Shown: positions 1 through 64,000 of the stretch, piece after piece | How positions within the stretch are numbered: the stretch's first letter is position 1 | How the letters are laid out: every line of letters starts with the position of its first letter | DNA from: Branchiostoma floridae | Taxonomy: Eukaryota; Chordata; Leptocardii; Amphioxiformes; Branchiostomatidae | DNA: 64,000 bases | Direction of reading: 5' to 3' | Assembly: GCF_000003815.2 (NCBI RefSeq) | Contig: NC_049981.1 | Span: 11,191,478-11,255,477, forward strand | Program-made: the position numbers and the translations under genes | Notes under the pieces: generated by a model | Database searches by the model: none | The model's input: the letters and a program-made list of their open reading frames with translations, nothing else | What the model was told of the DNA's origin: nothing

Positions 1-54
1 TAGCCATTGTGACAGAACTTGATGATGTAGTGATGCTGATGGTATCATCTAAAA

Positions 55-123
55 GAGCCCTAATAGCTATATCAGAGGGAATGTGTTTGGTACACATTCC
101 CTCTGATATAGCTTTTAGGACTC
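55..123. repeat. Long near-perfect hairpin (32-bp arms, 5-bp loop)
   Basis: Arms at 55-86 and 92-123 are reverse complements with two mismatches, and the inner 22 bp of each arm match perfectly. The loop is TTGGT (87-91). A transcript of either strand would fold into a 69-nt stem-loop. The loop is short for a typical microRNA precursor, so a fold-back transposon fragment or a recent inverted duplication is as likely. Confidence 0.9.
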
Positions 124-648
124 AACGCTGGGTTCAACTGTGCACAGAATAGTAACGATGCTTCTGAAATTGGCTCCCATGCATGCAGGCTCAAATCCCG
201 ATGGTCTATTGCTTCGGATGCTTGATAGTGGCAACAGTTCTGGAGAATTCAGACCCTAAACTCGACCTAACTTTCAAATGATTTGAATAGATTTGCTAAT
301 CATTTTCATATTTTGGAATGATTGATGCAAGAATGGTAAAAAATCAGTTATTGTAAAGCTTGTGATAATGACTCTAACTAGTTAGTTCTGTCCCCCTAAT
401 CACTTATTGGCCTTCATACATATGCAGCTCTGTCTAATGTAAACATTGGGGGCGAAAGACAAAAATGTACCTTTAGCCATATCTGAACGGTTCCTTTTCT
501 ATTACATCCTGACCTTAAGAAAGAGAAAAAATATAGTATTTACGTTTATAGTTCAAGTGAGGACAGCAAGGCCATAGGTAATACAACCCACAGCATCAGT
601 CACCCAGTGTGGTAATGTACTCTCAATTAGCACGGTTTTGATCTACCT
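124..648. other. Spacer, nothing recognised
   Basis: AT-rich sequence. I see no convincing exon, repeat unit or RNA gene here. Confidence 0.5.
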
Positions 649-1310
649 GTGGCATCTGCCTGGGCCTGGTTGAAATGTCCACAGCATGCAACCATTTCAT
701 CTGTCGCATTTTCGACATGGTGCACCTTCCAGATCAGCTCTAGGTCAAACTTTCGAGGAGAACGCATCAGGACTATTATGACTAGGGATCAATTTCTTCG
801 TGTTCTTACTTTCTTTAACAGTTGCATGGCTGCACGATGGCAAAAGCCAACGTGTATCAAATTCTGTATAAAATACGATGTCTGAAGGAAACATGGAGTT
901 CACGACTAGCACGTGTAGGATCTGTTTTACTTTGGCTCAACAGGATCTGGAATTCAGTGTTCGGTGCACTATTCAAACAAATAGAACTATTCCGTGATGC
1001 CACCTGCTACTGGTTAAAACCGATTGACTCTGGGTTATGGGTTCTCAACCCTTGCACAATTTTGTCATTGCGACGTAGAATTGGAATAAAAGACCGATCG
1101 TATTTTTCGAGTTTGATTTTACTTATGCTCATTAAAAATAGCTTCAGAGGTTCGTGTTTTAGATACATATTGCAGAGGAGTGTAAATTACTGTTGGTCGC
1201 GCATCAGTAAAACCGTTTATAGTAAATGTTTTTATCCTATGACCGTGACCTCAGCTTCAAGGTCATCTCAGACGATAAATCACATCCTGTCATGTCGTCT
1301 GGCCTGTTGA
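649..1310 (+). pseudogene. Possible piggyBac-like transposase fossil
   Basis: A short open stretch reads IMTRDQFLRVLTFFN at about 766-822. This resembles the 'iMsRdRF..llrflhF' helix that opens the DDE_Tnp_1_7 (piggyBac) domain. After a frame change the next stretch reads ILYKIR at about 861, where the family usually has 'LyKIRpll'. No DDE residues can be followed further and the frames are broken. The match rests on two short motifs recalled by eye. It could equally be chance, and no intact product is expected. It lies upstream of, and in the same orientation as, the SOD-type gene but shows no splice link to it. Confidence 0.25.
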
Positions 1311-2170
1311 CCTCACACCCCCGACATTTTGTCTGAACTTGACCTCTATTGCAAGGTCATGGAGTGGAGATGAGGTCATAAAACATATGGGAATTGCTGG
1401 AATTTGCACATATCAGAATTACCAGACCAACAGTGACGTGCATATAGACTATAGTGATACTATGGTGGATTAATATACAATTTTAATGGCTTTTCTAATT
1501 GGTAGAATGACCAAAATAAGGACATATACCTCCTTCAAGGTCAAATGAAGGAAAATGGGGTCAAGAGGTTAGGAATGGACTGCTGGTAACAATTTTGTTT
1601 CTTGTTTAAGACCGCTGGGACCAGTGGTAAAACGCACGGTTACCTATTAGTTACTGACCTGGCCTCTTTCTGCTTGACATAAAACGGCCATCACAAGTTA
1701 ACTGTTTTGAATTGGTCAAAGCTGTGTCCGCAAAGAACGCCATTTGATTATTGTTTTAGCCAAATTGTTCAATCACCCATGCAGTGCCATTTTGAAGGAA
1801 TAAATGATTGATTGATTGATTGATTGATTGTATAAATGAATGGATGAATTAAGAATGGATGAATGAATGAACTTGTAATGGAAGCAACAAAATCCTTCTG
1901 GAATGATTCAAACTGAACATCATTTAGATACCGATATTTTGCGAGACCATAGAGACTCAACCAAGCTGTCTTTCAACGGGCGAGAAATAAGAAATGACCC
2001 ATAAACTGCAGTGTAAACGTTGTGAACGTGAGGTACATGCCATCTACACCTGATGCACAAAACCAACGATTGACGACATGTGCACTCGCCCTCACATTGA
2101 CCCGAACCAGACCTATTGACACGTGAACTCACCCTCACATTGACCTGAACCTGACGTTTCTTGACCTTCC
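1250..2170. promoter_or_regulatory. Cluster of AGGTCA/TGACCT half-sites with a 43-bp direct repeat
   Basis: Nuclear-receptor-type half-sites recur: CAAGGTCA at about 1258, 1352 and 1536, GAGGTCAT at 1373, and several TGACC copies at 2096-2165. Within the last group, a segment containing CCTCACATTGACC occurs twice about 43 bp apart (near 2088 and 2131). The sites are seen directly. A regulatory role for the downstream gene is inference, and such short motifs also occur by chance. Confidence 0.25.
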
Positions 2171-3352
2171 ACAGTCGGCCATCTTGTTTGTTTTCATGGC
2201 ATGTCATTCCGGATTACACATGTTTCTCCACTTTGTCACGTGTGTAAAGTTGGGTTAACCTGGCACGGTACCTATTGCTATTTAGATTCCTATTTACTTG
2301 GAACTTGGTTCTGGATAGGGCCCACTGAGCTGAATATCGGATTGATATAAGGCTACCTTTGGGTCTGACTTCTTCCTTTCCAGATTCTTTCTTTTGTTTT
2401 TTTTCTTATCAGGTATCAGGTTACGAGGTATCGAACCCGGACGTTTGCTGTAGTACATTAGAAAGTCGCAAAGGGCCCCAAATCTAATCATTTCGAGGTC
2501 TCATCAAGACCCACTCTCAGACAAAATATCAAGACAATTAAATAGATATAGGTCCCTCTTAAATACATTTCCATTTTTTTTTCTTAACTTTCCTTGGTTT
2601 GTTTTCGGTACATGCTCTTTTCGTTGTGATTTTACTCGCGTCTAGCCCTAAGTAACACATTTTGACGTCTTTAATTGAACAATTTCGGATCTCTTAGAAT
2701 AATTTATCAATTCCAAGTTAAATCAAATTCAACATCAATCAAAGCTGAAGGGCAAGCTATTAAACGACTTGTGATCGTATCAAATATAGCTTCGTTCATG
2801 CCAGCATGCGATCCAAAATCATTTCTCCGCATACCTCCTTCATATAGCAAGGCCAAATGTCATCAGCGATCGCTGGTGACGATAAATAACGCCTCGCCTT
2901 GATCTCGGTTCAAGTGGAGGCTCCGTCTTTGAAGTATGAGACCACAGGAAGTGCTTATTTGACCTTGGACGTGGTGCGTCAAGGGTAACAAGTACCAAAT
3001 TATCAGATCCAGATATTGTTGGGGAGCGAATAATCTGTGCTACTACTATCATTAGTAGGTAAATATGTTGATATAGACATAGATGGAAATATATTGTCGA
3101 AATATATGTTGTGCTATATGGGCTTTTGATAGCACAAAAGACCTATAAATATTAGTGGCAGTCATTAGTAGAAATATCAATAGAATAGACGACTAAGTCC
3201 GAAAGAAACCGTCAGTGCAATCATAGTCAATTTGACAGAATGTAGATAACGATACCCTGGCCTTGTTAATTGCAGACTGGACTAAAGTGATGACACAAAT
3301 AACCAACATACAGCTCAATCGCGACACCTAGTGATGCTTTTGTTCTCTGCAG
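1311..3352. other. Spacer upstream of the SOD-type gene
   Basis: No exon recognised. It contains a (TGAT)n microsatellite, the half-site cluster, and a small stem of TGTGCTAT with ATAGCAC near 3110-3137. The missing first (signal peptide) exon of the SOD-type gene should lie here or left of the window. I found no ATG followed by a hydrophobic stretch and a GT donor in the right phase. Confidence 0.5.
1804..1830. repeat. (TGAT)n microsatellite
   Basis: About six uninterrupted TGAT units, followed by a looser ATGAATGG-type stretch to about 1875. Confidence 0.95.
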
Positions 3353-6300
3353 ATTGTGTGGATGAGAGCAGATTCTGCCCATCGTGGGCAGAGAGAGGGC
3401 ACTGCAACATCAACCCTGGGTACATGTTGAAGAAATGTCGCCTCAGTTGTAGACAGTGCAGCAACCCTCAACAACAACAACTTCAAGAACAACAGAGACA
3501 ACACCAGCAACAGGTGGGGTACCATCGTTTTGTCAACAATGACGACAACATCACTATACGGCAGCTGTTAATGTTCTGTCTAGGCAAGGAGGTTAACCTC
3601 CTTGGTCTAGGACAATAGTTTTTGAAGCAGGCCAATTTCAATGACTGTAAGGGTCAGGCTAATAGTTTCTGTGAAACGGTCGGAGCAATTTAGTTAGGTC
3701 TTATTCATGGAAAGCATTCATTTTGCGTACCATAATCCATTGCGTTTCGCATGCACCATTCACCATTGTGATTGTTCTTATTTTTCAGCAAACAAAAGGC
3801 CCTTCCTACCCTTACCGGCGGTACACGTCCTACTCGCAGGATAACCGCCTGCCACCGCTTTCCAACCCTATGCCCAGTTATGCAAATCAGGCTGTGCCAT
3901 ACACCTCGTACTCAACCAATCAGCATAACCAGCCGGGCTATCCGTACCCTGTATCTAGCTACAGCCAATCAGGGCCCGGGTATCCCAGCCAATCAGGTTC
4001 GAGTTATCCCAGCCAATCAGGACAAAGCTCACCGAGCTCGCATAGGGGGTCAGACTATGACACCACACACCGAGTTTCTAGCTTGATAGGCAGAACAGGA
4101 GTGACCAAGTTACCGGTGACTAGCTCAGCCAGCCGCCGCCCGAGTGTTGACAAGTCAGGAGGGCGGGACAAGTTGGCACGGTTGACAAATCCGCGTCCTT
4201 TGGCATTGACGGCGTCTCAAACGAGTCAAGGTCAGGGGTCCAGAGTGAACACGTACAACAGAACATGGGTTGAGCGTAAGTGAAATAACTTTCCTCTTAT
4301 ACTTTTATGAATTAAAATCAGAAGATGTAAGTTTCAATCACAAATTTGTTCAGCATCATTTTAGAGTAAGTGTGACTGTTCTTTCTTATAAAATGACGAT
4401 CGAATATATACTATGCTTTATTGCCCCTATATTCTATTTTCGTCATTGTAAAGTCGAAAGAAAATCAGTCTCTACATAATGGAAAAGGTTAAACTGTTCT
4501 CCAACTTAAAAATCAAACCTACGGGAATTTTTGATTGAATCACTGAGTCTCCCTGACCCAATCACTCTACGTGGACATATGACTTGACACAGGTGAAGTA
4601 TGACGTCAGCACTAGGTCAAAGGCTCTTGGAAGTCTACATCGCTTCCCGTCACACGTCACTTTTAAGTGTGACGTCACTTTTCCAGACCTGGAGAAGAGT
4701 TAGTGATTCAGTCGAATATTCAATCTTTAATTTTTTATCTCTCATTATTAGTAGAAAGGGAATGTACTCAGATGAATTTTCATGCTAATATTTTACATAA
4801 GTTATTTGATAAAAATTGAATATCACATTTCCCTTTTGCCCCTCAGAGGTAATTGGTCATCAGTTCGAGAGTGAGGAGGCTTTTGTGGAGATGACCAGGT
4901 TCATCCGCCTGCGCGAGAACGTCACCATGCTGTGGAAGTTCTTGGAGAAAATGTCTAGCGAGGAGGCCAGACTGGAGTATATACAGGTTCGTGCAAATCG
5001 GTCGATCCTGACTGTCCCTCACAACTAACTGTTCAACCAATGAGAGAATGGCAATTAACGGTTCGACCAATGAGAGAGTGCATGAGAAGATTTGCATTTT
5101 CCTGTTTTATCTAAGTTTTAATGGGCACAGGCTATGCAATCTGTCTATTGAGGGACTTAAGCTTGTTGTGACACGTGCACCTTGATGTGACATGATATTG
5201 TATTGTGTATAAAACTGTCGGTGTGGCGTAACGGGTAAAGCGATCGACTTGGAACCTAATAGGTCGTGGGGTCGGTACTCGCGCTTCCCGACCTTGTGCC
5301 CTTGGTCAAGGCACTTTATACGATATATCCACCACGACGGTGGATTGACGCCCACCGGGTCTCGCTAATCTGTCAAAGCGTATGTCAAAAGCACATGGAT
5401 TTGGTGCACCAGACAGTGACAACACCTGCATATTTATTTGCCACCAAGAGCTGTAATAAAGATATGTATAAAACAATTTCATTTTAAAGTAAAGTAATGA
5501 GGCCAGTTCTTTAACTCAAAGAAGTGAATTACCGGAGTTTTAGGCCTAGTTACTCGGCCTTCGTCAGCTATCTGACCAAAACGCTGTGGACACGTGATGG
5601 TAGGTAACGTGATGGCTACTTTCTTTCCGCGTTTACAAGCTTTTAATTGTTATTTTCTCCCCCAATCCTTTCCCTCAGACCCGTGAATGTAACTGTGTAG
5701 ACCGGGACCTCTTACCGTGTCCTGAGGAGGAACAAGTCATCCCGAAGGGCGAGTGTTGTCCGATATGTGAAGGTTTGTCCTCAAATATGTTGAAATCTGA
5801 TTCACGTAGTCGTCAGCACACAGCTGTCGTCAGCATATTCGAGTATATTCTATACATTCGTACATATCATTACTTTACATGCAAAGTAATACACGCATTG
5901 AAGTCTATCAATCATTTCCTAATAATTGTAGACAAGACATTCAGTCTTCAATCAATCGATATGATTCTGCATCCATTTTCACACAGAAAGCGGCTACACG
6001 TACGGGCACTGTCACATGCGGCCCAACTTCTTAGAGGACCAGGTCGGCATCAACGGTCACATAGATATCAGGCAAAAGGTAAATCCTATAGCGCCCTCTA
6101 TCAATACATGTTGGCGTTACACCATAGTTTGCCCAGTTATCATTGATTGAAGAAGCATTACTGGCCTGGAGTCCGGCCTTGTTAGATTTGGTCCACCCTC
6201 TAAAACAAAGTAGCGGCCTTCGCGAGCGGACCAAAGACAACGAGGCTGGACTCCAGGCTAAAGCAATACAGCCAACGCATCAAGAAATGAGTTGTAAACA

Positions 6301-6776
6301 TAAACGTTGTTAAAGGTTAGAACATTCTGTTCATTTTCCTTCTTCACACATGACGTCAGTTGACCGGTGGCAACATCGAGGTACTGGTTGACCTTGTGGG
6401 GTTCGACGCACGTGACCCCGTCCACGGGTTCCACATCCATGCGGACGGTGACCTCAGCATGGGCTGTGACACAGCAGGCCCGATCTATGACCCCTTCAAC
6501 AAATCACATGGCGGACTCAACACAACAGAAAGGTCAGGACCTGAACTTATACAGTAGCAGAATTGGTGGTTAAAGGCAGTGTTGGTGGTTAAAGGCAGTG
6601 TTTCCTCGGAATTTCCACACGACACTAAGTGAATCAATGGATAATTTAGGTTCTAATTCCTTAATTGATTGATTGTAACATTGGCTGTCATCTTGCAGGA
6701 AAGATAATGACCTATGGTGCCCTGCTTTTGTTTTTTGCGTCCAATTTCTAAAATGCTCGATTAATTGGTCGATCGG

Positions 6777-6821
<45 letters not shown>

Positions 6822-7531
6822 ATGACCCCTCATCCTGCAGGAAAGTTGGTGACCTAGGGAACCTTGACTGTGACGAGCTAGGTCGTGTGATGATGCTACT
6901 AGAGGTGGAGGACGCCTCCCTGTTGGGACCTTACTCTATACTGGGCAGGTCCATGGTGGTCAGTGGAGACATTTTTATCATAAAATATACGCATTTACAT
7001 ATCCCTCAGCAGAGAATATCATCTACATTTTTAGTTGATAGAATCATAGGATAACTTATTCTATTTTTTCTGACACTGGCTTTGAGATTGCTATTTTAAC
7101 AATTCAACATACGAACAGCAATAAACAGGGCAGTGGGTTGCGATTCATTGTATCTACAGAACGGTATTGGAGGTATCCCTCTCCTTCAATTGCTTTTCCC
7201 CCAAACAAAAGTCAGGGACCCGTTCTAACACTTGGCTGGAGTGAGGAAAGTCGTGTTAAGTGCCTTTCCATAGAGTACAATATCGGTGACTGTCCAGGAC
7301 CTCTTGGTTCTGGGCCAAACGCCCGAACCATTATGCCAACACGACGCCATTGTCTAACGATCTGTGTCCTATACCTGTTCTACCCAGATACATGCAAACG
7401 AGGATGACTTCGGCCACGGCGGGCATGAGATGAGCCCAGTGGACGGGAACTCGGGAGTGAGGCTGGCGTGTTGCGTCATCGGTCGGACCAGTGACGCCGA
7501 GCTCAGATGGGCAGCCGTCACGGAGCGGTAG
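3353..7531 (+). CDS. Secreted ShKT-VWC-SOD3-type Cu/Zn superoxide dismutase-like protein (5' incomplete)
   Basis: Eight exons: 3353-3513, 3789-4275, 4847-4986, 5679-5772, 5987-6078, 6360-6532, 6841-6958, 7388-7531. Phases close throughout and give 469 residues plus TAG. Residues 2-37 hold six Cys in ShKT spacing. Residues 55-216 are Tyr/Ser/Pro/Gln-rich with repeated YPSQSG. Residues 218-263 look like a charged helix. Residues 264-295 have the C-x-C...CCPIC pattern of a VWC C-terminal half. Residues ~296-455 are a Cu/Zn SOD domain closest in wording to extracellular SOD3 ([28 protein letters not shown]). Cu-ligand His 350, 352 and 424, Zn-ligand His375 and Asp387, Arg447 and disulphide Cys361/450 are present. 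The bridging-His position is Ile367 and a third Zn His is Lys384, so normal dismutase activity is doubtful. The ShKT and VWC modules imply secretion. The signal-peptide exon is missing, and the first exon here begins mid-codon after CTGCAG. An AATAAA lies at 7786. Confidence 0.85.
5220..5487 (+). mobile_element. tRNA-derived SINE in an intron of the SOD-type gene
   Basis: The head (5220-5285) has an A-box-like GGCGTAACGGGTAAAGCG and a B-box-like GGGTCGGTACTCGCG. It is followed by a body with CTTGGTCAAGGCACTTTA and a CACGACGGTGG stem, and ends in GCTGTAATAAAG and an AT-rich tail. This is the layout of a tRNA-headed SINE, not a working tRNA, because no closed acceptor stem or clean anticodon arm is visible. 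It sits between the helical-segment exon and the VWC-like exon. Confidence 0.75.
6776..6822. repeat. (TTGA)n microsatellite
   Basis: Eleven or so TTGA units end 18 bp before the acceptor of the exon at 6841, so length changes could affect its polypyrimidine tract. A weaker copy lies at about 6660-6675. Confidence 0.95.
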
Positions 7532-7689
7532 AAGTGGTGAACAGAGTAACGACAAGACACGCCAAATAACCGTTACTCAAGCGGCTGGATGTGATCTTGG
7601 AAATAATTAGACTTTTCATGTAGCATCCACTACGTTTCGTCAGTGACACTGAGCAAGATCTGTAGTTACAGAGCAGGTTTTATACTTTG

Positions 7690-7765
7690 TTTGTTTGTTT
7701 GTTTGTTTTATTTGGATCTCCATTAGCGGTACCACCGAAGTGGTACCGCTATTCTTCCTGGAGTC
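7690..7765 (-). mobile_element. Probable retroposon 3' end with (CAAA)n tail, minus strand
   Basis: On the minus strand the sequence runs GGAGTCCAGGAAGAATAGCG, an 11-bp stem palindrome, TAATGGAGATCC, AAATAAAA and then (CAAA)n. Ending in a short tandem tail is typical of non-LTR retroposons. No coding part is present. Confidence 0.4.
7725..7750. repeat. Perfect 11-bp stem palindrome with CGAA loop
   Basis: AGCGGTACCAC (7725-7735) pairs exactly with GTGGTACCGCT (7740-7750) around CGAA, a stable tetraloop-type hairpin within the retroposon-like tail. Confidence 0.9.
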
Positions 7766-8063
7766 CGACACTTATAGGTATATACAATAAAAACGAACAT
7801 AATCAACAAAACTTATACACTTGGTAAACAGAACAGTAACTTAAATTATCTGAGGCAACTTAAATTGAACGTGAGAGGTCAGGGGTCAAAATAAAACGTC
7901 AGAATTATCTTCTGGTATTTGTATGCAGAAAATAAATGAAAATAATGATTAACAAAACATAATAGACTATACTTTAACTATGAATTGATTCATAATGACG
8001 ATGTAAAACGATTCATGGTTAGTGTATAAAGCCTGCTCTGCAACAGATCTCTCTCAGTTTCAC

Positions 8064-9446
8064 TAGCCCCCAACAGGCCTTCCTACGGGGGTACGGGGAT
8101 TGTAGGATTCGGCCCAAAAAATCGGAATATTAGCTAGGGGAGTCAGTTCTTCCTAAGATTAATGTTTCCCCTCCGGAGCGGCCGGCCAACTCCTCTGGTA
8201 GCAAAACTCCCCTGGCAAATTATTCTCCCTATAGTATAATAGCCAGCGTAGTCAGTCTGGAAATGACTACAGTATCATTGAGAAAGATAGTGGATGCACA
8301 TGAAACGTCTGACTGTTTCCAAAATCCTATCCAGTTCATATTTGGCGTATATTATTACGTTGATATCTGATTACCTTCATAGACGTAATGACAAAATACA
8401 CTCAAGTTTTAGGTGTGTCAGATGAAGGTACTGTATGCACCCCCCCCCCCCTTGTCTTGGCCTCTTTGTCATGATTTCCATACACATGTATAATCTGTAT
8501 CACTTGATGCGTAGGGTTTGAGATTGAAGAGAAGTGTTGAAATAAACTTCGAGTCGTCGAGAAAATAAAGAGATGAAAACAAGACTGAGAGATTCTCTAG
8601 TTCTGCCGCAGATGAATTTTACTGTACTATAACTACCAGAACATTAGATCTGCAGTTCTCACTTCTATCACATGGCGTCTCTTCTGTTTGTACTTGTCTG
8701 TTCCGGTCAGGTCAATTTCATCAAACTTCACCACCAGCTGCACTTTAGATTTGTTATCGTGGCGGTTCCCCTAAGTCAGATCAGTGATTCCGAACCCCTT
8801 CTCCAAATGTCAGTGTTTCTGGGGCATGTCCCAATTGGCACTGGTTCATGCACGTCCGTAACCCCTATGCCTGTTGCTGTATCCATATCTTACAGCTTTG
8901 CTGGGTGCCCGGTTCCCTACTGGGCAAGTCGGAGGTTATGACCTCATATGTAAACAATCTTCCACCATCACGAGAGGGCTCAATACCAGGAATCCTACCT
9001 GCAAGAACGCGACATCGCTGATTGGTTTCGGTTCCTTTATTTACAGTCTCGTTTATTCATTTCTTCCTACCTTTCTTCCTTCCTTTCCCTGTTGTCATCT
9101 TTTTCTTCCTTTCTCACATATCTTTTATATCCTTCCTCCCTTCATTCTTCCCCCTAAGCTGCGATGACAGTTGTACGTACATTATGTAGCAATGTTCTGT
9201 TTCTAGTGTATAAAGAAATAAGTAGACAAAGATAACGTTTGATATTGCATAATCTTTAATTGTATGCACCATTTAACGTTTGTGGGCACTGTCACATTCT
9301 TTTAATTGTTAAAAGCAATTCACAAATTTCAGAACTGAACGTAGGCTTTTCGTTAGCAGACATGAAAATCCTTATCTGTAGAGCTAGGACACTGGGACTA
9401 GCTACTAGGACTAGCTCGGTGGCTGTATATACAGACTCGTGACTAT
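8064..9446. other. Spacer between convergent genes
   Basis: No exon recognised. It holds a CCCCC/GGGGG small stem near 8068-8098, a run of C at 8441-8451 and a TTCC-rich stretch at 9060-9150. TTTATT (AATAAA on the minus strand) occurs at 9036 and 9052, either of which could serve the beta-lactamase-like gene. Confidence 0.5.
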
Positions 9447-12400
9447 TTACTCCGAAGGACAGTCCCACAGAGATTCGGGCGCCGGTGGGTCATAGTCATC
9501 AACATTCCTGAAGAAAACGAGAGGGTTACTTTTAGACGAAGGAGGAAAGGCCACATAGCGCACAGGACCAGTTGCATTGTCGATAGCCAATGGCATTTCA
9601 CCCAGGCCCTCAACCGGGTCGGTATGGCGGAGGTATACAATGTGACTTTTGATGGTAGGGACAATAACTCCTCGACCAATCAAACCATACCTCACGAGCA
9701 GCTTGTCTTCTGATTGGCTGAAAGTTATTGTGAAGTTTCCTACCGCGCGGGAGAAGTAGTTTCCTACAAATTCTTTCTTGTCCCGGATGAAGGTGTCGGA
9801 AAGAGGAGCACCCATTGACGCATCTGCTATGTCGAGGTTTTTGTCGTCATGGTTATGTTTATCAGCGGTGTCATTCCTTCGGCGATCGCCAGGGAGAACC
9901 CACGGTGCTGGGTATGTACAGACGTTGTTCATTTCGAGCCAGTGCCTCTCCCCTGAAAAATAAAAACGCTAGCATTGAGAGCAAGTGCGGATTTCGTGAA
10001 CTAGTTTCAAGATTCATTGTGGCCAGACAAAAGCCTACGCTGGCCATATAGGGTGACTTAATTGAAAAAAAGTAGGCCTTTAGAGACGGGGGGCGCCACA
10101 AGCTACTGAAAACGTTCAATCCATTACTTACTGAGTCACATTTGTGAGAAAGCGGTTGTTGTTGTTTTTCTAGCAAAACTTCCGCAAACAAAAAGTGGAT
10201 GATGTGGTCAGGAAAAAACCTGCACTGGCCAATATACAGTCCCTATAGGCCAATACACAGTCCCTATAGACGGGGGCGCCATAGGCTCCCTACAACGTTC
10301 GATCCACTGTATTTGAATCAAAATTCTGAGAAAGTGGTTCCTTGCCTAGAAGGGTATCTGCAGCCAGATAGTGGATGATTTCGTTGATAAGCCCTGAGGT
10401 ATCTCTCCCAGCTGATGGCCCGTTGATCGAGGTAAAAATGCCAACCTGGGCATCAGGGAACAGGGTAACCTGGCTGAAGAACCCCTTGGCGAGACCCTTG
10501 TGGTCTAGCCGTTTGTACCCTAGAAAGAAACACCAACTAAATTATCACTGTTATCCAGTAAGAAGCAATAGTATTGAAAGAAGTTTGCCGTGGGCTTCAG
10601 TTTGGTCAAAAGGTACGTGTTTTAACAGTACGTGTATGAGAATCTGTTTGCTACATGAATGCTTTTCTATGTGCTTGAGAGTGTTTGAGTTTTTGTCTTG
10701 CTACAGGAAAAGGAATGTTGTGTTGCTCATTTCTAATCACTTTTCGAAGGTCTCTTACTATTTATTACATTGAAAATCAGCCATATGCAAACTACACATT
10801 ACCATTGTAATTCCCTACTCTCCACCCCATGCCATAGGCTGTTGTTGTTGACGATGTCGGCCATTTTGGCTTGCCCTTGTTGTTTGCACCCCTTTCTCCA
10901 ATGGTCGTCAGGGGCTTGTGGGTCAGGTGCATCAGCTTCCCGGGTACCAGTTCAGTTCCGTTCAACAGTTTTCCCAGTGTCAGTTGGAAGTTCATATACT
11001 TCGCCATGTCCACAGCATTGGAGAGGATTCCAACGGCGGGTAGGTCTAAGTCAAGGGGTCTATTGCAAACACAAATCAACAAACAACATGTACGTTCACC
11101 GTACCGAGTACGCATGAGCTGCGATATGGTGAAAATATGTCTAAGGTGAAGACCCCTGACTTGCAAACAGTCCTCTTCTTGACCATTGTTCTATTTGCAT
11201 AAAATGTCCAGACGTGATTTCTTTATGTTTCAGGGGCCTACACCTTTTACCCATAATTCCTGTCGCAGCACATGTGTAGTTGGATCGGTGAAAGTGCTTA
11301 TAGCATAACTTTAAGGTAAGTATAAGTTTAGTGAATGCTACACCTGGCCTTTTATCAGCAACATTGTGAAAAAGAGCACCAAATTGCGGGTTTTCTGTCC
11401 TTTTCGTTAAAACATAAGGACTAGCCTGGACTAGTGCTGTCAAAGGTCATCAGTATATAACGTTAGACGTTTGTGCGAAGCATTATATAAAGAATGGAAG
11501 TTAAAATCGACATCCATAATCCAAAACCAGTATAACGATTTTACTGTATGATTTTAGATAGACATGTCTTGCCCACCCAAACTCGGTCAGATTGTGCTCC
11601 AGCGACCTTGTGTGCGGCACGTTGCGGAGTGGGAGGGGGTGTCCCGACCAGGAGCGCAGGGGCGAGCTGGTGCGCATGAAGGGCGGGACGCGGGGCCTTC
11701 TGGGAACGGCCCAGGACGGACCTTTGTACGTCCTGTAGGACACGGCAACCCGCTCCAGACGGACATCTCCTCTCAGAACCTGAACGATAACAGAGAAGAA
11801 AAAAACATTCATACAAAATTGTCCCTGCAGTTCTGGTGCAAGATGTTAGGGGGCCCAAACCAACAGATTTTCTTCCTTGCATCAAAAGCTACTAGTATCT
11901 GTCACCAAAGTATGAAGACCATAGTTTTGCTGCAATACTTACAGTTACACACAAGGGGGCCAAAAATCGACACTGACCCCCTCTCCAACTCCTATCCACA
12001 TACCAAGTATCATTACCATAACCAGGTTCCAATGCTATGCTGATCACATATATTTCACATAAATTGTTCTCGTCTGTCTAAAAGCAAATAATGATTTAAA
12101 AAAAAACAACCTCGGACATAGCGACGCAGTCGTGCGGCAGCTTGAGTGAGATACCCGGTACCGGCCGTACGTACCTCGCTCCAGTACGCCGTCCTGTCCA
12201 TCCCCAGCGGCTCGATGATGTGGTCCCTCAGCAGCTTCTCGAAGCTCTCCCCGCCGATCTTCTCGGCAATGAGTCCGGCCAGCACGTACATCATGTTGTT
12301 ATAGGTGAAGGTAGACCTGAAGGAGCCGGGGTAAGTCTCCTCAAAGTACCGGACGTGCCTGTAGGGCAAAAAGAGGTAGCAAGGTTAGCCTTGCCTTCAC

Positions 12401-15400
12401 AGACTTCTAGCGGGGATGGGTATTCTATGGGGTGGGTTGGGAGCTGGTTCTTTAGTTTCAATGTTAGATAAGGTACTCTAATGCCAGCAAGGGAGTTTCC
12501 TGAATAAGTGAGTTTGCCTAGAAGAGTAGTTTGCCGTGAAAGGGAGTTCCTCCTTGCCAACGTTGAAACTGGCAAACCAGCGCCCCCCCCCCGCCCCTCA
12601 TAAAGCCAGTCCTACTGGAAGTCTTCGAATGATAAGGTGTGATATTTTCAGTTTGATCGCAGTACTACGCCAAAGGCTCCATCCTGAGGCGCCGCCTAAA
12701 ATTCCAACAAAACAAACATCTGTGTAGTAATAACATTCTTGACTGAAATTCACTTTTCGGTTTGAAAGAAGATGTGTACGCTTCACAGGCAGTCACAGTG
12801 GTTGCTGGATACTTGGAATTGAAGGGAAGGCGGCGTTTTACATTGAACCATGCATGCTGACGTCATACCGTGCCAGTTGTTCCCTGGTCATGTTGAGTCC
12901 GACCGGAAACATCTCCATGTAGGTACGCAGTCCAGTGCGCATGGCAAGTAGGTCCGCCAACGTCATTTCCTCCGTCCGAAACCGGTCCCGGAAACGGAAG
13001 TCAGGTCCAAGAATGTCCTAGATCGGGCAAAGCAGTGAAGCATGGTTCTTTTCAAGTACAGTCAAAACTGTTCAAAAGATCACCCAGGGAACCAAAAGAA
13101 TAGTCTGTGCAGACAGGCGGCCACTGGAATGTTATGTGGTAATGAAAAAAAGTCTATGGATCACCAAAATGTGGTCAATGATCACATTGTTAAGGTGGTT
13201 CTTATGTAAAAGCTGCGTCACTTCGATTACAGGTTTGACTGTATCTGTTAATATGCAATTTGGTCTCGCTCTAGTTCGATTTTTCAGTGTACTGGGTGAC
13301 CGCTAATCTTTTTGCGTTCAGGGATTTAACGCTAGAAATTCGGGGACGCAAGTTCACCTTTATTCGCGGGGTATCATATCTTGATTTTTGTCAGGCAGGG
13401 TACATCTCATTGGAATATCATGTCGACGGACAGTGCACGTGACGTGGCAGTTTCAAAATTACTGTTTGAAACAACAGTCCGCAGACGCATATCATTACTA
13501 GATGCCCAATTTTCAAATACATAGATTACCCCCCGCGGAAAAAAGTGAACTGCAGTTACACGCTTCATGCCTTCACGTACCTTGATTTTCGAGCCGAAGT
13601 CGAACCTGGAATCCTTCGCGAACAGGGCGGCGAAGAGAGCGGTGGTGAAGGACTTGGACACCGATCCTATACCGAACATGGTCCGGTCTGTCGCCATCCA
13701 GCGCTTCTTCACATCCGCGTAACCGTAACCTCGGGCAAGGACCGTGACACCATCCTTCACCAGGGCTATGGACATCCCGGGGAATGGTCGGCATGTTCCT
13801 AACTGAAACGGGAATTTTCATTTTAAAGTCAAAGATATATATGGATGAAATGAATCTGACCGGAAATGCAGTTTGTGCTCTCCATAAGGAGCTATAGGCT
13901 AATGTCATATTTCCAAAACGACGTGTCCCGGCCATGAGCGCAGGGGTTTTCCGAAACGGGGCCCGGCCGGGCTGTTTGTAGAAACGAAAAATCATCAACA
14001 TAGTTCATTTCCCAGAAGTGGTCAAATGGCATTGCTTTGAACAAAATCGTTGAATATATCAAATACTTTAGACTCCTGTTACATACTTGGTTGATGGCGT
14101 GGTCCAGACACTGTAGTTTGGCGGCCAGGTGAGGGATCCGGACCGGCACGTTAGGCCACGTCGGCAGCTGGGCAAACGGGAAACACAATAATAAAAGACG
14201 TTGTGAACAGAACAAGACGTACGGATTAGATCTATGACGGACCGCGCGTACATCAACCCAATACGTCATGTCGTACCTGAACTCTTCACTTCAGCATATC
14301 ATTACTCTAAGTCAAATCATCGCGTGTCTATTGCTTACCCTTGGCAGTATATTCAAGTTAAGGTTCTGTTATTTCTGCCAAGGTCAAGAACGGGACCAAA
14401 TGACCTGGGTTTACACATGCAGCTCCTCAAGGAACTTGGCTGGCTATCATCACCTTCATTGAAAGCCAAGACGCTGTGCCAAGAATAACTTCTTAAACTT
14501 AAAGATGTCTTAAACGTTAATGGGGGGGGGGGCTTTGTGGAGAAGACGAGAATACCCAACAGTTTGGGAAACGAGAAAAGAGAACAGTTAAAGTATTGAT
14601 CATGTTTTGAATACACTGCACCACTATGTTGTTGTACACCACATACAGTGTCAAAGCCAAAACATTAAAGGCCCGTGTAAGGAATCCTACATTGGAGATA
14701 CCGAAAAAACACCCAAGTTTAACAACCTCTGAATCTTCACGGCACATGTTCACTTGGATACTCGTTCTCCCTGGACAAAGGCTAAGAGGAAACCAGGACA
14801 CGGAACCAGACTCTGAGTCTTTCGCAAGGGGTATCAAGCGAGGGGTGTCACAGACTTTCTGCAACTTATGATCCACTGGTCACTTAGTCACGTGTTCTAT
14901 CTAGATAACATGACGTCACAGAAACACTGGATTGCACATTTAAATTTCCTGACGGAAATTTGAAACAAATTCCATTATTTTGGTGGTGGAAGTCACAGTT
15001 ACCTCAAAGAACACTGTTTGCCCCACTTTGGCATTTGAACTTGACTTTGACTTCAAACCAAAGCAAACCCAAGCCAAGTCAATGATGTTATCAAAACCAC
15101 ATGTAACATTGACCATCAAGGAAGATATTTGTGACAAGGGTGGGCGGAGCAGAAATGCGTAACCTTCGACTTGAAAAGGGGACATAAAAACCTATTTTTC
15201 AACCTCAAAGTCTTATTGTACCATTAATGAACACTATTTTGTCGGTAAATGTATCAATGAATTCATTGGTCGGAATAGAAGCCAGATATATTGTTCTTGC
15301 TATTTGTACTCGATATATTTCCAAACCAACTGCGAGGAAGTGTTGACTATGACATTTTTACGTCAATTAGTACGTTTCAGCAATAAGAATGATCAGAATA

Positions 15401-15649
15401 CCCCCGACGAATGTTTGTGATATGGTTGGCTTGAATGCCTTGAATTCAATGAAGTCGACTGCCAGAAACTTTCAGACAAACTCCGACGGTCTAAAGCAGA
15501 GAAGCAAGAGAGCAAGCCACGGTGATCTGCAATATTTATTTAATAGTTAAGAATATAAAAAATCTCACCTCTTTCAAGCCTGACACAGACCACACCGTCC
15601 AACCTACCACAAATACAACCGTTCCGGTGGTCAACAATCCTGTCGCCAT
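9447..15649 (-). CDS. Serine beta-lactamase/DD-peptidase-like protein (class C fold), complete, 608 aa
   Basis: Nine exons read on the minus strand: 15649-15569, 14167-14087, 13802-13581, 13017-12869, 12358-12175, 11779-11607, 11059-10803, 10519-10346, 9952-9447. They total 1,827 nt and all phases close. Exon 1 encodes a hydrophobic N-terminus (MATGLLTTGTVVFVVGW), a signal peptide or anchor, so the product is probably secreted or lumenal. The three active-site motifs of the penicillin-recognising serine hydrolases are present: S101-V-S-K104 (SxxK), Y197-N-N199 (YxN) and H389-K-G391 (H/KxG). The family phrase PAVGILSNAVDMAKYM lies at about 304-319, and a C-terminal beta-rich region has FVGNYFSRAVGNFTI. 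Animal relatives (LACTB and similar proteins) act as proteases, esterases or peptidases, and the substrate here is unknown. Exon 8 uses a GC donor. Exon 6 has the least family support. It converges on the SOD-type gene 1.9 kb away. Confidence 0.88.
10013..10378. repeat. Diverged tandem duplication across the exon 8 end of the beta-lactamase-like gene
   Basis: Two ~175-bp segments, 10013-10197 and 10198-10378, match in order. Each has a TGTGG-CAG...AAAACC/GCCT stretch, a GGCCA-ATA-block, GACGGGGGCGCCA, a block around AACGTTCRATCCA, a stretch around TGAGAAAG, and GTGGATGAT at the end. The copy at 10198-10378 carries the real end of exon 8; the other copy lies in the intron, decayed. Inside the second segment GGCCAATAYACAGTCCCTATA occurs twice in a row (about 10228-10269). 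Confidence 0.7.
13057..13243. mobile_element. MITE with TACAGTCAAACCTG-type ends, intronic
   Basis: It begins TACAGTCAAAACTG and ends AGGTTTGACTGTA, its imperfect reverse complement, 187 bp in all. Internal GGCGGCCACTGG and ATGTGGTCAATGATC blocks are typical of this non-autonomous DNA transposon style. It lies between exons 3 and 4 of the beta-lactamase-like gene. Decayed relatives are at 24806-24886 and 26828-26896. Confidence 0.7.
14521..14532. repeat. Poly(G) run
   Basis: About 12 consecutive G in an intron. Similar C runs lie at 8441-8451, 12587-12600 (interrupted) and 21482-21496. Confidence 0.9.
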
Positions 15650-17693
15650 CTTCGAATGATAAGAGTTTTGGCAGTATAAGACAAACAAGCTATGCAGAAG
15701 GTCACACAAGGTTGACTTGACGGGTGACAACAGCATGCATTGGTTAACACTTTGGCCTGTTTCCCAAAGTAGAAACATCGACTATACATCAACGATAGCT
15801 CTTGTTCCTATGTACACCGTTTAGTGGGGCATTAGTAAGGCCCTTCTTCGGTGGTCTCAGCGGCCCCTAGCAGCCAATGTTAGAATTGCATGGGCCGGTT
15901 GATTCAATCGTAGTATTTTGCTGCGCTATTCTGCTTCCGTCCTTTTGAACTTTGCATTTGATACATTCCTTATGATAAGAAAGCTTCGAAAAAAACTTTT
16001 GACTAAACTTTTGCTAACATCGATGATCAATGTATAAAAAGGTAACCAAGTAGCTGGTGTCATGATTAACCTGACATCAATGCTGCAATATCTTCAAGAA
16101 CTGAAAGATGTCGCTGTGAGACCGTCACAGAAGACCGCCGTTTTCTAAGCAATACCGGAAAGATTTGGTGTTCTGCTTTCAGTTCTAGTGTTATCTCCGC
16201 GCTTTTGGAGGCAAAGAGCAACTAATATCATGCATATTAGATTTACAATTTAAAGTGCACGGCCGGTCGAAACGTAAAGAAGGAGTAGTTTGTTCTATGT
16301 GATTTTAGCGCACAAAATCATACAGTTCGTTACATCAATTTTCTCAGATTTGTCGTCGAAAATGCCAGCTTACGGCCAACCATTCCTCGTTTCTGTTCAT
16401 CATGTATGTTCATCTTTAATGAAGAAATAATTAGTTTTGAATAAGATTTACCATTGCTATAACATACATGCATAAGGAATCGAGTTCAATCATATCACAA
16501 TGAACCTGAATGTCAAATAACTTCCATTCTTGCCGCGGGCTGTTTCTGATTAATCCGATTCATATCCTTTTGTAATAATGTCAGCAGAAGTAATCAGGTA
16601 GATAAGGGAAATACTTCCTCTTTTGCCTACGGGAAGACTTTGAAACCCCCTGCCTTTTATATTAAAAGCCTTGCATCTAATCAATAAAAAGGGAAAGAGA
16701 CATGATACATTTTTTTCATTTCCCAAAGCTACCACTTGAATACATATTTTTGTAGCTGTGAAATAGAATGTTTTCATAATAATAATAATAAATTTTGCAA
16801 AGAATCACCGGGAAAACATACTCTATTTTTGCGGGCACAAAAGAACACGTTCCTAGTTCAAATGCGTTATAACAAAACGAGTAGCTATATTTATACAGAA
16901 TCTGTTTTTACGAGAAAACATATGATATATAAAAAGATCGGTGTGGCGCAGGCCAACAATATCTCCTTATTTGTCCATTCAGCGCCCATTCAATGCCCGT
17001 AGCCTTAACTCGCAGAACTCAAGTAGACTTTCAATTAGCGTGATGGTGTCTTGTTACTTAAGTTCTATATTGTCCATAGAATAAAATCTTTTTGAAACAG
17101 AATGTTTTGCCTTTCAAGTACACAGCTGTTACACTTCGTTACAGACAGAGATGTAGAGGCTTCAATATACGGATATCCCTCTCTGACAGGCTGAAGCAGG
17201 GCCGTGCTTGGCCGAGTGTCCTTCAAATGCCTGAAGGTCAAGATTGGTTTTCGGGGAAGGTTACCCAAGCGGAGTCATCACCCCAATCTGTTGTAGGGTC
17301 CGGGGTGCAGGGGTCAGGTCTCGTTCATAGAGCGTAATGACAAACCTGCCGGCTGGAACACGTCAGGCTTCATAACAACGTACACGCACAGAACAGAGGG
17401 CTGGGGTGGTGTGGGAATATCATTTTAGACAATACTTGATGGAGGGGGGTGAGCAGGGAACAACATGAAAATCCTGATATGATTTTACAACTAGTCATTA
17501 GATGTAGTGTAGTCTTGTTAGAATGCGTTTCTTACAATCTTATTCTGCTCTTTCACATACAAAAACACACCGTGAAGATGTATTGTGGAAATTACACAGT
17601 TATCACTCCTTTATTCGATAAAAAGTTTCTTCATCCGTTGGAATCCTGGATAAGGAGGGTACCTCTTTGCCCAAATATGGACGATGAAGATCG

Positions 17694-17830
17694 ACCAATC
17701 AATCAAGCAATCAACGAATCAATCAAGGAACCAATCGACCAGCCAACCAACATTCAATTGACCAATCGGTCAACCAATCGACAAATCAATCAATCAATTC
17801 ACCGGCAAATCAACGTTCAACTTGCAGTAA
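17694..17830. repeat. Degenerate (CAAT)n/(CCAA)n stretch
   Basis: CAATCAATCAAGCAATCAAC and similar units, heavily substituted. It keeps an open frame by chance but is not a gene. Confidence 0.85.
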
Positions 17831-17980
17831 AACAACCAATGATGGACACTTCTTACCATATTTATCCATCAGTAGATAACTAGCTTTCAAATATAAGCGT
17901 GCACCATGAGCGTCAGTCTAAGGTTATTAGCTGAACCATGGATAGATATAATAAGCTTTAGCACTGCGGCACGCTGGTAC

Positions 17981-18132
17981 TAATCTCCAAGCAGACCTTA
18001 CGGTAACATAAGATAGTTAGATATAGATAGCAGAGGAGTGAAGCCGGAGCCAAACACACTCCTAGGCCGGCTTCACTCCTCTGCCAGCTTTTGATCCTAT
18101 CTTATGCTACCGTAGGATCTGCTTGGAGATTA
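17981..18132. mobile_element. Palindromic MITE, 152 bp
   Basis: The left half (TAATCTCCAAGCAGACC... ATAAGATAG...AGAGGAGTGAAGCCGG) and the right half (CCGGCTTCACTCCTCTG...CTATCTTATG...GGATCTGCTTGGAGATTA) are reverse complements with few mismatches, so the whole element can fold on itself. A half-length relative lies at 23022-23116. Confidence 0.85.
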
Positions 18133-19480
18133 CGCTAGCGCTGGCACATCACCAAACATGGAGAGATAGGGCGCCCGGCTGCCGCTGTTTTCACCCCAGG
18201 TCTTTCGCAGTGCGTAAATAGACTTCACAGGACGTGCGGATGCTAATGTTTCTCCTGATAATTACTTACGATAAGGCTAGGAGATTATGTTATGTGCTTG
18301 ACAAGAAGTCAAGAATCTGAAAAGGATTTCGTGATTCTTTTCTAGGGTTTCCTACCTGGGTAAATTGGCTAAATATTATAATAATTGGTTTATTGATTCA
18401 ATCCAAGAGCACTAAAATACATTGCAGCGTCTTATGCACAGCAGAAGACTAAATTGCGCACTTTAGAATAATACATATGCAAACATACGATATAACAGTT
18501 AATTATAAGTGAATGCTTATCATACAAGGAATGAAACAAATACAAAAACTTCAAAAGAAAGTGAAAGAAGACTGCAATAGTGGATAAATAGATGTGGGAG
18601 ATGCTTTCAGGAACATGTGTTGAAAAGTTGAGTGAAATATGGGATGGGCTGTTTTTATACCGATTAGTTTTTGCCTGTGGAATACAAAGTTGGTTGGCAC
18701 CTTTATTTTAGGCTTCTAACATAAACCATAGGCCGAGTATACATGCTTTCTCCGTGTATTCAAGGGGCGTATCGTTAAGTGATTTTGAACGAAATTATTA
18801 GCAGCGTAGTTATTAGAAAAAAAAATTTTCTTAAATAGATGAATCAATTATTTTCTTATAACTATAGATGATTAGAAGATATCAAGATGTGCGAATGTGA
18901 GTTTGTATCTTTTATCATTATGCACATGAAAAACAGCTTCATTGCAGTGGTATGCTGTATTTTCTCGTAGAAAACATCAGAGGCAATAAACCCGATGACA
19001 TCATCCATATTGTCCAAAATCGCATTTAGTATTCTTCCATGACCATCTATCAATATTCGTTACGACTCCATTCATTTATAATTCATTAATGAGAAGATAA
19101 TGAAAGATCAAAATGTCAGTTTAGCCAGGTAGGAAACCTTAATGTTAATCATTGAATGTTTGCTAAGACGAAGAAAGGGGGTAAAATTTGGAACGATCGA
19201 TGTAGAGTAATACCTTTTTATTTTCTTAGAATGGATAGTCGGCAAAAAATCTAAAGAAATTCAGAGGTCTTTGGTCCCCGATTTGGTACCCATGTCGATA
19301 TTACCTCCATATAACGGCTTTATTTTTTTTTAGCTCCATAAAAAGGGACGTATTGTTTTCAGTTTCTTTGTTTGTCTTTGTGTGTGTGCACGTTCCAGCT
19401 GCTGGCTATTTTCCAAGGTTGACCTGGGTGGCTGAAAATGATGTAGCTGGAGACTTGTAGGATCGGAAGGCTGTCCAATC

Positions 19481-19502
19481 AAATTAGTCCTGGGACTAAT
19501 TT
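19481..19502. repeat. Short palindrome
   Basis: AAATTAGTCC, TG, GGACTAATTT: a perfect 10-bp stem around two bases. Function unknown. Confidence 0.85.
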
Positions 19503-19823
19503 AAAGCTGTTGCTAATGGCTTGTCCCAAGACTGGAAGGCAGGGAAATGCATAGAACAAGAAATTCATACAAATGGCAAGTGATCTTCAATTTCTCATTG
19601 TTTTTTGCAATAAATTGAATATCTATAGGCAGAATTCACTTTAAAGTGTTTAATTAAGTATTTGAAGTGAATTTCCAGTGTCCTCCTATATAGCAATATT
19701 AGTCTGAGCTCTCTTTGAAAGGGACCTAGAGTTACATGAGTTCATATCGGGTCCTTATGTGTAATATAACCAGCTGCTGCCGCGCCGCGTGCCTGCGAAG
19801 CTGGTGTGTTACGCCGGCTATAT

Positions 19824-19863
19824 TGATACAGATTGATACAGATACAGATACAGATACAGATAC
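19824..19863. repeat. (GATACA)n microsatellite
   Basis: Two GATTGATACA-type units followed by four GATACA units. Confidence 0.95.
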
Positions 19864-21481
19864 GTGTTTGTATCGTTTGACACATTGGGCTGTCAGAGAG
19901 ACAGACTGGCCAGGCGGGTCCTGTTGGCAGCGCGGTCAAAAGCGACCCAACAGATAACGTTCTACGTACAGCGAGTCGGCAAAGTCAAGCTTCTAATTAC
20001 TGAAAATGTGAGAGCGTTATTATACCTTCGTAAATTGCACCGAGATGGCCTGAAGACAGTTTAAATCAACCCCCTGCTACTTAACGGAAATCAAATGACT
20101 GATTTGCCGCCTACGCCTTTTGGAAAAGCGGCATGCCGCCTCTTCTATGAACATCAAAGGGCGTAAAATACACGTTCCAATAAAGGAATCAACTGTTATG
20201 TATTTATTCCCACTGAGCTGACAGTTACAGAATTTATCATCCTACAAAGACGTATGCGGCCATAAATGATTGTGGGGTACCTCAAAGAGAAATTAGATTA
20301 TAAACCGATGCGACAAATAGAGTTAAAAGAATACTAGTACAACTTGAAGGATTTTAGAGCGCATAATCTTAACATCTTTCCATCTTTAAGATACCAGCCA
20401 ATGAGCGATGTGAAGAAATATATTAGACGTAATTGTTTTTGGTAAACTCGGAAGTATTCCAGGGAGTCTCTTGACTATATATACATCACCGTACGCATAC
20501 GTAGGTAGAGTATTCAAATTGTTCATTATCGTCCGATTTATTCAAAACGTCATTACCTCCGATGCGGCAAGGAGGGTCACCTCCTGATGGAGTATTGTTG
20601 TTGGTGATGTCCACACGTTCGCAGACGTATCTCATGATCACTTTGCTGCGTGCATTCGTATGCAATTTGGCGTGTCGCCTACCCCGTAATATGAGCGAGC
20701 TTTGGTGAATGTTGTCTTTTTCATAGACCGTGGCAACTTTTATAGGTATTTTAATATTTCAGAAAACGCCCTATCTTCTTGGAATGGCGGAACAGATCAT
20801 TACTGGCATTTGGCATTTCGTTGATCTTCAAAACGCGCGGAGTGACGATAAAAGGTATAGGACGATTATAGGTACCGCACGATTATACGATTATGAGTCC
20901 AGCCACATTACCTGGTATCTTCAAACAGGAACTTCGGTAGAACTATGGTATGATCATCAGATTGTAGTCTGCATGTTAATGATAGAAGTATCGTATCTGT
21001 GACCTATATTTTGCTCAGTTGTGCCAAAACGTACAATAAAGGTCATTCAATCAACAGAGTATCAAGATGCTGCTTGCATCCACATGGAAAGTATTCCACT
21101 GACAATAGATGTGCAACAAAGGTCGCCATTTGTGCTTTAAGAAACATATCCTGTTCAAAACTAGTAGACGCGTTGGTGGAAAGGCGATTACAGTTTTGTT
21201 TTTTAATACATAAGGTATCTCTCTGAAGCTGTGGTGCTTTGGCATTCGCTACACAGATGCGAGTTATTTGACAGAGCGTCTTATGTTATTGATAAGCAAA
21301 TGTATCAACGTATGATGCAATTTTAAAATTTGCATCCGTACACAAAATAAACCGCTCACCAATAAGCTTTGGATCAGTCTTCTGATCCTTATCAAGTTAG
21401 AATGACCCAAAGCCTATGTCACACATCCAGACCGGAAGTGTGACGTTAGCAATTGCAAAGGGTTCTTGGAAGTCGGTATCG

Positions 21482-21496
21482 CCCCCCCCCCCCCCC
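21482..21496. repeat. Poly(C) run
   Basis: About 15 consecutive C in spacer. Confidence 0.9.
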
Positions 21497-22136
21497 GTCT
21501 CGGTTGAGGGAAGGCTGGTGGGCTCTGATGTAAATGGCCTCTTTCACTCCCCTGAGAAAGTAATGATGTTGGTTACCGTCACAGATGAACTTACATTCAA
21601 GCAAATAAACTTTTTACGCTTTGTGTGCTTTATTATCTTTTTTTAGTCATACTTGTACATTGTTAATGATATTCGCATTATAAAATGAAGGGAAGCACAG
21701 CTTCGACTTAGAACGCTGCGACGCCTTCATCGTACCGTATACGCGTAGTCCAGTTAGAAACCCGCTTTAAAAAAGTTAACCTGTTGCTAATTATTGTTTT
21801 GGGAGAAAATCAGAGATCAGTGAAAAGAAGATCAATTTTCTTAACTGTCATGTTGGAAAATAATGATGAGAATTGAAACATGATTATCATACCAAAAAGG
21901 CTACCTAAAAAAAAGCGTTGTTTCTTAAGCAATTGTTGTGCAATCAATTTATGGCACGTTGTCTTTTATCGTACGACATATTGTCAAATGCATTTGGGTA
22001 TGTTAGATTCATCGATTATACATATTACACACACCTCCTTCAACGTCATTTAGATCATACAGTGCTCATTGACATTCCACTCGATAAAGTATGTATTACC
22101 AAACAGTATCAAATTTCCAAATTTGAAACTTGCTTG

Positions 22137-22215
22137 CCAATCATGTGACCCGGAAGTGAACGATAGAGGTGACTTCCGGGATTGACTTCCGGGTGATGAG
22201 ATCTGGAAGTAAAGT
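22137..22215 (+). promoter_or_regulatory. Promoter with CCAAT box and three to four ETS sites
   Basis: CCAAT at 22137, then CCCGGAAGTG at 22149, ACTTCCGGG at 22172 and again at 22185, and a weaker CTGGAAGTAA near 22203. Clustered CCGGAAGT sites 110-180 bp upstream of an ATG, in a local CpG-rich patch without a TATA box, are typical of ETS/GABP-type housekeeping promoters. The motifs are seen directly. Promoter activity is inferred from the start exon that follows at 22326. Confidence 0.65.
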
Positions 22216-22325
22216 GATTTGGGATGCAGGCCGTGTTGGTAGGAGGCACGGCAACACACGTCAGGCGGCTTCTCCTCAACGTACGGCCAGTTCAGCGGAG
22301 CCTCGTGCAGCTACAGGCGGCCAGG

Positions 22326-22378
22326 ATGGCTTCTGACGCGGCAGGGACAGCCGAGGAGTCGCCGATAAAGTACCTCGG
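22326..22378 (+). CDS. First coding exon, product unknown
   Basis: ATG in the context CCAGGATGG opens MASDAAGTAEESPIKYL plus a split Gly codon, and ends at a strong donor GG|GTGAGT. The 53 coding nt leave phase 2. GC content is well above the surroundings, and the ETS/CCAAT promoter is just upstream, so this is probably a genuine first exon. The peptide is acidic and low in complexity, and I cannot assign a family. No following exon with a matching phase was found before 57 kb. Either the gene has a very long first intron or a small exon was missed. Confidence 0.6.
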
Positions 22379-23021
22379 GTGAGTCGTGTGGGAGACAGTG
22401 TGTTATAATGGCGGGTGTTTTGGGTGTTCAAGAGCAATTTTTGGAATTTGGGGGCGGGGTCCCACTCTAGCTTTAAAAGATTGGGCAGACCTTTAATATT
22501 GTATGACACTGATTCAAGTTTTTGGAGCATTTGTTTGAAAACGAAATGATTGTCTCTTTCTACCCTTAATTTGTACTTGTAAAGTTCGTTTTCAATTCTA
22601 TTTCAACAGAAGGGAAATCATGCTGGGAGTGTTATTGTCATCAGCATGGGGGGAGCTTTTGTTGGAGCTCGAGGTCTAAATTATATTGTACGGTTTTATT
22701 GTGGCATTAGGAAAAATGTCTCTTTCTTATTTGTCAAGTGTGTTTTCAATTCCATTTCAGCAACACTTGAATAATATTATTTTAGATTGGAGAGGTCTTA
22801 TGTGCTATGACTTTCTGTCATGTTCTAACAAGGAGGTTTGTTTTGATAAGTGGCATAATAATAAAATAATAGGAAAATAGGAAAAAATAATTGTTTCTTT
22901 TTCCTGTTAGTCGGCAATGGTATATCTTACGAATGACTAAGTGCCCTTAATTTAAAGTTAGTGCTTTGATGAGTTGCTGCCCTTTTCTTTTGATTAGTGA
23001 GATCTTATCTGGTTCGTTTGA

Positions 23022-23116
23022 CTCCCTTAGCCGGCTATCTCCCTTTGGCTGGCTATACTCCTTTGCCAGCTTTGATACTATTTCTAAGGCACCGTAGGGT
23101 CTGCTTGGAGACTACG
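23022..23116. mobile_element. Half copy of the palindromic MITE at 17981
   Basis: It shares the right-hand words with the 152-bp element: GCCGGCTAT-CTCC, CTCCTTTGCCAGCTTTGAT, ACTATTTCTAAGGCACCGTA, and GGTCTGCTTGGAGACTACG. The left arm is missing. Confidence 0.65.
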
Positions 23117-23274
23117 TTTTTATTGCTTGCAGTACAGTGCACAGCTTCACACCTACTAGCATATTCGCATGGGCGCTATATATAGATGGACAGATCAGTC
23201 ACTTTTGGCAATGCTGGGGTGATCAACAGTTTCTACATGAAGAGTGTTACAGTACCATAAACATGTATTCTAAA

Positions 23275-23640
23275 TATTTGAAGCTCTGGTCTGATTTTCA
23301 ACTGTGCCTTGTATTTGTGTGTAATCACCAATACAGGTACCTCAAATACAATTCATACTGCAAATGCAGAAACCTTTGCGGTGGTTTTATGTTGAACTTT
23401 GCGGTTTTCGTGGTGGCAGCTTCACCGGAAACATTTTTCTTTTATTCAATCAAGGACGTTATATATAACGTCCTTGATTCAATATATTTCAATGTCTGAA
23501 GCTCTGGTCTGGTTTTCAATGTGCCTTGTATTTGTACTTAATCACCGAAACAGGTGTCTCCGATACATCACACTGTAAATGCAAAAACTTTTGGGGCGGT
23601 TTTGTGTTCGCAGTTTTTGCGGTCGCAGCTTCAAGATTAA
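23275..23640. repeat. Tandem pair of ~220-bp units
   Basis: A unit starting near TTGAAGCTCTGGTCTG-TTTTCAA and running through GTGCCTTGTATTTGT, TAATCACC-A-ACAGGT, TGCAAATGCA and TTTGCGGT...GCAGCTTCA occurs at 23275-23436 and again at 23497-23640. The second part resembles the MITE at 24070. Confidence 0.7.
23448..23479. repeat. Perfect 32-bp palindrome
   Basis: AATCAAGGACGTTATA is followed directly by its exact reverse complement with no loop. It lies between the two tandem units. Confidence 0.92.
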
Positions 23641-24069
23641 CTCAAAACCACCGCGAACATATTGCTTATATTGTCTGCTCCCAGTGCCTAGGGCACCCCT
23701 TTCTCGCTATATGTATGTTACTTGTTATAAGACATTGTCGAAGTCTATGAATATAGGTATATCTATAAGTATATCGACACCAAGTACTTCCTTTGTTGTA
23801 GACACACTTTATACAATACACGGGTTTTTTTTTTTTTGTTCTCATTCATTCATTCGTCCATACGACCTACTGTATAATGCCACTGTAGAAAATTTGTCCT
23901 GTATTACATATTCAGAGGATAGATATGGTTAGATCAGTACGCTGCGCACTCTCACCGTCAAAAGCGGACTGTTTTGTCCGTCTACACTCTAGCTGAGTAA
24001 CCAGTAAGTGGTTTCCGAATGGCGGTTCGTAGAGTTGCTGTTTTTTCCATCACAGTAGATGTGACTAGT

Positions 24070-24179
24070 ACTGTAGTGTAAATGCTTTTAAGTTTACAGG
24101 TGGGCGCTACCGCAAACAGAAATTAAATAAAATCCCTTGAAATTAAATCCCCGCAAACCTAAATGCACTTACAGTAATG
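24070..24179. mobile_element. MITE, ~110 bp
   Basis: The ends ACTGTAGTGTAAATGC-TTTAAGTTT and AAACCTAAATGCACTTACAGTAA are imperfect inverted repeats. The centre has GCGCTACCGCAAAC and ATTAAATCCCCGC, as in a short non-autonomous DNA element. Confidence 0.55.
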
Positions 24180-24805
24180 CAGTAACTGTACAATGTAGTA
24201 GGTCAGTACATAACTTGCTTTGACAAGACAGTAGGTGGGCAGAAGACAGAACAAAAATTTTTGCAGTGGTTTTATTAAAGTTTGTGGTAATAGATTTTGA
24301 AGAAATGAAAACACAGAACCATTGCAAAATTTCATGTATTTGCAACTTGTTTATAAAGCCTGTAACTTTCCTAAGAGTGAAAATGAGCACACAGGGACAC
24401 GCCCCTACTCATATTGAATACACGTGGTGGGATCTCAAACATACACTGTCAAAAGTTTGATGCCCGATGAGACTCCCTCATACACAGAACCAAAAGCTTT
24501 CTAAAGTCCTTAAGTCCTTCTTGCAGCTGCGGGTGCCGATGCAAAAGCATTCCCCACTATTTACTCCACTGCCCTAACTTTGCTAATCAACATTCAGACC
24601 TCCCCGACAGACTTTTAACTTACGTAAGTTTAGACATTCCTTTATTAAACATTATTTTTGTTAACTTTAATATTACTGAAAGGTTCCCCCTTGTTATTGT
24701 CTAAAATCAACACTGACTCTAATTCTAATGTCATATGATGACTCATATCTCAGGTGGCCGCTGTACATAATACTTCTTAATGCTTAGGTCAATGGCAAAA
24801 ATTCA

Positions 24806-24886
24806 AGGGATCGACAAAAAGTGACTGCAATGGCCAGGTGTTCGGGTCGCTTTGCAAAGGTGGCTGATAATACAGGTTTGACTGTA
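24806..24886. mobile_element. Decayed end of a TACAGTCAAACCTG MITE
   Basis: It ends TACAGGTTTGACTGTA, the same terminus as the element at 13057-13243, preceded by GACTGCAATGGCCAGGTG and GCTTTGCAAAGGTGGC. No left terminus is visible. Confidence 0.5.
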
Positions 24887-26827
24887 ATTCAATTATCCGA
24901 CACGGTCCATCAAACGTTCCTATTTACATGTTTTCTATTATATGTCATGTATCATGCAGTGGTACCGTTAATATAAGCTAAGTTTGCCAAAAGTCCTCAT
25001 AGAAGGATATGATCTGATCGCTGTACTCTAGTCCCTTCCAGTACGACGTCCTCAGACAAAAAAGTTCAAGCGTCTATACATGAAGACATATGAAATTGTT
25101 AGGCGGTAATAATTGGTCTACAAATGACGAGAAATTGTTTTGGCTAATTTGTTATCTTGAAACCTCAGTCATAGCCATTACTTACAAATGTACAGCAAAG
25201 CACTACAGGTGGGGATTGTTAGCACTGTCTGGTTTATTTTTCACAAAGGGATTTCATTCAAAGCACTTTGGTAGCCTAAAGGCTGAAATGTAGAGCTTCA
25301 GAGTATTGACTGTTAACATGAGCTTCTAATACAAATTATTGTTAGAATTATTTTAGTACACTGTAGCTTGTAATAAATGAAATGCAAATATGGATTAGAT
25401 ACAAATGACAATTGGATTCATTAAGGATTGATTCAGATCTTATTAGGTTCTTACATTATTTTGTTGAAAAAATAATTGTACAGCTTTGATAGTACTTAGA
25501 TTGATTGCCAGTAGAAATTACAAACAATTAATGGCAGAGTTGGTTTCAGTTAGAATTGATTTAATTTCAAACCTTAATTTTCATAATTTTATTTATGTAC
25601 TGTCAGAAAAAATTGTACGGCTTTGACAGTTTCACATATCTTTGACAATGAATTAGTGCAATTTATACCATTGGTTTTGTTTGAAATTGATATGAATCAT
25701 GATTCCATACAACTGATGATTTGTCTGACAGGTGTATTTGCGAATTTTGATAGGCCCGTTTTGTGAAAGCCTTTTTTGAACGCTGCTGTGGTCTCAAGTA
25801 GCACGCAAGCTCAACATTAATTTACTTATGTTTTCGTGTGGAACAGATCAAGCTTCAAAGACTTTACATTCTGCAGTGCGATCTTTCTGCTTTCTGATTG
25901 TGTTCCCACAGTACTTTATCATACTGGCAATGCTGCCTTGTATTCAGTACAACAGTTGGTATTAGTATGCTTGAGAAGATTGTCCCCATGAGGCGAAAGC
26001 AAGTGATTTGTTATCCTCCTTCATGGATATGTGGTCCTCAGCCGTAAAGGGCAAACGCATCTTGTATTGTATTCAGGTCCTTTATTCCCATATGTTACCT
26101 GCTTTATAAGTGGTCCTCGCCACGGCATCTGGCATCTCAAGGAGAACGGCATCTTTACAATGGTGTCTTAAGGTTTGAATATCAAAAAGGACAATAACTT
26201 GAAGGAAAAAGTTCCAGCCTAAGTGATGGTGAGGGTTTGACGCACGCGTCGTAAAAAGGGCTCAGTTTAAGACGTGATGGTATTTTTGATGAAGGTTTTT
26301 GAATTGGGGCTCAGGCCATATCCTTACTTTATGACACATGCAGTTAAACCGTTGTAAAGTTAACGGCTGAGGTAGACTTCATAATGGGAGAAGAAAAACA
26401 GGATTTATACAATTTTCGCCATGCCCTGTAAGATCTATTCAGCAAACACTCTCTAGGGAGTGAGGAAGATAGTTGCTGAGGACAGGTGGTTGCTATGGAC
26501 ATAACTGTTTTACTTTATTGAGATTGCAGACAATGCAATACATCGCAAACCCAGGCAGCTTAGCTGATATTGGCTGCCAACAATTACAAGGTTTTATTGC
26601 AAATTCATGCCCATGGTGCTAATTGCAAGTGAAAATCAAATCCATATTGCAAAATCGAATACATGAAGTGATTGAAAACACGTCAATAATCTAAATTCTA
26701 ACATACAAAGATTTAAGAGATTTGATGTACATACAGAATATCGAATACGATTCTAAACCTACATTACTATTGCGGGGTTTGACTTCTTCTTTGAAAACAG
26801 TTGAATGTGAACTGCTTTAATGTGTCT

Positions 26828-26896
26828 TGTGACTGGAGGTGGCTGTCTCTGACAAGTGGCCGTGGTTACCTGACCAGGTTTGACTGGATTTTGTAA
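26828..26896. mobile_element. Second decayed end of the TACAGTCAAACCTG MITE
   Basis: It contains GGTGGCTGTCTCTGACAAG, TGGCCGTGGTTACCTG and the terminus CCAGGTTTGACTGGA. It is recognisable only by comparison with 13057 and 24806. Confidence 0.4.
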
Positions 26897-27009
26897 AAGG
26901 TATCAAGTGAAGAAGTACTAAAATCAGTTTTAGGATAAAAGTAAAGTACTGTGTGCAAGATGTTTCAAGCTGTATATTATAATTACAAAGGATTGGCATG
27001 GGAAGTACA

Positions 27010-27240
27010 TGTAACGCTAGTTCGCCTTTATCCGCGGAGTGGCCTTTATCCGTTGCCTTTAAAAACAGCACATTTAGGATTATTAAGTCTACAGACAGTG
27101 GTTTAAAATTTGCAATATTTTCAAAATGTTCCGATTTGAAACCGCCGTCCGTCGACTTCATATCCCTAAATACGTTTTTTTCTTACAAACAGCGAATATA
27201 CGTAACGGTTACCCTCGAATAAAGGTGAACCAGCGTTACA
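27010..27240. mobile_element. MITE family TGTAACGCTAG, copy 1
   Basis: It starts TGTAACGCTAGTTCGCC and ends GGTGAACCAGCGTTACA. Further inward, CCTTTATCCGCGG and CCTTTATCCGTTG on the left pair with GCGAATATACGTAACGGTTA on the right. Length is 231 bp. The flanks are CA and TG, so the target duplication cannot be told from the terminus. Confidence 0.8.
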
Positions 27241-27534
27241 TGTAGATCTTTTTTCGTACTCAAAATGTTTTTACTCAGTAAGATAATCCTCTAGTTGCAA
27301 CTGGACTGTTTAAAAATAAAACCCAGTATTTGTATGATATGTAAATTGTAAAATGACGCTAGATATATTATAGGATGTTAGATAGTGATTTTCATAAAAT
27401 CTATTTCATAGAGGTATGAGGTCACTGAACTCTAGTTGTCACACGAAATCTTTGCGTTAGATTTATGTCCACAGTTTTTGATGCCAGCTTAAAACAACTG
27501 TTTTCATTTAAATATAATCTATTGAAAAACTCAG

Positions 27535-27645
27535 GCAATTCAATTCTGGAATTGCGGTGAACTTGCAATGTTTTTTGCTGAAACCTCTAAACAAATGACA
27601 GCACAGTGCCTATAGCAGTTTGGTATCTAAAAAACGACTGAGGTA
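27535..27645 (-). repeat. Inverted single copy of the ~110-bp unit found in tandem at 29.7 kb
   Basis: Read on the minus strand, it runs GTTTTTTAGATACCAAACTG, CTATAGGCACTGTGCTGTC, ATTTGTTTAGAGGTTTCAGC, AAAAAACATTGCAAGTTCAC. It matches the first tandem unit at 29,720-29,820 closely but in the opposite orientation. Confidence 0.8.
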
Positions 27646-29158
27646 TACATACTCGCTTCTGCAGTTTAGTACTTCTTTAAAACCACTGTGACAGTGATCT
27701 TGAACGCTCTATTTTGTCCCTACTACAAAATTATATCACCATGTACTGAAAGGCAGTTACAGTACCCTTATAGGCTGAAATTTGACGCCAACACTGATAA
27801 TTCCCAACAAGCTATAAGAAGGACCATGCCCATAATGGAATTATGCACACCCACGCAAAAGGCCATTTTAAAATCCCTGTCATTTTACTTTCCATGCGAT
27901 TTCCCGCTTTGATGGTCAAACCCTAGCCCCTAGAGATCAGATGCACTTTCCTCTGGAGTAATGTCCCATTTTTACTGTTCTGTAGTTCCAGTATCAGTAT
28001 CTCACTATTGGTATGCCAACAAGCTTAGCCTGCAATAAAAAATTATGTTATGCATGAACAAACCAGCCAACCTAAGCTATCAAATGCATGGTATCGCTTC
28101 ATAAATTAGGATTTCCTGGTTATGAAAAAAGATGATACTATCAAAAAATACATGAGCTTCAGGATAAGTCGCAATCATAATAGGACTACGGGTAATATCA
28201 TTAAAGAATTGATGCATGCTTATAATCATATACTTAAGTCAGGATAAAAGTTTGTCTAAGTCAGGGCTTTAAATAAAGTTCCCTTGCAATTGTACAGAAA
28301 AAAAACTTCAAGGTTTTGGAGTAGCAATTTTGAGAATCATAAATTGTTGTACAGGTATCAAAATCATATTAAGACAATTTTACTATACACATTAAGTGGG
28401 CTTCATTGTTAGTCCTTTTAAGGCTCCATTAATTTATTTCTTTGTATCGCAGACATTTTCAAGTAAAATCTATATCAAGAGGATGACATGAAAACAGAAG
28501 GCTGGGAGGGGGACTTTTATTTCACTATGTCCACTCACTGATCAGAAGTAAACCTGTAAAGCTAAGGTAGTACAGACTTCTGCCTCAGATGTTCCAGATC
28601 CAGTGATTTGCCAATAGGATTCATGTGTTCTCGGATTAGAATGAAATTGCTTCAGAAGCAAGAACGGATCTGACTGGCATGGCGTAAGAATAGGAATTAC
28701 GAAGGAAAGGCGTATTTATCCCCCGAGATGAACCTAAATATGCCCGTAGCACTTAGTCATTAGCCTCCATGGTGGGTCACCTAATTATGTTCCTCTAACA
28801 AAACAAGGTCCCAAAACATGCGCAGGTGTCCCCTGTCACTCATTAGAAAGGCTGAGGAGGTTTTGAAATACGTAAATCATGTCGGGAAGTCCGAGGGGGA
28901 ATAGTCACAACCCCCTGCGCAGGGATTTCTCCAGCTTTGAAATATTTTCCATCCCACTCCTACTTCATCCCATATTGTTAGTTTTTGTTTGATATTAAAT
29001 CTTTTATTTTAAGCTTACAAAGATAAATTTTCATGAGTAATAGATGAAGTGCAAATCTTTTGTCCATCCCAAGAAGCAAATTTCAGTCCCTGTAGGTGTC
29101 CAGGAGCTCTACTCCAACAGTCCTATAAATTACATGTAGCTAGAATCTTATACATACA

Positions 29159-29372
29159 TGTAACACTAGTTTACCTTAATCCAAGGGTGACCTGTATCTG
29201 TTGTATTTATGCACAGCGTATTTAGGGATACCAGGTATACAGACGGTGGTTTTAAATCGCTATATTTTCATAATATTGCAGCTTGAAACCACCGTCCGTC
29301 AACTTCATATTACCTTTTTTACACAAACAACGGATATAGGTTACCCTCGGAAAAAGGTAAACTAGCGTTACA
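29159..29372. mobile_element. MITE family TGTAACGCTAG, copy 2
   Basis: The ends are TGTAACACTAGTTTACC and GGTAAACTAGCGTTACA. Internal words CGGTGGTTTTAAATCGC and AAACCACCGTCCGTCAAC are shared with copies 1 and 4. Length is 214 bp. Confidence 0.8.
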
Positions 29373-29689
29373 TCTGTCAATACAAATACTTGCAAGGATG
29401 TATGAGGTAGAATATTTTATTTGAAAAGGTAATGACTGAGAGTGTTTTGATTTGAATTCGTCAGAACTAAATTTGTTAAATTGCCCTCAAAACTCTTCAA
29501 ACATCTGTAAAAGTATTTCAGATTTTCACATTTTGTACCAGCCTCCATATATCGCCCCGTCCACATGCATTTGTGCTGTTACAGTTTCTATAGCTCCAAG
29601 GAGATTTATTAGATTTATTGAAAGCTTCAAGCCGTACATAAGGGACCAGTCAGTTGATTACCTGAAGGGATATGAAGGATTGACCCAGA

Positions 29690-30030
29690 TTTCCAAATTA
29701 TTGCAATTCCAGAATAAATTGTCTCGTTTTTAGATACCAAACTGCTATAGGCACTGTGCTGTCATTTGTTTAAAGGTTTCAGCAAAAAACATTGCAATTT
29801 CACTGCAAATTCAGAATTAAATTGCCTCAGTTTTTAGATACCAAACTGCTATGGGCACTGTGCTATCATTTGTCAACATTTGTTTAAAGGTTTTGGCAAA
29901 AATACATTGTAAGTTCATTACAATTCCATAATTAATGGTCTCATATTTTAGATACCAAACTGGTATCATAACGGTAACTGTCATTTGTCAACATTTGTAT
30001 AAAGGTTTTGACAAAAAACATTGTGGTGAT
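29690..30030 (+). repeat. Three tandem units of ~110-120 bp
   Basis: TAGATACCAAACTG occurs at about 29730, 29838 and 29949. Each copy is followed by a GGCACTGTGCT-like block (the third is altered), a block around TCATTTGT, AAAGGTTT-GCAAAAA and CATTG. The first unit is the closest match to the inverted copy at 27.5 kb. Confidence 0.85.
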
Positions 30031-30194
30031 TTGATTTTGTGGCAAGAAGAAAAGAACTTTCCAGTGGTTTGTAAGTCGCTTATATGTGGTCACACACTGC
30101 ACCAATGCCTTTGAGCTTGCAGTAAAATGGTCGCAGCCAAAATGTCAAGAATGACCACTTTGGTTAGACATCCTGGTAATACACTTGAATCTCT

Positions 30195-30285
30195 GAGTAC
30201 AACTGGAAAAAAATAGAGATTTACTTCCAGACGTTTTGAGTGACATCCATCACCCTTCTTCAGCATCTTTCAAGGGCCAAGAATT
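30195..30285. mobile_element. Possible retroelement terminal sequence
   Basis: GAGATTTACTTCCAGACG, TTTTGAGTGACATCC and CACCCTTCTTCAGCATC resemble the 'ACGTTTCG... CTTCTTCAG' ends often seen in marine invertebrate retroelements. Resemblance recalled by eye; no ORF. Confidence 0.3.
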
Positions 30286-33200
30286 ACCATATTTATAGAT
30301 GGCATTTAAAAAAAAAACCTGCATGAAAATGTATCATGCTTCACATGTGATGATGATAAATGCATCACCTTTACCTATATGGATTTTTATGACAATAACA
30401 GCAATGCTGGAAAAGTTCGATTCCATTTCGAAATCCCAAAAGCAATAACTCCGTTATCCGTAACGTTGCGAGTGCCACAAGATATTTGCTGCCTGCCCTA
30501 AAGATTATTCTGTACCAAGAAGCCCTCCTCTGAGACATAAGAAGCTGGTTAGTGTTGCTAAGGTTAATCATCAATTTGAAGAACCTTTACCAAATGTCCC
30601 TGCAGTCAGCACTTTATTTGCTATTCAGCACAGCATGTTTTCTGACTACCCTAAGTAGTGCAGGCAAGGCCATGCTGACTTGACTATATGGATCACATAT
30701 CCATGTGTACAGCAGTTTTCATCTGTTTCCCCCCATTGCAACCTCATTTTGAATTTCTTGAAGAATCTGTAAAATAGGCAAACAATTTACTGTAAACTGT
30801 TAAGAAATATCAGTAAACAGAATCTATTGTCATAGAATTTGTTTTTCTCTGTAATAAAATGTCCTTATTTTGTTGTAAACTTGTCAAAAACAAAAAAAGT
30901 ACTCATGTATCATGATCTGTGTATTGTTCAACACTTTGAACTTAGAATTTGCATTAAGCACACCATGTAATACCAGACAGCAAGGTACATGTACGTTTGA
31001 TCTACTCCTGGACCCCTGGTCTTTTTTTGACAAAAACGGTAGGATTTTAACATGTGACTCTCCTAAACAATCATACCTCAGGCTTTAGGTCGCATCCAAG
31101 ATAATGTCTCTTCTCAAAGCTATGTAGTACTCATTTTCAATTGCTTCTCAGTTCAAGTTACTTGGAATATTGTAAATTGCCTTTCACAAGGACCCAACAT
31201 TTGGGCCTGCTAGGTCTAATATATATTATGAATATTATGAACTAAGTCATCGACCCTAACCACAAAACCTTTTGCCACCATTCTATTCTTGAAACACAGC
31301 AGAGATCATCATTGCAGCATGAAATCCTGCAGAAAAGGATGCTATAGCCAGGACTTGTTGTCCATTACCATATAGACTGGATGGAGTAATGCTAGTATAT
31401 GGCAAGCTTGAATTGCTCACTGAAGGGAAGTATAGTTTCTGAGTATAGCTTCACTTTGGTTTAAAGATAAAAGTGGTAACTATCAGGAAAGCTTTCAAAC
31501 CTTACTTTCAAATTGGTTTCAATTTCTCCGTAGGACCCTTTTTGTCCTGTAATTTGATGCCAATTTAGCTACTAGGATCTTGGAGCTCCTATTGAAGGGT
31601 TGGAAATAAATTCACTGCGATGTTCTTATACCATATGGGATCAAACCAAAATGCATTTCAGGACAGCAATTGTATGTGATGACATGCCACAATCTGGGGT
31701 ATGAGAGATTTCCATTCAGCAGTGCCTCAGTTCGAATGGCCTAGTAGGGAGAAACACCCTCTGCATGACTTTGTACCACAAGGACTGTTCACATGCATAG
31801 AAATGCTAGGCCAATTCTCACACTCACTCACTCACTCACTATCATCTGCCAAAAGCCTGTACAAAGTGGTTTGGAAATTCCTCAGTTCATTGTGCTATTA
31901 TACGTTATTATAAGTTAATAAAGCTGTAAAATGCACCTGATTTAGCTGTTATACAAACTTCGAAAATGGAAAACTATGAATATATTTCACCTGTGCAATG
32001 GATGCTCTAAATGTTTTAAACCAAGCCCTGAACTGAAGTTTGTAACCCCTGCTTCTCCTTTTGGGTCAGTTAGTCCAAAATCTTAGTGAATCATTGACTA
32101 ACTGGTCTCAATCATGATGTTTCTAACTTAGATAGAAGAGATGCTGTTAGTGTTACAGTTACAATGTAGCCTGTAACCTTGGAGTGGCCTTCAGGTCCCA
32201 CCTTGAAGTGACCTTCAGGTCTTGTTACATGGTAATCATTAAGTTAAGATTTGGGCTGTCTCATAACCTTGAGGTCTTTATTTAATAAAAAACATGAATG
32301 AAAATCGTTGAGTTGGAAAGGAGAGTTGATGTCTGTCCTTGGTACTGAAATCAGGCTTTTAGCCAGGCATGCCCAACCCTAGTAAAAACCTTCAGACCTA
32401 ACCTTTTTGGGGGGACCAACAGCTAGCAAGGGACATAGATTTTTATCTGACATCTAAGTGATGAAAACATTGTAGAATCTTTTCCAACATATTCTTCTCA
32501 TTTTTGTTGCAATATAAATATAGAATGCACTGTGTTGCATCTTATTTATGTCATACCCAGGTCGGAAAACACTGATTTAATTGCCAAATTACTGATGAAA
32601 ATGAAAACATTCAACACATGGTTTCAACCTGTTTCGACAACTTTATTCTTTAAAGCAATCCTTCCCACGGTCGGACTTGTACCTCGGGTGATACGTGTTG
32701 TATTCTATATTCATTGTGGCCCAGGTATGACATAAACAGGCCTTGGTACGGACAAACCTTCAATTTAAAAAAAATCTATCTTGCAGTTAAAATCAATTCT
32801 GCTCCTGGCGACAAATAAAAAAAAAACACCACCAAGGGGTACCCCTGGTATCTGGGAGTGCACTGAGACAGAGCCCTGTAGCTTCAGAGAGCCCAGCCAG
32901 GGCTACACCCCTACTGGCACCAGTGCAAATGGAACCATAGCGTAAGCAGATTTCTACTTACAACGATCCATGTCCACAAATTCTGGCCAAAGAATTGATT
33001 TTTGCTTCTCTCAGACATACCAGGAAGGGATTGTTTGAATCCTATTATCAATATGCTTAGTTATCTACTAGCAGGCTATACAGTGGATACATAGCATGAC
33101 TGTGTGCTTAGAAGTGTAGTCAGTGTTCCTGTTGCTGAACATTGAATTAAATGCCCTATTATAGTAACGGTTGAAGGCATAACGAGCCAATTCCTGTCTA

Positions 33201-33607
33201 CTGGACATGCCTCATCCTTCACAAATCTACAGTTTGGTTGAAGTTAAAGAAGAGCATCTCCACTGTGGATGTCTCCCGCTGAGTTCAGCTAGTGTCCCGC
33301 AGTGTGGGACACGCTTCCAGTAACTTCCACCCACGTACAGGGTAAATGTGATTGGAAGTAGCTGAACCAAAAAGGGTAGGAGCTCTACACTCAACTGAAC
33401 GTGTCATACACATTTACACTTGACTGAGCTCTCAGAAAGAGATGATTTATCAAAAACGAAAGAATTTTGGGCTCATTGATGACAATATTTTTGTTGTTGA
33501 TTGTTTGCTCAGTGCAAGGCCAGTAATGACTAAACTATGCTTACTGTAGCAGTGTAGCAGTAGGGTTCAAGCTCCACCTATTGATCTGTCTAACTGATAC
33601 AAACAAT

Positions 33608-33690
33608 GTAGTCTTGCGGTTAGTGCTTTGGGTTAGTGAGTTGGAGGCCCAGGTTCAACTAGTGTGGGGTTTGAAGTCTGGCAGCCAGGA
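33608..33690 (+). mobile_element. tRNA-derived SINE head
   Basis: GTAGTCTTGCGGTTAGTGC resembles an A box and CCCAGGTTCAACTAG a B box, at about the usual spacing. The body beyond 33690 is interrupted by a MITE that begins at 33694. Confidence 0.5.
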
Positions 33691-33693
33691 GAC

Positions 33694-33893
33694 TGTAACG
33701 ATAGTTCACCTTCATTTGTGGGGTAGCCTTTATCCGTTTTAGAAAAACCAGGTCATTATCAAGTAAAAATTGTAAGATATTCAATATACGGTTTGAAATT
33801 ACTGTCTGTCAACTTGCTATCCCAAAATACCTTATTTTTTCTATAAACAACAGATATAGGTTAACCCGCGGATAAAGGTGAACTAGCGTTACA
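33694..33893. mobile_element. MITE family TGTAACGCTAG, copy 3
   Basis: The ends are TGTAACGATAGTTCACC and GGTGAACTAGCGTTACA; the inner pairs are GTAGCCTTTATCCGTTT and AACAGATATAGGTTAACCC. Length is 200 bp. It seems to have landed in the SINE at 33608. Confidence 0.8.
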
Positions 33894-34808
33894 TACTACG
33901 ATAGCCTCTTGTGTTTCACATATCTTCTTCCTGAGTCAGGAACATTGGCGATGAGAGCTAACTGATTTATTAGAACAAAGTATTTCAAGAAACAAATTTA
34001 TTTTCTACTATAATAATAGGCTTGCTCATCAAACTAACTGTTGGCATTCATTTAAATGTACTGCTTCTTTAATCAAATGCATACCCATATAGGGATGAAT
34101 GTGCTGCAAATGTGTACCAAATGGGTATTAGCATTGTGTGGCTATCTTTAGTTGTTGTACCCAAGTGTCATGTGCAATTTTTCAATCTCAGAAAGTACGT
34201 AAGAAACTAAAAAAAAAAAAGAAGCTATTACAACCTACGCAGAGTTGTGTCAGTTTGGATGCTCACTTAAAAAGTAACCTTGGCCTCTCTATAAGATTAC
34301 AGTGCATGCTGTTCCCTTGATTGCAATTAATGTGAGCGACGGAAGGAACTGTTCTTGGGAATCGACTCTACACTCCCACGCTCTTCGATGTACGTCAGAA
34401 ATGCAGACATAATTGGTGTCGTGCACAAAGCCGAAAATTTGTTTTAAATGTCAAACGAGGATTTCTGCTTCAGGTAGTTGTTCTCTGAATGAGTTCCAAT
34501 GGATTGACTGTAATTGATGAGCATCAGGATCTTTAATCAACCCGTGCTTTGATATAAGTTGAGTTCTGAGCTGTCTTTGATGACGACAGCAGCTTTCAGC
34601 TGGAGTAATGTAATAACATTCTGCCTAATGTATCGGATATAACGTCCTGCTGCCTAATGGAGCAAAAGGTTTTAAATATAGACAGACGACTCCCCACGGA
34701 GTACCAAAGAAGTAGTAAAAGTCTGGACAGTATGAATAAGCTAGTAAGTCAGGGCATGAAATACACTTTGGGGGCAACATGTGCTGGGGCAAATTGAGAC
34801 AAAAGTTA

Positions 34809-35035
34809 CTTGTACAACCAAGCAACCAGCCAACCAACTAACCAACCAACCAACCAACCAACCAACCTACCTACCAACCAACCAACCAACCAACCAACCA
34901 ACCAACCAACCAACCGGACAACCATACAACATAACAACCAACCAACCATACATGATATAACCAACCATACAACCGACCAACCAACCTTACAGCCATACAA
35001 CCATGTAACCAATCATACAACCAACCATACAACCT
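34809..35035. repeat. (CCAA)n microsatellite and its decayed edge
   Basis: Nearly pure CCAA units run from 34850 to 34915, then CCAACCATACAA-type variants to about 35035. Long frames on both strands are by-products of the four-base repeat. Confidence 0.95.
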
Positions 35036-35334
35036 TTTAAACTTAGAGTTTAGAGTCTCAGGAGCACAAGGTCTCATCAGAACAGAGCTCTCTGGTAATT
35101 CCTTGGAGACTGGCTACTTTGATATGGCTACCAAAGGAGAATGAATGAAGAGAATGGCATTGAAAGACCATCACAATGACCCTGGAAAGACAAAATCCTG
35201 ACATAGATTGAAAACATATCAGGGAAAACTTTCACCTCCTAAGCCTACATGAACAGTGTTGGCGTACAGAATAAATTGAGGGGCACCCAATGGTTTGCCA
35301 TCAAGACATGATATCCATTTGCAAGCTGTATGTT

Positions 35335-35822
35335 TACCTGTGTGTAGATGGTGTTCAGCACCAATGACAAGTATGTTGACCTGTGTGTAGATGGTGTTCA
35401 GCACCAAGGACAGGCATTTTCACCTGTGTGTAGATGGTGTTCAGCACCAAGGAAAGGCATGTTCACCTGTGTGTAGATGGTGTTAAGCACCAAGGAAAGG
35501 CATGTTCACCTGTGTGTAGATGGTGTTCAGCACCAAGGACAGGCATGTTCACCTGTGTGTAGATGGTGTTCAGCACCAAGGACAGGCATGTTCACCTGTG
35601 TGTAGATGGTGTTCAGCACCAAGGACAGGCATGTTCACCTGTGTGTAGATGGTGTTTAGCAGAAGAACAGGTATGTTCACCTGTTTGTAGATGGTGTTCA
35701 GCAGCAAGAACAGGTATGTTCACCTGTTTGTAGATGGTGTTCAGCAGCAAGAACAGGTATGTTCACCTGTGTATAGATGGTTTCCAGCACCAATGACAGA
35801 TATGTTTACCTGTGTGTGGAAA
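35335..35822. repeat. 43-bp minisatellite, 11 units
   Basis: The unit begins GTGTTCAGCACCAAGGACAG, then GCATGTTCACCTGTGTGTAG, then ATG. Unit starts lie at 35351, 35394, 35437, 35480, 35523, 35566, 35609, 35652, 35694, 35737 and 35780: exactly 43 bp apart except one step of 42. Related arrays are at 45.2 and 53 kb. Confidence 0.95.
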
Positions 35823-36634
35823 ACACACATTTCAAAGTCAAATCTGCCAAAAGTTGATAAAATTTGGTGTCTTCAAACAAAGATTGTAACAAGAGCATCT
35901 CTGGTTTTCCAAATTTTGACAGAATCATATTTACGACATGCAAAGTGCATTTAAATGATTCTATGGAAACCTATGAACTGAACTGAACTGAACTATGTGA
36001 ACCCCATGTGATAACTAAGCCCATTTTGCCACACCCGGATTGAACATTATCACAGCCTAGCTATGGCATAATAGCAGTTATAGCCATAGTGTTGTTATGC
36101 ACAAGTAGTGTATCTTGATAAAAGCCTGTCAAGAACTCTTGTATTTGAACATCACATTGACCTGTTGTTCAATCCTCCCACTCAGCATTTGCATAAATCC
36201 ATTGCAGATTGGATTGACTCCAGTGTGACCCATACTTTTTCATGCACAGAATCAAAGTAGGCTGAATGCATACTGATGTTGCCTTTGTATGAACAAGAAA
36301 TCCCTAGAAATGCTCTGGGCTTACCCAGGAGAACATTAAAAGTAGCAAGGCTTGCAGTACTGGATGCATATTATGCACTTTTATCAAGCTGTGCACCTAA
36401 TTGTTTGACTATGGGTGCAACAGTTCACTTAGGTATTTTTGTAAAGTACATAAAGATACATGTTATTATACAAAAGTAGCATATTCTTGACATTCAAAGA
36501 CTTGCAGAAATACAATTGAATACAATTTATTTTTTAACGATCTAGAGGATCATTTCCTCGCTATTAGATTGAAATATTTTTCATGTGATAATTCGGTCGG
36601 GAAGTAATGTTAAAACGTCTTCAAAAAGTGCGAT

Positions 36635-37240
36635 TTGGGGCATCCGAGGGCGAATTCAAATGATATGCATGACGTCATTTTAGAGAGTCGCGTTCTTCTA
36701 GTAGCTCTACCCCCGTCCGCTGTAATGGCGTCTTGTACTACAGGTCGTGTTAGTACAAAGTCCAGTAAAAGTTATTGTGTCGCAGGAGGCCCACATGGCG
36801 TTAGCTGTAAGAATAGTCAGTCTACCGAGGGGATATCTATGCACAGATTCCCCAAAGTTAAAAATGACAGAACTGCGGCTGACAAATTGAGAGTCTCAGC
36901 GAGCTAGAAAACAGTGTACAAAATTATGTATCAAGTTTGTTCAGAGGCATCGGCATGGTTCCTTCCGCGACATCTACGGCTCCGCACACTTCGAGCTCCG
37001 CACACTTCGAGCCCTCGTACTTCAACATGAACCTTGAGATTATATTGGGGAGAGCTGTGAGAGGACCAGAAGGATTATCGCAGGAAAAGTTCCAACTATT
37101 GACACCGCTGGTCTGCCGACTCCCAGTCACGGAACGCGCGCGGAGAAGGGTGAATTCGCCACAGTTTATCACAGCTGCAGGGCGTTCATCTGTCACATAC
37201 TAGTAGTAATTCACCCTGTAAATTTACCTTGTATTTCGCT
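36635..37240 (+). pseudogene. THAP-domain remnant, frameshifted
   Basis: From ATG 36725 the frame gives YCVAGGPHGVSCKNSQSTEG followed by SMHRFPK, the start of a THAP zinc finger (C...C...HRFPK). It stops at 36905. The second half of the domain appears in another frame at about 36990-37020 as SSAHFEPSYF, where the family has C-x2-HFE; the Cys is a Ser here. A third frame then gives VPTIDTAG at about 37091. THAP fingers bind DNA and occur in transposases and in domesticated proteins. With a broken frame, a missing ligand Cys and no central Trp segment, this is most likely a dead copy. An unseen intron could explain only one of the frame changes. CRE-like TGACGTCA lies just upstream at 36670. 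Confidence 0.65.
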
Positions 37241-37461
37241 TTTTCTGGTCATAACTGTGTTGCCATTATTGTGAAGTACTTGTACGCTTAGACTCCGACA
37301 CAAAACAGCACAAATGAGTCTTGGATTTTACATCTTTGTCAGCGTCCGAATCATAACAAAGTGACCGCTTATACCGAACTCGTAACAACAATGATGCCGA
37401 CGCTGTCCCAAGATTTTCAAGCACGAAAATTTGCTGACCGTATTCAAAATACGTTGGAAAA

Positions 37462-38144
37462 ATTGTCACTAGATTTTGTTATGAGTATTGTAGTTTTTGG
37501 TCTCCGTAAAACCAAGTTACGAGCGAATCTGGGATTTTTTGTCGTCAACAACAACAACTCTAAGAAAAATGGCCCCAAAAAAGATGGCGGCCGTGCGCTA
37601 AAAACCTCAGAGACTTTTCGAATTTTCTTTCACGGAAACACCAGTCTGTATGTTTTTCCTCGAATCACTAGGAGCTTACGAAATCTGTCTGTTGTGTAGT
37701 GTCTTAGCGATGGACATGTTGTTGATAGATGAGTTAAAATAGTTTGGTTTTGTATAAAAACTTCTAGCGTAACCTGAGCATGTAAACAAAGGAAAATATA
37801 TCGAGGTTGCGGGACCACAAGCATGTACGTACTCGTTACTATGTCATCGATAACTCGTTTTTTTTGCTCGTGTAGCTACAAACTTGGCACTTTTGTCGCT
37901 AGATTTTGTCATGAATATTGTAGCATTGATATGTAGTACTGATATGGTCTCCGTAAAACCTAGTTACGAGTGAATCTTGGATTTTTTGTCGTCAACAACA
38001 AAGAAAAATTCCTCACAAAAAAATGGCGGCCCCGTGCCATGCGCTATTATTTAACCACACTTTTCGAATTTTCTATCACGGAAACACCAGTCTGTGTGTT
38101 TTCCTCGAATCACTGGGAGCTTAAAAAATCTGTCTGTTGTGCAG
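37462..38144. repeat. Diverged tandem pair, 37462-37699 and 37890-38144
   Basis: Shared blocks in order: CTAGATTTTGT-ATGA-TATTG, GTCTCCGTAAAACC, GTTACGAG, GGATTTTTTGTCGTCAACAA, an AAAATGGCGGC-like word, CTTTTCGAATTTTCT, CACGGAAACACCAGTCTGT, TTCCTCGAATCACT-GGAGC and TCTGTCTGTTGTG. The AAGATGGCGGC/AAAATGGCGGC word resembles a YY1 site near transcription starts. No frame is conserved between the copies, so they look regulatory or non-coding. Confidence 0.85.
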
Positions 38145-39475
38145 ACAAATATGAGACAGAAAGAACAGTCACTCTCAAAATGTTTCACGGACTCGTCAAA
38201 ATCTGGAGGCGTTTAGCTATCAGCCGTGCTCACGACTAGAAATAGTCAGTCTACGACGTAACGTTATCTATCCGATAAAAGCTTACAGGTTTGTAAACAA
38301 ACACATACTTTGAGTGGGAATGTATTTTGAGTCGCATTTCTTGTGGCAATGAGGTTGCTTCTCATTTTAAATCCTGGCGAACTGTACGTAGTTAGTTGCT
38401 CAGCTGTTGTATATTTGTACGCGACCGAAGCTTTAGTCCCGGTTTCGCTAGCAGACACAAGCTGAGACTGCAAAGACTAAAGAGGCACAAACTTCTGCGC
38501 TTCCGCTAGAAAACATCTTCAAATTAATGTACAGCATGGCCTCCTTACTGAGGATAATGTAAGCTAATGCTATCATTTGTGTATAGAAGAAGCGATGGCT
38601 GTTTGCCGCGCTTATTCCACACGCTACAATAATGAACTTTCTCCCCGCTTGCGTTACGCACGCTTGGTACGTGCATCAACTTCAAGTGCCTCTAAGATAT
38701 ATTTCAGTGGCGGGAATACGAACGAAATTCCCTTCAAGTGAAGTGAAGTATGTGTTCTTTAGTCGTGCCGAGTTTCGTCAATGAATTATGTTTCCTTTAT
38801 AAGATACGGGTCTATCAAATGTATATTATTCCCCTAGTCAACCATACCAGCTAGTAGGGACTAACTAAAATGACGTCACGGCGTGTTCCTAATTAGTTCC
38901 AGCAAAGAGCTCAAAGTACACATTTTTATGTCGCTGTTTGAGGGACTTCCAGACGGACAATAGATTTGAAACTTGCATTGACTTTTTCAGAAAAGATCAA
39001 ATTTTTACATTATTGGTAGAAAATGCTACAGACGATTTCATTTCAGTTACACTTTAAATTCAAACATTTGGAATATTGTTTTGAACAAATTATGAAGTTA
39101 ATTTTAGGTTCATGTTTTATGTTTAGGTGTACCTTTCCCCCAAATTATTGTTGAGCTCTGAGCTCAAAATGTTTGCCTCTCCATTGTAGAGTGATAAGTA
39201 CTGGTACTTGTAAACTGAAAGGACTAAGGGGGATATATAAAGTTGGCTTGTTGACAAAAAAAATGTGTCTCTTACAGGCTTTAGTACCCATTAGGGGAAA
39301 GTTATATGAATGAAAACTAATGGTAAATTTTGTGTGTGGAAAATTTATCTGCAAAGTGTAGTCACAGTTTAACAGCTTGTATTGTGTGCAGAAGCTAAGT
39401 AATGACTACCCTGAAATCATAAATTATTCCTTTAATGAGTTACAGTACCGACTACGTTTATGGTCAGGTCTGAAC

Positions 39476-39615
39476 GCGGTTTAATCGCGTGCAAAAGTCG
39501 TGCAAGTCGCGATTACATCTCGTGTAAATCGCGATTAAAACTCGTGCAATTCTCGGGTAAAACGCGATTAGATATGCGTGTACCCGCGTCTGATATGCAT
39601 GAAATCACGTCTAAC
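39476..39615. repeat. Left subterminal repeat zone of the 4.8-kb element
   Basis: It alternates AATCGCG, AAAGTCGTGCAAG, TCGCGATTA, ATCTCGTGTAAAT, CGCGATTAAAA and CTCGTGCAATT. The mirror zone lies at 44104-44240. Such arrays can be transposase-binding sites. Confidence 0.8.
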
Positions 39616-39815
39616 CGCGTTTAGACGATCAATGAATAGATTTCAGACACGCCTCTTCTTTTCATAAACATTTTCTAGACACGCCCGTGCCGTCCAAAGT
39701 TCGGGGTTTGGCAGAAATCGGCTTCTTTTCATATGCAGACCCCCGCGCGGAGGGCGGAGAACGTATCACGCCCAATTTCCCAATTTGTTTCTGAACTAAC
39801 GCATAACCTCGCAGT

Positions 39816-40255
39816 CTAGAACGCACCCGCGCCGCTCCCAACGACGATATTTCTAGAAGATTTCCTGCAATTTTGAGGAACCGACTGTTCCGCTCATGTT
39901 TAAATCTGATACGTGAAAATTAAAGAAAAACAAATAAATTTCCACAAAGGTGTGTTTTTCTTTAGCAGAATATGGCAAAGTATGCTTTTACTGGACCCCG
40001 ATCTTTCGGCGCTGCCGTGGCTAGCGCCAGGGTCACGTACCGGAACAAATCATTTCGAAGATACAAAATGTATGGTGCGACCTCGCACCCGCGCCGCTAC
40101 CTAACCTACCACGTTCTTTCTCGGAAGATTTGCTACAATTTTGAGGAACCGACTGTATAGTGCAAGTTTGAATCTTATACGTACATGACAAGAAAACATC
40201 AAATAAATTGTTTTTTTCCCAAGAATGGCAAGATGTGTTTTTCTAAATCAGAAAA
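39816..40255. repeat. Tandem pair A inside the 4.8-kb element
   Basis: Segment 39816-39962 recurs at 40083-40255: CGCACCCGCGCCGCT, AGATTT-CT-CAATTTTGAGG, AACCGACTGT, TTAAATCTGATACGTG / TTGAATCTTATACGTA, AAATAAATT and GTGTTTTTCT. The open frame that follows (to 40461) has a hydrophobic stretch TLCGIICVLFLLLHYLYAGV, possibly a chance membrane segment. Confidence 0.8.
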
Positions 40256-41951
40256 CATGGAGTAAATTCTGCTTCTGTCTGACCATGCGTGACGAGGACG
40301 GCCCGCTACCGCGGCCAGTGATAGTGTCAGGACCACCCGAAGAAAACCTACCGACTCTATGTGGAATTATTTGTGTCCTATTTCTGTTGTTGCATTATTT
40401 GTACGCTGGTGTAGCGATATCAAATTCGCCCACACTACACGATACTTGCCACTGTAAATAGCTACAATAGTCTGTGTTTGCATTTCTTATCTATCGATGA
40501 AAGTGAAGACAAGTTAATCATGTTCCGAACTGATAGGTAAGTACACTAGTCTTTCAGTTTCAGAATGAACAACAAGGAATGTCCAGTGTAGTCGTACAAA
40601 ATCCTGGCGGTCTCACTACCAAGTAAACAGGCTTCGACCGGCAGATACTACATGTAAGTATCTACATCCGAACTTCAAGCGCCGCCCCGCCTCCGGTGGA
40701 ACGTGACCTGTTTATAAATATTCCAACCTTCCTAAAGTTCGCCACGGCGCGACTACTAGCATATCATATTACATTTAGACGTGTACACGGTTTGTGTGGG
40801 GTCCAGAACGTGGGACAGGTTGTGGAAGATTGGGTTATTTGAGCGCAAATATGAAACTTATATCGTTGCGATAAAATCAACAGCTGTTTTGATTGTTTAG
40901 TGTGTGTAAGTACACGATTGACGTAACTGTTACGGTGCTGGTAAACTTGTAGAAAAATTACATTGTAAACCTCCAGAATTTGGTCTGGTCTGGTCTCACG
41001 TGCTGCTCAATTTGATTGACACATGCACGGTAAGGAGCGGCTTCTTTGAAAGTATGTTCCCACAGAAGAAGGCCACGTTGACTGTTGCAATATTCTGCGT
41101 TTATTTTCTACTCCGATCTAGCCCCGTGTTTAATATGTGGTTATTTTTTCTTGGTTTATCCAAGGGGGTTTTATCAACCTACTTGATTTATCTAACTTTG
41201 TTTTATTTGTATTATTGACAATTTCTAGAGCAGATCTAGACTAATTAAAATACTTCGTAGACTGCACACGCAGCGGTAGCGTACGTCATATTTGAACTTT
41301 GTGGCAATGTCGCAGGGGTGGATGATCTATAAATTCTGTATTCCAAATTCTATAATTCATTTCCCAACTGGTTCATATTAAAGGAGCCACGACCAATGAA
41401 TTAAGAATGTTTTTAAATGTTTAAGTGTATAAAATTTCTTTATTAATTAAAGTTTGTACACGGACATATTCATATTCACGGACAACCTACCGTTTTTCCA
41501 ACATTCGGAACAGATGATGACGATCCGACTGGTGTAGAAGCTGCCAAATGATGATCGATAACATCGGTAGTAAACTTACCTTTCATGTTCCAAAGGCAAT
41601 GATATATCGTGTTTACCTATTTCATTGGTCAAATCCCTCTTCGTAGTATCCCGACCAGCTAAATCTATATATCTATATGTTGCTGAAAAACAACCGTAAA
41701 CGTATAGGCCCTTTTAGTAAAAGAGTGAACCTCCTTGAACAGCGCATAACAGTTGTAGATAAACTGACTAAAAACATGTTCATTTTAGAAACGTAAAATA
41801 CTAGAATTAGAAGTAATGTTACTAACGCTAACGCAACTTTTAACTGAATCAATGACAGGTTAGAAAAACTTGATCACATACTCAACAAGAAAACCAATAA
41901 CTGATGAAGAAATTTTCGGCAAAATAACAATTGTCTGTGTCGAACCAAGAC

Positions 41952-42451
41952 GTATGCCCCTTGAATATGGTTGCGTGGGTCCACTGCCCGACGACCAGGA
42001 ACGTCCGAGGCGGTCAGGAACAGATAGGTCTTGTTGGTCGAGTTGAAACCATGACGATCAGCTGTATGTCCAGGAAACCGGCGGATAGAAATCCGAATCC
42101 TACTTTCCTAGCCTAGAAAATTAGCTACCGATATCTAACTACATAGTAGAAGTTATGTTAGTTACATCAACACAACATTGTTAGAACAGGTACATGTTTG
42201 TTTGAACAGATACGCAGACAAAACACGATTAACAAAAAGATTTAAAAAACACATAAAGTAGAATGTATGCCCTGGAGTATGGTTGCGTCGGTCGACTGCT
42301 CGACGACCAGGATCGTCCGATGGCTGTGTTCCGACCCAAGAGCTCCGTCAGGAACAGGTAAGTCTTGTTTGTCGAGTATGTAACCATGACGATCAGCAGG
42401 CGGATGGAAACCTGAATCCTACTTTCCTAGCCTAGAAAATTAGCTGCCGAT
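41952..42451. repeat. Tandem pair B inside the 4.8-kb element
   Basis: Segment 41952-42133 recurs at 42265-42451: GTATGCCC, TATGGTTGCGT, CGACGACCAGGA, CGTCAGGAACAG-TA and TCTTGTT, ACCATGACGATCAGC, then GAATCCTACTTTCCTAGCC, TAGAAAATTAGCT. On the minus strand both copies can be read as STNKTYLFLT, so an old coding segment is possible. Confidence 0.85.
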
Positions 42452-42659
42452 GCCGAACCAAGGAGTATCAACGTTCCTAGAAATATTAAGTTATGACCAA
42501 ACACAATATCCTTTATTCATATTTAAATACATGCAAAACGGTCAATTTATGCGTATAAATACTAGTAGTCCATTCATGTCAGTGTATAGTCTTCAACCCA
42601 GCAATTCCGTTTATATTAGATGACGATCGTGTTTATGCTGTCAGTCCTTTGTGGGTCCA

Positions 42660-43716
42660 AAAGATTCGAACTTGTATTATTTTATCATATACCTTCCACG
42701 AAAATTAGACGAAAGTAGCCCGCCTAAAAATGTAAATAGGAGACAATTTTTGCCGGCAACCCGCTCGGTTGCCGTTACGACTTTTGTAGTATGCCGTAAA
42801 AAAAATACCACCTTCTTCAAGTTGGAAATGATTATCGACAGACAGTTCACAGAATTCTTACTCAGCGATGTGAGAATGATCGATCCCGGAAAAGTCCCTC
42901 CGATGTTTTGCAAAATTATCTATGCCTTGCGGACGACGCTGGCCGAGCAGTAACGTGTTAAATTTTATCAAAGAATGCACATTTCGTGATAAATGATTAA
43001 TAAAAACACAACAACGCGTTAGTTCTACGCTTCTTCTTGTTGTTACCACTTTGTCAGCGCCGCTTCTGGCTGTGATTGGAGGGAAGTTGATTGGATTTGC
43101 AGCATAATCAGGCAGGCGCTACTTCAGAGGGCTACCGCCGGAGCTGTCGCCATGGTAACCGCACGTCCAGTTGCATTTCCCACGCGCGTCTAGTTATTCC
43201 CAACTCTCTGCCGTGACGTACAGTACAGCTTATACACATAATTTTCGGTGGAATGTAACGCCGTATTTTACGGGGAAATGTGGCGAATCGAACTTGTATC
43301 TCTTTTTGCTGGCCTTCCACTAAAATTATACGAAGATAACCCGCCAAAAACTGTAAGTAGGAGACTATATTCGCCGACAACCCGCTTGTTTCGACGGTTG
43401 ACATCATCGTCTTCCCTTTGAGGCTTACGAAAAAGTTTAGCCGTGAAGACTATTTTCTTTTGCGTAGTTCGGGTTGCTTTCTGGATTCATCATTGACATT
43501 TATTTTATATCAGAAAATATCTATCGGGAGACTGTTTTCTTATCACAATTTCCATACCCAGCGTTGTGAACATGATCGCTGTTGGCAATTTTCCTCCGAT
43601 GTTTTGCAAATCCGTACCCTTTGGACGGTGTTGGATGACGAGCAGTAACGTGTACACGCCTGTTCAAATTTATCGAGAAATGCACATTTCGTGATAAATA
43701 AAAAATCAACAACACA
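42660..43716. repeat. Tandem pair C inside the 4.8-kb element
   Basis: Segment 42660-43017 recurs at 43284-43716: GATTCGAACTTGTAT / GAATCGAACTTGTAT, CCTTCCAC-AAAATTA, CCCGCC-AAAA-TGTAA, TAGGAGAC, CCG-CAACCCGCT, GATGTTTTGCAAA, CGAGCAGTAACGTGT, AAATGCACATTTCGTGATAA, and an AACACAAC tail. Confidence 0.85.
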
Positions 43717-44103
43717 ACACCAGCAAAATGAAAAGTTACTAATCAAGATATAGTATAGAAATTTAACTCAGTCTGAGCAATCGGTACCAGGAGAGAATGT
43801 CGATATATTAATTTGCTGACTGTGAACTTCTTTTACGATCTTAGCTAAAAAGCGTCAGCGGTCCTCGGACAATATTGCCGACACCCGCGGCGCTGTCCAG
43901 CCCCTGTATTATTCACCAAGTATCAACAAATACGTGAAATTGACGACTTACAAGTATCATGCAAATTTACAAAAGTAAACACTGCTCATTAACGAACAAA
44001 ATATTTCGTGGGTGAAATGCCCGACCAAGGGGCGGGGCAGCTGGAACAAAGCCTTTTGTTTTGAGTCGGCGGGGTGCCGGGAGTAAACGCGTTTACAAAC
44101 GAC

Positions 44104-44240
44104 ACGAGATTTTTAATTAGATAGCTACAGCTCATTAGCGCACGCGATTCAATCGCGATCAAATCGCGACTTGCACGACTTTTAATCGCGATTTGCACGA
44201 CTTTTGATCGAGATTAAATCGCGTGTAAATCGCGTGGGAC
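44104..44240. repeat. Right subterminal repeat zone of the 4.8-kb element
   Basis: ACGCGATTCAATCGCGATC, AAATCGCGACTTGCACGAC, TTTTAATCGCGATTTGCACG and ATTAAATCGCGTGTAAATCG: reverse-complement style of the left zone. Confidence 0.8.
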
Positions 44241-44562
44241 CGGACCATAAACGTAGTCGGTACTGTATATGTCACATACAGTACATTTTGTTTGAGAAAT
44301 AGGCCTATTAGTGTATATAAATGTGTATGTTGAGTTGAAAGTGGGCATAGCTGTGCCTAGCATGTGTCAAACTCAAAAGATGTGGAGGGCAATGATTTTG
44401 TGTAGGATTCAGCATTTTAGATATAACCTAAAGAAGTAGGAGTAGGTGTTTGTAGTCAGCTAAGTTTTTAAACATTCAAGGAGTTGTAGGCAAATAGTCC
44501 TATGCAGGAAAAAATTAGATTGATGAATTAATGTCTGTTACTACGATATAACAGATGTACTT

Positions 44563-44828
44563 GTAGCTAAACTGGTAGCAGCCTCACAGTTGAGCTTCTG
44601 GTTCTAATTAGTTGTTAACCAGGAGATCCTAGTTTAATCAAGAGAGGGTCATTTTGGTTGCACATCACCTGTTTTTCAGACGGGGCAGTCCAATTTTTGA
44701 GGAGGTGCCTCAAACACGTTAAAGGGGAAGGGCTAGCAGCCCTTCCTGCAAAATATACCCTGCTACTGAAACAGCAAGGAAACTTGGTGCCCTACATGTA
44801 TGTGCTACTAGGCACCACAAAAATCTTA
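44563..44828 (+). mobile_element. tRNA-derived SINE, nearly full length
   Basis: The head GTAGCTAAACTGGTAGCAGC resembles an A box, with a degenerate B box near 44625 (CTAGTTTAATCAAG). The body reads TTTTGGTTGCACATCACC, GGTGCCTCAAACACG, TTAAAGGGGAAGGGCTAGCA, GCCCTTCCTGCAAAATATAC and AACAGCAAGGAAACTTGG, ending near an A-rich tail. The body wording is that of a common lancelet-type SINE, as I recall it. Confidence 0.65.
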
Positions 44829-45204
44829 ACAAAAAAGACATAGGTCGAAATTTGCTGTGTCAAAGAACATAGTAAATTATCCAGATTTCCACAGAATTGT
44901 GGAAACCTATTGTGGTCCCGGATTTGTCAAGAATTCTGGCTGAGGTCACCAAAAGTCTGTAGGTTTTCTTGAAGTGGACTATCTAGAATTGCATTGTCAG
45001 CCAATTTTGGCTAAAATTAGTATCTCTGATATAGATCAGGATTAGAGGGTTCTTTTCTGGACTGACTTTGTGCAGTCATCAATCAGATGACCTGAAACAT
45101 AACCTCATTAGGTGTGAGTCCACTGATTGGACCCAAGGGAAGAGTCTCAGAGTGCAGAGAGTAGTGAGATGGGAACATCTGAAATCTGGGCACATGTTTG
45201 ATAT

Positions 45205-45575
45205 ACAGAATATGTTCAGCACCAAGGACAAGCATGTTCACCTCACTGTGGATGGTACTCATCATTAAGAACAAGCATGTTTAATCTATCACTGTGTGGG
45301 CAGTGTTCAGCACCAAGGACAGTGTTCAACTGTGCAGATGGTGTTCTGCACCAAGGACAGACATGTTCACCCATGTGTGGATAGTGTTCAGCACCAGGGA
45401 CAAGTGTGTTTAACTGTGTGAATAGTGTTCAGCACCAAGGACAGACATGATCTTGTGTGTGTATGGTATTTGACATCAAGGACAGACATGTTCACCTGTC
45501 TGTAGATAGTGTTCAGTACCAGGGACAGGAGTGTTAACTTGTGTGTACTAGGTAGTGTTTTGTACCAAGGACAGA
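45205..45575. repeat. 43-bp-type minisatellite, second array, degenerate
   Basis: GTGTTCAGCACCAAGGACA-like cores recur about eight times (45213, 45303, 45336, 45388, 45427, 45468, 45510, 45556), joined by CATGTTCACCTGTGTG-type segments. Spacing is less regular than at 35.3 kb. Confidence 0.85.
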
Positions 45576-45799
45576 GATACAAATGATTGATTCATTCAAA
45601 TTCTAGAATCATGAACAGAGGATCAGTGCACCACAGGAAAAACACTTTCCAGAAAAATAAATGTAGGGAAGCAAGCAACCACGTATAGATTCAACTTCTC
45701 AGTCTAAGAACAGTTGTGGATATCACTGAACCACACTACTGCAACAGGATTTCCAGAGAACATTGATTTGAATAACCTCCTGACCTTTGTTGAATACAG

Positions 45800-45850
45800 A
45801 TGGCAGAGTTCAAATCCCACTCGGGCACCATGCATATGGTTGCATTCACC
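45800..45850 (+). mobile_element. Possible SINE remnant
   Basis: A B-box-like GAGTTCAAATCCCACTC and TATGGTTGCATTCACCC resemble a SINE head-to-body junction. It is too short to be sure. Confidence 0.3.
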
Positions 45851-48800
45851 CTTTTGATGCACTTAGTTGAAAATGCGAGTAGCGCACTACTACCTATCGT
45901 TAAAGCAGTTGCAGGTTGGCTGCTTTACCTATTTTTTACTACATGTATGTTTTCTAAGCACGTCTCTCCTTAATAATGTTGTGGCCATTAAAACGTTGAT
46001 TGGGACTGTTGATACACGCTTTGGTCAATCAAACGTCCACTACACATGGTCTGTCTGACCCTTGAGAATGTGAAGTACATGAAATCTGCCAAGATAAGCA
46101 GCAGTTGGCATTTGGAGTTCCAATTCCCCATCTATGAAAGTACAAAAACTTCAACTAACAAATGACACCCTTTGCCAAAATGCAAGAAACAAATTAGCTG
46201 ACTTTGTAGTTGGGTGCTTCACCCTAAAGTAACTTTGGGTCCTTTTTTTATAGACAATTTCAGGAAAATTACACAATGTAGTACTTAAGCCATTTGCTGT
46301 GACTTGTTATTACATGTAGGTTGTTGACAAAATGATGATATGAGGATACTCAGTTTCCAAAGATACAACATTAAGAGGATTATTTTAATCAAGAAAACAT
46401 TCATGCAAAAATATCACCCATAAAATCAAGTTAGTGTCACAGTTACTGTTACAGTTGTACAAAGCAACATGCATCAGAAAAAGGTAACGTTACATGCTTA
46501 AATGCTAGTAGTGTTTTACAACTGTAATACAGTATACATTTATTACCTTTGCCAAGAAGGTTTATGTTTTTGATAGCATTTGTATGTGTGTTTAGCAGCA
46601 TATTACAAGAAAATATTAATGGATTTTCATGACATTCATTATGTGGTTAGCTCATGTGCTATCAAAGAAATAATTTTGGGCCACCCAGCTGTTTTCCTTG
46701 GTACTGCAGCAAAATTCGTGGTTTTGTTTCTCAACAATTCATTTATAACGCTAAAGGGCATGGAATGATTCTGCATAACGGGATACATGTAATAGTTTTC
46801 TTTGGGGGAGTGTTTGCTTGACATCTTGTGTCCAAATTTTTGCAAATTTTATATTTATTAACATTACAGTATGATAGAGTGTATTTTGAAGCTTTTTGCA
46901 TGTGGATATAGGAACTGTAAGACTCAATTTTTTCTCATTCTCATTTCTCCTTTATATGGCAAAATGCATTTTACTTTAGATCAAGCCAAGGAAGAGGCTT
47001 TGAAGAGGACAGTCCCAAATGAATACATAATGGCATAAAAAGGCAGTGTGTCCTAGAAATGTCCTCTATGATTACTTATGTATGCACACTACAAGAGGGA
47101 GGCTCAGTTCTATGAGTCCAAGGTGTACTTGACACATCCCAGTATAGTTGCAGTATAGGAATTTTGATATGGCTACACCACTTCAATTTCTGTGTTCACA
47201 CGGTTTATGCAGTAAGATAATTGAGTGCCTGTGCAGAGCTGTAAGAAAAAGAAACTAGAAAGGAAACATCACTGCTCTGTCTATTCTTACTCAAACGCAT
47301 ACATTGTGAATATGTGGTGACCAGCTCCTCCTGCTCTGTCCTGCCACTTGCTACATAATGTAATTGAACACATTGGCGGGCATCTTCTACTTTACTTAAC
47401 CATGGTTACAGCTATCTGGTCCAGGCCATTGACCTTCTTTTTTGAGAGAAGATCCATTGAAATAAACATGAAGAAACTGGTATCCTGCACATGTGAAAGA
47501 CCAAAATACTGCAAAAAGGTCAAACCATAAAATGTACATATCAGGCTGGTTGCTCTTTCAAATGATGCACTTTCAAGTTTCCATTCTCTATTTTGAGTAG
47601 ACACTCAAAAATTTCTACATTGATATGAAAGTTATACTTAGTCTAGTTATAACACTGGATAGAAATGAGGGAGTAATTTTTCTGCATGATTCTGCAAGCA
47701 TTCAATAACAAAAAAAGATTATGTTTTCTTCTTACGCTTGGCTCAGAAACTTGCACATGCACCTAAATCATTTGAATTGGGCAACTAAGGAGCATTGTAC
47801 CATAAACGCTTTGCACTTCAGTTCCATCCATCCATACAATTAGGTTATAATTATGTTGCCTCTCCAGCAAAATGATGTGGGCATGTATGTAACTTCTCAT
47901 TAGCATATCGCATGGCAAGGATGAAGAGAGGTCGTTCACATCTGTCGGGGTCTATCTAACACCCACCCAATCTGTTGCTCTAAAACAAATATTTTGCCAA
48001 GTACATTATCATACCAACTTTGGTGCGTGATTTTTTGTTCAGCACCAAGGACAGGTGCCTTTTTTCTCAGAATATATTGCCTTTGAATATTTGTGATGGT
48101 TTCATTTTTGCTGCTCTTCAGCAAACTCTCTACCAGAAAGTCGTCGTGTTGTAAATATGCATTTCTACAGTATTGTTTCGATCGCAGTTAGTCTGTAAAA
48201 TTTTATTCGATAGTTTTCAGCTTCTATCTGCTTATTATTTCATGCATTTAATAACTAAGATGGCCTATTCATGTCATGGATATGTCCTCGCGGCACAAGT
48301 TGTAACGCAACCCTGCTGATTGCAGAAAAGGTATAAAAGGAGGAGTGGTCCGATCTCTGTCATTCTTGAGAAAGACAATAAAGTCAAAACCGGTCGAAAT
48401 CTGTCATTTTCCCAAGCTACGAATGATGGCAACCCTGCTGATTGGCCATCTGGATCAAATGTTGTGGGCCAGAGTTTGATTCCAGCAGTAAGTAAATAGG
48501 CTGGCCCCAGCTTGGACATCCTGTGAGGGATAATGCATTTGTCATTTTGGATGGTGATGTTAAGTTGGCAGCCCCTTGTATAAGGGAGCTTTAGGCATAA
48601 GCCTCAAGCACAAAAATCTAATGCTTATACTCTTACTTCAGAAAAATCTACACTACTTCTACATGATACAGGACAAAGTTCCTTTTGGCACATTGCAGGT
48701 GGTGGTGCACACAAAAATATATGAAGAAATGGAAAAAAAGCGCATAAAATAAACCAAACTGTGCAACTATGTACAACTAGAGAGCAAAATGGGCCCTACA

Positions 48801-51751
48801 GCTAGGTATTAATGGGGAGGCCAAGATGACTGGCCAACCCGGTCTTAAAGAAATCAAGAGAAGTGCATGTACTTGGCACACTTATCAAGAATGGTATGGG
48901 GTACCCAGTGTGTTTGGCTATAATCTACAAGCAGTATATATAGAGAAGCTGCTTTGCACTACTATAGCTAATGAAAAAGCTGATGAAAAAGCACCATGCT
49001 TCATCCTAGGTCTGAGATAAGACTGCTTTTAACTAAGAATAATCATTGTTTTGGATCTACGGTAGTAACTATCTCAGCAACCCATGCATTCCTATTGGTT
49101 TGGTGGGATTTGAAAAAAAAAGCTCAGCCTACTTTTTTTGGATAGACCCAACATCATCAAGTTTGATAGCTTTCTGAATTGCCTTTCACACAGTTGGATT
49201 GCCATAACCCCTTTCCTGAGAAAATTGTGCTTGCTCTTTTTGGCACAGAAAGCTGGCAGTTTGTTAGAGCTTCACATAAATTTAAAGCTCAGACGGTATC
49301 AGATAAAGTGTAAATCCCACACATTTGGAAGCGTTCTATCAGCAGCCTTAGCAATATAGAAACTGTGCCCACCCAAAATAGATGTAGCATACATTTTACT
49401 GGGGCTAAAATAGGGGATTAGAGTATCAGGGATTTGGAGTGTAAGATAAGAGTCCAGTGGCCAGCTACAGTAATTATAAGTTTTCTAAAAATGCCCCTAG
49501 ACCATGATCCTACAAATGTAGCTATCCATCAAAAAGGGCTGTTGCAAAATAATAGTGACCACATGCGATTGCACTTATGCCTGCCATTTTGTTTGTCAGA
49601 TTTCTTCATTTGACCTTGACATTGTTTTAGGGGTTGACAGGGCTCAAGCAAATTCCTATTATTGTAAATTACCTTCACAAGGATTTGATTTTGTTGCAGG
49701 GAGAAAATGGAGTGTTCGCGATGGTTTTTAGTTTGTGGTCTAAGCAACAATGTATAGTCTGGCAGAAGACAGAACAAACCATTTTGCAGTTTAGCTTTTA
49801 TGTTTCCTGTGAAGAGATACGGCCACGCCAATGTCATTTGTTGCTTCTTGGATTCGCCTGTCCATTTTTTTTTTCATTTTCAAAAAAAAATAAGTCCCTA
49901 GAAAAATCAATACAGGTTTTGCTACCACAAACCTGTTAATATTACCATTCAGAGCCACATACACATAATTTCAGTCTGAAAACAATGCCTTTTATTCAGA
50001 TAGTAACAAATCAAAGGAAGGGATTAATTGTAAAAAACGTGCCAATAAACTCCTCGGGCTGTTATTTTTAGAATTATCAAGCCACATATCCTCACCCCAG
50101 ACCATTTAAAAAAATATATTTTTATGTATTTTTTTATCTGTCGGTTCAATTCAGAGAAAATCTGAGAAGCAAAAAATAAATTTGGTACGGCCTTACTGTG
50201 AAAACTGCAAACATGTACATGTATACCACTGCAAAAATTTCAACATTCACAGTATGTCGGAGTAAAAAGATAGGCTTTTGCCAGTAGCAGTTCAGTTCAG
50301 TTTATTCTCATATGAGGTGCCATTTACAATGTCTATAACCATGCATTTCATTCATGCATTGCCAGTAGCACTTCAACTAAATTCTATCTCTGACTCAATT
50401 TGTATCTATTCAGCTATAGGATGTTTAAGAATATGCTTGACAAAGTTATACTTTATTTCATTACATGTAATTCAGCTACAATTTGTGTATATCATATTAC
50501 ATTTTTATACTACTGATTGTAACATCTATTACCATGATACTGCCACTAATCATAATACAGCCAAATTAAATTAGCAATGAATTTATGAAGATCTACTTGT
50601 GCAGCAACAGTAATTTCCTAGGCACGCACACTTCAGTTGAATCCATGTGTTCAACACGTTTTTTAAGAGGCTTTGATAATGATGCATTCAAGGACAACAA
50701 GGTCAAAAGTTTTGTGGTCCTGTATCAGTACTGGTGAGCACGTCATGCAAAGAATATACAATCTCATTCCTCACCGGATTTGCGGATAATAAATCAACAT
50801 AAGCATAATTCAACAGCAATCTTAAATTTCTTTTGGTGGCCTACAACTTGTATCAAAGTGTTGTTTGTACAAATTTTTGTTTGTACGCCAGGAGTAAAGT
50901 TTTACGTCATAGCGGTTGTGGCGGACCAGGGTTATATGAAAATTCTTGATGGTATACGGCTGTTTTCTCCTGTATTCTTTAATCCTCAGACTGTGTTTTA
51001 TTTTGTGCAATTATTTTGTGCAATTACTAACAGGAAAGAAAGGAACATCAGAGGATGTATAAAGTTACATAGTTGATTGTGCCAAGTTGCTGCCTGGTGG
51101 TGTATTATGAAACCCTCTACCAACCGTGCACCCTTTCTTCGCGCAATTCTGTGGTGTGTTACAATTACGATATTGCAACAACAATTGTCACGTTAACTGG
51201 AGAAAATTATGCGTTGATCATTTGCTTAGATAGTATCACTTAAGAAATCGCTGTAAACGTGGTGGTACTATGGTAATGGGTGTTAGCTTTGTTCAAAAGA
51301 AGGAGAAACAATAAATTTGGAGAATGGTCAGTTACTTGGTATGTATGACACTGCATTATCCTTGATTTGCCCAAGGGCTGATAGTCTGTGTAAGAGCCAA
51401 ATCCAGGCATACTTTCATAGTCGTCATGTAACCATGGTGATGGTAGATGACACGAAAGTCCCAGACATCAATAAGGTTGAAGTAGGGCTGTTATTCCATC
51501 TCAAATTAACTCGTAATCTCAGAGCTGTGCCATAGAGGATACGTGGAAAGATTTTCGATTCAACTCAAGGGTTGTGTCACAAATTTGCTCTCCATTCAAT
51601 ATCAGAGAACTAATTTGGAAAGCTCTTGGCAAGGGTAGAAGGGTTCTTAGGCTGACATATGGTATTTAGAAATAGATTGATTGCATTGTCAGATTAGCAA
51701 GGGATAGAACAGAAATGATGGGTGGTGTAGAGGTGATCATTGTTGTATTGT

Positions 51752-51767
51752 TTTGTGTGTGTGTGTT

Positions 51768-51825
<58 letters not shown>

Positions 51826-51862
51826 TGTGTGTGTGTGTGTGCATGTGTGTGTGTGTCTGTTT
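51752..51862. repeat. (TG)n microsatellite
   Basis: About 50 TG units with a few interruptions. Confidence 0.97.
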
Positions 51863-52999
51863 CTTGATATTTGTGGTCAGTGTAACCTAAGATTTTTGGT
51901 ATGTGATAAGGCTTTGGGAAGATGATCATGAAGGTCAAATTTGGACCTCCTAGCAGATGTCCTTGGTACTACAGTAGAAGCTGTGGTTTTCGTATCTTAG
52001 TCGTGGACATTCTATGGTTTTGATTTTTTTATGATAGATAGCTTTCAATGTCAGGAAGAAGTGGTATAGGTTTGTTCCCCAACAGCTTGTTATGATTGTC
52101 AAAAATTTCCATTAATTCAAAATCTATTATGATGCATTTTGAAGGCACTTGATGCAATTTTTCCTTTTAGTCTTGTAACCCTTGCTCCCATGTTGTTGAG
52201 TAAGAACATCAATTTGTTCTAAAAATAGATTGAGGTGGACACAATGACCCCGACAAACATATCAACATGACTTCCGATCCTTACGCTTGCCTTTAAAACC
52301 TTCCAAACCCTTTGCCCTTTGAGGTGCATAAGCCTTGGTATGCAACAAAATGATAGCATAACAGCTTCAAGGACATCTCAAGGGATGTTTCAATAACCTT
52401 TCTAGGAGAAGAAGAAAAATGATGAATGATGAAACTTGTTTAGAATAACCTCACCCAAGTGTAATCATTATGCTAATTTTAATGTGCTTTGCTCTTTGAC
52501 GCACAGAAGCTTAGTCCTGACCTTGGAATGGTTTGGAATGAATATGATAGGTATATTAGGATTTCAAGGACAACGCATCAAGCAGGTTTGGAACTGCAGG
52601 GCTGATTCATTAACCTTGATGATTGGGATAAAAGAACTGCAGCAGCTGTAAATCTTGAAATTTTGCATTTGCCATGAAGGTCCGTTAGCGTAAGATCAGG
52701 ACACCACAAAATAATAGCACCATAAAAGCCTCATTTTCTCTCTTACCACAAAAAGTCGCCACTAAAAATAAATAAATATTCTGTATGAAAAATGCATCTG
52801 GTTAATTGGAAGTCAATCAATCAATGGATAAATCTTTATTCAAATCAGTACATGTATGTTTTCCAGTGTGTGTTTTTTTTTTACAAGTGAAGTGCTGACA
52901 CTTTCTTCTAATATATGACACAGCTTGAAACTCATGAGAGGCCATATGTGAGAGCCTGCAATTGGTGTCTTTCTCAACAGAGGGCACTAGTGAGCTATC

Positions 53000-53056
53000 C
53001 CTGTGTAGATAGTGTTCAGCACCAAGGACAGGAATGTTCACCTGTATGTTTGTGCA

Positions 53057-53110
<54 letters not shown>

Positions 53111-53750
53111 ATATTTTCAGCACAGGTTGTTTCACCTCTGTGGATAGTATTCAGCACTAAGGGCAGGGATATATACCTGTATGGCTCTATGTGAGAGCTT
53201 GCACTTGTTTACTTTGTCAAAAGAGGGCACTAGTGAGCTATCCATGTGTGGATAGTGTTCAGCACTAAGAACAGGCGGCATGTGTACCTGTATGTGTGTG
53301 TGTGTGGATGGTGTTCAGTACCAAGGACAGGTATGTTTACCTCTGTGTGGATGGTGTTCAGCACCAAGGACAGGCATGTACACATGTGTGTGGATATTGT
53401 TCAGCACCAAGGACAGGCATGTACACATGTGTGTGGATGATGTTCCTGCACCAAGGACAGGCTTGTTTACATGTGTGTGGATGATGTTCCTGCACCAAGG
53501 ACAGGCTTGTTTACCTGTGTGTGGATAATGGCCGGCACAAAGGACAGGCATGTGTGTATGTGTGTGTGTGTGTTTGGACAGGCATGTACACATGTGTCTA
53601 GATGGTGTTCAGCACCAAGGACAGGCTTGTTCACATGTGCGTAACTTTGACCTAATTGGAAGTGCAACAATACAACAGTACAATAGACAGCTAGCTTGCT
53701 GATATTGTGACCACATACATCTATAGTATTTAGCACCAAGGATATATCCG

Positions 53751-53801
<51 letters not shown>

Positions 53802-53915
53802 AGTTTGGGTAATGTTTATCACTTTGAACAAGCATGTTCACCTGTGTGTGGATTGTGTTCAGCACCAAGGACAGGCATGTTCACCTTTCTGTGTGGATGG
53901 TGTGTAGCACCAAGT
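53000..53915. repeat. 43-bp-type minisatellite, third array, interleaved with (GT)n
   Basis: GTGTTCAGCACCAAGGACAG cores recur at irregular spacing, with runs of GT at 53058-53108, 53555-53572 and 53753-53802. The GTGTG in the unit's TGTGTGTAG segment is a plausible seed for the GT expansions. Frames on both strands here are repeat by-products. Confidence 0.9.
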
Positions 53916-53984
53916 TCTAGAAACCAAAATGTATTCTCCTTTACCCATAGCTAGAGATAGTTTTATAGCCTTCTCTGTCTTCAG

Positions 53985-54165
53985 TACGCAGTTGGAAGGT
54001 CGAGCCCAACCGTATCCTTCTACTGCCTTTCACTCCCCCTCCTCAAAAGAAAACCAAAATTGTACAAGGACACTTGTCTAGCCAGGAATGCTGGGAATTG
54101 AACCCATGACCTCCTGATCCCATATCTGCTAGCCTAACAACTCGGCAATAGACGCCACTGTGAAG
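53985..54165 (-). mobile_element. tRNA-derived SINE, minus strand
   Basis: On the minus strand: TGCCGAGTTGTTAGGC (a Leu/Ser-tRNA-like A box), then ATGGGATCAGGAGG, then GGGTTCAATTCCC (a good B box), followed by AGACAAGTGTCCTTGTACA and a body ending near GGTTGGGCTCGACC. Confidence 0.7.
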
Positions 54166-57059
54166 GAAATAGACGCGATCATTTGTAGGATGGACCTGTG
54201 GTTGTGCCAGTTGATGTGCAGGAGTGATGGATAACTAGGAAGCACACATAAAAACTATCTCAATGGGGGATCAAAATGGAAGGGATATGTTGGCTGTTGG
54301 GGCTAGGCTAATACAGTTTACAGGTTCTATTTGGAAACATTGAAAAACATGTATGATTGTAAGATGAAATTGTAGGTTATTATTAGTAAGGCTTGAAGAC
54401 GTAGCCTGTAATTTGCAAATAACATTTGATGAATGTCAGTAAAAAATAGTAGCAATTTCACAAGTTATAAAATCCATTAATCTTGAATAAGCTGAGTAGA
54501 AATATACGTAAGCCTAACACAGCAAATTGGACCCAAGCTAAACCAGACTTTCGATTCTGCAAGTATCCAACTACACCATTTCCACCTTACATGTATGCAT
54601 GTTTAAGTTTGTATCATGTATTTCACCTTTTTTCTTCTAAATTAAGAGTTAGAATTTTTTTGTTTAAATTGCCACCTCACATCCTGCCACTAAGATGTTC
54701 AGACACAGACAAATAAACTGACTGAACACAATACCTCAATTTCTACAAAGGTAAAAAAAGTAATAGTTGTTTCCGGATCATCCCTTTGGTGCCGCTGCCC
54801 TTCAGACAAATGTTTGGAATAGCAAATGAGCTTCTTTACAAGGAGGATGGAAATTTTATTCATTGCCTCCATGAGACTACCCATGGTGCAAAGGTATAAA
54901 TTTGTGATAGCATTGGGGAATAATTGGTCTGAGCAGAACTGTTGGAAGTGTCAAAACGTGTTTATCCATCTTAGAAGATATTTGTTTATTTGATTTTGAA
55001 AATCTTGTTTTATAAGTCTAAAATGTACAAATGAAGAAATATAGATATTATTGGGTTTTGAGAGGATGTAGGTGGCAAATCAAATCAAATTGTTTGGAGG
55101 ATATTAGTATGGAAAGCTTTCTTCAACTGTTGGTACCAACATGTGTGTTGATTCAAGATATTCTGGGTTTTGCATACAGTTTGTTTTATTCAAATCAGAG
55201 AAAAATGTAGAAGCAAGAAATCAAATTGGCCTGGCCTAGAGAGTGAAATAGAGATAGGAATTTCCCTGTAACTTAGGCAAATGTAGGCAATGAAGTCATT
55301 TACCAGTGGAGTTTGATTACATTCTTATGTCAATTTTATTCAATATTAGGACATAACTTCACACCAAGTGTGCTGCAACAGGATTTGGTCATTCGCATAT
55401 TATTGCGCAGTGTCATGTAAGAATCATATTTCAGACTTTGCTTGATGTGCACTAGTGTGTAATAGAATTGAGGCATATGCAAGCATGGCTACACAGCAGC
55501 TTCCCTGTAGGAATAACAAATATTGCAACAGAGATATGAAGAAGAGGGGTTAGTTGTATTATTATCATGTTTAACTTCAGAAATGTGAAACATTTCTTTT
55601 GGTTGTTTTTTTCTTCTCCAAAATAAGAATAAGAATTCTCCATTGAATAAGGTCAATGACCTAGATCATGAACATGTATGAGACAACCTGTGTTGTATGA
55701 TAATTGCATGATGTAGCAAGTGGTAGGACACCTGGAGAGGCTGGTCACCACATATATATGATATATAAACAGAGCATTTGATAGGCTTGAGCTTGACCAT
55801 AAGAAGGTTAACATTGTGCTTTTGCTAGCAAGTGTTGCCTTTCTAAAGTCCTTGTTAAAATTCTTCACATACATTCATACCTTTTAGATATCTGGACAGT
55901 GCCCATCTCATTTTCTATTGCCCAGTTTTTGCGGGGTGGGGGTGGGGGGGTGGCTATCTATAGTCTACTGGGACTTATGTCTAATTTACATAAACAATTG
56001 AGTTTAAGTTTAACATTCAATTTGATAATATATAGTACTTGAAAAATGCCAAATGATATGGGAAGTCATATGAGTTAATCAATTTCTACAAATTTAAGAA
56101 AGTCATGCAAACTGCTATGACAAAATAACCAATGTAAAAGAAGTCGCTTTTTTTATTCAAAATTTATTCCTATGTTTTGCATGAACTTTCAATATACTTC
56201 AAGTAAAATTTTTGATTAACTTGTAATACAAACATATCCTTTATAATAATTGCATTTTTAGATTGTCTTCATAGATCCTTGCAGATGGGATATATTGACC
56301 AATAACATTTCCTGTTGCTTACAAAGCCCTTAAGATGGGAACCATTGTAAATCTGGAGATTGAATTTCATCTTTGGCATTTCCACTAATGTCAGGCGGAT
56401 AAAAAAGCTCCTTGCACCTGTGTCAGCTTTAATGGACCTGCTGCAGTCTGTCCATGATAAGTGCTTTATTATGTTAGCCCCCAAAATCAAATGAATAACC
56501 CTATGGGCTTGATATATAGTATTAATGGTAGATTATGTGGCTTGGTAAGCCACTTTGGGTTTGAATCCAATGCTTTGTAATCACATTACAACAGGCCGTT
56601 TGTGCAAGGGTAGTGATTTTGATTTGTGTGGAACACAACGATTTGAGACGCCCCACTCAGCATAAAATGCCTTGCTAGTCTTTGCGTACCTACGTAGACA
56701 GGGGAGGTAATGTCAGAGATCTTTTCTGCCTTTGTACTGCCACAATTTACATGCAAGGCATCACTCGGGAGGGGTAGCTACCATCAGCATGCAATAACTG
56801 TACAAGGGTTAGCCTCTCCTGTTACCTGCCGAATCTCCCAGCTATTGCTGCCTCTGCCACTCTCCTCCTGGTACCTTTCTTCATCCGTCATTCAGCATAG
56901 GGTTCAAAGGTGTGTCCGGATTAGGGGTCATCTGGGGTCGGCTTCTGCACAAAGCCAGGCAGGTGGGGCAGGATTCCAGGGGCAGATTCCGTATGTTTGC
57001 ATGGAATGTGAATAGGGAGGACCAGGAGAGGGAGTAGGGACTGCCTGAAACATCGCAAC

Positions 57060-57202
57060 ATGGAGAGCTGGAAAGGAAAGTACGCCTCCGGCCTCCGCTT
57101 CTCGTTTCGGAAGCGCTACAGTACGGAGAAAGGCGGAACAGTTGACGAAGATTGCGAAGTCATTAGTATTGGCCACAAGATTGGTGACATCTCTTACGTG
57201 AG
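57060..57202 (+). CDS. Start-like coding exon, product unknown
   Basis: ATG at 57060 opens a GC-rich frame of 47 codons plus two bases, beginning MESWKGKYASGLRFSFRKRY and ending DISYV plus a split Arg codon at donor AG|GTAAAG. The frame is basic early (FRKRY) and acidic later (VDEDCE). I do not recognise the family. Upstream in frame there is a TGA at about 57009, and ~300 bp of moderately GC-rich sequence precedes it, consistent with a 5' UTR. It leaves phase 2, exactly as the exon at 22326-22378 does, so the two could be alternative first exons joined to one downstream exon beyond the window. It could also be the first exon of a separate gene. Confidence 0.6.
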
Positions 57203-57944
57203 GTAAAGAAACAAATTTTACAATGTGTGCATCTGTTGTTTCGATTTTGACAGAAAAAATTCATTCTAAATGTAACTATCATCATTGGGTTGTGTTTTGC
57301 CTTTAATTTTGCTGATATAGAAATCTGGCTTCAGAGGTGCTTGTTTTTTCCTTGGCTCCTGGCATTTATGGTAATTGATTATCAATTTACAGGCCTGGGG
57401 GAACACTTTCGTCCACAACTCAGTTAGCGAGTCAGTAATTTGGCATAAGTGTGTGTGGCAATACGGTCTGTCAGGACATTACTGGTCACCTAGAGAATAC
57501 AGCCATGTATATGCACATTCAGTAGTCATTAACTGCCACCCAAATGCACAATCTTGAGATGCAACAGAATCCTAGCAGTTACAGAAATACAGTTATGGTG
57601 CTTAAAATCATGGGGACATCAATAACTATATGCCCACATGCCAAAATTGATACGAATTCATGTAAAAGGATCTTGAGCTACAGGTGCAAAGACAACCACA
57701 ACCAGAAACAGTACCCCCAACAAACCTGTTTAACAGAAGAAGAAAATTACATTGTCAAATCACTAAATGATGAAACTTTTTTTTGTGCAAGATGAAAAAT
57801 TTAAAGATAAACTCCAAAATACTGACAAGCAGAGATAGAGGTTATTTGATACCAACTATTGTAAAATAATTATTTTTCCTGAGGTCATAGTGAGCATAAA
57901 AATTATCTAAAACAATACGTGATAGATGTTTTATTTTAAATGCA

Positions 57945-58171
57945 TATAATGCTAGTTCGCCTTTATCCGTGGGGTAACCTATATCCGTTGTTCTTCATAA
58001 CAGAGTTTTTAGGGATATCAAGTGAATGGACGGTGGTATAAAACTGTAATATTGTGAAAGTACTGCAATTTGAAACCACTGTCCGACCACTTTTTATACC
58101 TGACTACCTGCTTTCAAAACAACAGATATACATGTAGGTTACCTCACAGATAAAAATGAACTAGCCCTATA
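57945..58171. mobile_element. MITE family TGTAACGCTAG, copy 4 (decayed ends)
   Basis: The left end is TATAATGCTAGTTCGCC and the right end AACTAGCCCTATA. Internal GGGGTAACCTATATCCGTTG pairs with AACAGATATACATGTAGGTT. Shared words with copies 1 and 2 include GACGGTGG and GAAACCACTGTCCG. Confidence 0.75.
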
Positions 58172-58183
58172 TGAAAGATGATA

Positions 58184-58345
58184 TCATGTTTTCAGCACCA
58201 AGGACAGAAACTGGCTTGAAGCACAAAACAGAATTTCACACTGTATCCTGATATGCAATAACTTTTGCAGTACTACAAAATGTATGAGCTGACATCTCTC
58301 TGTAAAGCATATATCGTGTTTTGAGTGGCATGAAGTTTCATAGCC
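58184..58345. repeat. Dispersed ~155-bp repeat, copy 1
   Basis: It runs ATGTTTTCAGCACCAAGG, ACAGAAACTGGC, ACAAAACAGAATTTCACA, TGACATCTCTCTGTAAA and CATATAT..GT. The partner copy is at 63787-63940. It begins with the core word of the 43-bp minisatellite. Confidence 0.8.
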
Positions 58346-59799
58346 TAAATGAAGTGGATTTGCTTTAACTTCTCCATTTTATACTGACAAATGGTACCAT
58401 CACAAATAATTTTCCTAAAGTCATAGTGAGCATAAAAATGATCTAAAAACAATTACATGATTGATATTTTATTTTAAGGCATATATATGAAATTAGTTTA
58501 TATTTTATTATGAAAGGTATGCCAGAATTTGGAATGTCTGTTAGAGGCTAAAAAAGCTGTATCCTCTCAGCAATATTGTCTTACTATGATGGAGCTACAT
58601 GTACAATTCCTGCAATGACCAAAGATGTAAAAATACTCCATGAAAGTACAACAAATATTGTAGAGAGTTTTAAAATCATGTTTTGTGATTTCATTGTCTA
58701 TATTATGCACATCACAGTTTTGATTTTTATTTCACTTGACCAGTCAATCGCCTTTTAAGGCATAACAGTCACTTTTGTATCTTCATTAAGAACAAGCTGC
58801 ATAGAACTAGACTGTAATGATCTAACCACAATGGGATTAGGGACCCTACTCGTCTTGATAAGTGCAACTTGGTATATCTAATATGCTTAAGATGTGGCTC
58901 TCATCAAACACAAGGGTTTGTACTTCAAGTCTCTAGCTGACCTCCCAGTACTGCAGTTTTGTAATCAGCCACAATACAGGCAGGATTCATTTATTAAGTG
59001 TTCCTGGGGCAGAGTTACTGACATTATGATTGAGAGCTGAGACCGAGTGGCACAGTATATCAACCAAAGCTTCAGGTACTTGTTGGACAATATCATTTGT
59101 ACGCATTAAATCCAGGCCAGCTATCTTGTGTGACCCTTCCTTCCTTGCTCATGACCTCAAGTAAAGGCAACCTTCAAACCAATTACAGTATCTCATGAAT
59201 AGACAAAGGTTCAAACAAATAAAGGAGTGCAACACTGAACATATAGTTTACGTAAAGTAGGAAATCTCACTGGTAAGATTCACAAAGATCATAATTCTTC
59301 ATATGATAGGATCATTACTGAACAATAAACCATTCATAATAGTATGAAGTATAGACTTTGATTAGTTCTATTATCATAGCTTATTTTATCCTGTTACATA
59401 TGCAGTTTGTCTTAGATTTGATGAACATCTATGAATGCTTAGTTTAGAATTGAATTACAGTTGTTTGATTATTTTGTTTGTAAAATTAGTAATTCTAACA
59501 GCAGAAATAACTGCTTGTAAATTTTGTGCTCTAATTTCATAATGCAGATTTCATGCCATTTTACTACTGTTTGGAATGTCGCAAATGCAATTTCAACAAC
59601 TTAAAGATGGCCACTACAATGTGGTGTTAATTGTCATGTATACTTTATGTATTTATGTTCGATAAATTATTAATGTCTGTGCAAATGATGTTAATACCAT
59701 CTATAAAAACAGGTTAATGTTGCGAACTATTAACAAGAACCAAGCCACATGCCAGACACCTTGGAAACAAACCTCAATTTGTCAAATTATTGTATTTAC

Positions 59800-59810
59800 A
59801 GACACAGACA

Positions 59811-59833
<23 letters not shown>
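59800..59833. repeat. (AC)n microsatellite
   Basis: About 14 AC units. Confidence 0.95.
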
Positions 59834-59844
<11 letters not shown>

Positions 59845-59954
59845 CATAATCTTGGGTGATGATAGAAAAATGCCATGCTTTGAAGTGGTTTGAATCAGAA
59901 TTTTCTCTGACTGCAAAATGGCCAAACTATTAAATGTCTTGTGTTCTCTATGGT

Positions 59955-60085
59955 TTGCTTGGTTGCAGTGCATGATATATGCCCTCTGGGCCAGGTGTCG
60001 CAAATTTATCGTGCAACTCGGAACATCTGTACCCTGGGAGATATCGGCCCGCGTAATATCCTCTCACAGCTGCTCGCAGATAAAT
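59955..60085. other. Unexplained GC-rich island
   Basis: A ~130-bp GC-rich patch in AT-rich surroundings contains GATATATGCCCTCTGGG and its imperfect reverse-complement partner CCCTGGGAGATATCGGCC. Neither strand gives a recognisable protein, and the obvious acceptor (GTTGCAG) leads into a stop in the phase needed by the 57060 exon. It may be an old mobile element or a small structured RNA. I cannot decide. Confidence 0.3.
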
Positions 60086-61356
60086 ATGTATATATTTGGA
60101 ACACTTCCAGGCTAAAAGTACCCAATCATCTACAACCTTCAATTTGCTATTGCTTGTATTTCATTAGCAACGCTGATAAAATCTGCCAACCAGAGGCATC
60201 TGCTGTATGCTTAATATTCTGTTTGTAAGACTACTAGGAAAATACATGTCAACAATGATTTGAATTTTGCATTGTGCCACTTGCAGCGGTGGCTGACAGT
60301 TGAAGTTTGTTTCTTTAAACCTTTGTTTATTCATGAAAGCTCAAATCGGCCTGCAGGCCTCTTTTCATTGAGGTCATGAGGGAAGAGGCAAGGGTCACAC
60401 AAAGAATATACAGTTTACATCATTTAAAGTCCTAATAAGTCTTATAAGTCTGTTTTTAAAGTAATCTAGACCATGTTTATTGATTTAAATTTGTGCTTTG
60501 ACAATGAGCATTGTTTCTTTATTAGTCATTTTCGTAGGGCCATTTTTTGGCATACTTGCATCAGTTTTGCATTTCCCAATAGATGTCATCCATATAATCA
60601 AATTAACAAGGCCTAACCTGCAAGTATCTCATAACAATCAAACATAGTTTCATCAAAGGCACTTTTCCCATTTGTACTTGAAATGACCTTGAAGAATGTG
60701 ATATCTGACAGCCATGTTAGAGGAGAGGGAAATCAAGGCAGCCCCTGTGGCAGATGTACAGTAGTGCCCGACAGGCTGTGGCTTTAATGGGAGGGGGGCA
60801 AATGTTAGTTGAGGTTTTCAACTTTGTACACAGTTTGTAAAGAATGATTAAGTCTCATATTCTAAATAAGCCTTGCTTTTTACAATCAATCTATAACATA
60901 TCAGAAATTAAGCATTTCAATAATCAAAGTCATTATAGTTTAATTTTTGTGCACTTCTATATAACTTATATTTGTATGATTGACTTAGTTGTCTATCCTT
61001 GGTACTGAAAATAATGTTCATTCAACAAACACAGTGAATATATTCAGATTTACAGTATTCGTTCCCCAACTTAGCTTAGTTTCACCATGGATAATAGCAT
61101 AGCCCTAAATGTTCAATATTTCACACTTCACGATGTCTTTTATGATAGCACAAAAGCTCTAAATGTTCAATATTTCATGCACTGTTGAACTGAGGAAAAT
61201 TTACCAGTGATCATAATGGGTCAGCTTGCTTGTGTTTTAGTGGGGCTTTTGAGGGGAGTTCCCTTCTGTGAATTTGTGTTAAACTTAAAAACAAGAGCCT
61301 TAAAGCAAACTATAAACTAAGCAGATACTTGTAACTTTATCTATAATATCGACTAT

Positions 61357-61549
61357 CATAATTCCACCGGGAGCCAAATACCGCCACCTCAAAAAAACGT
61401 TAGTATAGAGGTCTTCCCAAGATTGTCTTGAATGTTAAATATCCTAAATGTAATACAATTCAGATATTTAGGTGTTGAAGACAATCTTGAGAAGGCCTCT
61501 AAAGTGACTTTTTTGAGGTGGCGTTATAATGGCACCTGGTAGAGTTATG
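61357..61549. mobile_element. Palindromic MITE, 193 bp
   Basis: The left half has CATAATTCCACC, AACGCCACCTC-like, AAAAAAACG, AGAGGTCTTCCCAAGATTGT and CTTGAATG...ATATC. The right half reads as its reverse complement: GATATTTAGGTGTTGAAGAC, AATCTTGAGAAGGCCTCT, TTTTTTGAGGTGGCG and GGTAGAGTTATG. The whole element can fold back. Confidence 0.85.
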
Positions 61550-61869
61550 CGAATGTATGTTACTATCTTACACATACAATATGTAGTAGTTACTGGGTGA
61601 AGTGAGATTTTAATGTAGTCATCATGCAATCAATACCCTTTGGCATACATCAAATTTCACATGAAACATATCTTTACCCAAAAACTTACCCTGTCACTTT
61701 GAACAGCGCTGGGTAACGTGAGAACCTTGGCTAAACTGTCAAATGTGCGCATTAGTTGAGAGGGAAACAGCCATATGCATATTTCTACCAATATGTCTTT
61801 TTGAGCTGTCAGTCCTGTTGGGCAAGGAATTTTCTTGCTGTCTAATGGTTGATTAACATACTAGATGTG

Positions 61870-63440
61870 TGCTAGGAAAAGATGACGGAGGGCCAAAGAA
61901 TGAGAGGCTCTTGAAATGGTATTTGTTTGATAGATTCTTTTGAAGCCATTTTTTAGGCTCAGCATAAACATAGTGTTTTACATCTATTTTACTGATGTCA
62001 TCATCTGTTTTGGGCTGGGGGAACGTTGGCTAATCTTGAAAAAATTAAGAAAACAGCCATGATATTGCGAACCTGTAGGATGAGTAATTTTCCTGCTTTG
62101 TAATGTTTTCTCAACATAGATGTGTGCTAGACAAAGATGCCCAAGGCGGCAAGGGCCTACGAACAAAAGGCTGTTGAAATCGTATTTGTTTGATAGATTC
62201 CTTTGAACCCATTGTTTAGCTATAGGCTAAGCATAAACATAGTGTTTTACATCTATGTTACTGATGTCATCATCTGTTTTGGGGCTGAGGGAACATCTAG
62301 GAAATGTGTGCATTGATCGAGCAGGAAACAGCCATGATATTGCTGCGGAAAATGTACTTTTGATCTTGCAAACCTGTAAGGCTAGCAATTTTCCTGCTGT
62401 GTAGTGTTTTCTCAGCATAGATGTGTGCTAGAAAAAGATGCCCAAGGCGGCAAGGGCCTACGAACAAAAGGCTGTTGAAATCGTATTTGTTTGATAGATT
62501 CTTTTGAACCCATTATTTAGCTATAGGCTAAGCATGAACATAGTGTTTTACATCTATGTTACTGATGTCATCATTTGTTTTGGGGGCTGGGGGAACATCT
62601 AGGAAATGTGTACATTTAACGAGAGGGAAACAACCATGATATTGCTGTCGAAAATGTACTTTTGATCTTGGAAACCTGTAGGACTAGCAATTTTCCTGCT
62701 GTGTAACGGTTTGATTAACACAGATGTGTGCTAGAAAAGATGCCAGAGGGCCTACGAACAAAAGACTGTTGAAATGGTATTTATTTGATAGATTCTTTTG
62801 AACCCATTTTTTAGCTATAGGCTAAACATGAACATAGTGTTGTACATCTTTTTTACTGATGTAATCATCTGTTTTGGGGCTGGGGGAACATCTAGGAAAT
62901 GTGTACATTTAACAAGAGGGAAATAACCATGATATTGCTGCGGAAAATGTACTTTTGATCTTGCAAACCTGTAAGGCTAGCAATTTTCCTGCTGTGTAGT
63001 GTTTTCTCAGCATAGATGTGTGCTAGAAAAAGATGCCCAAGGCGGCAAGGGCCTACGAACAAAAGGCTGTTGAAATCGTATTTGTTTGATAGATTCTTTT
63101 GAACCCATTATTTAGCTATAGGCTAAGCATAAACATAGTGTTTTACATCTATGTTACTGATGTCATCATTTGTTTTGGGGGCTGGGGGAACATCTAGAAA
63201 ATGTGTGCATTTAACGAGAGAATAAACAACCATGATATTGCCGCCGAAAATGTACTTTTGATCTTGCAAACCTGTAGGACTAGCAATTTTCCTGCTGTGT
63301 AGCGGTTTGATTAACACACTACGAACAAGAAACTCTTGAAATGGTACTATTTGTTTGATAGATTCTTTTGGAGCCATTTTTACCATAAACATAGTGTTTT
63401 ACATCTATTTTACTGATGTCATCGTCTGTTTTTGATGAAT
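61870..63440. repeat. Tandem array, ~300-bp unit, about five copies
   Basis: The word ACATAGTGTT-TACATCT starts at 61968, 62237, 62538, 62832, 63133 and 63389, giving steps of 269, 301, 294, 301 and 256. Each unit carries TGATGT-ATCATCTGTTTTGG, a GGGGGAAC-TCTAGGAAATG-like block, ACCATGATATTGC, ATGTACTTTTGATCTTG, TTTTCCTGCTGTGTA, GATGTGTGCTAGAAAA and TTTGATAGATTCTTTTGA. Edge units have deletions. The frames on the minus strand repeat with the unit and are not supported as genes. Confidence 0.92.
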
Positions 63441-63786
63441 GACTATTATATTGTAGCAATGTGTGTTATGTGTGTTATTTGTTGGTCTTTTTGATGGAAA
63501 CACAATAATACAACTGGTACTATAATATAACATGTGAGCATGGTGTAGGTTCTGAATGTCTAGTGATGATGCAAAAAGTTTCTGTAATACCTAATTGTTG
63601 CCAAAACAAATTTCTCACCATGTAGTTGATACGTCATATACAGCGCAAATTCAGTCAGATGACTCTAATCTTTTTTATCAACCTAATGGGTGTTGATTTC
63701 AGTGGAGGTGGTGTCATGGTAACAGAAATTGCCCACCACCTAATGGCCCTAATTTGCATTTCAAAGATTTGTGACTTGATCCTAAA

Positions 63787-63940
63787 ATCATGTTTTCAGC
63801 AACCAAGGACAGACACCTGGCAAAAAACACAAAACAGAATTTCACATTTGATCCATATATGGAAAAATTCAAGTACTAAAGACTGACATCTCTCTGTAAA
63901 ACATATAACATATTTTCAGTGACAAGTAGTTGCATAGCGT
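63787..63940. repeat. Dispersed ~155-bp repeat, copy 2
   Basis: It runs ATGTTTTCAGCAACCAAGG, ACAGACACCTGGC, ACAAAACAGAATTTCACA, TGACATCTCTCTGTAAA and CATATAACAT, in the same orientation as copy 1 at 58184. It ends where the SINE at 63940 begins. Confidence 0.8.
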
Positions 63941-64000
63941 GGGGCCGCGTAGCACAGTGGTATTGTATTCGGCCCGTGATCGAGAGGTCGCCGGTTCGAA
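63940..64000 (+). mobile_element. tRNA-derived SINE head, cut by the window edge
   Basis: GTAGCACAGTGGTATTG matches an A box and GGTCGCCGGTTCGAA the start of a B box. The arm geometry (GGCCCGTGATCGAGAGGTCG between them) resembles SINE heads, not a canonical tRNA. The rest lies outside the window, so a real tRNA gene cannot be fully excluded. Confidence 0.6.

Follow-up and report, generated by a model that had tools for sequence, protein, structure and literature searches.

Transposons of the DD34E Tc1-like group of Tc1/mariner, the relatives of Sleeping Beauty, are flanked by a TA duplication, and terminal inverted repeats (TIRs) beginning CAGT are typical of them. Introns in Tc1-mariner transposases are known from Sclerotinia (PMC4188875). 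In Medicago, the PIF/Harbinger element MtPH-A6-4 has internal tandem repeats of copy-variable number, ascribed to abortive gap repair, and nested pieces of other elements (PMC2213677). Galileo, of the P superfamily in Drosophila, likewise carries tandem repeats along with pieces from other transposons, and gap-repair slippage and template switching have been proposed for it (PMC4168063), and Tetris of Drosophila virilis is a DNA transposon reportedly tied to a satellite DNA (PMC4079207). Copy-variable internal tandem repeats and foreign fragments inside transposons are already published, and the view of a preliminary description of the present locus, that a pairwise-duplicated interior is an unusual layout for a DNA transposon, is weakened by these precedents.

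The element analyzed here, from the amphioxus Branchiostoma floridae, resembles the Tc1-like group in its TA duplication, in its TIRs beginning CAGT and in a candidate partner with a DDE_3 domain and a 34-residue D-E spacing. It is unlike these kin in that its family is 5 kb long and apparently non-coding, with 22-bp subterminal arrays and a composite interior, and in that the candidate autonomous element is 16.9 kb long with three introns. It shares copy-variable internal tandem repeats and foreign element pieces with MtPH-A6-4, which differs in being PIF/Harbinger with a 3-bp duplication and 60-bp units near its ends. Galileo is like it in having tandem repeats and pieces of foreign transposons inside the element; the Galileo repeats lie within very long TIRs, and its duplications are of 7 or 8 bp. 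Tetris, judged by the title of its report, differs in being of the Foldback type. The amphioxus-element and mechanism or intron literature searched contains no such element in its listings, and it may be catalogued in Repbase, which lay outside that search.

Borders of the element and its family

The window, that is the whole 64,000-nucleotide stretch of DNA analyzed, contains the element at 39443-44265 (4,823 bp) with exact 23-bp inverted ends, the left TIR at 39443..39465 (+) and the right at 44243..44265 (-), and TA adjoins both outer sides as a target-site duplication (39441..39442 and 44266..44267). A 21-bp portion of the TIR matches the window twice, at 39443 (+) and 44265 (-), and never in 100 shuffles. 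Inverted similarity between the two ends extends over 104 columns at 78%, and the subtermini carry mirrored 22-bp repeats, delimited by TRF as a left array of 3.2 units with a 22-bp period (39493..39563, +) and a right array with 11- and 22-bp periods (44143..44236, -). The motif AATCGCGA occurs 8 times in the window against 0.64 expected, seven of these within the two subtermini. The clear borders claimed earlier on the strength of the 23-bp TIR, the TA and the mirrored subtermini are borne out. Rfam gave no match in 39000-44800 at E<=1, and the TIR and a 22-bp unit each had 0 matches in viral contigs.

A search of the 513-Mb host genome recovered other copies, as the preliminary description had proposed, and a consensus of 5,034 bp. 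The 20-bp TIR has 46 exact matches, 5 with one mismatch and 2 with two; the 17 rows with three mismatches were left uncounted, a reversed control giving 51 matches against 70. Of the 40 rows scored out of 62 candidates, 28 are 5' ends at 91-100% identity. Both TIRs were present on 23 of the 29 fetched loci (L009-L037), and also on the window copy; the six uncounted loci (L020, L029, L033, L035, L036 and L037) have one or both TIRs absent at up to 4 mismatches. Both ends thus occur together on 24 copies, which speaks against termini borrowed from different elements, and 23 of these have TA on both flanks, the remaining copy having N on one side. In an alignment of 21 copies, which omits L014, L022 and L028 for their length, 19 are 99.28-99.65% identical to the consensus (indels aside) and the other two 95.4-95.6%. 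The suggested comparison with empty sites was made on four relatives of the L012 site, two of which align across it and two of which are gapped there. Among the diverged ends at L020, L033, L036 and L037 (with L038-L043), a second TIR was not found within 7 mismatches; these contexts also lacked any match to the transposase, so that no autonomous copy was found among them.

MITEs are short, non-coding elements, under about 800 bp, with TIRs and a target-site duplication. At 5 kb the element is not one of them, and L028 (550 bp) is the sole qualifier among the 24 copies. Nor is it of the Foldback or Galileo type, its TIR being 23 bp and its tandem pairs internal rather than within long TIRs. 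The window element is one copy of a young, multi-copy, non-autonomous family, which is perhaps still mobile.

The family looks non-coding. Its longest frame is 109 aa against a shuffle mean of 112, and none of the 26 frames of at least 60 aa, all scanned against Pfam, reached the cutoff (best match E 0.0047, 17.1 bits against 27). Only 5 of 40 indels between the consensus and L032 are multiples of three, and a tblastn query with the transposase of the 16.9-kb element described below matched neither the window nor L009-L043 nor the consensus at E<=1. The earlier statement that no transposase is readable is right for the window element; no DDE/D transposase was found within the family, and its non-autonomous placement in Tc1/mariner is by its ends.

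Internal arrays and shared blocks

Each of the three diverged internal pairs was aligned with gaps allowed and compared with 200 single-base shuffles, gaps being excluded from the identities; all units are on the forward strand. The first unit of array 1 (39822..40058) is 77.7% identical to the last, older unit (40084..40354), with a score of 160 against a best shuffle of 34. Units 1 and 2 of array 2 (41811..42178 and 42150..42509, the local alignments overlapping by 29 bp) are 81.3% identical (240 against 42), and those of array 3 (42663..43013 and 43285..43719) 77.1% (222 against 45). The preliminary description had each segment trailed by a decayed copy of itself. The pairs stand far above the shuffles; those of array 3 are not adjacent, being separated by 271 bp, and array 1, with two units in the window copy, has three in most family copies. 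The first unit of array 1 in the window is a mosaic of family units 1 and 2, not the product of a single clean crossover.

Array states were counted by probe over spanning copies, L020, L036 and L037 not included. Of 26 copies, 20 have a pair of young units in array 1 and the other 6 have one; the single young unit of the older copies L032 and L034 may represent the ancestral state. Both units are present in 24 of 24 copies for array 2 and in 21 of 24 for array 3. The pairs are therefore no private accident of the window copy, L014 and L028, both deletion derivatives, being the exceptions. In L019 a 220-bp segment is newly duplicated in tandem, with 0 of 220 differences between the two copies; a reading of this as an equal-length replacement of a block's neighbour was dropped, the duplication spanning an older deletion junction. 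Eight junctions read by eye show 0-3 bp of microhomology, with 1- or 4-bp filler in two. Some copies carry runs of N.

Parts of the interior are also found in other repeats. A 130-bp block (39649..39778, +, where window numbering tracks consensus 207-336) recurs at 85-87% at 10 loci outside the family (48 rows, from the 40 scored of 94 candidates). The block of consensus 1328-3282 (40570..42513, +, left edge approximate) holds array 2 and is found in pieces in other repeats at about 71-91% (40 of 40 candidates scored in one search, 40 of 105 in another). A 1,047-bp block (consensus 3807-4853; 43038..44084, +) is common to this family and a large repeat family at 73-76% (40 of 255 and 40 of 1887 candidates scored) and holds unit 2 of array 3, so that this array is one unit inside the block and a partial second copy. 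Repeats at C9:6779033-6781248, C313:17786-19517 and C1:7670326-7671838 are among those with blocks in common. Array 1 was seen only in the window element's family, and neither it nor consensus 337-1109 has an outside match, among the matches listed (40 of 94 candidates scored). The unit number of array 2 varies in other repeats too, one locus having a run of four or more. The three pairs are family-wide, yet of different history. Both explanations offered earlier were partly right: local duplication because array 1 varies within the family and L019 has its duplication, and modules because array 2 lies inside one of three blocks common to other repeats.

A 16.9-kb relative with a candidate transposase

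At C8:19134294-19151199 lies a 16.9-kb element with ends near-identical to those of the family and TA at both ends. It contains an intact four-exon DD34E Tc1-like transposase of 342 aa, with exon borders predicted from sequence and GT/AG at all three introns, 34 residues from the second D to the E, a DDE_3 match of 60.5 bits against a cutoff of 28.6, and E 7.8e-20 against Sleeping Beauty SB100X. Its left end has a 22-bp unit resembling the family's, and its right end has 11- and 44-bp periods, not 22-bp. In common with the family it has only about 141 bp on the left (75%), 123 bp on the right (81%) and a weak 54-bp stretch. It also has its own diverged tandem pair (75% over 251 columns), and the transposase gene has frames resembling a reverse-transcriptase zinc finger both next to it and inside it. 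The gene has no other close copy and no other match above 63% identity (38 of 38 candidates scored). C3 and C16 carry distant relatives (pieces 48% identical, with open frames), which have no TIR match nearby and could be rival enzymes. Judged by sequence, the C8 transposase is probably the best candidate mover, so that a candidate enzyme with introns can be named for the family.

Proposed assembly of the family and its alternatives

We consider it fairly probable that the family consists of cut-and-paste transposons that are non-autonomous, have ends of the Tc1/mariner type around a composite interior, are moved by a C8-type enzyme and bear arrays born of repair. The C8 transposase or a close relative would bind the 22-bp subterminal repeats and mobilize the family, whose interior may have been assembled out of fragments of older repeats. 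Gap repair after excision, with slippage or template switching, would create local tandem duplications and deletions, and a changed copy would then spread; slippage in ordinary replication would leave similar junctions. Array 1 would have arisen in the family's own line, array 2 arrived with a block whose array varies elsewhere, and array 3 formed from another block's unit and a partial second copy. Tentatively, the element may further be a chimera of separate repeat lineages, namely the ends from a large Tc1-like transposon with introns, an abundant-repeat backbone with different flanks and an insert with a satellite-like array.

Block sharing could instead reflect descent from one larger ancestor, the family and the block-sharing repeats being separate deletion derivatives and the blocks never joined. 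Eight of the 10 loci with the 207-336 block do hold pieces of the other large repeat in the same strand and order as the window element; however, no non-family locus among the matches listed holds both the 1328-3282 and 3807-4853 blocks, and at the one such locus read (L047) the match ends at 4853 with the subterminal repeats absent, and we regard this descent as rather unlikely. Unlikelier still is that the C8 transposase belongs to an element nested in the 16.9-kb one, the true family enzyme being elsewhere or lost. It is single-copy, the zinc-finger-like frames indicate that other insertions are present, and 8,000 bp of the element lie outside the part read; but inverted matches in the 7 kb read are at chance level (the strongest one linking two distinct sites being 16 bp, E 2.4), a Tc1-type enzyme suits TA sites and TIRs, and the transposase has no further match exceeding 63% identity. 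Capture of the interior from single-copy host DNA would suit array 1 and consensus 337-1109, and is very improbable given that most of the remaining interior has matches in other multi-copy repeats. An autonomous element with an unrecognized intron-split transposase, for which the short exons of the relative's gene might argue, deserves scarcely more than mention against the frame, indel, Pfam and tblastn results. Chance or a fault of the assembly is hardly credible as the source of the pairs: runs of N do occur, but the pairs recur on many contigs with scores far above shuffles.

The general picture of DNA transposons is unchanged by this family. Its near-identical copies in different array states, with traceable blocks, offer a testable history of the building and remodelling of a transposon that has no genes. 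If the chimera is true, non-autonomous transposons of the amphioxus genome would evolve by swapping ends and blocks, and one repair event after another would leave its trace in their arrays.

The element and its family

The element at window positions 39443-44265 (4,823 bp) is real and its borders are well defined, as the preliminary description had claimed: the 23-bp inverted ends are exact, TA lies outside each, and the subtermini carry mirrored repeats. The three decayed internal pairs reported there are likewise present, at 77–81% identity and far above shuffles. The window occupies C3:11191478-11255477 of a 513-Mb genome in 431 contigs. A search of this genome with the termini, as had been proposed, recovered other copies and a 5,034-bp majority consensus. 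With 138 bases of the left end as query, at least 28 left ends at 91–100% were found among the best 40 of 62 candidates, and a genome census of the 20-bp TIR gave 46 exact matches, five with one mismatch and two with two; 17 three-mismatch matches were left out of the count because a control with the reversed TIR produced 51 matches, compared with a census total of 70. Both TIRs are present in 23 of the 29 fetched loci, which with the window copy makes 24 copies, and 23 of these have TA on both sides while the remaining one reads N on one side. Indels ignored, 19 of 21 aligned copies are 99.28–99.65% identical to the consensus, and the other two (L032 and L034) 95.4–95.6%. The CpG observed/expected ratio is 1.31, whereas the remainder of the window has 0.70 and 0.31; this fits recent spread without proving it. 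No name for the family was found in the literature on amphioxus elements, and it may be catalogued in Repbase.

Two young copies contain insertions, of about 1.5 kb in L022 and about 0.6 kb in L030; the 10- and 9-bp overlaps at their joins resemble target-site duplications made by other elements. The window also holds three separate blocks of a 43-bp tandem repeat (35287-35875, 45203-45549, 52940-53895), a ~300-bp tandem repeat in four to five copies (61876-63435, spacing 301 and 294), and two serine beta-lactamase-like gene pieces on the minus strand, at 13407-13817 (PF00144, E 2e-13) and 10792-11190 (PF00144, E 1e-4, under cutoff).

Internal arrays across the copies

In the consensus, the first two units of array 1 are 95.5% identical and a third, older unit is at 80% to the first; the units of arrays 2 and 3 pair at 81% and 77%. 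The pairs might have been a private accident that other copies lack, yet by probe both array-2 units occur in 24 of 24 copies and both array-3 units in 21 of 24 (the misses are L018, with an N run, L032 and L034). Array 1 has two young units in 20 of 26 spanning copies and one in six; the single unit of L032 and L034 may be the ancestral state, those of the window copy and L015 combine units 1 and 2 in different mosaic patterns, and L030 has lost 206 bp at other borders than these two. L019 carries an exact 220-bp tandem duplication that runs across an older deletion junction; this 220-bp deletion is common to L013, L015, L019 and L027, four copies that group together with support 0.984 when arrays 1 and 2 are left out. 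A separate 217-bp deletion marks L021, a 34-bp duplication occurs in L011, and L014 and L028 have large internal deletions. At eight junctions read by eye, microhomology is 0–3 bp, with filler of 1 or 4 bp in two.

The differing ages of the pairs, the array changes among nearly identical copies and the junctions resembling end joining are what would be expected if the gap left by excision were repaired with slippage. In this the family would resemble Medicago PIF/Harbinger elements and Galileo, for which an explanation of this type has been published (PMC2213677; PMC4168063). Slippage in ordinary replication may also have produced the array pairs.

Blocks common to other repeats

Consecutive parts of the family were used as queries against its own genome. 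Array 1 gave nothing outside the family among the best 40 of 94 candidates. Consensus block 207-336 occurs at 85–87% at no fewer than 10 non-family loci (best 40 of 94 candidates). Block 1328-3282, which holds array 2, recurs in order, in pieces at about 71–91%, at four or more loci, including C9:6779033-6781248, C13:1648011-1650233, and, with extra array-2 pieces, C5:16430163-16432346 and C1:6287036-6289189; several array-2 pieces lie at a minimum of five further loci, and C1:7670326-7671838 has at least four array-2-like units in satellite-like tandem (316–358 bp spacing, 70–73%). Block 3807-4853, with the second array-3 unit, is found at 73–76% at at least 10 non-family loci among the matches listed; all 10 matches end at 4853 and nine start at 3807-3810. 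One such locus that was read, L047, has a single array-3 unit (two pieces, 79% and 69% to family unit 1) and no CGCGATT subterminal repeats after the block. Used as a genome query it gave 1,887 candidates, and among the best 40 the end of most full copies falls near L047 base 1734; L047 therefore belongs to a large repeat that has a right edge of its own. Pieces of this repeat accompany block 207-336 at 8 of 10 loci, collinear and in the same orientation.

The main alternative is that the blocks are common by descent from one larger ancestor, but no non-family locus among the matches listed carries both 1328-3282 and 3807-4853. Since the blocks are common to other repeats and the two larger ones do not occur together outside the family among these matches, the sequence comparisons support a composite interior. 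Both halves of the earlier suggestion of local duplication or modules thus hold in part, modules in the blocks that occur in other repeats and local duplication in the varying array 1 and the exact tandem copy of L019.

Coding capacity and a candidate transposase

No coding signal was detected in the family by frame lengths, indel phase or Pfam scan: the longest frame has 109 aa, a length that 105 of 200 shuffles reach (shuffle mean 112), of 40 indels that separate L032 from the consensus 5 have a length divisible by three, and the best Pfam match of 26 frames (E 0.0047, 17.1 bits) stays under the cutoff of 27, which agrees with the earlier statement that no known transposase is readable. The TIR census revealed on contig C8 a pair of variant ends separated by 16.9 kb (C8:19134294-19151199), with TA outside both; CGACCACG is found in these ends alone among the census matches listed. 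They match the family at 75% over 141 bp (left) and 81% over 123 bp (right), and the 22-bp subterminal unit reads AATCGCGATTAAAAGTCGTGCA in the family's right end and AAATCGCGATCAAAAGTCGGGT in the C8 left end. L044, a sequence from this relative, matches the window family near the ends only. Within the 7 kb of the relative that were read, inverted matches do not exceed chance level. L044 also has a diverged tandem pair of its own (1122-1355 and 1387-1634, 75% over 251 columns) and a weak reverse-transcriptase zinc finger-like frame (2635-2913, plus strand, zf-RVT E 0.035); a similar frame seen by eye in L045, a sequence from the same element (1-219, plus strand), extends across intron sequence of the gene described next.

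Four transposase exons, with borders predicted by homology, lie on the minus strand at C8:19139353-19140084, 19138536-19138600, 19138190-19138226 and 19137645-19137839. The three introns have GT/AG, and the predicted intact protein is 342 aa long, its second D and the E being separated by 34 residues. It matches Pfam DDE_3 above cutoff (60.5 bits, E 2.1e-16) and two HTH families below cutoff, and its closest relative of solved structure is Sleeping Beauty SB100X (E 7.8e-20). Among 26 genome matches to it, the close ones are the C8 exons only and the others are 23–63% identical. Tc1-type matches at 30–55% to this protein, split as if by introns, occur at C16:1444952-1446050, C3:10277237-10280875 and, with some stops, C17:15791133-15794582; the 20-bp TIR census has no match near them.

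Because it is the only close genome match and sits inside an element with family-like ends, and no enzyme is found in the family, we infer that the predicted C8 transposase is the best candidate mover of the family. The family is of a known kind, a non-autonomous Tc1/mariner-type transposon with a composite and partly self-duplicated interior.
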